Shown here: positions 1 through 38,456 of the stretch, piece by piece
Position numbering within the stretch: position 1 is the stretch's first letter
How the letters are laid out: each line of letters opens with the position of its first letter
Virus record (IMG/VR): IMGVR_UViG_3300028610_001711
Location: 1-38,456 of that record
Length of the DNA stretch: 38,456 bases
Source of the DNA: a virus
Strand: one strand, 5' to 3'
Position numbers and translations under genes: made by a program
The notes under the pieces: model-generated
What the model saw: the letters and a program-made list of their open reading frames with translations, nothing else
What the model was told of the DNA's origin: nothing
Databases searched by the model: none

Positions 1-60
1 GTAAAGAACAAACCCTTCCTTATCTCGTACAACGTGATAGCTGTTCGGAGTGCTACGCAT
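1..60 (-). CDS. Partial gene cut by the window edge, possible DFVNAF-family member
   Basis: An ATG at 58-60 (complement) opens a frame that runs off the left edge after 20 codons, reading MRSTPNSYHVVRDKEGFVLY. An AGCAGG ribosome-binding site lies about 9 bases upstream. The last five residues, GFVLY, match the start of block A of the paralogous array (compare KGFILYN in M27), at the usual distance from the N-terminus. If correct, the family continues on the other side of the control region in the opposite orientation. Only the first fifth of the gene is visible. Confidence 0.5.
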   Translation of the reverse strand, partial: MRSTPNSYHVVRDKEGFVLY

Positions 61-77
61 AATCAATACCTGCTGAA

Positions 78-347
78 TTACTTTCTTACAGTAATACCTG
101 TACCACCAAAGGTGATTGATGTTCCGAGAAAGAACCCGAAATCATACCAACCACCATTGTTGTAAATGGCATAAATTGATATACTATCTGCATACAATGA
201 AAAGAACCAAGCAAAACCAAAGATCAGGCCATGCCAAAGTCCATGTAAAAACCCCACTGGGGCCATATTAGCAGCTTGCGCGAATGTTACAGTGTCAGCA
301 CAACCGGCTAATAGCAATAATATGGTTGCAACTATCAATATTCTCAT
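78..347 (-). CDS. Small lipoprotein with a hydrophobic body
   Basis: An 89-residue protein. It starts with a basic Met-Arg, a hydrophobic stretch (residues 3-13) and a lipobox LAGC with Cys at residue 16, so it should be lipidated and membrane-anchored. The mature part has a GFLHGLWHGLIFGFAWFFSL segment and an Asn-Gly-Gly-Trp-Tyr-Asp-Phe-Gly motif. Small lipoproteins with this HGL...YNNGGWYDFG pattern are common in bacteria but have no function I can name. An AGGG lies upstream of the ATG. It is divergent from the large array across the 1.4 kb control region. In a phage it could act as a lysogenic-conversion or superinfection-exclusion type membrane protein, but nothing in the sequence proves this. 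Confidence 0.75.
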   Translation of the reverse strand: MRILIVATILLLLAGCADTVTFAQAANMAPVGFLHGLWHGLIFGFAWFFSLYADSISIYAIYNNGGWYDFGFFLGTSITFGGTGITVRK

Positions 348-361
348 TTCATACCCTTTTG

Positions 362-814
362 TTTGGGCCTAAAGTTCTTTTATAATAGCATATTTGGGCC
401 ACCATTACAACCACAGTTCGAGATAACTGTCACCATGGGATACTATAGACTGTCCATAGACAACCATAGTACACGGTTAACACACTGGAGCACAGTCTGG
501 GCCATCGTGCAAGCCTCCGTGCCCCCAACCACCAGCCTATTATACAATCTTTTTTACAGTATGTCAAGCATTAACAACCATGGTTGTATGGTATGATGGT
601 TTGGGCCGAACTTAATTGCTAGATCAGCGTGGGGTATGCAACGCTTCAGGTGCTCTCAGGGCGGTTTATACCATACAACCATGGTTGTGATACCAACGAA
701 CCCTTTGGGCCATTAATCAGGCTACAATGGCCCGATGAATTTTTCCACAATGCCAAGCCCCAAGCATTTTACAGTCAAATTGTCAAGAGAATTCTAACTA
801 TGGTTGTTTGGGCC
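362..814. repeat. TTTGGGCC octamer repeats
   Basis: Exact TTTGGGCC copies lie at 362-369, 393-400, 600-607, 704-711 and 807-814, all in the same orientation, with a CTGGGCC variant at 497-503. At 553-607 and 770-814 the octamer closes a composite unit in the order TTTTACAGT, TGTCAAG, a GGTTGT palindrome arm, then TTTGGGCC. The octamer is GC-rich in an AT-rich setting. Its function is unknown. Confidence 0.6.
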
Positions 815-942
815 AACATGAAAATAAATCACTTGTAAAAAAGAATAGCGCTTGATCCAGTCTTTTATACATGGTCTAATACCCCTATATGAAAACGAAG
901 GATTTGTCAAGTTATTTACATTCTTTTATACAATTAATATAC

Positions 943-971
943 TTGACAACCATCGTAAAATGTGCTAAGGA
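943..971 (+). promoter_or_regulatory. Promoter-like element, copy 1
   Basis: TTGACA (943-948), a 17-base spacer ending TGTGC, then TAAGGA (966-971). The palindrome half site ACAACCAT overlaps the -35 box. The -10 box is poor for sigma-70, so a different sigma factor or an activator could be involved. Two more copies with the same architecture lie downstream. Confidence 0.4.
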
Positions 972-1015
972 GGTAAAATAATACCTGACTAAAATACTCA
1001 ACTATTCAAATAATC

Positions 1016-1044
1016 TTGACAATTGTTGTCAAGTGTGGTACGAC
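1016..1044 (+). promoter_or_regulatory. Promoter-like element, copy 2
   Basis: TTGACA (1016-1021), a 17-base spacer ending TGTGG, then TACGAC (1039-1044). The TGTG before the -10 position is shared with copies 1 and 3, although the rest of the spacer differs. Confidence 0.35.
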
Positions 1045-1165
1045 CACAACCATGGTTAAAATGCTCCCTAACTGCCCACAGGCCATAGAGTGATAGGGAC
1101 AACCACGGAAAACGGTTGCCACAATTGACGATGGTTGTCAAGTAAAAAATTGTCAACAACCATGG

Positions 1166-1194
1166 TTGACAATGGCGGGGAACTGTGCTAAGGG
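1166..1194 (+). promoter_or_regulatory. Promoter-like element, copy 3
   Basis: TTGACA (1166-1171) is formed by the right arm of the palindrome at 1151-1172. A 17-base spacer ending TGTGC and TAAGGG (1189-1194) follow. A protein bound to the palindrome would cover the -35 box. Confidence 0.4.
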
Positions 1195-1721
1195 TTCCAG
1201 CCGCGAAACTGTGGTTGTCGTGAGGACAGACCTTACTATCATTGAAAAACCAATATCCACCTTTACCCACAATTTTCCACTCTTCGACACAATTTAATCC
1301 CTTATAATTTATGAGCTTATAATTTATTAGATATTTTCTCACCCTGTACACGCCCAAAAATTGCTCAAATATCAATTAATGCTAACGCACGCGTTAGTAT
1401 AGTGGCCACAGGGTGCTGAAAGAGCCGATTTAAGAGCCGATTTACAGCTCCATTTACAACCACAGTTAAGACCCCATTTACAATGGCATTTACAGCCATA
1501 TTTAACAGTTCATTTACAACCATAGTAAAGACTTGACTAAAGGATTGACTAACCCTTTCGCTATAGCCTTGACTAACCCTCTGACTACCGGAGGAACTAC
1601 CAATGGGACTACGAATGTATGTATAGGGTCATTTACCGAACCATTTACAACGTAGCTAAGACCCATGTAAGAGTATAGCTAATCATTATAGCTAATAGGT
1701 AGTAAGAATGTAATTTACAGG

Positions 1722-1770
1722 TTGTATTTACAGAATAAGTAAGGTATACTACAGCCATAAATTATAAGGA
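1722..1770 (+). promoter_or_regulatory. Promoter and leader of the array
   Basis: TTGTAT (1722-1727), 17 bases, TATACT (1745-1750), then the leader CAGCCATAAATTATAAGGA (1752-1770), whose AAGGAG end is the ribosome-binding site of the first array gene. The TATACT plus 19-base leader recurs almost exactly at 3143-3168 before the third family member, so it is a reused expression element. The -35 box is weak. Confidence 0.45.
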
Positions 1771-1780
1771 GAGAATAGTG

Positions 1781-2176
1781 ATGAGTGAATCAATGGGACT
1801 ATGGAGTATCGAGGGTAAACTTCACTGGATTGATAGCGGTGAGGATATTGATTCCATAAAACGGTGTGAGTTCTGCCGGGAGTTCTTCAAGAAAGGCTCG
1901 GTGTTCAAGGCTCATGAAAGTCGTTGTGATTATCAGCACGGTGGCCAGACGCCCTGTCCAAGATGCCACAGCCCTGACATTCGGCACGAGGCGGCAAACT
2001 GTCCCTGTTGCAGAACGTGGGAAGGCCCCACATGTTGGTCTGTACCGATCTGTAATGAATGTGGACTCACAGGGACAGCGAACTCAGACGGTACGGTTTG
2101 GGATCAGTTGGTTTATATAGATGGCCTTCAAGGTCGAAGGTGGAGGCCGTGGAACTGGAAAGATGGTGACGACTGA
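1781..2176 (+). CDS. Cys/His-rich zinc-finger protein at the head of the array
   Basis: A 131-residue protein. The ATG at 1781 is preferred to the in-frame GTG at 1778 because AAGGAG lies at 1766-1771. It has three putative metal sites: a C2H2-like CEFC...H...C stretch near residues 28-50, CPRC plus CPCC near 58-78, and CNECG near 92. The repeated CxxC pairs point to structural zinc, so it may bind nucleic acid or protein; no family is recognised. Its TGA shares one base with the ATG of M1, so the two are translationally coupled. It lacks blocks A-D of the family that follows. Confidence 0.8.
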   Translation: MSESMGLWSIEGKLHWIDSGEDIDSIKRCEFCREFFKKGSVFKAHESRCDYQHGGQTPCPRCHSPDIRHEAANCPCCRTWEGPTCWSVPICNECGLTGTANSDGTVWDQLVYIDGLQGRRWRPWNWKDGDD

Positions 2177-2667
2177 TGTCATATAACAAGTATAAAGATG
2201 CCGAGTATAAGTTTACTGCCATTGCTAATCGCCATTTAGTGGGGGTTCCAATTGATACATGTTATATCGCTGCTGTACAGGGTGCCAGTTATCGTGGAAT
2301 TGGGAAGAGTGCGAAAGAGAGAATTGAGAACTTCGTAAATGAGATGCCTGTTGGGGGTGTTGTTTATGATGGGTATTTGCTTTATGATCTAGACACTGAG
2401 CTATTTGCTGGTGTTGATGGAAAATGGGAGAAGCGAGTAAAGAATATCCTAATTGACGGTGGTGACGTTAGTTTTCCTGCTGGTGAAGCAGTCCCACGTT
2501 TTAGTGTGGTTACATTACAAAGATTAGGAACGGGGGATGAAGTGGTGTTGGTTCCTTGTAAATCCCATGTGGCAGCGATTGATGATGATCTATTTATTTA
2601 TCAGGAGTTTGATTGGCACCGGGCATTTGGTTTAAAGAGCAGGAGCGGCAAGTTGTCGATTATGTAA
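2176..2667 (+). CDS. DFVNAF-family paralogue M1
   Basis: A 163-residue protein. Block A is GYLLYDLDTELFAG (66-79), Trp 84 follows, block C is VVLVPCKSH (123-131) and block D has the diverged form FDWHRAFGLK (145-154). It ends in a SRSGKL tail. M1, M2 and M3 form one subfamily: they share LLYDLDT(E/D)LFA, LVPCKSH, QEF(D/N)W and S(R/K)SGKL almost word for word but differ in the first 60 residues. Function unknown. Conserved cores with free N-termini suggest a common fold with variable partners. Confidence 0.85.
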   Translation: MSYNKYKDAEYKFTAIANRHLVGVPIDTCYIAAVQGASYRGIGKSAKERIENFVNEMPVGGVVYDGYLLYDLDTELFAGVDGKWEKRVKNILIDGGDVSFPAGEAVPRFSVVTLQRLGTGDEVVLVPCKSHVAAIDDDLFIYQEFDWHRAFGLKSRSGKLSIM

Positions 2668-2669
2668 TT

Positions 2670-3158
2670 ATGAGCAATCCACAAACTATAGGGGATCTTA
2701 TTAGGGAAATGGAGGAAAGGGATGGAATGTATGAAATGGAGAAAGGGAATTTTACTATGAGCAGTGGTATAGCTTGTAGGTTTGTTAATAAGCTGCCTGT
2801 TAATGTACGTGATAATTATTATTCTGGATATTTGCTTTATGATTTAGATACTGATTTATTTGCTGGTGCTGAAGGAGAATGGGAAGAACGAGTAAAGAAT
2901 GTTCTGCTTGAGGGTGATGGTGAGGATGTTTATTTTATGACTGGTGAGGATTGGGGGCCAAGTCCATACTTTAATAACGCAACGGCGTTGGACCTCTTGA
3001 ATAAACGAGATGAAATAATACTGGTTCCCTGTAAATCCCATGAGTCAAGGGTTACTGGTAATTTATATATCTGTCAGGAGTTTGATTGGAAATGGGCAGT
3101 TGTAATAAAGAGTAAGAGTGGCAAGTTGCTGATTAATCAATCTATACTTCAGCCATAA
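2670..3158 (+). CDS. DFVNAF-family paralogue M2
   Basis: A 162-residue protein with ATG at 2670, three bases after the TAA of M1. An in-frame ATG at 2613 would lie inside M1 and is unlikely. The core is GYLLYDLDTDLFAGAEGEW, IILVPCKSHES and QEFDWKWAVVIKSKSGKLL, closest to M1. Its N-terminal 50 residues (MSNPQTIGDLIREMEERDG...) are unrelated to M1, but IGDLI recalls the SIGDII start of M6 and M7. The tail runs into the repeated leader that precedes M3. Confidence 0.85.
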   Translation: MSNPQTIGDLIREMEERDGMYEMEKGNFTMSSGIACRFVNKLPVNVRDNYYSGYLLYDLDTDLFAGAEGEWEERVKNVLLEGDGEDVYFMTGEDWGPSPYFNNATALDLLNKRDEIILVPCKSHESRVTGNLYICQEFDWKWAVVIKSKSGKLLINQSILQP

Positions 3159-3168
3159 ATTATAAGGA
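3143..3168 (+). promoter_or_regulatory. Second copy of the array leader
   Basis: TATACT, two bases, then AGCCATAAATTATAAGGA, matching the element at 1745-1770 with one mismatch over 26 bases. It overlaps the end of M2 and supplies the ribosome-binding site AAGG for M3. No -35 box is visible at the right distance, so it may act as a translation leader more than a promoter. Confidence 0.45.
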
Positions 3169-3175
3169 TTTGTAA

Positions 3176-3661
3176 ATGTCAATTGCAGGACAAGAGAAAA
3201 GTAGAACCCTACGGGATAAAATAAAGGTAAGGGCCACGGTTGATGCAGTTACTTTTAGTACTGGGACAACGGTTATTACGTTTATAGACAATATGCCGCC
3301 CTCTGATATAATTGCCGTTTTTAATGGGTTTTTGCTTTATGATTTAGACACTGAGCTATTTGCTAGTGATAAACATGGGTGGGTTGAACATGAAAAAGAT
3401 TTGATTATTCATGTTGATCATGCCTATGTATCATGGGGAGAGAATGAACTATGGGGGAAAGATCTTGATGCCGCGCATCCACTTCTTAATGGTCAGCGGA
3501 TATTATCTTTATTAAAAAAGGGGGATGAAGTGGTGCTGGTTCCCTGTAAATCCCATGAATCAATAGTGGGGGAAGTTTTATTTATTTATCAGGAGTTTAA
3601 TTGGCAGTGTGCATTTGGTATAAAGAGCAGGAGCGGCAAGTTGCCGATTAAGTACTCATGA
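3176..3661 (+). CDS. DFVNAF-family paralogue M3
   Basis: A 161-residue protein of the M1 subfamily: GFLLYDLDTELFASDKHGW, VVLVPCKSHES, IYQEFNWQCAFGIKSRSGKLPI. The end matches M1 also at DNA level, showing a recent duplication, while the first half is different. The start at 3176 is set by AAGG in the leader. The stop overlaps the ATG of M4 (ATGA at 3658-3661). Confidence 0.85.
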   Translation: MSIAGQEKSRTLRDKIKVRATVDAVTFSTGTTVITFIDNMPPSDIIAVFNGFLLYDLDTELFASDKHGWVEHEKDLIIHVDHAYVSWGENELWGKDLDAAHPLLNGQRILSLLKKGDEVVLVPCKSHESIVGEVLFIYQEFNWQCAFGIKSRSGKLPIKYS

Positions 3662-4068
3662 GCATTAAAAATATGAGAAAATGGATGGCTGATATTGTTG
3701 ATATTAATAAAGAGACGCGTGCTCTTCACCTTCCCCTTAACAGAGAGATTAACAAAAGGGAAGGGTATGCTATTTGGCATGTGGAAAAGGAAGAGTATTT
3801 GTTTGTGGATAATGGCCATATTGGTTGGGACACTGCTGGTTTTTACTTGATCAGTGAAAAAGATATGGAGGCGTTACAAGAATTGTTATGGAAAAGGGTG
3901 TTCCAGCGAGAGATGCCGGTCTCGACAACAGAGAGGCAGAGGAATTTGTATCTAGGTGTGTTTAATGATGTTGATAAGGTACAAGTCATTCCTTGTGTGA
4001 AATATAAGGGTGAAGAATCAAAGCTTGACTTTGTTAATGCATTTGGGTTTGATGGAGCCGGAAGATGA
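3658..4068 (+). CDS. DFVNAF-family paralogue M4
   Basis: A 136-residue protein and the first with the full block D: GYAIWHVEKEEYLF (36-49), Trp 57, VQVIPCVKY (108-116), LDFVNAFGF (123-131). The last 57 bases of core DNA (from the IPCVKY codons to VNAF) differ from those of M6 at only a handful of positions, so codons as well as residues are conserved. Four-base ATGA overlaps lie on both sides. Confidence 0.85.
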   Translation: MSIKNMRKWMADIVDINKETRALHLPLNREINKREGYAIWHVEKEEYLFVDNGHIGWDTAGFYLISEKDMEALQELLWKRVFQREMPVSTTERQRNLYLGVFNDVDKVQVIPCVKYKGEESKLDFVNAFGFDGAGR

Positions 4069-4505
4069 GTCATACTGAGAAGAAATATGAAAAGAGACTG
4101 CTGACCCCGGAAGAACGATGGAATGATGTCGTGGATGATGCCCGTGTTGTTAGGCATAATGCTGAGATTGTTTCTGATATTAATAGGGAGATCAATAAGG
4201 TTGAGGGGTATGTCATTTGGCATATGGATGATGATAAGTATCTGTCTATGGATGATGATACTATTGGTTGGGATATTGCGCATTTTGTTGTCATTGATGG
4301 AGAAGATATAGAGATGTTGCAGGAGATGTTATATACGGGTTCTGACACCATCCTGACGGTAGCATCTGATTATCAAGTAGATTTGTATCATGCTGTGGTG
4401 ATCTGGGTGGCTCATTTACAGATTGTTCCTTGTGTAAAATACGAGGGCGAAGAGCCACAGTTTGATTATGTTAATGCATTTAGGTTTGATAGGGCTGAAC
4501 AATAA
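4065..4505 (+). CDS. DFVNAF-family paralogue M5
   Basis: A 146-residue protein. GYVIWHMDDDKYLS (48-61), Trp 69, LQIVPCVKYEGEEP (118-131), FDYVNAFRF (133-141). It is closest to M4 (shared INREINK(R/V)EGY and VKYxGEE). An extra charged N-terminus of about 25 residues precedes the shared part. It ends the first uninterrupted run of members; a 37-base gap and the HicB-like gene follow. Confidence 0.85.
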   Translation: MSHTEKKYEKRLLTPEERWNDVVDDARVVRHNAEIVSDINREINKVEGYVIWHMDDDKYLSMDDDTIGWDIAHFVVIDGEDIEMLQEMLYTGSDTILTVASDYQVDLYHAVVIWVAHLQIVPCVKYEGEEPQFDYVNAFRFDRAEQ

Positions 4506-4542
4506 GTAATTTACTGAATACAAACTAACAGAGGAATACAAA

Positions 4543-4845
4543 ATGAAAAAATCAGAGAAAACATTTACACGTATCAAATGCGAATTGATTAGAAGTGGTG
4601 AGGGGTACGCCGTTGAAATCCCGATGATGCTCATTTACACTCAGGGTGAAAGCAAAGAGGACGCCTATTCTATGGCCAAAGATTCTGTTGAAAATGTTTT
4701 TAATAAAGCAAATGTTGAAGTAATTATCTCTGATGTTGAAGATGACATTTTCTACATCACATCCACCAATGAAAAAACTTTCGTGGATTTTATTCGGAAA
4801 CAAGCCCCTACTACCGTAGAGGTAATGAACAGACGCAGAAATTGA
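4543..4845 (+). CDS. HicB-like small protein
   Basis: A 100-residue protein. Residues 19-52 (EGYAVEIPMM...TQGESKEDAYSMAKDSVENVF) match the HicB pattern, where a strand with GY-x-V-x-h-P is followed by T-x-G-x-S/T-x-x-E-A and a helix. HicB proteins are antitoxins with an RNase H-like fold, usually next to a HicA toxin. No HicA-like gene (short, GxSH motif) is adjacent, and no DNA-binding C-terminus is evident. It may be an orphan that neutralises a host HicA, or simply share the fold. A GAGG ribosome-binding site precedes the ATG. Confidence 0.55.
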   Translation: MKKSEKTFTRIKCELIRSGEGYAVEIPMMLIYTQGESKEDAYSMAKDSVENVFNKANVEVIISDVEDDIFYITSTNEKTFVDFIRKQAPTTVEVMNRRRN

Positions 4846-4868
4846 AAACCATTTGGCGAGGCTGAATA

Positions 4869-5369
4869 ATGAGTAATTTATTGAAATGGATGGATGCAGT
4901 GAAAGAGCAGAAATTCACCGAAATGGTGAAAAAGCATTCTTCAGAACTACTCGGATATGCCCACTGGATAAAGGGGGAACTTGAGGCTGAGGATTTGTTG
5001 CAGAAAACATGGCTCAAGGCATGGAGAAACTATGATAAAATTAAAGACGTGAAATCAGAAATAGCTTGGCTCAAGTTTATGATGAAACGCCTCTCTTTGC
5101 ATCAATTTGAGAGAATGGAATCAAAGATGGTGTTTATCCCCTTGGACGAACAGGAAAGAGACCTTTATTTTAATGTTGATTTCACTGATGCCATTTTTCT
5201 GGAACAGATGTTTGACAGAGCTTCACCTAAAGCGGCAGAGGCAGGAAGGCAGCGTGTACAAGAAGAATTAACTAATGTAGAAATACACAGAATGTATGGT
5301 ACCAACCCAATAACAGTAGCAACCAGATACATGCGTTTCGTAAAATATTGTCAGGAAAACTTACAATGA
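4869..5369 (+). CDS. ECF-like sigma factor
   Basis: A 166-residue protein with the two-domain plan of extracytoplasmic-function sigma factors. Residues 28-75 match sigma region 2: a short helix, then EAEDLLQKTWLKAWRNYDK, then EIAWLKFMMKR, the counterpart of the usual xAEDLxQExFLxxWR...WLxxIAxN. Residues 134-166 (LTNVEIHRMYGTNPITVATRYMRF...) read as a region 4 helix-turn-helix ending in the typical basic helix. It would bind host core RNA polymerase and redirect it. It is embedded in the array, and its stop overlaps the ATG of M6, so it is co-expressed with the paralogues. It does not resemble T4 gp55, which lacks region 4. Confidence 0.72.
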   Translation: MSNLLKWMDAVKEQKFTEMVKKHSSELLGYAHWIKGELEAEDLLQKTWLKAWRNYDKIKDVKSEIAWLKFMMKRLSLHQFERMESKMVFIPLDEQERDLYFNVDFTDAIFLEQMFDRASPKAAEAGRQRVQEELTNVEIHRMYGTNPITVATRYMRFVKYCQENLQ

Positions 5370-5707
5370 AATCAATAGGTGACATAATAAATGGTATGAA
5401 GTGGATGAATGTAGAGAAAGGGTATGTTCTATTACATATGGATTTAGACGCCTATCTGTTTGTTGATGACGAGTTACGATGGGACGCTGATAAGTTTTCT
5501 TCTATTGAAGAAGAAACTATTGATGTATTACGAGATTGGGTATGGCGGGGGACACCGAGTCTTGCATTAATCCCATTGTTGTTTCCGTTGTTCCAGTTTA
5601 TGTTTGACATGGCTGATTCTATTTTGGTCATTCCTTGTGTGAAATATGAGGGTGAAGAACCAAAGCTTGATTATGTTAATGCATTTAAGTTTGCTAGGGC
5701 CGAGTAA
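5366..5707 (+). CDS. DFVNAF-family paralogue M6
   Basis: A 113-residue protein, one of the shortest complete members. The ATG at 5366 (ATGA overlap with the sigma gene) is preferred to the TTG at 5348. It starts MKSIGDIINGM, nearly the same as M7, then GYVLLHMDLDAYLF (19-32), Trp 39, ILVIPCVKYEGEEPK (86-100), LDYVNAFKF (101-109). A hydrophobic stretch LIPLLFPLFQFMF (68-80) may be a buried helix. Confidence 0.85.
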   Translation: MKSIGDIINGMKWMNVEKGYVLLHMDLDAYLFVDDELRWDADKFSSIEEETIDVLRDWVWRGTPSLALIPLLFPLFQFMFDMADSILVIPCVKYEGEEPKLDYVNAFKFARAE

Positions 5708-6075
5708 TGACATCAATAGGTGACATAATAAAGAATATGAGATCAGCGTATGTCGTAAATCCTGATATAAGTAGCTGTATTGTATACAATACAAGGTATG
5801 AGAAGTATTTGAATGCAAATCTGGTTAACAATTATGTGTATTGGGATACAACTGGTTGGCTTTCTATACCGGATAAAGGAATTGAAATATTAAATGAGTT
5901 GTTAGTGGATGAATGCCAGCCCCTGCTAGTAGATACATCACTGGAAGCCATGGTTCCGATCATACAACTGGAACTGGAGTACATATTAATTGTTCCGTGT
6001 ATCCATTTTAAAAAGAAAAGCACAGAAGTACAGCTTGATTTTGTTAATGCATTTAGGTTTGATGAGGCTGAGTGA
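5707..6075 (+). CDS. DFVNAF-family paralogue M7
   Basis: A 122-residue protein. Its start codon shares one base with the TAA of M6. Its first 10 codons (MTSIGDIIKN) copy those of M6 at DNA level, pointing to a local tandem duplication. The core reads CIVYNTRYEKYLN (24-36), Trp 46, ILIVPCIHF (93-101), LDFVNAFRF (110-118). Confidence 0.85.
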   Translation: MTSIGDIIKNMRSAYVVNPDISSCIVYNTRYEKYLNANLVNNYVYWDTTGWLSIPDKGIEILNELLVDECQPLLVDTSLEAMVPIIQLELEYILIVPCIHFKKKSTEVQLDFVNAFRFDEAE

Positions 6076-6473
6076 TGGCTGAGTATTGGTATGATATTGT
6101 GGATAAAGCTGCTGCTTCTATCGGTGGTATTGGTTCCCTTGGTAAAGCCATTGAAGATATTGTTAAGGAAATATCCAAGAAAGAGGGATATGTTATTTTT
6201 GATATAGAAAGGGAAATGTATGTGTATATAGACGAAATTGTTGCGGTGTGGGATATTGATAAGTTCACTATTATTTCTGGAGATATCATTGATTCAATAC
6301 AGGACATAATTTCACACAACAAAAAGGAAATAATAGTAGGTTTGGATATATCCTTCCTTAATACGATGCGGGGGGTGGTTGATTCTCTGCTGATTATTCC
6401 TTGTGTGGAATATACGGGATTAGAACCAAAGCTTGACTTTGTTAATGCATTTAAGTTTAATGGGACTAAGTGA
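6075..6473 (+). CDS. DFVNAF-family paralogue M8
   Basis: A 132-residue protein. The ATG at 6075 is preferred to the GTG at 6072 because it directly follows the TGA of M7. GYVIFDIEREMYVY (38-51), Trp 59, LLIIPCVEY (105-113), LDFVNAFKF (120-128). The 25 bases ending at GCATTT in block D are identical to those in M4. A Gly/Ala-rich N-terminus (AAASIGGIGSLG) is private to this member. Confidence 0.85.
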   Translation: MAEYWYDIVDKAAASIGGIGSLGKAIEDIVKEISKKEGYVIFDIEREMYVYIDEIVAVWDIDKFTIISGDIIDSIQDIISHNKKEIIVGLDISFLNTMRGVVDSLLIIPCVEYTGLEPKLDFVNAFKFNGTK

Positions 6474-6931
6474 TGACTCAATCTACCCATCAGCGAACTG
6501 GGGTGAATAAAATTGCTGCTAAGTTGGTAAGGGGGAATATTGGTATTAGGGACGGTATCCAGAAGATAATTAAGAAACTCCATAAACAAGAAAAGCATAA
6601 AAGGGATGAACACACGGAGAAGGGGTATATTGTCTGGAATTCTATAGAGGATGTGTACTTAGGTGATAATGGATATCCAACCGAATCTATGTGGGAACAG
6701 AGTATTACATCTTTCATTTATTTTCTTTCTGAAGAAGATGTTGATGTGGTGCAGGCGTTGATAATTAATCATGGTCGATCTTCTGTAAATATAACGTCGC
6801 GGCAGTTAACTATATATCGAGCTGTGAATGAAATTTTGGACGGTGTGGTAATTGTTCCTAGTGTGTATTCTACAATGGGATATAAAGAGTTTGATTTTGT
6901 TAATGCCTTTAAGTTTGGTACAATAAAATGA
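6473..6931 (+). CDS. DFVNAF-family paralogue M9
   Basis: A 152-residue protein. A basic N-terminus of about 45 residues precedes the core (MTQSTHQRTG...HKQEKHKRDEHTEK). The core reads GYIVWNSIEDVYLGDN, then Trp, VVIVPSVYS (the usual Cys after Pro is Ser) and FDFVNAFKF. The basic head could contact nucleic acid or membrane lipids. The ATG at 6473 overlaps the TGA of M8, and its own stop overlaps M10. Confidence 0.83.
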   Translation: MTQSTHQRTGVNKIAAKLVRGNIGIRDGIQKIIKKLHKQEKHKRDEHTEKGYIVWNSIEDVYLGDNGYPTESMWEQSITSFIYFLSEEDVDVVQALIINHGRSSVNITSRQLTIYRAVNEILDGVVIVPSVYSTMGYKEFDFVNAFKFGTIK

Positions 6932-7242
6932 TTAACGAAATTGGAAATTTTATATACGTGGTTTCTCACGATAAGTATGTTCGGATGAAGGAAAAGGATG
7001 TTGGTAATCTTTGGGAACCGAATTTGCGTTTATCTGATGAGCCCTCTCCTAACAGGAGATATAGGTTGGTGGAGAAAAGTTTTATTATTACCTTCCTATT
7101 GTATATGAATATTAAGTTTGAGGACGTTAAGATTGTTGGATTTGTTCAGGAAGATGGTGAGATAGAAGTTGACCACCAAAGCATTACCAATTTATTTAAT
7201 ATTTTTGGTTCTGATGGTGTTAAAATTAGTGTTTGGCTATAG
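6928..7242 (+). CDS. DFVNAF-family paralogue M10 (degenerate)
   Basis: A 104-residue protein in the array that has kept only traces of the pattern. FIYVVSHDKYVRM stands for block A, a Trp at residue 28 for block B, VKIVGFVQEDGEIEVD for block C (no Pro), and NLFNIFGSDGVKI may be a remnant of block D. The reading frame is intact and overlaps M9 by four bases. It is either a strongly diverged copy or a decaying one. Confidence 0.72.
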   Translation: MINEIGNFIYVVSHDKYVRMKEKDVGNLWEPNLRLSDEPSPNRRYRLVEKSFIITFLLYMNIKFEDVKIVGFVQEDGEIEVDHQSITNLFNIFGSDGVKISVWL

Positions 7243-7252
7243 GAGAAAGAAC

Positions 7253-7780
7253 GTGGATAAGTATAAGTTGATTGAAGTGTCAGATGAAACACGTAAGATT
7301 AATATGCCCGTGTTGGATGAAGACGTGCGTGACAGGGGTTTGGAAGAGTTTGGGCTTGAAGGTGATCACGGCAAGGTTGTGACCATTGATGTCTGTAAGA
7401 GCGTATACATCTGCCCTATCTGTGAAGAAGAGAATGTCATGGTGATGGTGAATAACCGTATCATCTTTGGTTCCAGTTCTTCTAATGACAGTAAAGGCGG
7501 CGAGATGTGTGTCAAGTGTTCCTCGTTACCGAAGGAAGAGATTGATGCGCGGTTTGAGGCCACTGAGGGTGGAATGAGTCCTTTGTGGCGAACTAAGGAA
7601 GAATTAGAACACCACACGATCATAATTGATGCCGGTGACGTGTTTTGGGGACAGGTAGAAGATTTTGGGAATTGTTTTTTCAGCAATTGTTCGGAAGACT
7701 TCATTGTTGACTGGTGTGCTGAAAATGGATGGTCCCTGCGTATAATGCGCGGTATTGTTCAACCCCCAAGAACGGAATAG
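7253..7780 (+). CDS. Zinc-ribbon protein within the array
   Basis: A 175-residue protein. I take the GTG at 7253 as start because AGGAG lies at 7241-7245 and because an earlier start would overlap M10 by 74 bases. CPIC (about residues 48-51) and CVKC (about 83-86) form a four-Cys ribbon separated by a Ser-rich loop. The C-terminal third is rich in aromatic and Cys residues (FGNCFFSNCSEDFIVDWCAENGW). No family is recognised. The start context, GTGGATAA(G/A) after AGGAG, recurs at the gene at 15990. Confidence 0.75.
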   Translation: MDKYKLIEVSDETRKINMPVLDEDVRDRGLEEFGLEGDHGKVVTIDVCKSVYICPICEEENVMVMVNNRIIFGSSSSNDSKGGEMCVKCSSLPKEEIDARFEATEGGMSPLWRTKEELEHHTIIIDAGDVFWGQVEDFGNCFFSNCSEDFIVDWCAENGWSLRIMRGIVQPPRTE

Positions 7781-7842
7781 TATCATGCTTACTGCTGATT
7801 TTTTTCTGGCCATACTTATAACATAACGGTGGGTGGTGGAAT

Positions 7843-8205
7843 ATGTTAAAACCACGGTTTGCTTTATATAATACACGCCAAGACAATATCCTATGCAAGA
7901 AGCAATGGAGCAATAGCAATGGCAATTCATATTATAATTTTCTATGGACTAAGGTAGAGGAAAGCCGTTATCTCATTTTGAGTTCTAGTGGTGTAGATGT
8001 TTTGATTGATCATATCTGCTATACAGTCCTTGATGAATTGGTACCTGTAGATCAACGAAGCATTGCCCACAACGTTGCCCAATTTTTAGTATTGAATAGC
8101 TTTGATAAGGATTTGATAATTATTCCCATCAAACAAGTTGGTGCTTCTTACACAGATGAATGGATAGAGCAAGGATTAGATTTTGTGAATGGATTTGGAA
8201 TATGA
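7843..8205 (+). CDS. DFVNAF-family paralogue M11
   Basis: A 120-residue protein lacking an N-terminal extension: it begins almost at block A (RFALYNTRQDNIL, 5-17). Trp 35 follows, then LIIIPIKQV (94-102), and it stops at LDFVNGFGI. A 62-base gap with no clear promoter separates it from the zinc-ribbon gene. The ATG lies after GGTGGTGGAA. The stop overlaps M12. Confidence 0.82.
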   Translation: MLKPRFALYNTRQDNILCKKQWSNSNGNSYYNFLWTKVEESRYLILSSSGVDVLIDHICYTVLDELVPVDQRSIAHNVAQFLVLNSFDKDLIIIPIKQVGASYTDEWIEQGLDFVNGFGI

Positions 8206-8585
8206 GTTTTGAGAGAGTGATTTTGGAACATATGCCTGAAGTAGAGAGTAGAGAACCTTGTCATGGGTATGTTATATTTAATCCAGCCACGAATAAGTAT
8301 TTAAGTGAGGGAATGGACCCAAGGAAAAGTCAAGGATGGCAATGGTTTAATATACCTCAAAATGTAGTATTTGCTGGTACCATACTTGAAGACCCTATTG
8401 AAGAAAGAATGTTAAGGTTAGCACAGAGTCAATATATCTCTATGAATATTGACTTGCATGGATGTATGTTAATCCCTGCTGTGTCGTATGTTGGTGACCT
8501 TAGAATTGATTATGTTGAAGTATATGTTAAGGTTGATTTCGTTAATGCATTTAATTTTTTGGATACAATAAAAAATTCCGTATAA
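8202..8585 (+). CDS. DFVNAF-family paralogue M12
   Basis: A 127-residue protein. The ATG at 8202 overlaps the TGA of M11; the in-frame start at 8160 lies well inside M11 and is rejected. GYVIFNPATNKYLSEG, two Trp (WQWF), CMLIPAVSYVGDL, VDFVNAFNF. An insert EVYVKV separates blocks C and D. It ends a run; an 85-base gap with a promoter follows. Confidence 0.85.
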   Translation: MSFERVILEHMPEVESREPCHGYVIFNPATNKYLSEGMDPRKSQGWQWFNIPQNVVFAGTILEDPIEERMLRLAQSQYISMNIDLHGCMLIPAVSYVGDLRIDYVEVYVKVDFVNAFNFLDTIKNSV

Positions 8586-8612
8586 ATGCCGTAAATTCCT
8601 TATAATTTATGC

Positions 8613-8641
8613 TTGTAATAAAGAATTAATTGTTGTATAAT
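8613..8641 (+). promoter_or_regulatory. Sigma-70-like promoter inside the array
   Basis: TTGTAA (8613-8618), 17 bases, perfect TATAAT (8636-8641), 30 bases before the membrane-protein gene. Upstream at 8594-8606 lies CCTTATAATTTAT, the reverse complement of part of the array leader. It would restart transcription midway through the array. Confidence 0.5.
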
Positions 8642-8670
8642 GGTGATAACAGTGTTATTAGAGAATTGAT

Positions 8671-8898
8671 ATGGAAATATCAGGATCAATGTTTGTAATT
8701 CTTGCAATTCTTGCAATTCTTGTAATTGGAGTAGTTATTCAATTATTCAGTGGGTTTTTCATCTGGTTATTGAAGACGCTGTTCTATTTCATTGTTTTCG
8801 TGGTCGTGTGTTATGTATTATTACTTTTGTACCCGATCATAATGATGATGCTTTCCACTCTTCTCTTAGCCTTACAATTATTTATGGCAGGATTATGA
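8671..8898 (+). CDS. Small membrane protein with two or three helices
   Basis: A 75-residue, almost wholly hydrophobic protein. Segments 7-30 and 33-60 can each span the membrane and the last 15 residues are also apolar. Repeated ILAILAIL codons start the first helix. It overlaps by four bases with M13, which carries its own N-terminal membrane helix, so the two may work together at the inner membrane. A holin role is possible from size and hydrophobicity but the charged C-terminus typical of holins is absent. Confidence 0.7.
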   Translation: MEISGSMFVILAILAILVIGVVIQLFSGFFIWLLKTLFYFIVFVVVCYVLLLLYPIIMMMLSTLLLALQLFMAGL

Positions 8899-9485
8899 TT
8901 GATTTATTGGGTTATTTAGACTTTCTAATTGAAACCAAGAAAATAGGAGATCTGACATTCTTTGTCGTTGGTTTCGGTTTATTGTTCTACGGTGCCATTG
9001 AATTTACGTTATGGGGCATATCTAAAATTGAAAATATTCTAGGTAAAATGGTTGCCTTTATTCCAGAAAAAGAATTTATGCTCACGAAAATGCCACAAAA
9101 ATATGAACAAATGGAGACTGGTCTCGTTCTTTTTAACACCAACACAGAAAAATATCTATCAGTGGAAGAGGAATGGAACGGGCATGATGGTTATGATATC
9201 TTTTATAAATGGGCAGATTCTACTTCATGCCTACTTATAAACGGAAGTGGTCATCGTAATTCAGGGTTCAGTTGGAAGAAAATGGTTGGTTACGTAGGTC
9301 GTGAAATTCACGCATGTTTATTAGTTCCTGTTGAAATATTTATTCATGACACCATGTTTGGTCGGCACCGTGGATTTTTTATGAACGCTAATTTCATTAA
9401 TGCATTCAGGTTTCAAGATGAACTTGATGACGTGTCATCTAACGTATTGAAGAAGATACTGAATGGACTTAAAAACAATGAGTAA
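8895..9485 (+). CDS. DFVNAF-family paralogue M13, membrane-anchored
   Basis: A 196-residue protein. The ATG at 8895 (ATGA overlap with the membrane-protein gene) is preferred to the start at 8808. Residues 20-42 (LTFFVVGFGLLFYGAIEFTLWG) form a membrane helix, followed by a linker and the family core: TGLVLFNTNTEKYLSVEEEW, Trp, CLLVPVEIF, ANFINAFRF. About 25 charged residues follow block D. It is one of two members with a clear membrane anchor (see M22). Confidence 0.83.
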   Translation: MIDLLGYLDFLIETKKIGDLTFFVVGFGLLFYGAIEFTLWGISKIENILGKMVAFIPEKEFMLTKMPQKYEQMETGLVLFNTNTEKYLSVEEEWNGHDGYDIFYKWADSTSCLLINGSGHRNSGFSWKKMVGYVGREIHACLLVPVEIFIHDTMFGRHRGFFMNANFINAFRFQDELDDVSSNVLKKILNGLKNNE

Positions 9486-9696
9486 AGAAAAAACAGACGA
9501 ACAACTTGACGCCGAGTACGAACGGCGATTCTGGTGGTGGCGGTTGAGGGCAGACCTTTGGTGCTGGATTTGTGGGGGCGACAGAGACATATCCAAAAGG
9601 TATAAAACCTATGCCGCAACCAACTTCTACATGGACAGACCAGCAAGGATGTGGGCGATGTCTATTATCGTTGCAGAATACGAAGGGAAAATATAG
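9478..9696 (+). CDS. Small Trp-rich protein of unknown function
   Basis: A 72-residue protein starting at the ATG at 9478, overlapping the end of M13 by eight bases. It contains WWWRLRADLWCWICGG (six Trp in 20 residues) and a single CxxC-like CWIC, then a basic patch SKRYK. No family is recognised. The opposite-strand frame at 9469-9699 is also open but lacks a start with a ribosome-binding site. A GGGGGG-like run precedes the next gene. Confidence 0.6.
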   Translation: MSKEKTDEQLDAEYERRFWWWRLRADLWCWICGGDRDISKRYKTYAATNFYMDRPARMWAMSIIVAEYEGKI

Positions 9697-9715
9697 CACC
9701 GGGGGGTAAGGCCAA

Positions 9716-10141
9716 ATGAATCGGAGGATATCGCCGGGAACAGGAACACGAAAAGTGGAACAGTTTCTGAATACAGCAACGATTCAAGAAGCGTGGCATA
9801 ACACATATCTTGGGTATTTTCTTTACAGTTTGCACAAAGAAAAGTTTTTAGATAATATCACCGTTCCGGGTAAAACAGGATTATACCTGAGTTGGGCTTC
9901 CATAACCGGATACGTGGTATTGAACAATGATTTAGAAACAAGCGAGGAAAGACACACACGTATCATGGAATTCTTTCAAAAAACTGAGGGGGACAATTGG
10001 CCTAGACAGAATTTCCTGTGTGTATTTGGAAAAGTTATATCAAACAGTGATTCACATAAACTTGTTAGTGCTGAATATGATTTCCGGCGGTCGTTTTTCT
10101 TTGACGAGAAAGAGTACACTGTGAATAGGAATCTATTATGA
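9716..10141 (+). CDS. DFVNAF-family paralogue M14
   Basis: A 141-residue protein. GYFLYSLHKEKFLDN is block A, Trp and a hydrophobic strand follow (LYLSWASITGYVVL), FLCVFGKVIS stands for block C without Pro, and YDFRRSFFF for block D. The DFRR(S/T)F form is shared with M19, and DFRHSF with M26, defining a subfamily. A basic, Gly-rich head (RRISPGTGTRK) is private. Four-base overlap with M15. Confidence 0.8.
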   Translation: MNRRISPGTGTRKVEQFLNTATIQEAWHNTYLGYFLYSLHKEKFLDNITVPGKTGLYLSWASITGYVVLNNDLETSEERHTRIMEFFQKTEGDNWPRQNFLCVFGKVISNSDSHKLVSAEYDFRRSFFFDEKEYTVNRNLL

Positions 10142-10509
10142 CACGTACACCATCACATTGGCTTTCGTCACATTGGGTTGTATATGATCCTGAAAATGAC
10201 AGGTGTTTGCGTGTCAGTGAGATAGACCACCGGATTCTATGGGAAAAGAAGCCGCTTACTAACTATCTTCTTTTGTCTTTGGATAATATTGAATATATTG
10301 AGAAGTTTCAATGTATGCTAGTGACAGTTGAGGTGGATGTTTTGGCTAAGAGAATCGTGAATAAATTGTTAATCAATTTTCTTACTAAAAAGGCAATGTG
10401 GCGGAAAGTAATAGTTGTTCCTGTTGTTGGGAGCCAGTACCACGGTCACACCTCATGTGAGGAACTACCAGAACATTTGGATTTTGTGAGGGGATTCAAA
10501 TTCACATAA
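10138..10509 (+). CDS. DFVNAF-family paralogue M15
   Basis: A 123-residue protein without an N-terminal extension: HWVVYDPENDRCLRV (13-27), Trp, a leucine-rich strand, FLTKKAMWRKVIVVPVVG, LDFVRGFKFT. M15, M16, M17, M24 and M25 form a subfamily with a FL...W(R/K)(D/E/K)I-x-x-(V/F)P block before block C. It ends exactly where M16 begins. Confidence 0.83.
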   Translation: MTRTPSHWLSSHWVVYDPENDRCLRVSEIDHRILWEKKPLTNYLLLSLDNIEYIEKFQCMLVTVEVDVLAKRIVNKLLINFLTKKAMWRKVIVVPVVGSQYHGHTSCEELPEHLDFVRGFKFT

Positions 10510-10859
10510 AATTATACAACCTTTGGGATTCTATTGATGAGACGTTTCTCATGATTAAACGTAAGGACGCAGATTATCCTAATCTCCAATGGGTTGAGGA
10601 ATTAACAGGTGGACGCAGATTATTCTTAGGTGACGATGATGTAAAAAAATTAGGAGCAATACACTCATTGTATGTTTATGGAAGATACACGGAACCAGAA
10701 ATTGCTTCACTGCCAATAGTTGTTGAAATGGATGACATGACAAGGGACATATACGACTTTGTAAAACGTACTACCAACTGGAGAGATATCTGGTTTTTCC
10801 CTGTAATGCGTGGTGGTGATGATAGAGTTATGGATTTTACAAATGGTTTTCAAGTTTAG
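10500..10859 (+). CDS. DFVNAF-family paralogue M16, probably with a non-ATG start
   Basis: The first ATG in this frame (10551) would delete block A. Translated upstream, the frame reads IKLYNLWDSIDETFLM (from 10506), a clear block A. Hence translation should begin at ATT (10500) or ATA (10506), with AGGGG at 10489-10493 at good spacing, overlapping the end of M15. From 10500 the product has 119 residues. The core continues with LQWVEEL, NWRDIWFFPVMRGG and MDFTNGFQV. A sequencing error that removed an ATG is the alternative. Confidence 0.7.
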   Translation: MHIKLYNLWDSIDETFLMIKRKDADYPNLQWVEELTGGRRLFLGDDDVKKLGAIHSLYVYGRYTEPEIASLPIVVEMDDMTRDIYDFVKRTTNWRDIWFFPVMRGGDDRVMDFTNGFQV

Positions 10860-11220
10860 ACCACAATTTACAATTTATCATCCAGAACAAGATAAATTCT
10901 TGTTCTGGTCAAATGTTGTTACGGTTTCACCACCGGGGGAGTCGATTATTTTTATGTGGGGGGATAAGTTGCCGGTGGGTCTTCGCCACATGTTGATTAC
11001 AATGCATCATATTCATGATATAGAGACTGATCAAAGTAGATTAAATTTTCTAATTAGAGATATGCTTAAGTTCCTGAAGGGTACTAGTGTATGGGAAGAG
11101 ATTATGCTTGTCCCAATAGACCGAGATACTGGCACCAGCGGCAAAGACAAAACAATTATTAATGATTTGAATTTTATTAATGCATTCAGGTGCAGTATGA
11201 TGACGGCGGGTGATAAGTAA
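10843..11220 (+). CDS. DFVNAF-family paralogue M17
   Basis: A 125-residue protein. The ATG at 10843 lies 17 bases before the end of M16; the earlier start at 10810 would add unrelated residues. FTIYHPEQDKFLFW (9-22), Trp 39, FLKGTSVWEEIMLVPIDRD, LNFINAFRC. It is the closest relative of M25 and M15. Ends with a short polar tail. Confidence 0.82.
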   Translation: MVFKFRPQFTIYHPEQDKFLFWSNVVTVSPPGESIIFMWGDKLPVGLRHMLITMHHIHDIETDQSRLNFLIRDMLKFLKGTSVWEEIMLVPIDRDTGTSGKDKTIINDLNFINAFRCSMMTAGDK

Positions 11221-11225
11221 AAACT

Positions 11226-11750
11226 ATGAGACTGGATTTAGGTACAGATGAGTTTGTAGTAGCAGATAAAAGACTAAAGCCTTTTGACTATAAGCGTAAA
11301 GGTGTAGCAATCTACAATGCTTCGCAGGATACGTTCCTATGCCGTGAATTTGAAGCCGATGATGAATGTGCGGATAGTAATTGTGGGCGTCTAGAATTTG
11401 CGTGGAAAAAGGATAAACTTATGCTTATTCCTGATGAAACATTATCCATCCTTTCAAAGAATATATTTCTAAGAACTACTGATCAACCAATTCTACGAGA
11501 AGACCTACTGTTTAAAATACCCATGACTGATTTTGTCTGGAATCATATTGATAATTGCATTATAGTGAACTGTATGTACTTCCACGCAGACGTTTATAAC
11601 CGACGTGGGTTGATCTATGCATTGGGTCAATTAGTCCGTGGGCGGGGGTTCCCGTCGTCTGAGTTGATACCTGAGAGCCATCGGGAGATATTCATAGACA
11701 TTGATCACATACACACCACCCCATTGACCATATTTAAGAGAGAGTTATGA
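11226..11750 (+). CDS. DFVNAF-family paralogue M18 (C-terminus replaced)
   Basis: A 174-residue protein. KGVAIYNASQDTFLCREF is block A, FAWKKDKLMLIPDETL carries the Trp, and NCIIVNCMYFHADVY stands for block C. The last 50 residues (GRGFPSSELIPESHREIFIDIDHIHTTPL) replace block D with a longer segment, of which FIDIDH is the only echo. Five bases separate it from M17; it overlaps M19 by four. Confidence 0.8.
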   Translation: MRLDLGTDEFVVADKRLKPFDYKRKGVAIYNASQDTFLCREFEADDECADSNCGRLEFAWKKDKLMLIPDETLSILSKNIFLRTTDQPILREDLLFKIPMTDFVWNHIDNCIIVNCMYFHADVYNRRGLIYALGQLVRGRGFPSSELIPESHREIFIDIDHIHTTPLTIFKREL

Positions 11751-12181
11751 AACCCACAATCTCTATTACAAAACCGTCAGGGGTTCAAACTATGCGAGAG
11801 CCGGAGATAAGGGTAGTGGACCACATTCCTCTTGGTCGGGAACTGGTGATACAGAAAGGATATGTGCTGTATAGTACAGAGACTGAGCGGTATTTGTCGT
11901 ATTACAGTGAGTCCCCGCAACTATGTTGGAGAGAGAAACCAATCAATTTGTTTATGAGTGAAGATGTTGATAATAGTCTTGTTTCGGTTGTGCTTGCCCA
12001 TGATATTCAATCATTTGTTGGGAAAGAAGCATATTCTTCTTGTTTCATGGTGCCCAGTGTGTATTATAGTCGGGTAGTTGACGCCTCTACAATAGATGGC
12101 AAGGTAAGTATTATTGAGGTACATGTAGTCCACGACTTTAGACGAACTTTCCCATGGAGTGACATAGCACCATGGCAATGA
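11747..12181 (+). CDS. DFVNAF-family paralogue M19
   Basis: A 144-residue protein. KGYVLYSTETERYLSYY is block A, CWREKP block B, then FMSEDVDNSL...FVGKEAYSSCFMVPSVYYS (block C) and VVHDFRRTFPW (block D). FVG before block C is shared with M22 and resembles FLG in M26. The start overlaps the TGA of M18. Confidence 0.83.
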   Translation: MKPTISITKPSGVQTMREPEIRVVDHIPLGRELVIQKGYVLYSTETERYLSYYSESPQLCWREKPINLFMSEDVDNSLVSVVLAHDIQSFVGKEAYSSCFMVPSVYYSRVVDASTIDGKVSIIEVHVVHDFRRTFPWSDIAPWQ

Positions 12182-12549
12182 TAAAAGATCTTGACTTAAC
12201 TGATGATTATCTTTGGTATAATCCGGTTAACGAGAAGTATCTCACCATAGAGTATTTGACTGAACCACCACCCACCATTAAGGAATTTAGTGAAGTAGAG
12301 CAAAAGCACCTATGGGGATTTGCTTGGGTAGATAAACCAGTAATCACTACATGGATTAGTTTTAAAGGAAAGGAAGCTGATAAGTTAACTACTTTCATAT
12401 CACAAAACCCGGATGGAAAACACGGAATGTTTGTTCCCTTCAAGTTTGTGAGAATTAGGGAAGGGGTTAATATAATCTCAGTTGATCATATACTGAGCGT
12501 GTCCTTCGCAGTTGCTAATTTAGACGATATTGGGGGATTGCATTTGTAA
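12172..12549 (+). CDS. DFVNAF-family paralogue M20
   Basis: A 125-residue protein; the ATG at 12178 overlaps the TGA of M19 in the usual ATGA way and may be the real start, giving 123 residues. DYLWYNPVNEKYLTIEY is block A, GFAWVDKP block B, GMFVPFKFV block C. Block D is weak (VDHILSVSFAVAN). Polar loop EPPPTIKEFSEVEQ between A and B. Confidence 0.78.
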   Translation: MAMIKDLDLTDDYLWYNPVNEKYLTIEYLTEPPPTIKEFSEVEQKHLWGFAWVDKPVITTWISFKGKEADKLTTFISQNPDGKHGMFVPFKFVRIREGVNIISVDHILSVSFAVANLDDIGGLHL

Positions 12550-12578
12550 TCTGGATTTTGTACTGGGATTAAGCTATA

Positions 12579-13061
12579 ATGGCATTTGACAAAGACGCGA
12601 AAATTAGAGAGAAATCAATGACATTTATTCCAAATACGTGGGTTAAAGAAACCTCGGACAACACTTATACCCTTTATCATATGGATAAAGAAGCTCATTT
12701 ATCTCTACAGTTACCAGAGGGCGTGTATACTTGGGGTGGAGAGGATATGCTTCAGTCTTGGGATGGAAAGGACACATTTCAGTTTTTTACTGATATGGAA
12801 ATTGATTTTCTTACCACCATGGTACGTTCCATGATTGAGATATCTGAGGTTACACCGCCTCCTGATGAAATTGATGTTTGTGAGGAGATGCTTGGTGGCT
12901 CTGGTATGGGTATTAGAATGCTGGGGGTAGTGAAAATGATAGTTAAAACTGGATACCAACATATACGGATAGTGCCCGGAGACTTGAAACCATCGTATAT
13001 TACAAATGGGAGGATGGTTGATGTGTGGGAGCCTGATTTTCGTTACGGAATCAGGATTTAG
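12579..13061 (+). CDS. DFVNAF-family paralogue M21
   Basis: A 160-residue protein. YTLYHMDKEAHLSLQ is block A, YTWGGEDMLQSW block B, HIRIVPGDLKPSY block C and WEPDFRYGIRI block D. The middle is longer than in other members (an acidic, Met-rich stretch with EVTPPPDEIDVCEE). It is preceded by a 29-base gap that contains TATAAT directly at the ATG, too close to serve as its promoter. Confidence 0.78.
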   Translation: MAFDKDAKIREKSMTFIPNTWVKETSDNTYTLYHMDKEAHLSLQLPEGVYTWGGEDMLQSWDGKDTFQFFTDMEIDFLTTMVRSMIEISEVTPPPDEIDVCEEMLGGSGMGIRMLGVVKMIVKTGYQHIRIVPGDLKPSYITNGRMVDVWEPDFRYGIRI

Positions 13062-13063
13062 TT

Positions 13064-13735
13064 ATGGATATGTTTACAGTTGTGATAACATGGCAAGTTT
13101 GGCTGACTGCCATTGTAATATCTGTGATAGTTTTTATTGGTCTTCGGGTAAAGAAACGACCGACAGGAGCCGTTCAGGAGAAAAGAGTATACCCCATAAA
13201 GCAGAAAGTATTGGATGCTAAGCCAGAATCTCCCTATTCTGTATACGAAGGGTATGCTCTGTATTGCACAAACAAAGATATGTATTTACGGTGTATTGAC
13301 AATTCAACTTACGACTGGGTAGAGACTTTAAGAGATGCGGAAGACTTTTTCTTGAAGGCAGATGGTGAACCAAAACCAGTTTGGCACTTTCACAAAGCAA
13401 TATCAAATTTCGTTGGGTCACTGCACTGTGTGCTAGTTCCATGCAAATTATATACAAAAAATTATCCAAATTATATACCATTTGCTTATTTTAAGAATAT
13501 GACTTATCGTGGTAGATTCACTGAACCAGATTTTAATAAATCAATGGATTTCCACGTGTATTATGAAAGAATGATAGAAGAAAGCAGTGTGCCTGAAGAA
13601 GCAATAGTGTCTTCCAGTATAAGCACCTCACTGAGCAACCCCTTGTCTAAGAAGTCGGGGCCACCAAGACCACGACCACCCCCACCCCCAAGACCACGAC
13701 CAATACCCCCAAAATCAAGAATAATTAATAATTAA
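13064..13735 (+). CDS. DFVNAF-family paralogue M22, membrane-anchored with a polyproline tail
   Basis: A 223-residue protein. Residues 3-25 (FTVVITWQVWLTAIVISVIVFIG) form a membrane helix, followed by a basic KKRP stop-transfer patch, so the core faces the cytoplasm. The core reads EGYALYCTNKDMYLRC, YDWVETL, FVGSLHCVLVPCKLY and MDFHVYYE. The last 35 residues hold two PPRPRP stretches, a run of five Pro and a basic end, a form used to bind SH3-, WW- or profilin-like partners in eukaryotes and as stiff spacers in bacteria. Plausibly a tethered effector. Confidence 0.8.
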   Translation: MDMFTVVITWQVWLTAIVISVIVFIGLRVKKRPTGAVQEKRVYPIKQKVLDAKPESPYSVYEGYALYCTNKDMYLRCIDNSTYDWVETLRDAEDFFLKADGEPKPVWHFHKAISNFVGSLHCVLVPCKLYTKNYPNYIPFAYFKNMTYRGRFTEPDFNKSMDFHVYYERMIEESSVPEEAIVSSSISTSLSNPLSKKSGPPRPRPPPPPRPRPIPPKSRIINN

Positions 13736-13736
13736 T

Positions 13737-14291
13737 ATGAGCATGATGAAGAGAATACATAAGAAAAGGAAACTTGGGAAACTTGTGAAAATCAACAAAC
13801 CGGTGTACAAGGATACTTTCCTTTCTGAAAGGCCGGAAGAGAATGATAAGGGAGTGGCGATAGCCCGTGGTAATCTATTATACAATACAGAAACAGATAA
13901 GTTTTTGAATACAGTGAATGGGAAGGTTGGTGGAGAATTTTCTTGGGAAGCCCAGAGTGCTTATTTTATATCAACTAGAAACACTGGTTCCGCAGATGAA
14001 AAAGAATTTAACAGGATTGTAAAATTTATCACACCAGAAGAGGGAATACAGTCAGTAATAGTGCCAGTAACCACATATAGACTACGAAGAACGGCATTTA
14101 CATATGAAGTGTATGTGGAAAGAAATTTTGGGTTGGCCTTTGCTTATGTAAAGTTTATACAAGAACAGGCAAGTGAAGGTGTAGCAGGCGATAATGATCC
14201 ACTTAATCAACGAACACTTATTGGTTTTGATCCCGCGCAGGATGGTGCGGATATAACGGTAATGTGTATCGGGATATCAGGTGAAATGTAG
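13737..14291 (+). CDS. DFVNAF-family paralogue M23
   Basis: A 184-residue protein. A very basic head (MKRIHKKRKLGKLVK) precedes RGNLLYNTETDKFLNTV (block A), FSWEAQSAYFI (block B), SVIVPVTTYR (block C) and VERNFGLAFAYVKF (block D). About 45 residues follow block D, ending in the hydrophobic DITVMCIGISGEM. The core pairs best with M19, M22 and M26. Confidence 0.8.
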   Translation: MSMMKRIHKKRKLGKLVKINKPVYKDTFLSERPEENDKGVAIARGNLLYNTETDKFLNTVNGKVGGEFSWEAQSAYFISTRNTGSADEKEFNRIVKFITPEEGIQSVIVPVTTYRLRRTAFTYEVYVERNFGLAFAYVKFIQEQASEGVAGDNDPLNQRTLIGFDPAQDGADITVMCIGISGEM

Positions 14292-14299
14292 AGTAAATT

Positions 14300-14659
14300 A
14301 TGAATACTAGTACGCCCATAGCAAAAAAACGGTTTGCCATTTATCATCTTGGAATGAAAAAATTTCTGTTCATGTTGAGGGAAACACCGCATGGTAGCCC
14401 ATTTACATGGATGCCAAGCAATGGGATATTCTTCACGTTAAATCAAGAGAACATTAGTTCATTTATCGGCTACTTACATAACGATAAGTATAGTAAGATA
14501 GGAACTGTGTGTATTTGGGTGATAAATTTTCTACGAAGGGAAAATAGTTGGAAAGATATTATGGTAGTTCCCTTGGATTTGTTGGAAGTTGGGAGTGATG
14601 AAGTAAACCTGTATGCACCGGATTATGACCGCAGCTATCAGCTATGGCTGGGAAAATGA
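14300..14659 (+). CDS. DFVNAF-family paralogue M24
   Basis: A 119-residue protein. RFAIYHLGMKKFLFML (11-26), FTWMPSNGIFFTL, FLRRENSWKDIMVVPLDL, and a block D reduced to PDYDRSYQLW. It has the same length and spacing as M25 and M17. The end overlaps the next start. Confidence 0.8.
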   Translation: MNTSTPIAKKRFAIYHLGMKKFLFMLRETPHGSPFTWMPSNGIFFTLNQENISSFIGYLHNDKYSKIGTVCIWVINFLRRENSWKDIMVVPLDLLEVGSDEVNLYAPDYDRSYQLWLGK

Positions 14660-14952
14660 CTAAACAGTTCTTTGTGATCTATAATCCAGAGAAGGATAAG
14701 TTTCTCTTGGATGAAACTGACCCGGAACTTCACCGCCCGTATCGGTGGGTGGTTGGCACATCTGGATGTTCCATACTGGCCATAACAGGGGACATGCTTG
14801 ATGGGTTTATTGCAAGAGAATTTGAAACGGCTAATCATATACTTGAGTTTTTGAAAAACCACTGTCCAGATGATGGTATAATGTTGATCCCGATGAATAT
14901 GATAAATGAAGACCGGGCCACGTTTGATTTCAAGCATGGGTTTAAGTTATGA
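14656..14952 (+). CDS. DFVNAF-family paralogue M25
   Basis: A 98-residue protein and the smallest full member, so it may show the minimal fold: QFFVIYNPEKDKFLLDE (block A), YRWVVGTSG (block B), a 40-residue helical middle, DGIMLIPMNM (block C), FDFKHGFKL (block D, at the very end). The ATG at 14656 overlaps the TGA of M24; an in-frame ATG at 14644 would add four residues. Confidence 0.82.
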   Translation: MTKQFFVIYNPEKDKFLLDETDPELHRPYRWVVGTSGCSILAITGDMLDGFIAREFETANHILEFLKNHCPDDGIMLIPMNMINEDRATFDFKHGFKL

Positions 14953-14965
14953 TAGGGAGAACATA

Positions 14966-15532
14966 ATGACAAGAACACGCATAGCAAGAGTAATGCCTAA
15001 AGTGGTTACCGAAATCAGGCGTGGCTATGTTCTTTTTTGCACAGATACGGACAAATTTATGACATATACACCATATACTCACCCGTCATTTTTCTGGGTA
15101 GATGAAACTAGGTATCTGATTAACGAAAATATTATTGACACCGCAAGATGCGTGCTTAGAACATCATCGTTTCAAGCATTTTTGGGTGAGGATAACGTCG
15201 TGTTGGTACCAACTGTGGGGTACTATGGGCCAGATTTACGTAATAAAGCCGGGGATGGGACGCAACGGGATGTGTTTTTTGAGATAGATTTCAGACATTC
15301 GTTTGATATGTGGAAGGAAATACCAAAGATAAAAATGGCACCGGTTCTTAGTAAAAAGTTGAAACACAGTTCGAAGATGTTTTCTGGGCTCAAATTGGAC
15401 GGTATTGAATGGGATTTCACTAAGGGAGTTTCCCCGCATAATAGGCTTGACTCTATTAATATTCTTGACAAGTGGGCACATGACTCTCCACACTTCGATT
15501 TAAACGAGTCAAATGTCCCCGACAACGATTGA
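14966..15532 (+). CDS. DFVNAF-family paralogue M26
   Basis: A 188-residue protein. The ATG at 14966 follows AGGGAGAA; the start at 14906 lies inside M25. RGYVLFCTDTDKFMTY (block A), FFWVDETRYLI (block B), FLGEDNVVLVPTVGYYG (block C), FEIDFRHSFDMW (block D). About 70 further residues contain two more acidic-aromatic stretches (GIEWDFTKGV and SPHFDLNES), which may be decayed repeats of block D or a separate small domain. Confidence 0.82.
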   Translation: MTRTRIARVMPKVVTEIRRGYVLFCTDTDKFMTYTPYTHPSFFWVDETRYLINENIIDTARCVLRTSSFQAFLGEDNVVLVPTVGYYGPDLRNKAGDGTQRDVFFEIDFRHSFDMWKEIPKIKMAPVLSKKLKHSSKMFSGLKLDGIEWDFTKGVSPHNRLDSINILDKWAHDSPHFDLNESNVPDND

Positions 15533-15581
15533 GCATTGTGGATTTTACATCCCATTAGTTTGACAAAATTAGGTGAGAATA

Positions 15582-15956
15582 ATGGAACATCAAAAAGGGT
15601 TTATTTTATACAATTTAAGCAATGAGATGTATCTTGGAAGGTCACTAGCGGCAACCAGTGGGGATACCCACAGATGGGTAAGTGACACGCCCCTGTTACT
15701 ATGTGAGAACGCCTTGGACATGTTATTTAACATCAATTCGTTTATTCCACGGTCACGGTTTCCTAATATGAAAAATACTGAATTTAATGATCATGTCAAG
15801 GAGATTAGGCGGGAAACAAAGTTTGTACTATCTTTTTTAAAGGAACATTCCGATATGGTCGAAATTATGGTGGTTCCAATAGATGTGGAAGGAGATGGAA
15901 CAAGCTATGATATTGATTTTGTTAAAGCTTTTAAATTTGATGTAAATATGGTATAA
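15582..15956 (+). CDS. DFVNAF-family paralogue M27, last of the array
   Basis: A 124-residue protein starting at the ATG at 15582, with AGGTGAGAA at 15571-15579. KGFILYNLSNEMYLGR (6-21), HRWVSDTPLLL, FLKEHSDMVEIMVVPIDVEG, IDFVKAFKFD. It is closer to M17 and M25 than to its neighbour M26, so subfamilies are interleaved along the array. Confidence 0.83.
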   Translation: MEHQKGFILYNLSNEMYLGRSLAATSGDTHRWVSDTPLLLCENALDMLFNINSFIPRSRFPNMKNTEFNDHVKEIRRETKFVLSFLKEHSDMVEIMVVPIDVEGDGTSYDIDFVKAFKFDVNMV

Positions 15957-15989
15957 TAAAAGATGAAGAAAAGTAATCAGGAGAGTAAC

Positions 15990-16280
15990 GTGGATAAAAG
16001 ATATGGTGTTTGGTGCTTTTCAGAACGCGATTTTGAGAATGGTGCCGATATAAGCTACAGTAATGCCATGGGTTTGGCCTTGTTTTGTGTCGAGGAAGAT
16101 GAATTTGGCGTGAAAAATTTTGCTGTTATAGCGATGGACGATAACAAAAACCCCATTTGGCATGAAATGATATGGTGTGGTCAGTTCCATGGATATGATT
16201 TCTTGTACAGAGAATGTATTCGTCTGGGTGAGATTTCAGAACGCGAAGGTTTTGATCCCGAGGATATAGTGTTTATCTAA
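15990..16280 (+). CDS. Small protein of unknown function after the array
   Basis: A 96-residue protein if the GTG at 15990 is the start (CAGGAGAG just upstream); an ATG at 15963 would add nine polar residues but has no ribosome-binding site. TATAAT at 15952-15957 may be a -10 box. It is acidic, with two-strand stretches (GLALFCVEEDEF, FAVIAMDDN) and WHEMIWCGQFHGYDFLYREC. It does not show blocks A-D. The next ATG follows its TAA directly. Confidence 0.7.
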   Translation: MDKRYGVWCFSERDFENGADISYSNAMGLALFCVEEDEFGVKNFAVIAMDDNKNPIWHEMIWCGQFHGYDFLYRECIRLGEISEREGFDPEDIVFI

Positions 16281-16619
16281 ATGAGTTCCCCACCCACATC
16301 TTTAAAAAATATCCACGAATTAAGTCAATTTTTGGATCTAATACACAAAACCCTCGAAAAGGTGGAAGGTGAGGGTTTTGTGGTATATGACGTTTTTGAT
16401 GATTCTTATATGGAAGACGGTGGTGAGATTTACTTCAATAAGGACCAATTGGCCAAGTTCTTGTGTGATCTTGGTGATCATTTATCTAATGTGGTAGTGT
16501 ATGGTTTGAGTGAAACTGGTATTGATTGCACCAAGCCACTTTTGTATGGAAAGAACATAATTGAAGCTCTTGACATAGTATTTAATAACTTGGTAGATAT
16601 GATAAACAAAAGGAACTAA
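16281..16619 (+). CDS. Second paralogous set, member N1
   Basis: A 112-residue protein. GFVVYDVFDDSYMEDGG, FNKDQLAKFL, NVVVYGLSE and KPLLYGKNIIEAL define a pattern repeated in the next two genes and at 18229: h-h-V-Y-D-x(3)-[DE]-x-F/Y, F-[ST/N]-K-x-[EQ]-[LV], V-V-V-[YF], then P-x-h-x-G-[ST]-K. The opening strand recalls block A of the DFVNAF family, so this may be a distant branch. Function unknown. Confidence 0.75.
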   Translation: MSSPPTSLKNIHELSQFLDLIHKTLEKVEGEGFVVYDVFDDSYMEDGGEIYFNKDQLAKFLCDLGDHLSNVVVYGLSETGIDCTKPLLYGKNIIEALDIVFNNLVDMINKRN

Positions 16620-16632
16620 TTGGACTACCCTA

Positions 16633-16986
16633 ATGATTAGCTTAAAAAGAGATTATTTACAAAGCTTTTTCGCTGATGATAAGGGGAAAACCATCTTTGT
16701 TGTTTACGATATAAATCGAGATGATTTTCTGGCCAATGGTGCCCTTGGTAAATATTTTACTAAAAGGGAACTGGTAAGTTTCTTATCAAATATTGAGTTA
16801 GAAACTGTGGTTGTGTATCCAAATAATGAGTATGAGGAACGCCCAGATTTTAGATTTCCAATAATGGGTACTAAATTATTCAAGGGTATACAAGAACTTG
16901 AAAATGAGTTGATGAGACATTCTCCGCACGAATCAAGTTTAATGGGGATTCCACGTATTCCGCCGGGAGTAAACCGGAGTGAGTAA
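16633..16986 (+). CDS. Second paralogous set, member N2
   Basis: A 117-residue protein: IFVVYDINRDDFLANG, YFTKRELVSFLSNI, ETVVVYPNNEYEE and FPIMGTKLFKGIQEL in the same order as N1. A Pro-rich end (GIPRIPPGVNRSE) follows. It overlaps N3 by eight bases. Confidence 0.75.
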   Translation: MISLKRDYLQSFFADDKGKTIFVVYDINRDDFLANGALGKYFTKRELVSFLSNIELETVVVYPNNEYEERPDFRFPIMGTKLFKGIQELENELMRHSPHESSLMGIPRIPPGVNRSE

Positions 16987-17347
16987 ACAGGCCATATTGG
17001 ATCATCTTGATATTCAAAGCAATTCCGAACTGTTTGTCATATATCGACTAAGTGGTGATATTTTTGAATCGGATGACAAAGAAAATTTAACCCTTTTTTC
17101 AAAGGAGCAAGTATGTGCTAGGATGTTGTCTGGCCCATTCCCTGACATGGTAGTTTTTGAAATAAACAATGATCGTGTTATTAACTATCTTTCCCCAGCG
17201 ATTATTGGCTCCAAGTTTGTTGAAGACATCGATTCCACCCAAGACATTGGTTCGTGGGATGTTTCGTTTGTTACCACTATAGATGCTATATTTAAAAATT
17301 GCTCTGTTTTCAGCCAAGATATTAACAGTTGGAAAACGGGGGCGTAG
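16979..17347 (+). CDS. Second paralogous set, member N3, fused to a BspA/DUF285-type repeat
   Basis: A 122-residue protein with a GTG start at 16979 (CGGAG overlaps the end of N2). Residues 18-85 follow the N1 pattern: LFVIYRLSGDIFESDD, LFSKEQVCARML, DMVVFEINN, SPAIIGSKFVEDI. The last 34 residues (DIGSWDVSFVTTIDAIFKNC, then SVFSQDINSWKTGA) match the DUF285/BspA repeat, whose usual form is DIxxWDxSxVTxMxxMFxxCxxFNQDIxxW. DUF285 occurs in bacterial surface proteins as long arrays; a single copy at the end of a small phage protein suggests capture of a fragment, or the stump of a once longer protein. Confidence 0.72.
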   Translation: MSKQAILDHLDIQSNSELFVIYRLSGDIFESDDKENLTLFSKEQVCARMLSGPFPDMVVFEINNDRVINYLSPAIIGSKFVEDIDSTQDIGSWDVSFVTTIDAIFKNCSVFSQDINSWKTGA

Positions 17348-17351
17348 GTAA

Positions 17352-17705
17352 ATGAGCGACATCGAGAAGATACATGAAGGGTTCAGGCTTGTTGAATTTA
17401 AACATGATAGACCACACACCCTTTTTCATGGCATAAATAGATCTAGAGTGTTGAACGTTGGTGAATGGATTGAGGCTGATGTGAAACGTGTAAATGATAA
17501 TGGTGGACAGAGCTACATGGGTGGGTTTCACTTTCTTTATAATCTGGATGAAATTCGGGAGTATATGGAACGGTTTACTGCTCCACGAGATTTGCGTGTG
17601 GTACGAATGTTGGCAAAGGATGTTTGGCCGAAACCAACAAACCCCGTAGTATTCTTAAGCCGGTGGATGTTTTTGGAAAACGACTTCCAGAGGTTGTCTA
17701 CATGA
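17352..17705 (+). CDS. Hypothetical phage protein
   Basis: A 117-residue protein, basic, with a GFRLVEFKHDRPHTLFHGIN opening, GEWIEADVK, and GGFHFLYNLDEIREYMERF. The order suggests an alpha/beta fold, with two short strands carrying His residues. I recall phage proteins of similar build but cannot name a function. It starts four bases after N3 and its TGA overlaps the next ATG. Confidence 0.7.
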   Translation: MSDIEKIHEGFRLVEFKHDRPHTLFHGINRSRVLNVGEWIEADVKRVNDNGGQSYMGGFHFLYNLDEIREYMERFTAPRDLRVVRMLAKDVWPKPTNPVVFLSRWMFLENDFQRLST

Positions 17706-18232
17706 TGATAGTTTTGCCAACAAGTGATGACATGATCGCGTTGGCCAAGATAAGAGCAAAGAAGATGCCCCGGTTAAGGAACTCAATCAGGAACGGCGGG
17801 GGGAACGTTGTAGGCTGTTTAGGGGAGATAGCACTCAATGATTTATTAATAGGGGACTTAGTTAGTCACGAGTGCATAGATTATGACATTATGTACCGTG
17901 GCGGTACGAAGATTGAAGTTAAGACAAAAGACACCACAGTTGAACCACAAGCAGATTTTGAAGCAAGTCTCAATAATCACAACACCAAACAGCGTTGTGA
18001 TGTCTATGCATTCTGTAGAGTGAAGAAAGATCTTAGTATAGCATGGTTATGTGGTATGATTAGGAAACAAAACTTTTTAAAACAGTCTAGGTTCCTTAAA
18101 AAGGGACAAAGGGACGGTAGTAACGGTTATATCGTCAAAGCTAATTGCTGGAACATGTATCACTATGACTTAGAGATACCTCAAAAGTTAGTTGAGTATG
18201 CAATGGAGCGTGGATTTAGGGTGATAGAATGA
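17702..18232 (+). CDS. PD-(D/E)XK-type nuclease-like protein
   Basis: A 176-residue protein from the ATG at 17702 (AGAGG upstream; the start at 17624 lies inside the previous gene). CLGEIALNDLL supplies a conserved Glu on the first helix, then IDYDIMYRGGTKIEVKTKD fits the PD-(D/E)XK core: Asp, a strand and E-V-K. RCDVYAFCRV and a Trp-rich strand follow, as in other members of this fold. Members act as endonucleases or as DNA repair and resolvase enzymes. No DNA-binding domain is evident. The stop overlaps the next ATG. Confidence 0.6.
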   Translation: MMIVLPTSDDMIALAKIRAKKMPRLRNSIRNGGGNVVGCLGEIALNDLLIGDLVSHECIDYDIMYRGGTKIEVKTKDTTVEPQADFEASLNNHNTKQRCDVYAFCRVKKDLSIAWLCGMIRKQNFLKQSRFLKKGQRDGSNGYIVKANCWNMYHYDLEIPQKLVEYAMERGFRVIE

Positions 18233-18552
18233 TACCACCAGCTCCTTGGTCAAGTGATGTGTTGTCGTCTCGACATACGATAATGGAATATTACACGAAA
18301 TTTTTCGCTCCTTTCGGAAATAATGTACTTTTTGAGGTTTATGATGTATCTACAGAATCCTTTGTGATATTTCACGGTAACGAACGTTCCAAATTAATGA
18401 ACAAAGGAACAATAATAGAAAATTTAACTGATTTATCTTTAATAAAGTCACCCCTCTTTTTAGATATAATCATTTTAATATACAACACTACCAACATTGA
18501 TTTCGACAATCCGGTTTTTATCGGAAGTAAGGACGCGTATAAAGATGGATAA
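18229..18552 (+). CDS. Second paralogous set, member N4
   Basis: A 107-residue protein with VLFEVYDVSTESFVIFHGNE, LMNKGTIIENL, DIIILIYNTT and NPVFIGSKDAYKDG, the N1-N3 order. It is separated from N3 by two unrelated genes, so the set was split by insertion or rearrangement. The end overlaps the next gene by eight bases. Confidence 0.7.
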   Translation: MIPPAPWSSDVLSSRHTIMEYYTKFFAPFGNNVLFEVYDVSTESFVIFHGNERSKLMNKGTIIENLTDLSLIKSPLFLDIIILIYNTTNIDFDNPVFIGSKDAYKDG

Positions 18553-19036
18553 CTACATTCGTGGGTCAGATATAGAACAAAAGTATGTAATCTATGATAC
18601 AGCACGGGACAAGTATATTAAGACAAAACTAATTGGCGATGGGGACATGCTAGAAATACATTACGTAGAAAATGTGCAGGATGCCACCTTCTGTAACAGT
18701 ATGGCGGAAGTGGCTAAAGATTTAGAGCAAGCTGGTATTGCGATAACCAGTAAAATTAAGATCATAGGGATTAGTATATCATTAATCATCACCCCGGATT
18801 TCATTATAGACTATTCCCATAAAGTTAAGAAATCAGCAGAGGCAGATTTTAAACCTGTTCCCCGAGATCCTGCTTTGGAAAAACTAGAGAAGGAGATTAA
18901 GGAGGCACAGGGGGAAATGATAGATAAATATCAGGAGCAATTGCGGGAGGAAATAAAAAAACGTCATGAAGAAAACATGGCTGGAGGGGCTGGAGCGTAT
19001 AATCCCTCCGATATTTCTACAAACAAATTCCTGTGA
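18545..19036 (+). CDS. Block-A-bearing protein with a coiled-coil tail
   Basis: A 163-residue protein; the ATG at 18545 is preferred to the start at 18497 inside N4. QKYVIYDTARDKYIKTKL resembles block A of the array, and ENVQDATFCNSMAEVAKDLE continues with an A-T-F strand plus helix. Residues 110-150 form a charged coiled coil (LEKLEKEIKEAQ...QEQLREEIKKRHEE). A Gly-rich end closes it. Probably a scaffold-like relative of the array proteins; function unknown. Confidence 0.7.
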   Translation: MDNYIRGSDIEQKYVIYDTARDKYIKTKLIGDGDMLEIHYVENVQDATFCNSMAEVAKDLEQAGIAITSKIKIIGISISLIITPDFIIDYSHKVKKSAEADFKPVPRDPALEKLEKEIKEAQGEMIDKYQEQLREEIKKRHEENMAGGAGAYNPSDISTNKFL

Positions 19037-19040
19037 AATA

Positions 19041-19048
19041 GATAAATA
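19041..19048 (+). promoter_or_regulatory. T4-type late promoter octamer GATAAATA
   Basis: One base off TATAAATA, 23 bases before the ATG at 19071. It sits between inverted-repeat arms ATTCCTG (19027-19033) and CAGGAAT (19058-19064). It is the first octamer after the array and may mark the change from early to late genes. Confidence 0.5.
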
Positions 19049-19070
19049 ATATTATTACAGGAATATTTCC

Positions 19071-19280
19071 ATGTTACTCAAAGACATCCTTACTGAAGTT
19101 TCATATCTCGGCAATGTTGGTGCTATAGAGGTTTACAAGTTCTATCAAATAGCATCTGAAGAGCAGAAGCGAGATTTTGAAGAATTACTAGACCGTAAAA
19201 AGTATGATGATGCATGGGGAATGGTACAGGATGTTACTGGCGTTCACCTTCACAGGCCAAATAATACCCAGCCTGATTAA
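19071..19280 (+). CDS. Small late protein with a capsid-targeting-like N-terminus
   Basis: A 69-residue protein. MLLKDILTE at the start resembles the T4 capsid-targeting peptide (MKTYQEFIAE), which the gp21 prohead protease cuts after (L/I)-x-E; here LTE would be the cut site. The rest is helical and charged (YKFYQIASEEQKRDFEELLDRKKYDDAWGMV). It may be an internal head protein. A hairpin terminator follows. Confidence 0.65.
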   Translation: MLLKDILTEVSYLGNVGAIEVYKFYQIASEEQKRDFEELLDRKKYDDAWGMVQDVTGVHLHRPNNTQPD

Positions 19281-19286
19281 ATTAAC

Positions 19287-19305
19287 AAGGATCACTCCTT
19301 TTTTT
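19287..19305 (+). terminator. Short hairpin terminator
   Basis: AAGGA, loop TCAC, TCCTT, then a run of Ts. The stem is only five base pairs, so termination may be partial. Confidence 0.55.
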
Positions 19306-19310
19306 CTAGC

Positions 19311-19318
19311 CTAAATAG
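19311..19318 (+). promoter_or_regulatory. Late-promoter-like CTAAATAG
   Basis: It shares TAAATA with the late octamer and lies 32 bases before the ATG at 19350, the usual distance in this window, just after a terminator. Confidence 0.35.
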
Positions 19319-19349
19319 TTTAACACACACATTTAAGGAGTGTAAAGTA

Positions 19350-19790
19350 ATGACCGATACAGTCGATACATCAGCCGCAGAAGCAACAGTTGAAGCCGCA
19401 GAAGCAACAGTTGAAGCCGCAGAAGCAACAGTTGAAAGTATGGTAACAAATATCATTAGCGCCATTACCGGATATGCTGCTAAATTCAATAACGAAAGAA
19501 CAATGGCAGTAGTTGATCTAGGTACAAAGGGTGCCCATCAAGGTACAAATTTCCGTCAACTATTCGTGGAAGCCAACCAAGGCTTTATGAAAGTAAGCGT
19601 TCAGGAAGGCTTTAAGAGTGCTCACGGTGGTAATGAACAGCGTAAACCGTTGATGACATTCTTAGTGCCAACCAGCGAAACTGAAGCATATGAAATGCTA
19701 CTGGCACGGTTTTTTAATTACAAGAAGCAAGCTAACCTAGAACAGGGTGAATTTTTACTTGATACCCTAAAGAAAACTATTCAGGGTTGA
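19350..19790 (+). CDS. Late protein with an Ala-Glu-Ala-Thr-Val repeat
   Basis: A 146-residue protein. Its N-terminus carries three exact copies of the heptad AAEATVE (residues 9-29), so it may form a short coiled coil or flexible spacer. The globular part (NIISAITGYAAKFNNERTMAVV...QLFVEANQGFMKVSVQEGF) is not recognised. AAGGAG lies upstream of the ATG. Terminator and promoter-like signals on the left suggest its own transcript. Confidence 0.75.
   Translation: MTDTVDTSAAEATVEAAEATVEAAEATVESMVTNIISAITGYAAKFNNERTMAVVDLGTKGAHQGTNFRQLFVEANQGFMKVSVQEGFKSAHGGNEQRKPLMTFLVPTSETEAYEMLLARFFNYKKQANLEQGEFLLDTLKKTIQG
19374..19436 (+). repeat. 21-base tandem repeat, three exact copies
   Basis: GCCGCAGAAGCAACAGTTGA plus A, repeated three times without a mismatch, encoding AAEATVE each time. 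The absence of synonymous drift shows recent expansion, probably by replication slippage; copy number may vary between related phages. Confidence 0.85.
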
Positions 19791-19854
19791 TATTAAGAAT
19801 CCGTCTGTGTTATCATAGGAACTTCGTTAACTAAAATTAGTGAAGGTGAAGGAT

Positions 19855-20034
19855 ATGGCATTGTTACATCTTGTTAAGAAGGCTGGGGGTATGGTTGGAT
19901 GGTTGGATGGGATACCTAGTGTCCCTGTTGCCGCTGGTGCATTCGTGATTGGTCTTCTTACACCAAAGTGGGTTTTAACCATCGTTATTATCGGTATAGT
20001 GGTATACGGGGTCATAAAATATAATGACCGTTAA
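19855..20034 (+). CDS. Small membrane protein
   Basis: A 59-residue protein from the ATG at 19855 (GAAGG upstream; in-frame GTGs at 19840 and 19846 are alternatives). Residues 23-37 and 40-54 are hydrophobic (VPVAAGAFVIGLLTP and VLTIVIIGIVVYGVI), separated by a KW turn, so it probably forms a membrane hairpin. The next gene overlaps by eleven bases. Confidence 0.65.
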   Translation: MALLHLVKKAGGMVGWLDGIPSVPVAAGAFVIGLLTPKWVLTIVIIGIVVYGVIKYNDR

Positions 20035-20260
20035 GAAGAGAAAAATTGATTCCAATAAGCCTCTTCGTACTGTATCTGGTCTGAATGTAATCACTGTCTT
20101 CTTTAAGGATAAGATCATGGGTGTCATACACGATGCTGATGATGGCCATTTTTGTACATGGGATCTAGATGGAGAACGGATTAACATTTTTCCTCGTAAA
20201 AAGGGTGACAATGGGGATTCTGATTTAGTTAACTTCGATAGTGAAGAGACTAATGAGTGA
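20024..20260 (+). CDS. Small hypothetical protein
   Basis: A 78-residue protein, basic at the start (KKRKIDSNK) and acidic at the end (DNGDSDLVNFDSEETNE). The middle looks like a small beta barrel (VITVFFKDKIMGVIHDADDGHFCTWDLDGERINIFP). It overlaps both neighbours. Function unknown. Confidence 0.65.
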   Translation: MTVKKRKIDSNKPLRTVSGLNVITVFFKDKIMGVIHDADDGHFCTWDLDGERINIFPRKKGDNGDSDLVNFDSEETNE

Positions 20261-20687
20261 AACAAATAAAATACAGAATGAAATATTACTTAGAGAAATA
20301 GTTGAAGAGGTAGAACATTGGTCAGCAAAACCAAGGGTATTTGTCATAGCTGATTTTAAAGATATGGAAACTATTGTGGTCCAGTTTGATAAGTTTGTGG
20401 GTATCATGGAAATGGACCAGAGAAGTAAAACAATGGTGTATATTGCCTTTGGTAGAAGCCCGGTAGGAAATCTTGCAGACGGTAATATACAGCTAATAGA
20501 CATGAGACATACTAATGATAGTGATCTATGGAAGAGATCAAACGAGGCGTTTATGTCTTTAATCGATGGGAAGGAACCTGAATATACGCAGGAAATAGAA
20601 GGTGAGTGGTCTTCAAAAACAATAATAACGTACATAATTAACACATGGCAATTATCTGAAGAAAAGAGTCGGTATACTATTCATTGA
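20253..20687 (+). CDS. Hypothetical protein
   Basis: A 144-residue protein from the ATG at 20253, overlapping the previous stop. The centre alternates strands (VFVIADFKDMETIVVQFDKFVGIMEM) with a SKTMVYIAFGRSPVGNL loop. Net acidic. No known motif. It ends in a TTGA overlap with the next gene. Confidence 0.65.
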   Translation: MSETNKIQNEILLREIVEEVEHWSAKPRVFVIADFKDMETIVVQFDKFVGIMEMDQRSKTMVYIAFGRSPVGNLADGNIQLIDMRHTNDSDLWKRSNEAFMSLIDGKEPEYTQEIEGEWSSKTIITYIINTWQLSEEKSRYTIH

Positions 20688-21109
20688 AAACATTATTGAA
20701 CTTTGAAATACCCACGGTGGAATTACATAAGTATTTTTTTAATAAAAGAATATCCCTTACTTCTCTTAAAGGTTCTGAACTTGGGAGTGTAAGAGTAATA
20801 AAGCTTTCGGATGGTATTGTTTATTATGCTGATGGTGTGTATTCACTGGCTGGGTCAGACAGTAAGATATATCAGGTAATTGTTACTGATTTGAATAGCC
20901 ATGGAATACATGTCATAGATATGAAGAAAGTTGGGAAAGACAAAGAGAAACTTCGTAGAGAATTAGGCTTTTATTTCACGACATTCTATGATATACTATG
21001 TGATCCTGAAAAGGTTGGAAATATCAATGTAGAAAATGTAGACACTCACGGGATTATGGACGTGAGAGAACAAATAATAATAGAAAACTCGGGAGTTAAC
21101 AATGAGTAA
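20684..21109 (+). CDS. Hypothetical protein with a TTG start
   Basis: A 141-residue protein whose only sensible start is TTG at 20684, overlapping the TGA of the previous gene. Beta-rich first half (SLKGSELGSVRVIKLSDGIVYYADGVYSL), charged second half with LRRELGFYFTTFYDIL. It overlaps the following ATG. No family recognised. Confidence 0.65.
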   Translation: MKTLLNFEIPTVELHKYFFNKRISLTSLKGSELGSVRVIKLSDGIVYYADGVYSLAGSDSKIYQVIVTDLNSHGIHVIDMKKVGKDKEKLRRELGFYFTTFYDILCDPEKVGNINVENVDTHGIMDVREQIIIENSGVNNE

Positions 21110-21761
21110 TAAAAAGAAAGGCACCACTAAAAAGGATACCTCTACCGAAGAAGTAACTGACGGCATCCAAAAGCTAGTCAAAGCAACGGCTCAAGAACCT
21201 ATCGTTTTGGATCAAGAAGAAGATGAACCCCAAGGTTCAGATGCAGATAATGTAGATGTGGGGGAGAGCATAAGGGAAAAAATAGCAGAGTTCGGCAAAG
21301 AACAATCAGATAAATTTCAAGAAATGACCGAAAAGTCTGAAGCTGTTGATGATCATGACTTAGGTGAAGAAGGAGAGGGTGAAGAGGAAGCAGCCCCGGA
21401 ACCGGAAATTGAGGTTCTTGAAGGTGAAATTGTTGAGGAGAAGGTGGAAGACCCAACAGCACTGGCCCGACTATCTGAACCACCGTTTGAACAAAGATCA
21501 CAAGCTAACCAGATAGAGCAACGACCAGCACAGCAACCCAACGCCGTCGTAGAGAAACTAAAGAAAACTATATGGGATAAACATGGCAACCGAGGTCAAT
21601 TAGCAGTTGAATTTGCTAAGGCTATTTTGTCCGCTCAAGGTCTAAAGAGTAATACAGAACAGATTGTTAAGAGAAGTTTTGAAATTACTGACGGCATTCA
21701 GGCCGAAATTGATCGTGGCTACAATGAAGAAATGACAAGAATGATTACCGGGAATCAGTAA
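21102..21761 (+). CDS. Acidic disordered protein sharing a segment with the VWA protein
   Basis: A 219-residue protein. Residues 1-135 are rich in Lys, Asp and Glu and probably disordered. Around residues 66-95 the sequence QSDKFQEMTEKSEAVDDHDL followed by GEEGEGEEE nearly repeats QPEKFQEMAGKSETVDDHDL...GEEGEGEGEE of the VWA protein encoded at 26341-27864, and the DNA is also close, so a segment was copied between the two loci. The C-terminal 70 residues look folded (NAVVEKLKKTIWDKHGNRGQ, then LAVEFAKAILSAQGL). Possibly a partner or regulator of the MoxR/VWA pair. Confidence 0.72.
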   Translation: MSNKKKGTTKKDTSTEEVTDGIQKLVKATAQEPIVLDQEEDEPQGSDADNVDVGESIREKIAEFGKEQSDKFQEMTEKSEAVDDHDLGEEGEGEEEAAPEPEIEVLEGEIVEEKVEDPTALARLSEPPFEQRSQANQIEQRPAQQPNAVVEKLKKTIWDKHGNRGQLAVEFAKAILSAQGLKSNTEQIVKRSFEITDGIQAEIDRGYNEEMTRMITGNQ

Positions 21762-21784
21762 ATAGTAATAGAGAGGATTCTGTT

Positions 21785-22063
21785 ATGAAAATTACTGCTT
21801 TAACCGCTTTACTTCTATTCGTTATTGTTGGATGTGGGTCAAAGCCTGTTGACCAAGAACCAGTATATAAAAATGTGGTAATTTGTACCCACAAATATTC
21901 ATCGGATTATAGTTTTGTGTACCGTGGCCAAATTAAAACATATCAGAAAATAATGTTTGGTGAGAAGGTGTTTGTATATGAATATACACTTATCGATGGT
22001 GCAAAATTGTTTTTATCCGGTAATGATGTCGTAAATTTTGTTTGTGTGAAGCAAATTAGATAA
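21785..22063 (+). CDS. Small lipoprotein
   Basis: A 92-residue protein. A Lys, a hydrophobic stretch LTALLLFVIV and lipobox IVGC (Cys 17) mark it for export and lipid attachment. The mature part is short and beta-rich (VVICTHKYSSDYSFVYRGQ). As a late-region lipoprotein it could be an outer-membrane spanin subunit, with the protein at 22900 as the inner partner, but the two are not adjacent and the call is weak. Confidence 0.7.
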   Translation: MKITALTALLLFVIVGCGSKPVDQEPVYKNVVICTHKYSSDYSFVYRGQIKTYQKIMFGEKVFVYEYTLIDGAKLFLSGNDVVNFVCVKQIR

Positions 22064-22066
22064 ATA
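22059..22066 (+). promoter_or_regulatory. T4-type late promoter octamer GATAAATA
   Basis: 30 bases before the ATG at 22096. Just downstream CTTCTAT and ATAGAAG (22068-22086) can form a seven-base-pair hairpin in the leader, immediately before the ribosome-binding site. Confidence 0.5.
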
Positions 22067-22095
22067 CTTCTATAATCAAATAGAAGGATGTACCT

Positions 22096-22419
22096 ATGAA
22101 ACTTACAGATATTGTGACACTCAACGAAATTGATGATGAAGATAGGAAAAATCCTCCACCAATTACCGGTGGTGAGACCATCTCTACATCTCAGGCAGCT
22201 AGGGTTCTAAAGGTTTCTGTGTCTAGGATACGTCAACTTATTGGTGATGGCCACTTGAAGCCAGTTATTAAGCCGAGAAAGGGTGACCGTGACCACGAAC
22301 TTAGACTTAAAGACGTTCAGTCATTGAAAGATAATTTGCCGAAGAAAGGCCGTCCATTTAAGGGTAAGACTAGTGACACCAAGGAAGAACCCAGTAGCGA
22401 CGAAAAAGGCAACGAATAA
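22096..22419 (+). CDS. Helix-turn-helix protein of the MerR/excisionase type
   Basis: A 107-residue protein. Residues 30-75 (TSQAARVLKVSVSRIRQLIG, then DGHLKPVIKPRKGDRDHELRLKDVQSL) have the typical order of HTH_17/excisionase domains: helix, turn, recognition helix with R-I-R-Q-L, a beta-wing with charged hairpin, then a closing helix. The N-terminus MKLTDIVTLNE resembles the short leader of other late proteins here. The tail is polar and disordered. A DNA-binding transcription or packaging role is likely. A terminator follows about 85 bases after the stop. Confidence 0.7.
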   Translation: MKLTDIVTLNEIDDEDRKNPPPITGGETISTSQAARVLKVSVSRIRQLIGDGHLKPVIKPRKGDRDHELRLKDVQSLKDNLPKKGRPFKGKTSDTKEEPSSDEKGNE

Positions 22420-22503
22420 CACAAAGAAAAGTTAATGTAAATGCCTACATACTCAGTCATATTATAGCTTTATGACCGTGTGCGCAGTCAATTTGGAATG
22501 TTG

Positions 22504-22537
22504 AAAAGCTCACATTTTATAGATGTTTGAGCTTTTT
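22504..22537 (+). terminator. Rho-independent terminator
   Basis: AAAAGCTCA pairs with TGAGCTTTT (nine base pairs), with a partly paired CAT...ATG inside, and ends in six Ts. The 85 bases between the HTH gene and this hairpin hold no gene, only the short inverted pair GTCATA...TATGAC. Confidence 0.8.
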
Positions 22538-22616
22538 TGTGTTATAGTGTAAATTTATCTCATTATTGTTAATGAATATGGGGATATCACTATAGAAAAC
22601 AATCAAGGAAACCATA

Positions 22617-22865
22617 ATGAAGAATTTTATTCTCTATGGGAAAACCAACTGTACTTTTTGTAGAATAGCGAAAGAATTATTGGATGCTAAAAATCTTCCA
22701 TATGATGTATTACTTCTCTCTACAGATTATACAGTTAAACAGTTAGTGGAACGGGTGCAAGAGAGTGTACCTGATGCCGAAGTAACTTCTGTACCGCAAA
22801 TTTTTCATGGGACTCAATATATTGGCGGGGCTAAAGAACTTGCAAAATATGTGAAATCCTTATAA
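22617..22865 (+). CDS. Glutaredoxin
   Basis: An 82-residue protein of normal glutaredoxin length. The redox motif CTFC (residues 12-15) follows the first strand, TSVPQIF (57-63) supplies the cis-proline TVP-type loop, and YIGGAKEL (67-74) is the glutathione-binding GG. It reduces disulfides with glutathione, in phages typically as electron donor for ribonucleotide reductase (T4 NrdC role). No reductase gene lies in this window. Tyr/Phe replacing the more usual CPYC Pro-Tyr makes CTFC a slight variant. Confidence 0.85.
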   Translation: MKNFILYGKTNCTFCRIAKELLDAKNLPYDVLLLSTDYTVKQLVERVQESVPDAEVTSVPQIFHGTQYIGGAKELAKYVKSL

Positions 22866-22868
22866 ATA
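22861..22868 (+). promoter_or_regulatory. T4-type late promoter octamer TATAAATA
   Basis: An exact match overlapping the stop codon of the glutaredoxin gene and 32 bases before the GTG at 22900. This is the best-matching octamer on the plus strand in this part. Confidence 0.6.
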
Positions 22869-22899
22869 CACTAAACATTAACTATTTCGGAGAAGAAAC

Positions 22900-23346
22900 G
22901 TGACAAGCAAGTTACCCTTACTTAACAAACCGTTCAATCAACAACCATTAATATCCAAACTTACATACATAGGAACCATGGTTGCTACAGTTGTTGCTGG
23001 ACTAGCTGGACTTGTGCAGGTTAGTGTCTATGCTTCCGAGAGATTGGATGGTAGAGTTATTAAACTCGTTAATGAACATGCATATGAGGCTGTAGCAGTA
23101 AAGGTAAGTGGGGAACTCACAAAGATACATGAAAGTTCTGAACGTTCCCGTTTAACCCAACAAATTGCAATGGACAAAATGGAACTTCGTTTCATCAAGA
23201 GCGAAGTAAATGACATCACCAGAAATGCCGGGGATTCATTAAATGCCTCACAACAGGCCGAGGTTAATCAGTTACGTGATGATAGGAAGGTACTCCTTGA
23301 GGAAATTAAGGATCTAAAAGAAGAAAGGCAAAAAATAGGCGAGTGA
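22900..23346 (+). CDS. Membrane-anchored coiled-coil protein
   Basis: A 148-residue protein with a GTG start. Residues 23-46 (YIGTMVATVVAGLAGLVQVSVYA) form one membrane helix; the rest is charged and helical, ending in a coiled coil (ASQQAEVNQLRDDRKVLLEE...KEERQ). N-in topology with a periplasmic coiled coil fits inner-membrane spanins, but also many virion or membrane proteins. It is under a late octamer and closed by a terminator. Confidence 0.7.
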   Translation: MTSKLPLLNKPFNQQPLISKLTYIGTMVATVVAGLAGLVQVSVYASERLDGRVIKLVNEHAYEAVAVKVSGELTKIHESSERSRLTQQIAMDKMELRFIKSEVNDITRNAGDSLNASQQAEVNQLRDDRKVLLEEIKDLKEERQKIGE

Positions 23347-23376
23347 TCTGTTGTATTAATCAAACCGGTATGGTAA

Positions 23377-23401
23377 GATGCTCCGTTTTAGGGGCATTTT
23401 T
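23377..23401 (+). terminator. Rho-independent terminator
   Basis: ATGCTCC pairs with GGGGCAT around a GTTTTA loop, followed by five Ts. It overlaps the leader of the macro-domain gene, whose ATG follows at 23402, so the hairpin could also control that gene's translation. Confidence 0.7.
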
Positions 23402-23851
23402 ATGTCATTCACTATAATCAAAAAAGATATCACCACAGTCGAACTCGGTGTGATTCTACAGGGCGTAAATTGTCAACACGTTATGGGTTCCGGTGTAGCT
23501 TTGGCCATCAAAACTAAATGGCCAGAAGTATATGATGCCTTCATTAACACCCATCCGAGGGATCGTAGACTTGGCAATGTCAATATAATCAAGCTGGGGG
23601 AATCCCTGTGGGTTTTCAACTGTTTTACCCAAGTATTCTATGGAAGGGATGGTAAACGGTATGCCAGCTTAGGGGGCATCTCAGAGACCGTCATGAAGGG
23701 TTTTATTTTCGCCAAAGTCAATAAACTCCCAGTATTCATGCCAAAAATAGGATGTGGTCTTGGTGGTCTTGATTGGGAATCAGAAGTTGAACCAATTATT
23801 GAAGAACTCCGTGATAAATATCAAGTTTTAGTGACCATATGTGAAAAATAG
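23402..23851 (+). CDS. Macro-domain protein (ADP-ribose binding or processing)
   Basis: A 149-residue single macro domain. The ATG at 23402 follows the terminator; the ATG at 23378 is part of the hairpin. VILQGVNCQHVMGSGVALAI (about 18-37) is the substrate loop with the conserved Asn and the Gly-rich GSGVA. MPKIGCGLGGLDWESEVEPI (about 113-132) is the second phosphate-binding loop. Such proteins bind ADP-ribose or remove it from proteins, DNA or ADP-ribose-1''-phosphate. In a phage it could reverse ADP-ribosylation by host defences such as DarT, by analogy with DarG, but substrate choice cannot be read here. Confidence 0.85.
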   Translation: MSFTIIKKDITTVELGVILQGVNCQHVMGSGVALAIKTKWPEVYDAFINTHPRDRRLGNVNIIKLGESLWVFNCFTQVFYGRDGKRYASLGGISETVMKGFIFAKVNKLPVFMPKIGCGLGGLDWESEVEPIIEELRDKYQVLVTICEK

Positions 23852-23872
23852 AGATATATAATTACATATTCA

Positions 23873-23880
23873 CTAAATAT
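23873..23880 (+). promoter_or_regulatory. Late-promoter-like CTAAATAT
   Basis: It shares the TAAATA core, lies just after the macro-domain gene, and precedes TTGGAG and the ATG at 23894 by 14 bases, closer than the other octamers. Confidence 0.3.
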
Positions 23881-23893
23881 GTTGGAGTTTGAT

Positions 23894-24076
23894 ATGGATT
23901 CGATGATAAAAGAAGACGAGAAAATTACATACCAAGTTAAATTGGGTACCCGAGTGTTAGCAGAAAAGCCGTCACAGCAATTAGCTGAACATTTCATTAC
24001 TACATTGGGTACAGAACAGCAAAAGGAAGCTGTAGTAGTCCCGGTAACTGGTGGTAAACAAGTCTTATTTGGGTAA
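23894..24076 (+). CDS. Small hypothetical protein
   Basis: A 60-residue protein. The ATG at 23894 is chosen because TTGGAG lies at 23882-23887; the ATG at 23879 would precede that site. Strand-helix-strand pattern (YQVKLGTRVLAEKPSQQLAE, then HFITTL and EAVVVPVTGGKQVLFG). Function unknown. Confidence 0.6.
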   Translation: MDSMIKEDEKITYQVKLGTRVLAEKPSQQLAEHFITTLGTEQQKEAVVVPVTGGKQVLFG

Positions 24077-24078
24077 GT

Positions 24079-24255
24079 ATGCGAAATTTGACCGAAACAG
24101 AAAAGAAAACTCTTCTTGAGAGAATAGATAATTTAGGCCCGGAACATTGGGATAAAGTTAAAAAGAGACTTATTGACGAAAATGATGAATTTCTCAAACA
24201 CGGAAAGGCCCTATCAGTTAGCCGTTCAAAACTCGATGAAAGTTTTGATATCTGA
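24079..24255 (+). CDS. Small charged protein
   Basis: A 58-residue protein starting two bases after the previous stop: MRNLTETEKKTLLERIDNLG and further KKRLIDENDEF, ending KLDESFDI. Helical and highly charged. It fills an otherwise empty stretch and has GGGTAAGT as a weak ribosome-binding region. Confidence 0.55.
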   Translation: MRNLTETEKKTLLERIDNLGPEHWDKVKKRLIDENDEFLKHGKALSVSRSKLDESFDI

Positions 24256-24269
24256 TAGAGGACGTAACT

Positions 24270-24434
24270 GTGGGTGATTTAGAAAGAGAACACGTCAGGG
24301 AAGAAATAACAGACCACCTTGATAGCATCGAAGAAATAATGGATAATACCAGTATTGACGTTGAAGAGGACGAACAGTCTATTGAAATTCTGGATCTGAT
24401 TCAGCGTATACGAGATATTATCAACAAGGAATAG
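24270..24434 (+). CDS. Small acidic protein
   Basis: A 54-residue protein with a GTG start at 24270 and GAGGA eight to twelve bases upstream. Almost entirely acidic helix (REEITDHLDSIEEIMDN and DLIQRIRDIINKE). Tight spacing to both neighbours supports expression. Function unknown. Confidence 0.5.
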   Translation: MGDLEREHVREEITDHLDSIEEIMDNTSIDVEEDEQSIEILDLIQRIRDIINKE

Positions 24435-24436
24435 GC

Positions 24437-24802
24437 ATGTATAACGGTTATGAATTGGAAGCTGGATCACGACAAAAGTTGATAGATCTGTTTCCCCCGA
24501 AGTATCCCAATTTTATTGGTCATCATATTACCGAGCAATTCGGTATAAAGGATGGCGAAGCCCCAAAACAACCACAGAAGGTGTTTGTTGTTGGTTATAT
24601 TGACAACGGCGAAAATGTAGAGGGTTTCTTGATAGAAATTGATGGTACTACTGTACGACCATCTGGTGGTCAGTATCACATTACTTGGTCAATTGACCGT
24701 AGTAAGGGTGCAAAGCCGGTACACACTAATTCATACACCGGAGATGCTGTTAGGAATTTTCGGCCTATTGAAATAGATGTGGAAGCTAAGTATTTTAATT
24801 AA
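24437..24802 (+). CDS. Possible 2H-phosphoesterase-like protein
   Basis: A 121-residue protein with two His-x-Thr motifs, GHHITEQFG (28-36) and YHITWSI (81-87), about 50 residues apart, the hallmark of 2H phosphoesterases. FVVGYIDNGENVEGFLIEID between them gives the expected strands. The family acts on 2',3'-cyclic phosphates or cyclic nucleotides. It is short for the family (usually 150-200 aa), so this is tentative. It ends head-on into the minus-strand gene, overlapping by eight bases. Confidence 0.5.
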   Translation: MYNGYELEAGSRQKLIDLFPPKYPNFIGHHITEQFGIKDGEAPKQPQKVFVVGYIDNGENVEGFLIEIDGTTVRPSGGQYHITWSIDRSKGAKPVHTNSYTGDAVRNFRPIEIDVEAKYFN

Positions 24803-25256
24803 CTTTCTGATTTAAAAATTCTTTAACATAATTTGGATTAGCGAACGGGTAAACCACATTACGTAAATAACTCATTACGTCACTCGTGGATACCCCCGCT
24901 TTCATAACAGCATCCCTGCTTTCATCGTCCCAATTATAAAAAGTTTCATCTATCCCGTCACTCATACCAAGAAAATGTCTACTTAGAGTCGGTTTAGCTG
25001 TGGTTTCCCAACTAGGCTCAGAATCTGCGCTGTGGGTTGGCCTTCGACGCATGGTGGTGGAGAAATCTTTTATACTATCATTTACTTTCTGAAACATCTT
25101 GTTTATTTCTGGTGACGCGGCTTCCCATGCTTTTTGCCCGCCGATACTAAACATCAGATCCATGATATCCTCATACGCATCATTCATTCCATCCAAAATG
25201 AACCCTTGCTCAAACTGGGAGAACTTTTTTGCTTCTGTAATATCCTTTAATTTCAT
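24795..25256 (-). CDS. Late protein with a capsid-targeting-like N-terminus
   Basis: A 153-residue protein. It begins MKLKDITEAKK, where ITE followed by Ala fits the (L/I)-x-E rule of T4 prohead protease cleavage. The body is helical with a Pro/Ser/Thr-rich central linker (RRRPTHSADSEPSWETTAKP). It is coupled to the upstream gene by a one-base overlap and probably shares its late promoter. Internal virion protein is a reasonable guess. Confidence 0.65.
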   Translation of the reverse strand: MKLKDITEAKKFSQFEQGFILDGMNDAYEDIMDLMFSIGGQKAWEAASPEINKMFQKVNDSIKDFSTTMRRRPTHSADSEPSWETTAKPTLSRHFLGMSDGIDETFYNWDDESRDAVMKAGVSTSDVMSYLRNVVYPFANPNYVKEFLNQKVN

Positions 25257-26269
25257 TATGGTGCCCTCTTCACCTGATAACTATACGCACCGTAATCATT
25301 ATCAAGTTTATCTACCCTATTACGTAATCTGTTTTTATTTGGTGATGGGTTACCAACCCATTCTTTCTTTCTGTAATTCCAGATCTGCCACATTTCTTTA
25401 TGTTCTTTTGAATCTTCATGTTCGCCCATAGCCTTAGGACGAACGCCCATAGCCACATTATCTTCAATTGCCTGCCACATTTCTTCGGCAGTGGAATCAT
25501 GTCTGAAGGAACCAAATTCATTCCACTTTCTTTTGAACCTACGGTAAATTTTACCAGTGTTTTCGTTCCACATGAAAGCTAAATTGTCTTTACTGAAAAT
25601 GACTTCACTTTCCCCACCACGAAATATTTCAAAATTGTTATGGCGTGCAAGGTTCCTTAGTTTGGATATCTTTGACAAGTTGGCTGGGACATCTCCAACT
25701 TCTTCTGGAACTTTGTCTTTCTGTGCGGCATGAGAAAGTCTATACCCTGCTTTAGCCCAAACTCTAGCAGATCCAATTTTTCCTTCGTCCCTCAGTTCAT
25801 TTGACCTTTTATAAGCATATTGATAGGTTTTTCCTTTGGCCGCGAGATTACCCGCCAGTGTTCTAGCTTGAACGTTGTCTCGTCTATCTTCAATACCCCT
25901 AATAGCAGTTGCAGTGGCCTCCTCCACATCAGAATCTTCAAGGGTTTTATGGTGCTTAACTCTTCTGGAATAGGTTTTGTCTTTACCCACGTGAACCCCA
26001 CCACTTTTACTATATGTTCTGGCGTGTTTGGCTACTGGGTTTCGGGGTGTTGGTCTAGCGTGTTTGGTTACTGAGTTAACCCGTTTGGTGTTTTCAATGA
26101 GAGTATACACGTTGCCTTTTGATTCGGCGGGGATTTTACTAGTATCATATGCCTCTTCGATAGATATTTTGTCAATGCCAGTTTCGTCATGTATTTTATC
26201 AATAAATTGGCGTCTGGTAGTATCGTTGACCATCTCTCCCACGATACTTTTTAAGATACTTTTGCCCAT
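25256..26269 (-). CDS. Large basic late protein with a C-terminal phage domain
   Basis: A 337-residue protein. Residues 70-120 are very basic (repeats of KHAR and KTYSRRVKHHK), fitting DNA contact inside a head. The middle holds strands around FEIFRGGESEVIFSKDNLAFMWN. The end, MWQIWNYRKKEWVGNPSP...RNRVDKLDNDYGAYSYQVKR, matches a small C-terminal motif (W...LDNxYGAYxYxVxR) that I recall from many T4-like phage proteins. Under an exact late octamer 41 bases upstream. Confidence 0.72.
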   Translation of the reverse strand: MGKSILKSIVGEMVNDTTRRQFIDKIHDETGIDKISIEEAYDTSKIPAESKGNVYTLIENTKRVNSVTKHARPTPRNPVAKHARTYSKSGGVHVGKDKTYSRRVKHHKTLEDSDVEEATATAIRGIEDRRDNVQARTLAGNLAAKGKTYQYAYKRSNELRDEGKIGSARVWAKAGYRLSHAAQKDKVPEEVGDVPANLSKISKLRNLARHNNFEIFRGGESEVIFSKDNLAFMWNENTGKIYRRFKRKWNEFGSFRHDSTAEEMWQAIEDNVAMGVRPKAMGEHEDSKEHKEMWQIWNYRKKEWVGNPSPNKNRLRNRVDKLDNDYGAYSYQVKRAP

Positions 26270-26309
26270 TGGGGTATTCTCCCTATAAAACCGTTTAATT
26301 GTATAATGG

Positions 26310-26317
26310 TATTTATA
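26310..26317 (-). promoter_or_regulatory. T4-type late promoter octamer TATAAATA
   Basis: Exact match on the minus strand, 41 bases before the ATG at 26269. Arms CCCTATAAA and TTTATAGGG (26281-26289 and 26312-26320) form a nine-base inverted repeat that overlaps it. Confidence 0.6.
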
Positions 26318-26340
26318 GGGAGGAACTAATAAGTTTTAAA

Positions 26341-27864
26341 TTAAGCTGCTTCCACTGCTTCGTAGGCAGCCAAATCATAGAAGCTACACGCATCTGGGAT
26401 GCAGTCACGGGAACCATTAGGTGTCAATATCCAGTGCCAATTTTTTGGCTTATCAGGTACAATCTCGTTACCGAACCCATCAGTTACCACGAAAACAGCT
26501 TCTGGATATATGAATTTAGGATCATTGGTAAGTTCTTCCTGAATACGTTCTTCCAAAATGCTAAAGTATGTGCCACCAAACCCATATAATTTTCTGTCAA
26601 TTAGGTTTGTTTCATAAACCTTAGTGTCAAAACAGAACATCCGCATGTTGAACCGATCAAGGGGCATCCCCTCGGCAATCCCAAAGAACCTATCGGTATA
26701 ACCAGTACATGAACCGGAAGTATCTTGAAAAAACCATACCTCTATCTTATCTATTTCTGGTTTTCTGGTGAGAGTTTCATACTCAGTAGGTAACATCAAC
26801 CCAGTATCTACCATGGTAAAGCGTCTATTTCGGTGTACCCACTGATCTTCCTCAAGATACTCAGGATTCATTTTCTTTCGTGCCCAAGAAGTGACAATAT
26901 GTTCAAATTTGTGTTTCTTTGGTTCTTTCACTTCTTTAGCAAATGTCCAACCTGTACCGGCAGTCGTACCTGCTTGGGTGCCGCCATCTTTACTCGGCTT
27001 ACCCGGCTTACTTTTTCCAGTGGGTTTCACTTCTGGATTCTCTTTCGGGTCACCGTTGCTATTTTCGTTCTCGTTTATGAAGTTTTCAAGAGTCTCTTTT
27101 TCATCACTTGTCAAGTCTTCATCTAACTTACCAATGGCGTCACTGAAATCATCAGAGTACTCATTTGGGTCAAAGTAATCGAATTCATCAGGATCTAGAT
27201 CACCCGGATCACCCTCATCACTCTTATCACCCTTGCCATCATCCTTGCTATCATCACTTTCTCCTTCTCCCTCTTCACCTTCTCCTTCTCCCTCTTCACC
27301 TATTTGATCACCTAAGTCATGATCATCAACAGTCTCAGACTTTCCAGCCATTTCTTGAAATTTCTCTGGTTGTTCTTCGGCCATACGAACTAGAATATTG
27401 AAGTAATATTCATAGTTTTCATCATCCGCGAACGTTTCTGGCAATAATGATTCGAAAACTCTATCTACCCAACAATATTTGTTTTCTGGGTCTACTTCTT
27501 CGCGCTTATAACCATAACGATTAACAAGAGCATGGTTAATAACCAAATCTTGTGCAATGTTGGATATTTTTCGTAACCTTCTTGTTTTTAACTCTCTTGT
27601 TCGTGCACCGTGGTTCAGTGCAATATGAAAACATTCATGTGATATAACAAAACACTTGATAATGAAAGAAAGTCCTTCCCAAAACTCTTTATTTACGATA
27701 AAATCAATACAATCGCCCTTTTTATTGAACAGGACACCGGCAGTGGGAACCCTTTTACTAAAGCGTATACGGCTCATAGTCCACACACGCTCAAACAAAG
27801 CATGATGGACTTCAAGTGCCCTAGCAATTTTAAAGTGTTCTTGATGTGAAAGGCGTTCGCTCAT
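26341..27864 (-). CDS. VWA-domain protein with a metallopeptidase-like N-terminus
   Basis: A 507-residue protein. Residues 60-115 hold HECFH (76-80, HExxH-type) and a helix with NIAQDLVINHAL, as in the DUF2201 metallopeptidase-like domain. Residues 185-250 are a strongly acidic, low-complexity linker. The C-terminal third is a VWA-like domain with the metal site DTSGS (381-385). Such proteins pair with MoxR ATPases to remodel or load metal onto client complexes. The partner ATPase is the divergent neighbour. The linker shares a recently copied segment with the gene at 21102. Confidence 0.82.
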   Translation of the reverse strand: MSERLSHQEHFKIARALEVHHALFERVWTMSRIRFSKRVPTAGVLFNKKGDCIDFIVNKEFWEGLSFIIKCFVISHECFHIALNHGARTRELKTRRLRKISNIAQDLVINHALVNRYGYKREEVDPENKYCWVDRVFESLLPETFADDENYEYYFNILVRMAEEQPEKFQEMAGKSETVDDHDLGDQIGEEGEGEGEEGEGESDDSKDDGKGDKSDEGDPGDLDPDEFDYFDPNEYSDDFSDAIGKLDEDLTSDEKETLENFINENENSNGDPKENPEVKPTGKSKPGKPSKDGGTQAGTTAGTGWTFAKEVKEPKKHKFEHIVTSWARKKMNPEYLEEDQWVHRNRRFTMVDTGLMLPTEYETLTRKPEIDKIEVWFFQDTSGSCTGYTDRFFGIAEGMPLDRFNMRMFCFDTKVYETNLIDRKLYGFGGTYFSILEERIQEELTNDPKFIYPEAVFVVTDGFGNEIVPDKPKNWHWILTPNGSRDCIPDACSFYDLAAYEAVEAA

Positions 27865-27890
27865 ATTTGTTCTCCGCTCAAGTAGTACTT

Positions 27891-27919
27891 ATTATAGGCG
27901 GTTATAAATAAAAAAGCAA
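27891..27919 (-). promoter_or_regulatory. Sigma-70 promoter of the VWA gene
   Basis: TTGCTT, a 17-base spacer, perfect TATAAT, read on the minus strand, 27 bases before the ATG at 27864. It lies back to back with the promoter of the MoxR gene. Confidence 0.6.
27903..27910 (+). promoter_or_regulatory. T4-type late promoter octamer TATAAATA
   Basis: Exact match on the plus strand, 80 bases before the ATG at 27990, farther than the other octamers. It falls in the spacer of the minus-strand promoter, so it may be coincidental. Confidence 0.35.
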
Positions 27920-27925
27920 TAGAGG

Positions 27926-27954
27926 TTGACATCTTTTTTAAAAAAGTCTATTAT
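27926..27954 (+). promoter_or_regulatory. Strong sigma-70 promoter of the MoxR gene
   Basis: TTGACA (27926-27931), 17 bases, TATTAT (27949-27954), 36 bases before the ATG. GTCTA TTATA TAGAC (27946-27960) forms a small dyad over the -10 box, a possible operator. Host polymerase should read it early. Confidence 0.7.
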
Positions 27955-27989
27955 ATAGACAAATGGAGAAACGAAAGGAAATATGAACT

Positions 27990-29390
27990 ATGATTAGTGA
28001 TAAAAAATTAGACTTCTATATCGAAAATGGAATGAACGTTCTGTTTATTGGTAGACATGGGGTTGGTAAAACTGCCATGGGTAAGGCAGCATTTGAAAGG
28101 CATAACCTTAAGTGGAAATATTTTTCTGCTGCTACTATGGACCCTTGGGTTGATTTCGTAGGTGTTCCAAAAGAAACCATAGACAAAGAAACCGGGGAGA
28201 ATTATATCGAACTGGTTCGTCCCAAAGGTTTCCACAACGATGAAGTAGAAGCAATCTTCATGGATGAACTTAATCGCGCAAAGGATAAAGTTCGTAATGC
28301 GGTGATGGAATTGATCCAGTTTCGGTCTATCAACGGCGTGAAATTCACCAAATTGAAAATGATTTGGGCTGCTATTAATCCTGAAGATGAAGAAGACGAA
28401 GATCTGAAATATGATGTTGAGCGGTTGGACCCGGCACAGAAAGATAGGTTCCACGTTCATATACATGTTCCATACGAACCATCCAAGAAGTATTTCAAGA
28501 GAACCTTTGGAACTTCCGGTATTGGTGCCGTTGAATGGTGGGATGGGCTGAGTAATGAACAAAATAAATTAGTGTCCCCTCGTCGTTTGGAATATGCCAT
28601 TAACTTCCACCAAAGGGGTGGTGATCTTCGAGACATCATGCCGAATGATGAATTGAACTTAGACCAACTGCGTCAACGTTTGGTTGGTGGTTCCATTAAA
28701 CTGAAACTGAAAGAACTGTTTGATGATAACGACGACGTAAAAGCCAGCGAAACTTTCAGCAACATCAACTTTACAACAGACGCCATCCAATTAATTTTGG
28801 AAGACACGGAGTACATCGAAAGGTTCATGAAATATGTGCCCAAAGATATGATTAGTAAATTGATTACTGATAACGACGGTGAACACATTGAGAAAGTAGT
28901 TGGGCACACTGAGGCAGAGGTAATTGTACCGATTTTGAGTTCCCTCATTGCGTCAAACAGTTTGAGACGAACGGTTCTGCAAAAGGTTACGGTGTGTGCT
29001 GATAACCGTGGGCTGGACCTGACTTCTGAAAATGCCTTTGACACGGCAATTAAAGAAGGTCTGGAGAACATCACCAAGACCCGTCCTGACCGATACAATG
29101 CTTTACATGGTGTCAGCCAAAACTTTAATAAGAGTGCTACGTTAGAAGTGTACACGCAAGCACTGTATTTTGTGACGCAAATGATCTATCATACACAGGA
29201 TGGGTCATTGAATGACGAGAATAAGCCATTTAACCAAATTGGTCGGCATATTCTGGCAGAACTTGAGGACTCCTTGAAGTCTAATCACAATACTTCTGTT
29301 ATGGCTACTTGGAAGACACTGAAGGATAAATATACTGACAAAACACGTAGTGATAGGATAGAGTCTTTCTTGAAGAAATTTCTCAAGTAA
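27990..29390 (+). CDS. MoxR-type AAA+ ATPase
   Basis: A 466-residue protein. Walker A is GRHGVGKT (21-28), Walker B AIFMDELNR (88-96), and IWAAINPEDEED supplies the sensor-1 Asn near 125. Arg fingers and the lid follow around LDPAQKDRFHVHIHV. The long C-terminus is helical and unlike short MoxR proteins (about 330 aa). MoxR ATPases act with VWA proteins as chaperones for metal insertion or complex assembly; the VWA partner is encoded back to back. Pairs of this kind occur in large phages, but the client is unknown. Confidence 0.85.
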   Translation: MISDKKLDFYIENGMNVLFIGRHGVGKTAMGKAAFERHNLKWKYFSAATMDPWVDFVGVPKETIDKETGENYIELVRPKGFHNDEVEAIFMDELNRAKDKVRNAVMELIQFRSINGVKFTKLKMIWAAINPEDEEDEDLKYDVERLDPAQKDRFHVHIHVPYEPSKKYFKRTFGTSGIGAVEWWDGLSNEQNKLVSPRRLEYAINFHQRGGDLRDIMPNDELNLDQLRQRLVGGSIKLKLKELFDDNDDVKASETFSNINFTTDAIQLILEDTEYIERFMKYVPKDMISKLITDNDGEHIEKVVGHTEAEVIVPILSSLIASNSLRRTVLQKVTVCADNRGLDLTSENAFDTAIKEGLENITKTRPDRYNALHGVSQNFNKSATLEVYTQALYFVTQMIYHTQDGSLNDENKPFNQIGRHILAELEDSLKSNHNTSVMATWKTLKDKYTDKTRSDRIESFLKKFLK

Positions 29391-29410
29391 GAACGCTTAG
29401 TAACAATTTT

Positions 29411-29471
29411 TCACCAATAGTATATCTGAAATTTGGCAATCACCAATAGATATACTATTGGTGATTGTATT
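29411..29471 (+). terminator. Long hairpin terminator after the MoxR gene
   Basis: CACCAATAGTATATCT and AGATATACTATTGGTG are exact 16-base complements (17 with a flanking T-A), separated by about 20 bases and followed by a TATTTTTT run. Such a perfect long stem is also a possible RNase III site or protein operator. The leader of the nucleotidase gene begins right after it. Confidence 0.75.
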
Positions 29472-29487
29472 TTTTGGAGAAAGAAAA

Positions 29488-30012
29488 GTGATTCGGAATT
29501 ATATAGTATACGTAGATATGGATGGAGTCATAGCTGACTTCCAAGGTGCTATGGAAGATAGGTTTGGATTTAATTTTAGAACTGCACCAAGTAGAAACAA
29601 AGCATGGAAAGAAATCCAACGCTATGACCAAGAAAATAGAGACAAGTCTGGTGGTTGGTTCTATAGTCTTCCAAAAATGGGTGATGCCGATCAGCTATGG
29701 AATTTTGTCACTTCCAATTTCTCCAGAGTAGAAATACTTACTGCATCTGGACGTACTCCTCGTGATGCTCAAGGACAAAAGAGAGCATGGATAGGGGACA
29801 ATTTCGGTTATGATGTAAAGGTTAATATCGTAGGTGCTGGTTCGGAAAAGGCAGCATTTGCCGACGACCACGCAATCCTAATAGATGACAGGGAAGTGGT
29901 TCTTAACCCATTCATTGCTGCCGGTGGTATTGGTGTGCTTCACACCAGTGCATCTAACACCATCAAAATATTGAAAGTTATGATGGAAGACTGGAAAAGG
30001 GCTGATGATTAA
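29488..30012 (+). CDS. HAD-type 5'(3')-nucleotidase, copy 1
   Basis: A 174-residue protein. The GTG at 29488 with GGAGA upstream is preferred to the GTG at 29458 inside the hairpin. YVDMDGVIADF (motif I, D-x-D) near residues 7-17, ILTASGR (motif II Thr/Ser), a conserved K-x-x-W segment, and ILIDDREVVLNPFIAAGGIG (motif IV D-D). This matches the small phage HAD proteins related to pyrimidine 5'(3')-deoxyribonucleotidases. It would dephosphorylate nucleotides, tuning dNTP pools. Followed by a near-identical paralogue overlapping by eight bases. Confidence 0.8.
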   Translation: MIRNYIVYVDMDGVIADFQGAMEDRFGFNFRTAPSRNKAWKEIQRYDQENRDKSGGWFYSLPKMGDADQLWNFVTSNFSRVEILTASGRTPRDAQGQKRAWIGDNFGYDVKVNIVGAGSEKAAFADDHAILIDDREVVLNPFIAAGGIGVLHTSASNTIKILKVMMEDWKRADD

Positions 30013-30502
30013 AACCATTCTTGTATATGTGGATATGGATGGTGTGTTGGCTGATTTTGACGCAGCAATGATTGATAGGTTTGGTGTTTCTGCTGACGAC
30101 ATTACCAAGGAAGAAAAATGGAAGAAAATCAAGAATTATGATAATGATGTTGAACCTTGGTTCTTATCTCTACAACTTATGCCAGATGCAAAAGAGTTGT
30201 GGGCCTTCCTTACTTCCAATTTTGAACGAGTAGAGATACTGACCGCTGCTGGAATTACTCTCGATGATGCCCCCAAACAAAAGCGTAGATGGATCAAAGA
30301 TAACTTTGGTCCTGATGTAAGGGTCAATATTGTTAAGAAGGCTAAAGACAAAGAAGTGTTCGCGGAAGAGAATACTATCTTAATTGATGACCGCGCCAAG
30401 GCAGTTAACCCATTCATTGCCGCTGGCGGTAAAGGAATAATATATACCAGTGCATCTACTACTATCAAAACGTTAAAAGTTATGATGGAAGACTGGGATT
30501 AA
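30005..30502 (+). CDS. HAD-type 5'(3')-nucleotidase, copy 2
   Basis: A 165-residue protein, a tandem duplicate of the previous gene: YVDMDGVLADFDAAMIDRFG, ILTAAGITLDDAPKQKRRWI, NTILIDDRAKAVNPFIAAGG, TSASTTIKTLKVMMEDW. The last 50 residues are nearly the same in both, while the region around residues 30-50 differs, so the two may differ in substrate or pair as a heterodimer. Both catalytic Asp pairs are kept in each copy. Confidence 0.8.
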   Translation: MIKTILVYVDMDGVLADFDAAMIDRFGVSADDITKEEKWKKIKNYDNDVEPWFLSLQLMPDAKELWAFLTSNFERVEILTAAGITLDDAPKQKRRWIKDNFGPDVRVNIVKKAKDKEVFAEENTILIDDRAKAVNPFIAAGGKGIIYTSASTTIKTLKVMMEDWD

Positions 30503-30594
30503 CCAGTATTTATTACTTGAAGTATACAAGACTAAAACGCACTTGTGTATTGGTTACCGTCGGTGTTGGGATTGGATTATGCCGAACCACCATC

Positions 30595-32463
30595 TCATAT
30601 TGCATACTTAGCTTCTAATTCTTCTTGTACTGCTGTAATATTTGCTCCCGATAAATCAGAAGTAAATACTACCAATTCAAATAAAGCACCTTCAATAGAT
30701 ATAGAATTATCATAATTTGTAAGAATCGTACCAAGATCCCAATTGTTTGATCCAGCATCACCAGTCACGTTACCGAGATCAGATATTGTAAATTTACTTG
30801 TTGCATCCCCTCTAAATTCAGAAGTAAATAATCGAGCATTTATATCATATGTTTGAGCTGAACGTAAATATGTACCCGCCCACATATACCATTCATCATT
30901 ATTACCATCTTCTGTAGCTATTGAAACAATATTTCCTGAATCAGAACGATTATGCCAGATAACTGTGATTGCTGATGGGCTTGAATTTGATGGTTTAAAT
31001 ACTGTAAATACAACAAATGGTTCACCAATATCAATACCACTCGTTGTTTCTAATCCCGCAGATCCAGAAGAACTAACACCTGTATGACCATTTAATGTAG
31101 ATGTAGTGAGATTTGCTCCTGTTCCAACTACAACATCAAAATCACCAGCAGAACCAGCAGAACCAGAATTAGTCCATTCTGTAACTGGTGCACTTCCTAC
31201 AATTCCTTCTTCTTTATACCAATATGCAGGATCGAGATCTGCAATAGCTGAGGGGACTGTTGGTGTTGGCGTATTAGTTGGTGTAACAACCGGTGTATCA
31301 GTCGCTGAAACTGTTGGTGTAGCCGTAGTTGTTGGTGTAACAGCCGGAGTATCCGAAACAGTAGCTGTTACCGTTGGTGTAGCCGTAGTTGTTGGTGTAA
31401 CAGCCGGAGTATCCGAAATAGTTGGTGTTACTGTTGGTGTCACTGTGGATGTGACCGTAACTGTTGGTGTAACAGCCGGAGTATCCGAAATAGTTGGTGT
31501 TACTGTTGGTGTCACTGTGGATGTGACCGTAACTGTTGGTGTTACTGTTGATGTCATTGTTGGTGTTACTGTTGATGTGACCGTAACTGTTGGTGTTACT
31601 GTTGATGTGACCGTAACTGTTGGTGTCACGGTGTTGGTTGGTGTTTCTGTAGTTGTTGGTGAAGGAGTGTTTGTGGGTTGTGGTGATGGCTCCTCAGTAC
31701 TCGTTGGGGTAACTGTTGATGTAGGAGTAGGAGTATTTGTAACTGTCACCGTTGGTGTCACCGTGATTGTTGGTGTCACGGTGTTGGTTGGTGTAACAAC
31801 CGGTGTATCCGAAATTGTCGGAGTGACGGTTGGTGTAATAGTTACTGTGGCTGTAACAGTTGGTGTAATAGTTGGTGTTGCCGTAGTTGTTGGTGTTGCC
31901 GTAGTAGTTGGTGTCACCTCTGGTGTAACGGATGGTATAACAGATGTGGTTGGTGTAATTGTTGGCGATATCGGGGGTGCTGTCAAACTAGGAGTAACCG
32001 TGGGGGTTGCTGGCTGGTCAGTAAAGCATCCACCGCCACCCTGTACATTAGTATCCTCATCTTCTACGGATTGTGGTATAGCAACATTCTGTGTAATTTG
32101 CAGTGCAACCCAAGAAGTTTTAAAGAATTCCTTAAATTCTTTTTTATTCACAAATGCATCATTAAGAACTTGAAAGAAAATGTGGTTTACATCTTCAACT
32201 TGAAAACTATCATATATTGCTTGCATGGTAGCAACGATATCTTCTGGGGTAGAGAAGTTGACATTGTTATTAACGAAGGAGTCAATATCAATCCCACTAA
32301 ATTCCCTAGTAGAATCAGTTAAGATACCAATAACAGTAGATTGTGCTAAATCAGGATCAACAAAAATCTGATCATTACCTAATCCAAAACGAGTGTCAGC
32401 ATCAAACCCTGCATCATACAGGATTCGTTCTAATGATGGTAATGTTTTGGATCTATCAGTCAT
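30595..32463 (-). CDS. Thr-Pro-rich adhesin / fibre-like protein with a lectin-type C-terminus
   Basis: A 622-residue protein. A folded head (1-135) contains SFVNNNVNFSTPEDIVATMQ and other helical stretches typical of a virion attachment part. Residues 150-405 are a mucin-like run of PT(V/I)T(V/A/P)T repeats. The C-terminal 215 residues, from LDPAYWYKEEG to EELEAKYAI, read as a concanavalin/LamG-type beta sandwich (FVVFTVFKPSNSSPSAITVI, LFELVVFTSDLSG). It likely binds a host surface glycan. The antisense strand is open too because of the repeat. A CATAAATA octamer lies 25 bases upstream. Confidence 0.75.
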   Translation of the reverse strand: MTDRSKTLPSLERILYDAGFDADTRFGLGNDQIFVDPDLAQSTVIGILTDSTREFSGIDIDSFVNNNVNFSTPEDIVATMQAIYDSFQVEDVNHIFFQVLNDAFVNKKEFKEFFKTSWVALQITQNVAIPQSVEDEDTNVQGGGGCFTDQPATPTVTPSLTAPPISPTITPTTSVIPSVTPEVTPTTTATPTTTATPTITPTVTATVTITPTVTPTISDTPVVTPTNTVTPTITVTPTVTVTNTPTPTSTVTPTSTEEPSPQPTNTPSPTTTETPTNTVTPTVTVTSTVTPTVTVTSTVTPTMTSTVTPTVTVTSTVTPTVTPTISDTPAVTPTVTVTSTVTPTVTPTISDTPAVTPTTTATPTVTATVSDTPAVTPTTTATPTVSATDTPVVTPTNTPTPTVPSAIADLDPAYWYKEEGIVGSAPVTEWTNSGSAGSAGDFDVVVGTGANLTTSTLNGHTGVSSSGSAGLETTSGIDIGEPFVVFTVFKPSNSSPSAITVIWHNRSDSGNIVSIATEDGNNDEWYMWAGTYLRSAQTYDINARLFTSEFRGDATSKFTISDLGNVTGDAGSNNWDLGTILTNYDNSISIEGALFELVVFTSDLSGANITAVQEELEAKYAI

Positions 32464-32487
32464 AATTTAAATTCAATATAATTATAT

Positions 32488-32495
32488 TATTTATG
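32488..32495 (-). promoter_or_regulatory. T4-type late promoter octamer CATAAATA
   Basis: One base off TATAAATA, on the minus strand, 25 bases before the ATG at 32463, and next to an ATATAATTATAT palindrome. Confidence 0.5.
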
Positions 32496-32496
32496 G

Positions 32497-33621
32497 CTAT
32501 GCACCACCAAATGTAATACCACTTATCCACCCAGTGCAATTATCAACTGGTGTTCCGCCAGCACCAATTGCTATTTCAAGAGTCCATTGTGTATCTGCTT
32601 CCCCTGCACCACTAATCGGATCGTAAACGCAACGATTTCCCCACTCTATGGAACCACTAGCTGGCATTTGTATCCAAGCACTATATATTCCTGTTTTAGA
32701 ACCAGTTACATACCATTCAGCCGTAACTATTACTCTAAACCAATAAATTGTTGGATCTGCTGGCGGTGTTGTATTCAACCAAGTAGATGGAAAATTATCA
32801 GAATAAGAAACATGTGGTGGATTGTCAATTGGTGTAATTATTGTACCGTTTGAATTAAATCTAACCCACGTAAGCATGGTACCAGCATCTGAACGATTAC
32901 CGGTTACGTAATAACTACCACCATTTAATGGCAATGGTTCTGTTGGGGTTGGTGTAACTGCTGGTGTTCCCGGTGGTGTTGCTGTTGGTGTTGGTGTAGA
33001 AGTTACTGCCGGTGTAGAAGTTACTGCCGGTGTTGGCGAACTTGTGACTGTCACTGTTGGGGTTGGTGTTAGTGATGATGCCGGTGCCGGTGTTGCTGTT
33101 GCTGTCACTTGGGCCGTCGGTGTCACCGTCTCCGTTGGTGTCACTGTTGGCGTGACTGCTGGCGAACCACCCGGTGTTCCCGGTGGAGTACTTGCTGGTG
33201 TATTTGGTGGTGTATTTGGTGGTGTTCCCGGTGGTGTTCCCGGTGGTGTATCAGTTGGTGTCACAGTGGACGTGGCTGAAAATGTTGGTGTCACAGTGGA
33301 CGTGGGAGTTACCGTGGGTGTTACAGTAGAAGTTTGTGTATTTGTTGGGGTAAGAGTAGGGGTTGGCGTAACTGTACTCGTTTCTGTTACTGTATTTGTT
33401 GGTGTCACCCAGTCTGTTATTACTGATTCTGAAAAATCAACCAATAGCTGGGTACCAACATCAAATGGATTATTAGATGCTGCATCAGGATCTACAAAGT
33501 TGTATTGCTCAAGTATCTCCAAAATTTTGGTATGATACGGCTTAACTTCATTGAAATATGTTATAAATGATTGTATGGGTGTAGAAATCCCAGAATCTTC
33601 TGCACCGGTATTATCAGTCAT
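32497..33621 (-). CDS. Second Thr-Pro-rich virion protein
   Basis: A 374-residue protein. The head includes ITYFNEVKPYHTKILEILEQYNFVD; VKPYHTKI is a motif I recall from structural proteins of large tailed phages. Residues 75-225 are TPT repeats, here mixed with PGTPPGTPPNTPPNTPASTP (Pro/Gly-rich). The C-terminal 145 residues form a beta-rich domain (YVTGNRSDAGTMLTWVRFNS, WNxx-like WGNRCVYDP). Same plan as its neighbour but with unrelated ends, so head and tip were exchanged around a common linker. Exact late octamer 25 bases upstream. Confidence 0.75.
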   Translation of the reverse strand: MTDNTGAEDSGISTPIQSFITYFNEVKPYHTKILEILEQYNFVDPDAASNNPFDVGTQLLVDFSESVITDWVTPTNTVTETSTVTPTPTLTPTNTQTSTVTPTVTPTSTVTPTFSATSTVTPTDTPPGTPPGTPPNTPPNTPASTPPGTPGGSPAVTPTVTPTETVTPTAQVTATATPAPASSLTPTPTVTVTSSPTPAVTSTPAVTSTPTPTATPPGTPAVTPTPTEPLPLNGGSYYVTGNRSDAGTMLTWVRFNSNGTIITPIDNPPHVSYSDNFPSTWLNTTPPADPTIYWFRVIVTAEWYVTGSKTGIYSAWIQMPASGSIEWGNRCVYDPISGAGEADTQWTLEIAIGAGGTPVDNCTGWISGITFGGA

Positions 33622-33645
33622 CAGAACGCCTCATTGTTATACTAC

Positions 33646-33653
33646 ATATTTAT
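33646..33653 (-). promoter_or_regulatory. T4-type late promoter octamer TATAAATA
   Basis: Exact match on the minus strand, 25 bases before the ATG at 33621. Arms ATTGTTATAC and GGTATACAAT flank it with one bulged base. Confidence 0.65.
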
Positions 33654-33671
33654 AGAGGTATACAATAAGTG

Positions 33672-33878
33672 TTATCCCTGTATTTTTACTTTCATGGATG
33701 GTTGAGCTATGGGAAGTGGGTTGAAATCTAGGTTAAGCACCCGAATGGACCGTTTTAGAGCACCGATAATAGCTTTTTTACGAAGATCAACAATATTTTC
33801 GACATCTACGAGAGAAAGAAACGTCTCTAAGTCGTTCTCATCATAAAGTATTTTAAGATATTCGTTGTCGTATTTCAT
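33672..33878 (-). CDS. Small hypothetical late protein
   Basis: A 68-residue protein: acidic helical start (DNEYLKILYDENDLETFLSL), then VDLRKKAIIGALKRSIRVLN and a short strand-rich end. It has an AATAAATA element 27 bases upstream. Function unknown. Confidence 0.65.
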   Translation of the reverse strand: MKYDNEYLKILYDENDLETFLSLVDVENIVDLRKKAIIGALKRSIRVLNLDFNPLPIAQPSMKVKIQG

Positions 33879-33904
33879 CGGCTAAATAGTGTAATTGTTT
33901 ACAT

Positions 33905-33912
33905 TATTTATT
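33905..33912 (-). promoter_or_regulatory. Late-promoter octamer AATAAATA
   Basis: One base off TATAAATA, 27 bases before the ATG at 33878. A TGTAA/TTACA pair lies just downstream. Confidence 0.45.
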
Positions 33913-33932
33913 CAACCGGTGGATATTGTTTT

Positions 33933-34124
33933 TTAAATGATACGCACGCCTTCAAAAAATTCTTCTGTCAGCGTTGGTCTGGGGGATTTACTACCTTTGG
34001 TTCTGGCACGATGAAGTTCAGCCATATGGGTAAGGACCAAAATAGAACGATTAATTTGAGCCACACGGTCTAAAGTGGTCTTCTTATTAGCCGTGGAACG
34101 ATTCTGTGTTAAATAATTTACCAT
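33933..34124 (-). CDS. Small basic late protein
   Basis: A 63-residue protein from the ATG at 34124, with CAGGG just upstream. An ATG at 34166 is in frame but lies ahead of the CATAAATA octamer that should be the promoter. Basic and Ser/Thr-rich (NRSTANKKTTLDRVAQINRS, ARTKGSKSPRPTLTEEFFEG). It may bind DNA or RNA; no family recognised. Confidence 0.62.
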   Translation of the reverse strand: MVNYLTQNRSTANKKTTLDRVAQINRSILVLTHMAELHRARTKGSKSPRPTLTEEFFEGVRII

Positions 34125-34149
34125 GGTACCCTGCATTTGTTTACAAGAG

Positions 34150-34157
34150 TATTTATG
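34150..34157 (-). promoter_or_regulatory. T4-type late promoter octamer CATAAATA
   Basis: One base off TATAAATA, 26 bases before the ATG at 34124 and overlapping the 5' end of the upstream alternative frame. Confidence 0.45.
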
Positions 34158-34162
34158 ATAAC

Positions 34163-35209
34163 TCACTGCAAAAAATTATAATTTTTCAACATGAACTCTC
34201 TAAGGCGAAGCTTGGCTTCAAAATCATAATAGGTCTTATCTACTATTGTCTTGAGTACGTACAGTTTGCCAAATTTATTTATAGATTTACATATATCAGT
34301 ACAGGGCAGTGTATCTGGGAGAGAGATACCCCACCCAAGGTCAATGGCTTGTTGAGCTAGGTTCATTCCATCTTTATTATAGTCAGGGATAACTACTTTG
34401 TTCCTTCTAGATCTATCCAGAAGCAATACCTTACCCTTTTTCATAGCGTTTGCAAGTACGGCCACACCATTGACATGCCATGAATCAAAAAACCCTTCTG
34501 TTATATACAATGGGATTTCTGGGTCACTCACATACAAATTATCCATCCCAAACATGACAGACTGGCTATCCTCTATGGTTACAGTGATGTATTTTTTGAC
34601 ACTCTCACCAACGAATATCCTCGCTTGCCAGTAAATCATGCGGTCATTGTAATATGATGGTATAATAATTCTTGGCCGGAGAGACCTAGATAAATGTATA
34701 TCCCCATCTAAGGTAGAGTTGGTCTTCCCCGTGGATAAGAAAAACGGATAATCGTCTTGGGTCATCTTGTATTTTTCCCACAAGAAATCCCTAGCCTCCT
34801 CTGCCAATATGTCATCGTCATCGAATTTGTTCATTAGTTTGAAGAAGTCTGGTATGGGTAAGTTGGGCAAATGAACTTTTGTTGGACGCTTTAGAACTTT
34901 GCCTTTCTCTGTCTTGATTTTTGAGGTAATAAGGGCATTTATATCCTTGGGTGGTATACCAAAAGAACGGAAGATGTCGTACATATTCTTAGAATGTGGA
35001 GAATCACGGGTTGGATCAAAATTACCATCTATGCCACAATTAAAGCAGTTGTAGAAGCATATGTCCTCTTCAAACAACCATCCTCCACGAGGTCCCTTGG
35101 TATGCGTACCATCACCACAAACCTCACAAAATATCTTGTTCCAGCCCTTAGCTGATGGAGAATGTACGAGAGGCACATGAGTTCGTACTATGTCTTCGAT
35201 AGTATCCAT
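34163..35209 (-). CDS. DNA primase, T4 gp61 type
   Basis: A 348-residue protein, close to the 342 of T4 gp61. The zinc ribbon is C28-x2-C31 (CEVCGDG), then a GGW strand and C55-x2-C58 (CFNCG). The Toprim domain is marked by YITEGFFDS (catalytic Glu) and VVIPDYNKDG (Asp pair). It makes RNA primers for the lagging strand together with the replicative helicase gp41, whose gene is not in this window. Like gp61 it lacks an own helicase domain. No late octamer is seen upstream, fitting an early replication gene. Confidence 0.85.
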   Translation of the reverse strand: MDTIEDIVRTHVPLVHSPSAKGWNKIFCEVCGDGTHTKGPRGGWLFEEDICFYNCFNCGIDGNFDPTRDSPHSKNMYDIFRSFGIPPKDINALITSKIKTEKGKVLKRPTKVHLPNLPIPDFFKLMNKFDDDDILAEEARDFLWEKYKMTQDDYPFFLSTGKTNSTLDGDIHLSRSLRPRIIIPSYYNDRMIYWQARIFVGESVKKYITVTIEDSQSVMFGMDNLYVSDPEIPLYITEGFFDSWHVNGVAVLANAMKKGKVLLLDRSRRNKVVIPDYNKDGMNLAQQAIDLGWGISLPDTLPCTDICKSINKFGKLYVLKTIVDKTYYDFEAKLRLREFMLKNYNFLQ

Positions 35210-35269
35210 GCGCGGAGTATAGCATATTACTGGAAGTTTAGCTATTTCTTCTTTTTACATGAAGACCGT

Positions 35270-35938
35270 TTAGGTTTTGGGTTTGGGTTTTGAGTTTTTC
35301 TCAATCACTTCTTCTTCATCTATATCATAGTTAAATTCGACAATTTTATCATCACCGCGTTGCTTAAGGCGCTCTATAAGTTCTACTGAACCAAACCAAA
35401 AATCTTTATCCTCACAGACGGCCTGTATTTCCTCCTCTGTAAGGAAATCCTTATAAAAGGAATGAGCAAGGTCCTTAAAATATTTCTCTGAGAATTTAAC
35501 TCTCTTAGCTACTTCACCACCCTTACCAATCGCGCCGTGGCTATAGTTATGAATCATAAAGGAACAATTGTCATTGACAATATAATAGTCCCCGGAGAGA
35601 AATATGAATGTCCCGGCTGAACATACCTCACCTTCTATGACGGTAGTAATTTCCGCCGGGGACTTGGAAATAGCTGATATTATCTGAATAGTGGTATTTA
35701 AATCACCGCCCGGTGTGTTAAGATAAATGAATATTTTATCATGTGGTTCAGATGTTTTGATGATGTTGAGCATGTCAACATATCTGTCAACTTCATCACT
35801 TATTTCCCCTGTGAGGTAGAAATGGTGTATGGTTACTGGGATTACTTGAGTATAATGCTTTATGGACTTTTCTTCCAAAAGACCACTTAATAACGGTAAT
35901 GCACTTAAAATCTCGTCTTCCTCAGAATTTGTCATCAA
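35270..35938 (-). CDS. ClpP-like serine protease
   Basis: A 222-residue protein with the ClpP core. IYLNTPGGDL (71-80) is the oxyanion strand, GEVCSAG (103-109) holds the nucleophile Ser 107, MIHNYSHG (128-135) the His 130, and EDKDFWFG (176-183) the Asp 179. The triad is complete. The C-terminus is longer and more charged than in bacterial ClpP. It could make a phage peptidase barrel or join host ClpX or ClpA. It lies directly downstream of, and in line with, the tmRNA, whose tag ends ALAA, a ClpXP signal. Confidence 0.82.
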   Translation of the reverse strand: MMTNSEEDEILSALPLLSGLLEEKSIKHYTQVIPVTIHHFYLTGEISDEVDRYVDMLNIIKTSEPHDKIFIYLNTPGGDLNTTIQIISAISKSPAEITTVIEGEVCSAGTFIFLSGDYYIVNDNCSFMIHNYSHGAIGKGGEVAKRVKFSEKYFKDLAHSFYKDFLTEEEIQAVCEDKDFWFGSVELIERLKQRGDDKIVEFNYDIDEEEVIEKNSKPKPKT

Positions 35939-35971
35939 ATGGATCTCCTAGATATCTTTGGCTGATAAAAA

Positions 35972-35979
35972 TATTTATC
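35972..35979 (-). promoter_or_regulatory. T4-type late promoter octamer GATAAATA
   Basis: One base off, 34 bases before the ATG of the ClpP-like gene, inside the perfect inverted repeat CTGATAAA...TTTATCAG (35962-35981). Confidence 0.45.
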
Positions 35980-36021
35980 AGATCGGAATGCGAGTGAAAA
36001 TTTTTCGAAATTAAACCTCCT

Positions 36022-36051
36022 AAAATCAAACGGCCCCAAAGGAGCCGTTTG
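36022..36051 (-). terminator. Terminator of the tmRNA
   Basis: On the minus strand CAAACGGCTCC pairs with GGGGCCGTTTG around a TTT loop, an 11-base-pair stem with one G-U, followed by ATTTT. It ends the tmRNA transcript before the ClpP-like gene. Part of the stem may double as a tmRNA pseudoknot element. Confidence 0.75.
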
Positions 36052-36312
36052 GCAGAAACTTGGGTAATAAGGCTTTCCAAACCCCAGAAAATTATGCAGC
36101 AAGAGCGAACTCTTCTTCAAAATCTTCGGTATAGCTTTCATCATTTGCAGATGTTTTATTTCTCGATATACGGCTCTTGAAACCGGATAGCCCAATAACC
36201 TATTCATCCCCTGTCGAAACCAAGGTCACCCCCATAAAAATATGCTTGGTGGAGGTGGAGGAAATCGAATCCTCGTCCAGAGCAACTTTCAATTAGAAAG
36301 TTTACTATCATT
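36025..36312 (-). ncRNA. ssrA: Circularly permuted (two-piece) tmRNA
   Basis: Read on the minus strand. First comes the acceptor piece: hairpin AACTTTC/GAAAGTT, then CTCTGGAC, the T arm GAGGA-UUCGAUU-UCCUC (36258-36274), CACCUCC (36251-36257) and ACCA ending at 36247. A 13-base spacer follows, then the coding piece from 36233: GGGGGUG, UUCGAC and the tag frame. GGGGGUG pairs fully with CACCUCC, and the third pair is G-U, the alanyl-tRNA synthetase identity pair. CAGGG can pair with CUCUG as helix P2. The tag frame (36092-36148) encodes ANDESYTEDFEEEFALAA and stop. This order, 3' part before 5' part, is that of permuted tmRNAs, which are cut into two pieces. It rescues stalled ribosomes and tags the product for proteolysis. 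Confidence 0.92.
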
Positions 36313-36319
36313 AAGTTAT

Positions 36320-36348
36320 ATATTACACCATGCAAAAAGGTTTGTCAA
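36320..36348 (-). promoter_or_regulatory. Strong sigma-70 promoter of the tmRNA
   Basis: TTGACA (36343-36348), 17 bases, TAATAT (36320-36325), read on the minus strand. Transcription should begin near 36312, directly before the acceptor-piece hairpin. Host polymerase can read it without phage factors. Confidence 0.8.
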
Positions 36349-36360
36349 ATGGTTTTTGAA

Positions 36361-36624
36361 CTAACTCACATGAAGTAAACTGTCAATAGATATCTCCTCA
36401 AATGAATCCCATTTACCTATATCAGTGATTTTGCGTTGCTCGGTATCTACCATTTCACCAGTCCCATGCCCAAAATCGTAATGGGCAATCTCATTTTCCT
36501 CATAAAAAACATGTACGGTGTCTGTTTCCTTCTCCAATTTGTATGTTAACTCATATGGATAGTGCGTAATAACAGCTCTGGCCCAATCTGCGAATGTTGT
36601 TTGGTGGTTACCGCTCATTCTCAT
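36361..36624 (-). CDS. Small hypothetical protein upstream of the tmRNA
   Basis: An 87-residue acidic protein with a helical front (TTFADWARAVITHYPYELTY) and strands (TVHVFYEENEIAHYDFG). It overlaps the end of the Acb1-like gene by four bases, so it is coupled to it. Its end lies 12 bases before the tmRNA promoter. Function unknown. Confidence 0.68.
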   Translation of the reverse strand: MRMSGNHQTTFADWARAVITHYPYELTYKLEKETDTVHVFYEENEIAHYDFGHGTGEMVDTEQRKITDIGKWDSFEEISIDSLLHVS

Positions 36625-37124
36625 TTGTACTTACCATCTAATGCTAATTCTTCTTCGTATTCCCTGTCTATCTCCAGAGAGCCAAGAAGCTCCCCCATGT
36701 TGTGGCCCTTATAGTCAAAATCCCCACAATCATAAGATAATGTCATATGTGGGATAAACTCAGGGAAATCATAGGTAGCCTTGTGTTCATCCATGATTTC
36801 TTCGTGTCTATTAACGAGATCTGGGGCATCCATTATCACCACCAGAACGTTATTTTCCTCATCACCACTAGAAAAAATGTCCAGCTTTTTAGCCTTGATC
36901 TCAATTGGATCATCCAACTTTCCGCGTGGTTTGAAATCAGGAAGATGCTTACTAGAATGAATGACAGTCAGATGTATCTCTGATTCTTCAACTGGTTCAG
37001 GCACATTCAATTTTTCAATTACATCCAAAACCTTTTCTATTGACTCTTTAGAAAGTCTAACCCCGACGTATGTTCCCTTCTTTGGGGATTGCTTTTTTTC
37101 AGTTACGATTTGGGATAATTTCAT
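36621..37124 (-). CDS. 2H phosphoesterase, Acb1-like (anti-CBASS candidate)
   Basis: A 167-residue protein. Two His-x-Thr motifs, IHLTVIHS (47-54) and PHMTLSYD (126-133), mark the 2H phosphoesterase fold. The layout (TYVGVRLSKES at the front, RHEEIMDEHKATYDFPEFIP before the second motif, EYEEEL near the end) agrees with my memory of T4 57B/Acb1, which hydrolyses the cyclic nucleotide signals of CBASS defence. It opens with MKLSQIVTE, like other late proteins here. It starts one base downstream of the next gene's end. Confidence 0.7.
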   Translation of the reverse strand: MKLSQIVTEKKQSPKKGTYVGVRLSKESIEKVLDVIEKLNVPEPVEESEIHLTVIHSSKHLPDFKPRGKLDDPIEIKAKKLDIFSSGDEENNVLVVIMDAPDLVNRHEEIMDEHKATYDFPEFIPHMTLSYDCGDFDYKGHNMGELLGSLEIDREYEEELALDGKYK

Positions 37125-37125
37125 T

Positions 37126-37395
37126 TCACTTCACCGAATCCTCTTCCGTTATGGGAACTAATATGTTCCCATATAACTCAACTATCTTCTCAACCAACAC
37201 ATCAACGGTGCCTTCATCTCTTTCAAGCAAGGCAGTTTGCATGTTTCTACCATGTGTGTATCTTTGGGTTTCAGATCTATGGGTGCTTATTGACAAATAA
37301 AAGTTCCCTTGATCATAGGCAACAGAGTATACTAAATCCTCTCCCAAACGCTCAATTAACTTTTTATGTAGAATCAGCGTGTCTTTAAATTTCAT
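37126..37395 (-). CDS. Small hypothetical protein
   Basis: An 89-residue protein starting MKFKDTLILHKKL, with AAGGAAAC upstream of the ATG. LVYSVAYDQGNFYLSIST and LVEKIVELYGNILVPI suggest a small alpha/beta fold. The last residues (TEEDSVK) end one base before the Acb1-like gene starts, and its start overlaps the DHFR gene. Confidence 0.65.
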   Translation of the reverse strand: MKFKDTLILHKKLIERLGEDLVYSVAYDQGNFYLSISTHRSETQRYTHGRNMQTALLERDEGTVDVLVEKIVELYGNILVPITEEDSVK

Positions 37396-37912
37396 TTTGT
37401 TTCCTTTTGTAACATTCGTATATTAAACTGGAACCTAATTCTGATGGTTGTGACGTTTCTATTTTAAAGTCTTTGCCCACACTATTGGCACGCCATGAAT
37501 CAAAAATACCAGTGAGAGATACATCACAGCGATAATATCCCGGTATTCTAGTAATATATACGTGGTCGGCAAAGGATAGTCCATCCGTGTAAATAGACTC
37601 ACCACCAATAAGGAATATAGACTCATTTGTGGCCAATTTGAGAGCCTCTGGGAGGCTTTTAGCTAGTTCCGCACCCATTGTTATCAGTTCGGGGTTGCGG
37701 CTCACAACGATGCTCTGACGGCCTTTGAGAAGGGCTTTACGCTCTCCAAGCACCTTCACCATGCTATCGTATGTTTTCCTGCCCATAATACAGGTAGAAC
37801 CCTTTGTTGTTTTAGCAAAAAACTGCATATCTTCCTTGAAATGCCAAGGAATACCACCATCTTTACCTATGCCTAGAGCATCATCAATCGCCACTATTAT
37901 CGATATCGTCAT
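37385..37912 (-). CDS. Dihydrofolate reductase
   Basis: A 175-residue protein from the ATG at 37912 (GAGGAGAA upstream); longer in-frame starts up to 37975 lie inside the previous gene. IIVAIDDALGIGKDGGIPWHFKEDMQFF (first 32 residues) holds the active-site acid D29 and the Met20-type loop, CIMGRKTYDSM (41-51) and SRNPE the NADPH site, and FLIGGESIY the Gly-Gly pair. It reduces dihydrofolate for thymidylate synthesis, as T4 Frd does. No thymidylate synthase is in the window. Confidence 0.88.
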   Translation of the reverse strand: MTISIIVAIDDALGIGKDGGIPWHFKEDMQFFAKTTKGSTCIMGRKTYDSMVKVLGERKALLKGRQSIVVSRNPELITMGAELAKSLPEALKLATNESIFLIGGESIYTDGLSFADHVYITRIPGYYRCDVSLTGIFDSWRANSVGKDFKIETSQPSELGSSLIYECYKRKQNEI

Positions 37913-38294
37913 CGTCGTTCTCCTCAAAAATATCATTGTGCCATCCGGTAAGAATGGGAACTTCGTCAGGTTCATCCACGTCAGGTTCGTCAGGTTCAGC
38001 TATGTCAGGCTCATCAGGCTCATCCAACATATCATCTATCATATACAGATCATTCAGTTCTACCCATTTCCTCTCAGTACTGGGTGGTTCTGGATGTTGT
38101 GCAGTTCTTTTGGGGGATAATTGTATCTCCACCATCATGGGCACAATCTTGGGAGCACGGGCAGCGGTTCGTTTAGATCTGCGCTGTGGGAGAGCACTAG
38201 CATCTTCGCGTTTTTTGGCAGTTCTACCTGTCAAAATATATTCAAGACCTTCATAGATGTAAGTCTTTGACATATCAAGGATTAGTTCATCCAT
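37884..38294 (-). CDS. Acidic hypothetical late protein
   Basis: A 136-residue protein from the ATG at 38294 (another ATG at 38297). The N-terminal half is basic (KKREDASALPQRRSKRTAAR), the C-terminal half carries repeated DEPDEPD units and a DDDD run near the end, so it is probably disordered with opposite charges in its two halves. It overlaps the DHFR start by 29 bases. Confidence 0.65.
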   Translation of the reverse strand: MDELILDMSKTYIYEGLEYILTGRTAKKREDASALPQRRSKRTAARAPKIVPMMVEIQLSPKRTAQHPEPPSTERKWVELNDLYMIDDMLDEPDEPDIAEPDEPDVDEPDEVPILTGWHNDIFEENDDDDIDNSGD

Positions 38295-38330
38295 CATTTA
38301 TTTTTCCAAAATCTTATAAATATTCACAAG

Positions 38331-38353
38331 TTCAAATGTATTTATCATTTGAA
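38331..38353 (-). promoter_or_regulatory. Late octamer GATAAATA inside a hairpin
   Basis: TTCAAATG and CATTTGAA are exact eight-base arms around TATTTAT. The octamer read on the minus strand (38339-38346) lies 45 bases before the gene starting at 38294. On the plus strand TATAAATA also occurs at 38315-38322, with no gene visible after it in the window. Confidence 0.4.
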
Positions 38354-38456
38354 TTTCGTCAAGTAGACGAGACATAATAGCGATTCTATCTTAGACTAAA
38401 TTATCACGTCGATGTTAGATTAACATAGCTCTCCAACTTGACATTTTGATAGTTAG

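Follow-up and report, generated by a model that had tools for sequence, protein, structure and literature searches.

Thirteen dyad sites in a divergent intergenic gap of a XacN1-like jumbo phage: a possible operator cluster at the terminal-repeat junction

Described systems and the phage under study

Repeated terminase-recognition elements occur at P1 pac and lambda cosB, and operators of the CI/Cro type are dyad sites of ~14-18 bp that come in graded copies, lie between divergent transcription units and overlap promoters. In the mycobacteriophage stoperators (PMC9283540), many repressor sites are found in one phage, but they lack symmetry and are scattered across the genome, in contrast to the dyads reported here, which are concentrated in one gap. 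Another parallel is the jumbo phage XacN1 of Xanthomonas (AP018399), which has direct terminal repeats of 65,875 bp with ends determined by direct sequencing (PMC5852040). The right repeat end, at 65,875, falls inside a divergent gap (65,392-66,125) between ORF133 and a run of small genes starting with ORF134, and in the record 484 bases separate the second copy of ORF133 from the final base. This gap holds a leftward early promoter of the family TTGACA-N16/17-TAAAATGG..GGCCGGG, which in the search made was found only within the terminal repeat, and the hairpin CTAACGCAAGCGTTAG. It also holds a cluster of 11 GTTAA/TTAAC within 150 bp at 65,647, against 3 in the densest 150 bp of XacN1 1-50,000; in 3 of 2000 runs, a composition model attains the 12 GTTAA/TTAAC observed in the gap. 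The repeats are often spaced 11 bp apart, and the cluster lies ~125-230 bp inside the repeat end. Elsewhere in the terminal repeat there is a 2.5 kb stretch (36561-39052) with no annotated genes and no notable repeats.

The DNA analysed here, referred to as the window, is a whole IMG/VR record of 38,456 bp, and by its sequence it is a fragment of a jumbo phage syntenic with XacN1. Eleven of its proteins (two 5'-nucleotidases, a glutaredoxin, a macro-domain protein, an HTH protein, ClpP, the primase, DHFR, an Acb1-like protein and two small proteins) are collinear with XacN1 65-106 kb, and three further matches are weak or local. The primase shares 42% identity with its XacN1 counterpart and 39% with those of Stenotrophomonas phages CM1 and RAS14. 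The Acb1-like anti-CBASS protein (36621-37124; Pfam E 2e-29) has a homologue in XacN1, and a tmRNA with the tag ANDESYTEDFEEEFALAA is predicted at 36001-36339.

A near-identical sister contig, IMG/VR 3300009788_000144 (47,254 bp), begins at window position 465 and is 99.86% identical over 7,709 bases; it was also the sole match in a sigma-factor scan. A primase scan gave ten loci, two of which are near-identical contigs of the window phage, and of the remaining eight contigs, six supplied seven stretches for comparison; the stretch of the closest relative ends at the homologue of window position 17,624. The junction was not located in these seven stretches, so that XacN1 is the sole junction comparison. 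A search of genome contigs gave no primase relative. None of the compared loci outside the window phage has more than 6 of the half-sites described below in 1.3 kb. A repeat cluster in locus L120 proved to lie in a coding repeat, and one in L126 appears to be alike. In phage CBB, AGTACT occurs 158 times in 26 kb (352000-378379), frequently in both genes and gaps, and elements like AAAGTACTTGAC (at most 1 mismatch) occur 49 times forward and 11 times in reverse in the whole record. In the portions of the literature that could be searched, the motif of the window gave one unrelated match only, and no description of the motif or of such a region was found.

Sites in the divergent gap

Window positions 348-1777 form a divergent intergenic gap of 1.43 kb, unusually long and free of genes, and three ORFs of 69-125 aa inside it have no significant match to a Pfam family. 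It is flanked on the left by a leftward gene (78-347, - strand) of a small lipoprotein-like family (PHROG 30702) and on the right by a rightward gene (1778-2176, + strand), the first of a long run of small genes. This + strand run occupies 2176-16000, and several of its paralogs end in an LDFVNAF-like motif. The XacN1 run at the same place, members of which often end in EFMEFLxDY, consists of different families in the same architecture. A phage-encoded sigma-70 region 2 protein (4869-5369) is located within the window run.

The half-site ACAACCA is found 15 times in 350-1780 (10 on the + strand and 5 on the -), but only 6 times, three on each strand, in the remaining 37 kb of the window. An order-2 Markov composition model of the gap yields 0.74 half-sites on average and at most 5 in 2000 runs. 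With two perfect palindromes each counted twice, the 15 half-sites represent 13 distinct sites. The dyad consensus, ACAACCAYRGTTRW, is 14 bp long; allowing up to 3 mismatches, the full 14-mer is matched 9 times in the window, against 2.87 times (sd 1.52) in shuffled sequences, none of 100 reaching 9. One of these nine matches lies at 150 and three at 16-30 kb.

The perfect palindromes are located at 574-587 (ACAACCATGGTTGT) and 675-688, and near-perfect ones at 1046-1059 (+ strand, ACAACCATGGTTAA) and 1156-1169 (ACAACCATGGTTGA). The other nine sites have one intact half. On the + strand they are found at 407-420 (ACAACCACAGTTCG), 460-473 (ACAACCATAGTACA), 946-959 (ACAACCATCGTAAA, inside TTGACAACCATCG), 1099-1112 (ACAACCACGGAAAA), 1456-1469 (ACAACCACAGTTAA) and 1516-1529 (ACAACCATAGTAAA), and on the - strand at 794-807 (ACAACCATAGTTAG), 1125-1138 (ACAACCATCGTCAA) and 1205-1218 (ACAACCACAGTTTC). 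Two of them can be read as split sites with nine-base spacing (460, ACAACC-N9-GGTT; 1099, ACAACC-N9-GGTTGC). A first-pass annotation of this DNA had described fourteen copies of the dyad on both strands of a gene-free 1.4 kb region, two of them split, and clustered far above chance. All of this agrees with the present counts, except that the fourteenth copy (1648-1661, ACAACGTAGC) is degenerate and lacks the core. Extended sites form two convergent inverted pairs, one at 574-688, in which 574-594 and 668-688 are exact inverted copies of 21 nt, and one at 940-1144 (25 nt, 92%). The last two sites are overlapped by 12-nt periodic arrays (1418-1640), first of NNNNCATTTACA and then of GACTAACCCTNT-like units, built around TTTACA/GTTAAG and GACTAACCC. 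A hairpin- or terminator-like palindrome, CTAACGCACGCGTTAG, is present at 1382-1397.

In the sister contig, 14 half-sites lie in the first 1,058 bases, against 9 in the other 46 kb. Its minus half-site at 337-343 is the 807 site of the window, while the 407 site and part of the 460 site precede its start. The two contigs differ at 11 positions in 7.7 kb, seven of them in 465-1777 (1.3 kb) and one of these seven in the weak half of a site; such differences are too few to test conservation of the sites.

A predicted leftward early promoter, TTGACA-17-TATAAT, is located at 539-567 on the - strand. It matches the sigma70 consensus at 12 of 12 positions and resembles the early promoters of the XacN1 terminal repeat. 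By an ad hoc score built from 7 XacN1 promoters, it ranks third among all window positions and leads the ones that have a complete -35. Eight promoters are predicted in the gap, and 3 of the 13 sites overlap them, compared with a mean of 3.05 after circular shifts. The overlap with promoter boxes pointed out in the first-pass annotation is therefore true of three sites, but it is no better than chance; the point is uninformative, not supported.

A second motif, TTTGGGCC, and the position of the gap at what is the terminal-repeat junction in XacN1 were both absent from that annotation. The motif occurs on the + strand at 362, 393, 600, 704 and 807, and a one-mismatch copy, TCTGGGCC, occurs at 496 (362-814 overall), so that successive starts are 31, 103, 104, 104 and 103 bases apart. 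Neither strand of the window has a further exact copy, and exact copies in the sister contig are confined to the same gap. The pattern was spotted first and tested afterwards: four near-equal successive intervals have a chance probability of ~3e-6 when the one-mismatch copy is counted, and for the five exact copies alone the chance of a matching pattern is ~1.3e-4. The copies are phased at ~10.35 bp, which suggests an ordered protein-DNA assembly. Three other explanations of the motif were rejected. As a piece of rightward promoters it would need a -10 at a set spacing, and none recurs consistently. A tandem duplication as the source of the 103.5-bp spacing would have left more than the little other similarity seen at this offset (autocorrelation 1.97 sd at 104). 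Small RNAs in 103-nt units gave no Rfam match at or above the gathering score, and fold z values ran from -1.6 to +1.4.

By synteny, the gap has the same position as the XacN1 gap. Both are divergent and hold a leftward early promoter, the CTAACGC..GCGTTAG hairpin (at 1382 in the window) and a private cluster of short repeats. In XacN1, however, the repeat is GTTAA, the gap is half as long, and the genome end was sequenced there. There is no ACAACC in the XacN1 gap; thus the two gaps agree in position and in having a private cluster, but not in the sequence of the sites, and conservation of the sites in relatives, proposed earlier as a check, is not seen in this one.

Likeness to repressor operators

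The exact 14-mer is present in 74 stretches of IMG/VR, and two full copies in one stretch occur only in the sister contig. The next-highest half-site counts among these loci are 6 in L055 and 5 in L053, in 1.3 kb each. In both, the 14-mer sites flank a CI-type repressor gene (HTH_3 and Peptidase_S24), and all six ACAACCA of L055 lie in two gaps beside it. These operators share with the window an identical 14-bp palindrome and weaker graded sites adjoining it. On the other hand, they have a few sites per gap next to a repressor gene of a lambdoid-type contig, whereas the window, from a jumbo phage, has its 13 sites packed into a single stretch of 1.1 kb and no adjacent repressor gene. Of the evidence on how the window sites may work, this neighbourhood is the strongest, as a likeness and not as membership.

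A protein of this type was searched for in the phage itself. In six-frame searches, HTH_3 was found neither in the window and the sister contig, which make up the 47.7 kb known of this phage (the lesser part of its genome), nor in the complete 384,670 bases of XacN1. A second Cro/C1-type model, HTH_26, had no match above the cut-off in five records. Candidate binders encoded in the window are an HTH protein (22096-22419), the zinc-rich protein next to the gap (1778-2176) and the sigma-like protein (4869-5369). The HTH protein is conserved in XacN1 and RAS14, which is hard to square with sites that lack such conservation. The zinc-rich protein was set aside, having a weak C2H2-like match (E 0.078) and a useless structure model (pLDDT 37).

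We tentatively favor the possibility that the sites are clustered operators of a dimeric DNA-binding protein, which would control divergent early transcription at the junction between the terminal repeat and the unique sequence. The gap would then be the control region, and its 13 dyads the operators of one protein, the strong symmetric sites and the weaker ones perhaps being bound cooperatively. As it accumulates, this protein might shut off or tune both the early genes that run leftward, on the side of the terminal repeat, and the small genes of the rightward run. Since the sites lie at what is the physical DNA end in a relative, in a long gene-free stretch, they are probably a switchboard for the first genes. 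The concentration of the sites in the gap, their dyad symmetry and graded strength with two perfect palindromes, the divergent flanking genes, the early-type leftward promoter, the syntenic XacN1 gap with its own promoter and private cluster, and the 14-mer beside CI-type genes in two contigs all argue for this reading. Several observations argue against it: overlap with predicted sigma70-type promoters is at chance level, HTH_3 is missing from the known 47.7 kb and from XacN1, the sites are not conserved there, and for operators a region of 1.43 kb would be long. Moreover, the XacN1 GTTAA cluster (from ~65,647) is situated ~120 bp upstream of the -35 of the early promoter and not on it. Of the three candidates named in the first-pass annotation (an operator cluster, an iteron origin and a partition-type site), the operator cluster nevertheless agrees best with the data on account of the 14-bp dyad, the divergent gap and the CI-type likeness, while its sites overlap promoters at chance level only and no HTH_3 protein was found in the known 47.7 kb or in XacN1.

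Alternative readings of the locus

The XacN1 end inside the matching gap keeps another function in play, namely that a terminase or an accessory protein recognizes the junction through the sites and makes the right genome end. Clustered repeats near a putative genome end recall P1 pac and lambda cosB. The directly sequenced end of XacN1 (PMC5852040), its private cluster just inside this end, and the phasing of TTTGGGCC in the window are consistent with such a role. On the other hand, the cluster of XacN1 and that of the window have different sequences, a terminal repeat in the window phage is supposed from synteny, and the right repeat boundary of phage CBB has no site cluster. Neither 21-nt end sequence of XacN1 has a match of at least 14/21 in the gap among the matches listed; the end flanks of XacN1 agree with each other at 14/21, yet a shared end motif was rejected for want of a good match in the window gap. 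The CTAACGC..GCGTTAG palindrome was dropped as an end signal as well: the XacN1 repeat has the 24-25 nt hairpin at other places too, and given this recurrence and the terminator-like palindromes of other phages, it is taken as a dispersed hairpin. All in all, a locus devoted to end processing seems unlikely, if worth keeping in mind. We rate somewhat lower the chance that an initiator binds the dyads of a replication origin, with AT-rich segments (GC 0.25-0.28 at 821-940 and 0.28 at 1301-1360) as the unwinding element. GC skew, proposed earlier as a check, does switch sign across the gap, but the switch coincides with the divergent gene orientation, which already explains it; the origin is thus possible but thinly based. 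Strong nested inverted repeats at ~1100-1220 (RNA fold z -4.9) would also suit an origin, and four inverted sites close together account for this hairpin. The dyads, however, are not the regularly spaced direct repeats of an iteron origin, having neither regular spacing nor helical phase (best R 0.61, P 0.13), which weakens that earlier candidate, and no initiator gene was recognized by Pfam among the scanned window ORFs.

The sites could instead serve a host regulator exploited by the phage. This would account for the missing HTH_3 in XacN1 and the known part of the phage, and it would agree with the operator-like setting of the 14-mer beside CI-type genes in other phage contigs. However, no host regulator with this site was identified, and the 14-mer is rare in viral contigs; we consider the idea improbable. 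Far less credible still is a centromere of the ParB-parS type: several dyads in either orientation within ~1 kb might suggest one, but no ParB was found among the 68 window ORFs scanned against Pfam, so that the partition-type site proposed before is unsupported there, and the phages found to be related are large jumbo phages of a lytic type.

The operator reading and end processing may also be combined. In XacN1-like jumbo phages, the junction might be a fast-evolving locus where a site cluster specific to each lineage and the phased TTTGGGCC copies, one every ten turns, build a single nucleoprotein complex with two tasks, to set divergent early transcription and to mark the right end for processing. 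As a whole this is a rather unlikely scheme, and we offer it as a conjecture. In jumbo phages with very long terminal repeats, the order of early transcription and the definition of the ends have been little studied. The locus provides a concrete and testable target in this respect, with its 13 defined sites, its predicted early promoter and the phased TTTGGGCC copies, and the corresponding place in a cultivated relative is where the genome end was sequenced.

What the first reader, a model, noticed from the sequence alone, without database searches (positions are those of the whole stretch)
35270..36312. tmRNA directly upstream of a phage ClpP: a possible phage tag-and-degrade set
The tag ends in ALAA, the degron read by ClpX, and the next co-directional gene is a ClpP-like protease with a full Ser-His-Asp triad. 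Rescue of ribosomes stalled on degraded host mRNA during infection, with phage-controlled disposal of tagged peptides, would be a coherent function. The link is by proximity only; a terminator separates the two transcripts.
Basis: inference. Interest (0 to 1): 0.72.

Follow-up and report, generated by a model that had tools for sequence, protein, structure and literature searches.

The report
Phage ribosome-rescue RNA beside a ClpP protease
A large bacterial virus carries its own gene for the RNA that frees stuck ribosomes and tags their unfinished proteins for destruction, beside a protein-shredding enzyme gene; the pair recurs in related viruses, but whether the enzyme shreds the tagged proteins is unproven.

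Summary
In detail: a permuted tmRNA (RF04321, 117.7 bits; tag ANDESYTEDFEEEFALAA) lies 66 b upstream of a ClpP-fold protease with intact triad. In the window's ClpP clade (13 entries) 8 have a permuted tmRNA within 2.7 kb of clpP, XacN1 has it ~49 kb away and 4 have none. A second phage group (ClpP 26-30% identical) has it upstream within 4 kb in 48 of 53 adequate loci; two isolates carry both unlinked. Of 77 other ClpP records none has one over cut-off. One isolate, Phosso, also encodes ClpX and a ClpA-like unfoldase with IGF loops, and its tmRNA is of another (alpha) type. Against a specific link: the adjacency sits in inherited synteny, no unfoldase passed the cut-off in clade 1, no SmpB was found, and four of nine ClpX-docking positions are lost throughout clade 1, three of them also in most other phage ClpPs. 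Separate S77 prohead proteases make a virion role unlikely. Best reading: a functional rescue RNA feeding host ClpXP, with phage ClpP as a co-selected, separately transcribed protease whose part in tag disposal is unproven.

The parts
36320..36348 (-). sigma-70-like promoter of the tmRNA, TTGACA-17-TAATAT
   Evidence: consensus match only (22 such sites in 4.5 kb against 14.0 expected in shuffles)
36026..36309 (-). permuted (two-piece) tmRNA gene, beta type; ARAGORN bounds 36001-36339
36247..36257 (-). 3' acceptor strand CACCTCC plus ACCA, which comes first in the permuted gene
36227..36233 (-). 5' acceptor strand GGGGGTG; pairs with the 3' strand with G3-U70
36092..36148 (-). tag reading frame ANDESYTEDFEEEFALAA and stop
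36027..36051 (-). strong hairpin at the tmRNA 3' end, possible terminator with a short T-run
   Evidence: not listed as a terminator
35972..35978 (-). ATAAATA, core of a T4-type late promoter (motif recalled), 43 b upstream of the clpP ATG
35270..35935 (-). ClpP-fold serine protease, 221 aa (ATG start; the TTG ORF begins at 35938)
34163..35209 (-). DNA primase, the most constant neighbour of this clpP
36621..37124 (-). Acb1-like / 2H RNA ligase-like protein, part of the conserved block
37385..37975 (-). dihydrofolate reductase, part of the conserved block

Best explanation
The RNA is a working, phage-encoded two-piece tmRNA. It is charged with alanine by the host AlaRS, bound by host SmpB, and frees ribosomes stalled on broken or unfinished messages during infection, ending the nascent chains in ...ALAA. 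Those tagged chains most likely go to the host's own ClpXP. The neighbouring ClpP is a genuine, active-site-complete ClpP-fold protease of the phage, transcribed separately and kept mainly in a replication-gene block beside primase. It has been co-selected with a tmRNA in two phage groups, probably as part of one translation and proteostasis set, but it is not shown to be the enzyme that takes the tags. Shown by computation: gene identity, fold, triad, altered cleft, co-occurrence. Inferred: activity, host partners, destination of the tag.
For: tmRNA identity and completeness. G3-U70, the alanine identity pair (recalled), stands in the best-scoring acceptor register of 9 of 9 clade-1 tmRNAs in a scan that does not favour it (8 of 9), while the stems change on both strands. 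Tag ends: ALAA in 8 of 9 clade-1 and 53 of 53 clade-2. Co-occurrence: clade 1, 8 of 13 within 2.7 kb plus XacN1 unlinked; clade 2, 47 of 53 adequate loci within 4 kb by ARAGORN plus L258 by covariance model, 16 of 16 IMG/VR records and both isolates; 0 of 77 other ClpP records over cut-off, one below it. Phosso's tmRNA is alpha type, unlike the beta type elsewhere, which suggests a separate acquisition. SmpB 0 of 13, SspB 0 of 20. ClpP fold Z 19.4, rmsd 2.0 A over 157-159 residues. Large hydrophobic residues at nine cleft positions: 7-9 (mean 8.1) in 80 cellular ClpPs, 2-5 (mean 3.5) in 12 clade-1 ClpPs. S77 prohead protease elsewhere in 8 of 13 records.
Against: Nothing shows that the tmRNA is transcribed, processed or charged. 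One relative (L133) has a tag ending AQAA. In clade 2 the unbiased scan gave G3-U70 in 34 of 51; other registers or poor candidates scored best in the rest. Host and host ClpX are unknown. The window's own ClpP keeps 5 of 9 cleft residues, two of the three named in PMC4416901 among them, so docking is weakened on paper, not excluded. Phosso has its own ClpX beside a ClpP with a likewise altered cleft. The co-occurrence counts are not independent events: records share ancestry.
Confidence: 0.48

Rival explanations
1. One reading: phage ClpP assembles with host ClpX (or ClpA) and degrades the phage-tagged chains, a phage-controlled tag-and-degrade set.
For: Conserved linkage in two groups; triad intact in 12 of 12 clade-1 proteins; tags keep ALAA; ClpP fold aligning to ClpP of a ClpX-ClpP-ssrA structure; the window ClpP keeps 5 of 9 cleft residues; Phosso carries tmRNA, ClpP, ClpX (573.5 bits, over its cut-off of 359) and a ClpA-like protein, both with an IGF loop.
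Against: Positions 48, 82, 92 and 114 are large hydrophobic in 0 of 12, with E or D at 92 in 12 of 12; no unfoldase over cut-off in 13 clade-1 records or in 17 of 18 clade-2 records; tmRNA and clpP often apart.
Confidence: 0.25
2. Neighbours only: the tmRNA sits in a conserved T4-like block near PhoH, DHFR, ligase, clpP and primase and was inherited there; the two genes have nothing to do with each other.
For: The same gene order recurs with and without the tmRNA; primase follows clpP in 12 of 12 clade-1 neighbourhoods compared, in L134 and L217 with the tmRNA between; in clade 2 a 217-aa gene is closer to the tmRNA (median 212 b, 44 loci) than clpP (1384 b, 53 loci), with PhoH about as near (1774 b, 31 loci).
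Against: Co-occurrence also without linkage in XacN1, BUCT-ZZ01 and Phosso, in Phosso with another tmRNA type; the tmRNA changed sides of clpP yet stayed beside it; none over cut-off in 77 other ClpP records.
Confidence: 0.21
3. The ClpP-like protein is a virion (head) maturation protease.
For: The best NCBIfam model for the window protein is 'head maturation protease, ClpP-related' (70.2 bits, below its cut-off of 120); several weaker PHROG hits are head maturation proteases.
Against: Best PHROG is ATP-dependent protease at 3.8e-55; the gene lies among replication genes; an S77 prohead protease is present elsewhere in 8 of 13 records, including the seven longest, though not in the 47-kb record of the window's own population.
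Confidence: 0.04

Closest known systems
Permuted two-piece tmRNA (Rfam RF04321; RF01850 beta_tmRNA)
   Same: Permuted order, acceptor pairing with G3-U70, tag frame ending ALAA, full-length match to the beta model.
   Different: Phage-borne with no phage SmpB found; tag of 18 aa, rich in acidic residues; several relatives have intervening segments of over 100 b.
Phage tmRNAs, e.g. methylophage Melnitz (PMC9004378, passages) and huge phages with tmRNA and SmpB (PMC7162821, passages)
   Same: Lytic phage with a complete two-piece tmRNA; for Melnitz a role in tagging host proteins for degradation and amino-acid recycling is already proposed.
   Different: Here a ClpP gene lies beside it; the words Clp and protease do not occur in either main text.
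Sinorhizobium phages Phosso (this work) and AP-J-162 (PMC11242549, passages)
   Same: Jumbo phages with a tmRNA and a phage ClpX next to IF-3 (AP-J-162 as published; Phosso); Phosso also has ClpP of the clade-2 kind.
   Different: Genes unlinked in Phosso, tmRNA of alpha type there; clade 1 has no unfoldase over cut-off.
Phage ClpP-like proteases (PHROG 1827), e.g. rv5/V5, ICP1, T5-like
   Same: ClpP-like proteins found by similarity to the window's; rv5 and ICP1 also have PhoH close by.
   Different: No permuted tmRNA over cut-off in rv5, ICP1, T5_ev219, K571 or Atu_ph07.
Cellular ClpP and mixed ClpP1P2 particles of Mycobacterium tuberculosis (PMC4416901, passages)
   Same: Fold and triad; precedent for a ClpP face that does not dock the chaperone but works in a mixed particle.
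   Different: Phage protein about 19% identical to E. coli ClpP; partner unknown.

Membership tests
Permuted tmRNA | Covariance-model match over the curated threshold | tested here: met
   RF04321 117.7 bits against 47; RF01850 110.2 against 84
Permuted tmRNA | 3' acceptor strand precedes 5' strand; 7-bp acceptor with G3-U70 | tested here: met
Permuted tmRNA | Tag reading frame ending in the ClpX degron | tested here: met
   ANDESYTEDFEEEFALAA*
Permuted tmRNA | SmpB available | tested here: inconclusive
   No phage SmpB in 13 clade-1 records, several of them fragments, nor in Phosso or BUCT-ZZ01 among phage records matched by E. coli SmpB; host SmpB would serve (inference). A phage-borne SmpB is not a defining feature of the RNA family
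Permuted tmRNA | Transcript is cleaved, charged and tags proteins | not testable with these tools
   needs RNA and protein experiments
ClpP (peptidase family S14; family number recalled) | Sequence and fold | tested here: met
   PF00574 60.8 bits, cut-off 20.2; Z 19.4, rmsd 2.0. The NCBIfam ClpP models it matches all stay below their cut-offs
ClpP (peptidase family S14; family number recalled) | Ser-His-Asp triad | tested here: met
   12 of 12 clade-1 sequences aligned to E. coli S97/H122/D171
ClpP that docks ClpX/ClpA | Hydrophobic docking cleft | tested here: inconclusive
   Positions 48, 82, 92, 114 lost (0 of 12 each), 60, 62 and 112 kept (12, 11 and 11 of 12); window 5 of 9; a sequence proxy, not a binding test
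Phage-encoded complete Clp machine | Phage ClpX/ClpA unfoldase | tested here: not met
   Clade 1: PF07724 over cut-off in 0 of 13 records, three weak matches below it; several records are fragments. Met in Phosso only (1 of 18 clade-2 records)
Head maturation protease | Gene in morphogenesis region, the phage's only prohead protease | tested here: not met
   separate S77 in 8 of 13; replication block; NCBIfam head-maturation model below cut-off

The most novel reading that the evidence does not exclude
Phages own a trans-translation and proteolysis pathway: nearly complete in Phosso-type phages (tmRNA, ClpP, ClpX and a ClpA-like unfoldase; SmpB from the host) and cut down to tmRNA plus ClpP in the window's lineage, where phage ClpP joins host ClpP in mixed particles, the host ring docks ClpX that reads the phage tag, and the phage ring, whose face has lost much of the cleft, changes what is cut. 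Ribosome-rescue waste would then be disposed of under phage control.
Probability: 0.16. Interest if true: 0.85.

Novelty: new variant of a known kind. Interest (0 to 1): 0.6.

Why it matters
Phage tmRNAs and phage ClpPs are each known, but why lytic phages keep them is an open question. Two phage groups that pair them, one of them common in IMG/VR (323 confirmed ClpP matches), and an isolate with ClpX as well, make it testable in laboratory systems. They also give a concrete prediction about the protease: intact active site, altered ClpX-docking face.

Tried and rejected
Virion-maturation protease: disfavoured by the best PHROG, gene location and a separate S77 protease, although the best NCBIfam model, below its cut-off, is a ClpP-related head maturation protease. 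Standard one-piece tmRNA in 13 clade-1 records: no match over cut-off; I take the many sub-threshold hits to be tRNAs and parts of the permuted genes, without checking each. tmRNA as an integration scar: not pursued; full-length genes do not look like fragments (inference). DNA relatives of window 34163-37975 among phage isolates: none. A first search with the window ClpP alone found only two records, both with identical ClpP. The XacN1 paper has no hit for tmRNA, Clp, ssrA or transfer-messenger. The trees support pairs well (L132+L133, L134+L217, L145+L214, RAS14+XacN1; window+L131 in the primase tree); deeper branching is unresolved and a distant outgroup fell inside, so I did not reconstruct gain and loss.

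The cleft claim is softened (window keeps 5 of 9). Searches added Phosso's ClpX and ClpA-like proteins, the SmpB search and tmRNA types; because of them I moved the direct model from 0.20 to 0.25, the best explanation from 0.52 to 0.48, neighbours-only from 0.24 to 0.21, head protease from 0.03 to 0.04, the novel case (restated) from 0.10 to 0.16 and interest from 0.55 to 0.6.

One search kept the best 80 of 83; the best 80 of 323. Clade-2 proximity is counted on the 53 of 80 loci with at least 2.6 kb upstream; 21 of the 27 loci without an ARAGORN tmRNA have less. ARAGORN missed tmRNAs that the covariance model found in L133, L258 and Phosso. The HMM that sets clade 1 apart was built from nine of its own members. 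In one search a control protein (L235) was read in the wrong frame; one search corrects it and adds 80 bacterial ClpPs. That control is beta- and gammaproteobacterial only. Cleft positions other than Y74/Y76/F96 (precursor numbering; 60/62/82 mature) are recalled; positions 48 and 49 align weakly (clade-2 position 48 reads F or L but N for L241). SmpB was searched by profile only in clade 1. The background rate for ATAAATA is genome-wide and so too low for AT-rich gaps between genes.

Papers: PMC9004378, PMC11242549, PMC11915505, PMC5964084, PMC5587285, PMC12656738, PMC11273794, PMC12837969, PMC7162821, PMC4416901 and PMC10638403 were seen as passages; PMC5852040 was searched for four terms with no hit; others in listings only. 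That the tmRNA-ClpP pairing was not found in print rests in an open-licence library; of the longer lists I saw 30 of 97, 25 of 47, 20 of 69 and 12 of 109.

Full report
What is there. The window is a whole IMG/VR virus record of 38,456 b, probably a fragment of a larger phage (inferred from relatives of 315-385 kb). On the minus strand lies a permuted tmRNA: ARAGORN 36001-36339 with tag ANDESYTEDFEEEFALAA, RF04321 117.7 bits and RF01850 beta_tmRNA over its full length. Downstream and co-directional is a ClpP-like gene, best started at ATG 35935, then a DNA primase. The tmRNA has a TTGACA-17-TAATAT promoter-like site, a kind of match that is common in the region (22 found, 14.0 expected), and a strong 3' hairpin with a short T-run. 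The clpP gene has its own Shine-Dalgarno sequence and an ATAAATA motif upstream. They look like separate transcription units; transcription itself was not tested.

Is the tmRNA sound? The two acceptor strands pair over 7 bp with G3-U70. Among nine clade-1 tmRNAs the stems differ, with matching changes on both strands, and G3-U70 stands in the best-scoring register of 9 of 9 in a scan that scores G-U below Watson-Crick pairs (equal-scoring placements occurred in 8 of 9 and were not examined; 8 of 9). In clade 2 the same scan gives 34 of 51. Tags end ALAA in 8 of 9 clade-1 tmRNAs; L133 ends AQAA. In clade 2, 53 of 53 ARAGORN tags end ALAA. Such preservation in divergent genes argues for function (inference).

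What is the protease? Pfam CLP_protease, 60.8 bits, and PHROG 1827 ATP-dependent protease, 3.8e-55; the best NCBIfam model, below its cut-off, is a ClpP-related head maturation protease. An AlphaFold2 model from 61 phage sequences (mean pLDDT 88.2) aligns to solved ClpPs at Z 19.4, rmsd 2.0 A over 157-159 residues, including ClpP of a ClpX-ClpP-ssrA complex (Foldseek). The triad is intact in 12 of 12 clade-1 sequences. Eight of 13 clade-1 records, including the seven longest, hold a separate S77 prohead protease; the five without it are records of 27-130 kb, one of them from the window's own population. A virion role is therefore unlikely.

Survey, clade 1. A gap in HMM score (266.8 bits and above against 197.6 and below) sets this clade apart: the window population (L002 and L003 encode an identical ClpP), L131-L134, L145, L214-L217, XacN1, RAS14 and CM1, 13 entries in all. 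RAS14 and CM1 have identical ClpP in the alignment. A permuted tmRNA lies within 2.7 kb of clpP in 8 of 13: upstream in the window, L131, L132, L133 and L215, downstream in L134 and L217, and 2.7 kb upstream in L145. XacN1 has two copies, the nearer ~49 kb from clpP, one in each long terminal repeat (repeat length from PMC11273794). L214 (350-kb record), L216 (27-kb record), RAS14 and CM1 have none. No standard tmRNA reached the cut-off in 13 records.

Survey, clade 2. A different ClpP, 26.5-30.1% identical to the window's in an alignment of 80, came up through a tmRNA locus (L099). Of 80 loci fetched, 53 have an ARAGORN tmRNA. Of the 53 loci with at least 2.6 kb upstream, 43 have it within 2.6 kb on the same strand and 47 within 4 kb; in L258 the covariance model adds one 2.3 kb upstream, 48 of 53. 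The model finds it in 16 of 16 IMG/VR records tested and in both nearest isolates, BUCT-ZZ01 (~41 kb from clpP) and Phosso (~234 kb). L099 has a gp32-type single-strand binding protein and a helicase loader.

tmRNA types and Phosso. Beta_tmRNA is over its cut-off in the window, in 4 of 8 further clade-1 loci (below it in 3, not listed in 1), in 4 of 4 clade-2 IMG/VR loci and in BUCT-ZZ01. Phosso's is alpha type, is not annotated in its record, and has a tag candidate ANDNVSTKVALAA. Phosso also encodes ClpX (NCBIfam 573.5 bits against a cut-off of 359; 55.8% identical to E. coli ClpX) and a ClpA-like protein (892 bits, below its cut-off of 993), both with an IGF loop. Its clpX lies next to IF-3, as published for AP-J-162, which also has a tmRNA (PMC11242549). 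So tmRNA, ClpP and unfoldases do meet in one phage, unlinked. No other of 18 clade-2 records had an unfoldase over cut-off.

Controls. Outside clade 1, searches tested 45 and 32 other ClpP records: 0 of 77 over the cut-off, one sub-threshold hit; many are fragments. K571, rv5/V5, T5_ev219 and Atu_ph07: 0 of 4; ICP1, counted in the 32, none. Atu_ph07 has ClpP and ClpX but no permuted tmRNA over cut-off. The other way round, of 119 viral stretches with a permuted-tmRNA pattern 3 hold a clade-1-like ClpP ORF. Of 31 such records of 30 kb or more, 8 have a CLP_protease; by the coordinates only L099 has it within 4 kb, the other seven 15 kb or more away.

Linkage or function? Two results weaken a specific link. 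In clade 1 the block PhoH, DHFR, 2H protein, ligase, clpP, primase recurs with or without the tmRNA, and primase follows clpP in 12 of 12 neighbourhoods compared. In clade 2 the tmRNA's median gap is 212 b to a 217-aa gene, 1384 b to clpP and 1774 b to PhoH. Two results support it: the tmRNA changed sides of clpP but stayed beside it, and three isolates keep both genes unlinked, one with a tmRNA of another type. The two clades share PhoH, a 5'-nucleotidase and at least one further gene nearby but not ligase or primase, so common descent of the neighbourhood is not excluded.

Could phage ClpP take the tags? In clade 1 no SmpB (0 of 13), no AAA_2 unfoldase over cut-off (0 of 13, three weak matches below it) and no SspB (none in the 20 clade-1 and clade-2 records) was found. 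E. coli SmpB matches 66 phage records; none of XacN1, RAS14, CM1, BUCT-ZZ01 or Phosso is among the 60 listed, and the tally of organism names leaves no room for them in the other 6. Host factors would be needed. ClpX docks by loops in hydrophobic clefts of ClpP (PMC10638403, passages); PMC4416901 names E. coli Y74, Y76 and F96 in the patch (positions 60, 62, 82 in mature numbering). Large hydrophobic residues stand at 82, 92 and 114 in 80, 78 and 79 of 80 cellular ClpPs but in 0 of 12 clade-1 proteins, with E or D at 92 in all 12; positions 60, 62 and 112 stay hydrophobic in 12, 11 and 11 of 12. Over nine positions cellular ClpPs have 7-9, clade 1 has 2-5, the window 5, clade 2 has 5 and 51 other phage ClpPs 0-5. 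The altered cleft is thus a trait of phage ClpPs in general, not of the tmRNA carriers, and Phosso pairs such a ClpP with its own IGF-bearing ClpX. Simple docking is doubtful, not excluded. M. tuberculosis ClpP1P2, where only one face docks, is the precedent for the mixed-particle idea.

Timing. ATAAATA, the core of T4-type late promoters (recalled), lies within 80 b upstream of the tmRNA model start in 6 of 8 linked clade-1 loci (not the window or L217; nor in XacN1) and within 100 b upstream of clpP in 7 of 12; the genome-wide background is 2.8% and 3.6%. This suggests, no more, that in most relatives the tmRNA is a late gene, and clpP in many.

Verdict. Observation confirmed; interpretation partly supported. 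Novelty lies in the recurring pairing, not in either part. The pairing was not found in print in the ten library searches listed under Tried and rejected.

Noticed in passing
window 2176-16000, + strand: A long run of small ORFs that look like diverged paralogues of one another (recurring GYxLY...KYL...W and DFVNAFKF motifs), by eye from the ORF list.
   Followed up: no
window 30595-33621, - strand: Two proteins rich in TPTVTPT repeats downstream of the primase; a similar gene is kept in this place in most relatives.
   Followed up: partly
window 26341-29390: A divergent pair: an AAA ATPase and a DUF2201 protein (putative metallopeptidase domain), also paired in L131, L145 and L214.
   Followed up: partly
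L133 tmRNA, 9190-9529: Tag ends AQAA instead of ALAA.
   Followed up: partly
L133:5671-8427: The NAD ligase is split into two ORFs about 830 b apart, possibly by an insert.
   Followed up: no
L007:2840-3253 (Xanthomonas phage XacN1): A GOLLD RNA (227 bits) and tRNAs lie close to the XacN1 tmRNA.
   Followed up: no
L134:10782-10820 and L217:10977-11015: The long intervening segments of these two permuted tmRNAs share two identical stretches of 15 and 13 b, although such segments are normally cut out.
   Followed up: partly
window 4869-5369: A phage sigma-factor-like protein (PF04542; PHROG 1740), possibly the late sigma factor.
   Followed up: partly
L035, L073, L075, L101 records: Viral records with a permuted tmRNA and a cellular-type ClpP (261.6 bits), roughly 20 kb apart.
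   Followed up: partly
Prevotella phages Lak-B (MK250020-MK250028): Several Lak-B phages match E. coli ClpX and SmpB; whether they also carry a tmRNA and ClpP was not tested.
   Followed up: no

Follow-up and report, generated by a model that had tools for sequence, protein, structure and literature searches.

A circularly permuted two-piece tmRNA gene, directly followed on the same strand by a clpP gene, is carried by the phage sequence analysed here, a linear IMG/VR virus record taken in full (38,456 bases; the window). Phage permuted tmRNAs and phage ClpP proteins are each known, and the new part is the location of the tmRNA gene just upstream of a phage clpP. This linkage recurs in several phage lineages and gene contexts. 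Judging from the sequence, there is roughly an even chance (about 0.5) that the window holds a working two-piece tmRNA gene followed by clpP, with the tag RNA and the peptidase coupled in the way proposed below. The original prediction for this DNA read the tmRNA correctly, but missed what is of greater interest, the clpP gene that follows immediately downstream.

The tmRNA gene lies on the minus strand, as do all the elements described for it. ARAGORN called a single permuted tmRNA, with the precursor at 36001-36339, the coding part at 36148-36092 and the tag ANDESYTEDFEEEFALAA*. In cmscan, full models were matched above their cut-offs by both RF04321 (tmRNA_permuted, 36309-36092, 117.7 bits against a cut-off of 47, E 1.5e-22) and RF01850 (beta_tmRNA, 36362-36026, 110.2 bits against a cut-off of 84), which upholds the claim of a complete circularly permuted tmRNA on a phage. 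Sequence reading and the Rfam alignment place the acceptor piece at 36247-36309, where the P2 5' strand GATAG is followed by the T-arm (36274-36258), the acceptor 3' strand CACCTCC (36257-36251) and the ACCA end (36250-36247), the last three from direct reading. Between ACCA and GGGGGTG sits a 13-nt intervening segment (36234-36246) that is probably absent from the mature two-piece RNA and that measures 11-194 nt in relatives. The coding piece (36092-36233; direct reading, ARAGORN and Rfam) contains the acceptor 5' strand GGGGGTG (36233-36227, direct reading), TGGTTTCGAC (36222-36213), the P2 3' strand CTATC (36190-36186), the tag codons (36148-36095) and the stop TAA (36094-36092). As had been predicted, the CCA-ended half precedes the GGGGGUG half on one strand, the order of a permuted tmRNA, and the acceptor helix is paired at 7/7 positions including G3-U70, so that the alanine identity pair is intact. 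The tRNA-like domain thus has both G3-U70 and a CCA end, with stems that are compensated in relatives, while the tag frame is open, has its stop and finishes in a hydrophobic tail ending in AA. The whole RNA folds better than 200/200 dinucleotide shuffles (z -3.06).

The flanking signals are less certain. A promoter-like TTGACA-17-TAATAT sequence with 10/12 consensus bases (36320-36348, minus strand) is present upstream of the tmRNA, but an own promoter is plausible only, since the five promoter-like sites found in the region are not clearly above the 2.6 (sd 1.5) expected by chance. Similarly, the 11-bp 3' hairpin described as a terminator (36027-36051, minus strand) is real, strong and well folded and corresponds to the last hairpin of RF01850, but its U-tract is short and poor, and the claim of a terminator is weak; an intrinsic-terminator scan did not report it, the tail ATTTTA being too short. 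The presence of only four T in this tail, together with the absence from the scan, makes read-through into the next gene possible. That gene is clpP, which begins 54 nt after the ARAGORN limit of the tmRNA, counted to the open frame, or 160 nt after the tag stop. Sequence reading also revealed an 8-bp perfect inverted repeat, CTGATAAA-TATT-TTTATCAG (35962-35981, minus strand), immediately before the clpP ribosome-binding site.

The recurrence of the linkage was examined in ClpP loci fetched with a ClpP profile, four of whose six seeds (the window, L024, L025 and L040) came from tmRNA-bearing contigs; the contigs that the profile returned were not selected for tmRNA. Infernal found a permuted tmRNA above the cut-off in 17 of 50 ClpP contigs (the window's population included), a set chosen mainly as the longer contigs and later extended by five (L058, L079, L110 and two more) once ARAGORN had shown a tmRNA in three of them. 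All 17 tmRNAs lie on the strand of ClpP, and nine are located 0.16-1.3 kb upstream of it: 160-311 nt in five cases (the window's population, L051, L052, L059 and L062) and 0.99-1.3 kb in four more contigs. The control consisted of 50 contigs selected by a different phage gene, that of the 5'-nucleotidase NT5C. When the window's population is left aside, permuted tmRNAs are present in 16/49 ClpP contigs and 3/50 control contigs (p=0.0007), at densities of 8.2 and 1.0 per Mb, respectively; half of these tmRNAs (8/16) lie within 1.3 kb upstream of ClpP, and all 16 share its strand. Neighbourhoods are wholly conserved within a clade, and such contig counts are therefore not independent. ARAGORN alone, applied to all fetched loci without any selection of this kind, gave a tmRNA in 10/78 ClpP loci, two of the ten being one-piece tmRNAs, and in 0/78 control loci (p = 0.0007).

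A second type of ClpP has a tmRNA upstream in 51 of 80 loci, mostly at 0.8-2 kb; its seeds were taken from tmRNA-bearing contigs, so what this set shows is that the arrangement persists, not its unbiased frequency. Taking all ARAGORN cases together, the tmRNA is on the same strand in 64/64 and upstream in 61/64. In a FastTree phylogeny of 169 ClpPs, the sequences with the linkage fall into about five clades, and at least 13 changes of state are required to explain their distribution. Four gene contexts were distinguished: DHFR-Acb1-x-tmRNA-ClpP-primase, as in the window; tmRNA-x-SleB hydrolase-ClpP; tmRNA and ClpP separated by several genes; and tmRNA-ClpP with different neighbours in L059. 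Within the SleB context, two very different ClpP types occupy one slot (L079, L104 and L125 versus L258, L261 and L276), as though one ClpP had been exchanged for another at a fixed position.

With the tmRNA as the starting point, the association is much narrower. ClpP occurs within 4 kb downstream in 5/37 phage tmRNA loci, these being tmRNA-pattern loci with at least 4 kb of downstream sequence, and within 4 kb upstream in 0/34. Most phage permuted tmRNAs are hence unlinked to ClpP, and the claim is limited accordingly. Random placement of the tmRNA within each contig gave a combined p = 0.001 for closeness, which is no more than suggestive of proximity to ClpP beyond chance. Among cultured phages with ClpP, XacN1, BUCT-ZZ01 and Phosso have a permuted tmRNA, but far from ClpP; a search with RF04321 found none in RAS14, ICP1_2005_A, SCTP-2 and Mel-JY01, and the tight arrangement was not found in any cultured phage.

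The low proportion of linked tmRNAs and the separation of both genes in XacN1, BUCT-ZZ01 and Phosso speak for the alternative that survives best, namely that the tmRNA functions in rescue while its adjacency to clpP is an inherited T4-like or jumbo-phage gene order and the two products do not form a unit. Tagged proteins would in that case go to the host ClpP, Lon or FtsH. The neighbouring primase, DHFR and Acb1 genes are conserved as well, as an inherited order would predict. On the other hand, the association in about five ClpP clades and in varied contexts, with the strand shared in every case and the tmRNA first in almost every one, and the enrichment of tmRNA in ClpP contigs over control contigs are harder to reconcile with inheritance of gene order, which is regarded as a serious contender falling short of likely.

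The neighbourhood also bears on the affiliation of the phage. Downstream of clpP follows a conserved neighbour, a T4/jumbo-type DNA primase gene (34163-35209, minus strand; phrog_47, 4.4e-28). Upstream of the tmRNA are found an 87-aa ORF without Pfam, PHROG or PADLOC match (36361-36624, minus strand) and a homologue of the anti-CBASS protein Acb1 (36621-37124, minus strand; PF23474, 2e-29), which is part of the conserved block, with DHFR further upstream beside these two. The Acb1 family is also encoded upstream of the tmRNA or ClpP in L051, L052, L062 and L115. The ClpP-primase order is shared with the jumbo phages XacN1 of Xanthomonas (385 kb) and RAS14 and CM1 of Stenotrophomonas (320 kb), which also provide the best matches of both window proteins. 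Given this order and these matches, the record most likely represents part of the genome of a jumbo phage related to XacN1/RAS14. Megablast of the window against phage records gave no match, and weaker DNA similarity was limited to short matches to Cellulophaga phages and S-CAM3. The exact T-arm pattern, scanned in bacterial genomes for host assignment, had no match.

Besides the tmRNA-clpP region, the window includes an array of 24 tandem paralogous ORFs of one family (2170-19036, plus strand), a large gene-family expansion with the consensus GYVLYNTETDKYLS...FKWEE...VLVPC...LDFVNAFKFD; three of these ORFs, tested against PHROG, gave no match. Inside the array, an ORF with a sigma-70 region 2 (4869-5369, plus strand; PF04542, 5.7e-9) could encode a phage sigma factor. 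A Macro-domain protein resembling the DarG antitoxin (23378-23851, plus strand; PADLOC DarG, 8.2e-15) possibly counters an ADP-ribosylating defence, and constitutes, together with Acb1, a pair of candidate anti-defence genes. Two large Thr/Pro-rich proteins with TPTVTVT repeats (30595-33621, minus strand) are encoded by genes overlapped by long open frames on the opposite strand.

The product of the gene following the tmRNA (35270-35935, minus strand, ATG at 35935) is a ClpP-type peptidase with its catalytic triad and fold intact. The protein matches PF00574 (2e-16), and its triad S105/H128/D177 (Ser-His-Asp) is invariant in 17 aligned sequences. The AlphaFold model, with a pLDDT of 82, has the ClpP fold, and Foldseek gave ClpP and ClpX-ClpP complexes as its best PDB matches. 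A relative search with this single protein returned its own population only; the profile search succeeded in finding relatives. Many phage ClpP-like proteins are annotated as head-maturation (prohead) proteases, a role assumed for the ClpP of P26059A (PMC5964084) and one that would leave the peptidase unconnected with the tag. The window protein does have weaker matches to head-maturation PHROGs, and phrog_94 (head maturation) ranks first for the second ClpP type. However, the best family of the window protein is phrog_1827, 'ATP-dependent protease' (3.8e-55, against 7e-30 for the head proteases), and its neighbours are primase, DHFR and Acb1, with no head genes among them. On the PHROG ranking and these non-head neighbours, a role in head maturation is judged unlikely.

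The tag, ANDESYTEDFEEEFALAA, has 18 codons with seven acidic residues and ends in ALAA before the stop, in ARAGORN and direct reading as in the original prediction. Its unusual character was only partly borne out: among 35 ClpP-associated phage tags that were scored, no other is as acidic (7/18, the next highest fraction being 3/12) or as long, but L115, outside this table, holds a longer, cyanobacteria-like tag of 27 codons. The acidic stretch is missing from the tags of closely linked relatives, and the tag of one of them, L051, is ANDESYAYAMAA, which suggests that the stretch was inserted in the lineage of the window. These two features, the acidity and its absence from linked relatives, would also fit a phage RNA that competes with the host tmRNA and adds a poor or different degron, sparing or diverting the tagged products. 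Against this quite improbable scenario stands the preserved C-terminal ALAA, a sequence of tags that is recognised by ClpX and ClpA, with the chain being handed to ClpP (PMC3985003); the AA ending is found in 35/35 scored phage tags. Unusual tags also occur in further groups of phage permuted tmRNAs, such as ADAELVAA (8 aa) in L002, L005, L009 and relatives, ANAFKPEVTVPMSVFADQELVAA (23 aa) in L004, L006 and L011, and ATNSDSMRKDNVLAFVPRIAVPMQMAA (27 aa) in L029. Among these, the contigs of L002, L004 and L029 were searched for ClpP, and none turned up.

To assess conservation of the RNA, 31 distinct permuted tmRNAs of phages, almost all of them on contigs with ClpP, were compared in their acceptor and T-stems. 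In these stems, 96.0% of the cells are paired, against 78.8% in shuffles, and 57 cells are changed on both sides, against 12.3 in shuffles, with 0/500 shuffles reaching as high a count; the signal is lost when the stem partners are slid out of register. Compensated changes affect the acceptor pairs 4-69, 5-68 and 6-67. G3-U70 is present in 31/31 relatives under an extraction pattern that required GGG and accepted either T or C at position 70, and the constancy of the first two acceptor pairs is therefore partly built in. Two contigs nearly identical to the window (>99.8% identity in the main alignments) are for that reason uninformative on evolution. Although ssrA pieces in prophage genomes result from integration there (PMC9004378), the idea of a non-functional host ssrA gene or fragment left by imprecise prophage excision is rejected as highly improbable, given a gene complete by ARAGORN and Rfam, a phage block conserved in divergent contigs and compensatory change in the tRNA-like domain among phage copies.

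As an RNA, the window's tmRNA is a further member of a known group, and the notability first attached to a phage-borne permuted tmRNA is reduced by the fact that such RNAs are already published (PMC9004378). Two-piece forms made up 53 of the 133 unique phage tmRNA structures in that study, 50 of the 53 being marine or aquatic, and the 2025 tmRNA database holds 79 phage tmRNA sequences (PMC11915505). With the two-piece tmRNA of Betaproteobacteria (RF01850/RF04321), the window's shares the permuted order, the acceptor helix with G3-U70, the short removed segment, the ALAA-ending tag, the 3' hairpin and the full-length model match. It differs in being on a phage and in having an 18-codon tag with an acidic insertion instead of one of about 10 codons, and its 110 bits are below the scores of other phage members, such as L031 with 185 bits. 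A complete permuted tmRNA is likewise present in aquatic phages including the OM43 methylophage Melnitz (PMC9004378), but that of Melnitz is of alphaproteobacterial affinity, and the authors connect it with a glutamine riboswitch and a gene for a late-transcription coactivator; the main text of their paper never uses 'Clp'.

XacN1 has the same ClpP-primase block as the window and a permuted tmRNA with the tag ANANTFDYALAA, unannotated, which, unlike the window's, is present in two copies, lies in a tRNA cluster and is about 50 kb or more from clpP. One copy is at L048 2202-2622 (record 37231-37530), with a GOLLD RNA about 1 kb downstream of the permuted tmRNA, and the second at 356026-356325. 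ClpP-type peptidases are also encoded by other jumbo phages (PMC7824862; Atu_ph07, PMC6102473), and phage ClpP was proposed to act on host proteins (PMC7824862); the passages located on them make no connection to tmRNA. Atu_ph07 is listed without a tmRNA and, unlike the window, encodes a ClpX and a ClpA itself. Parts of trans-translation are also carried by huge phages that have tmRNA and SmpB (PMC7162821), but there SmpB is reported among the phage genes, whereas in the window SmpB was not found and ClpP is linked instead; 'Clp' is absent from the main text of that paper too. No description of a phage tmRNA-ClpP linkage was found in the open-access literature.

The partners that such a pathway needs seem to come from the host. 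Searches of 27 records of ClpP-encoding phages, most of which also have a tmRNA and many of which are incomplete, yielded neither SmpB (PF01668) nor a ClpX/ClpA-type ATPase (PF07724, AAA_2), while both searches were positive in control genomes; for PF01668, the records without match were the window, its 47-kb relative, XacN1, RAS14 and 25 others, most of them fragments. With so many incomplete records, this absence is only suggestive. On the simplest account, the tag RNA and the peptidase would come from the phage, and SmpB, AlaRS, EF-Tu and ClpX/ClpA would be those of its host.

In the coupled mechanism proposed here, the precursor would be transcribed from the promoter at 36348-36320, and host RNase P and tRNA 3'-end enzymes would remove the 13-nt segment, leaving two pieces joined by the acceptor and P2 helices. 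The host AlaRS would charge this RNA through G3-U70 and, with host SmpB and EF-Tu, it would enter ribosomes stalled on broken or cut mRNAs. The acidic tag ending in ALAA would then be added to the stalled chains, which ClpX or ClpA of the host would unfold for degradation in ClpP chambers containing phage subunits. The joint action of tmRNA and ClpP is predicted from gene order, and transcription, processing, charging and tagging are likewise predictions for the window's tmRNA. Since broken transcripts are expected in infection, ribosome rescue and amino-acid recycling would help the phage, and a similar benefit has been suggested for tmRNA alone (PMC9004378). A more specific version, held only tentatively, is a 'tag-and-shred' cassette in which the phage tag is matched to the phage ClpP and directs stalled products preferentially into phage-supplied chambers, perhaps extending to host proteins made from cleaved mRNAs, with SmpB and the unfoldase borrowed from the host. 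Such a cassette, if real, would amount to a viral counterpart of a dedicated degron-protease pair.

The occurrence of the linkage in several lineages offers one testable answer for the roles of both the phage tmRNA and the phage ClpP. Cultured entry points with both genes, unlinked, are available in XacN1 and in BUCT-ZZ01, which grows on the laboratory strain Synechococcus elongatus PCC 7942. On this view, phages may contribute tag and peptidase to the ribosome-rescue pathway and rely on the host for SmpB and the ATPase.
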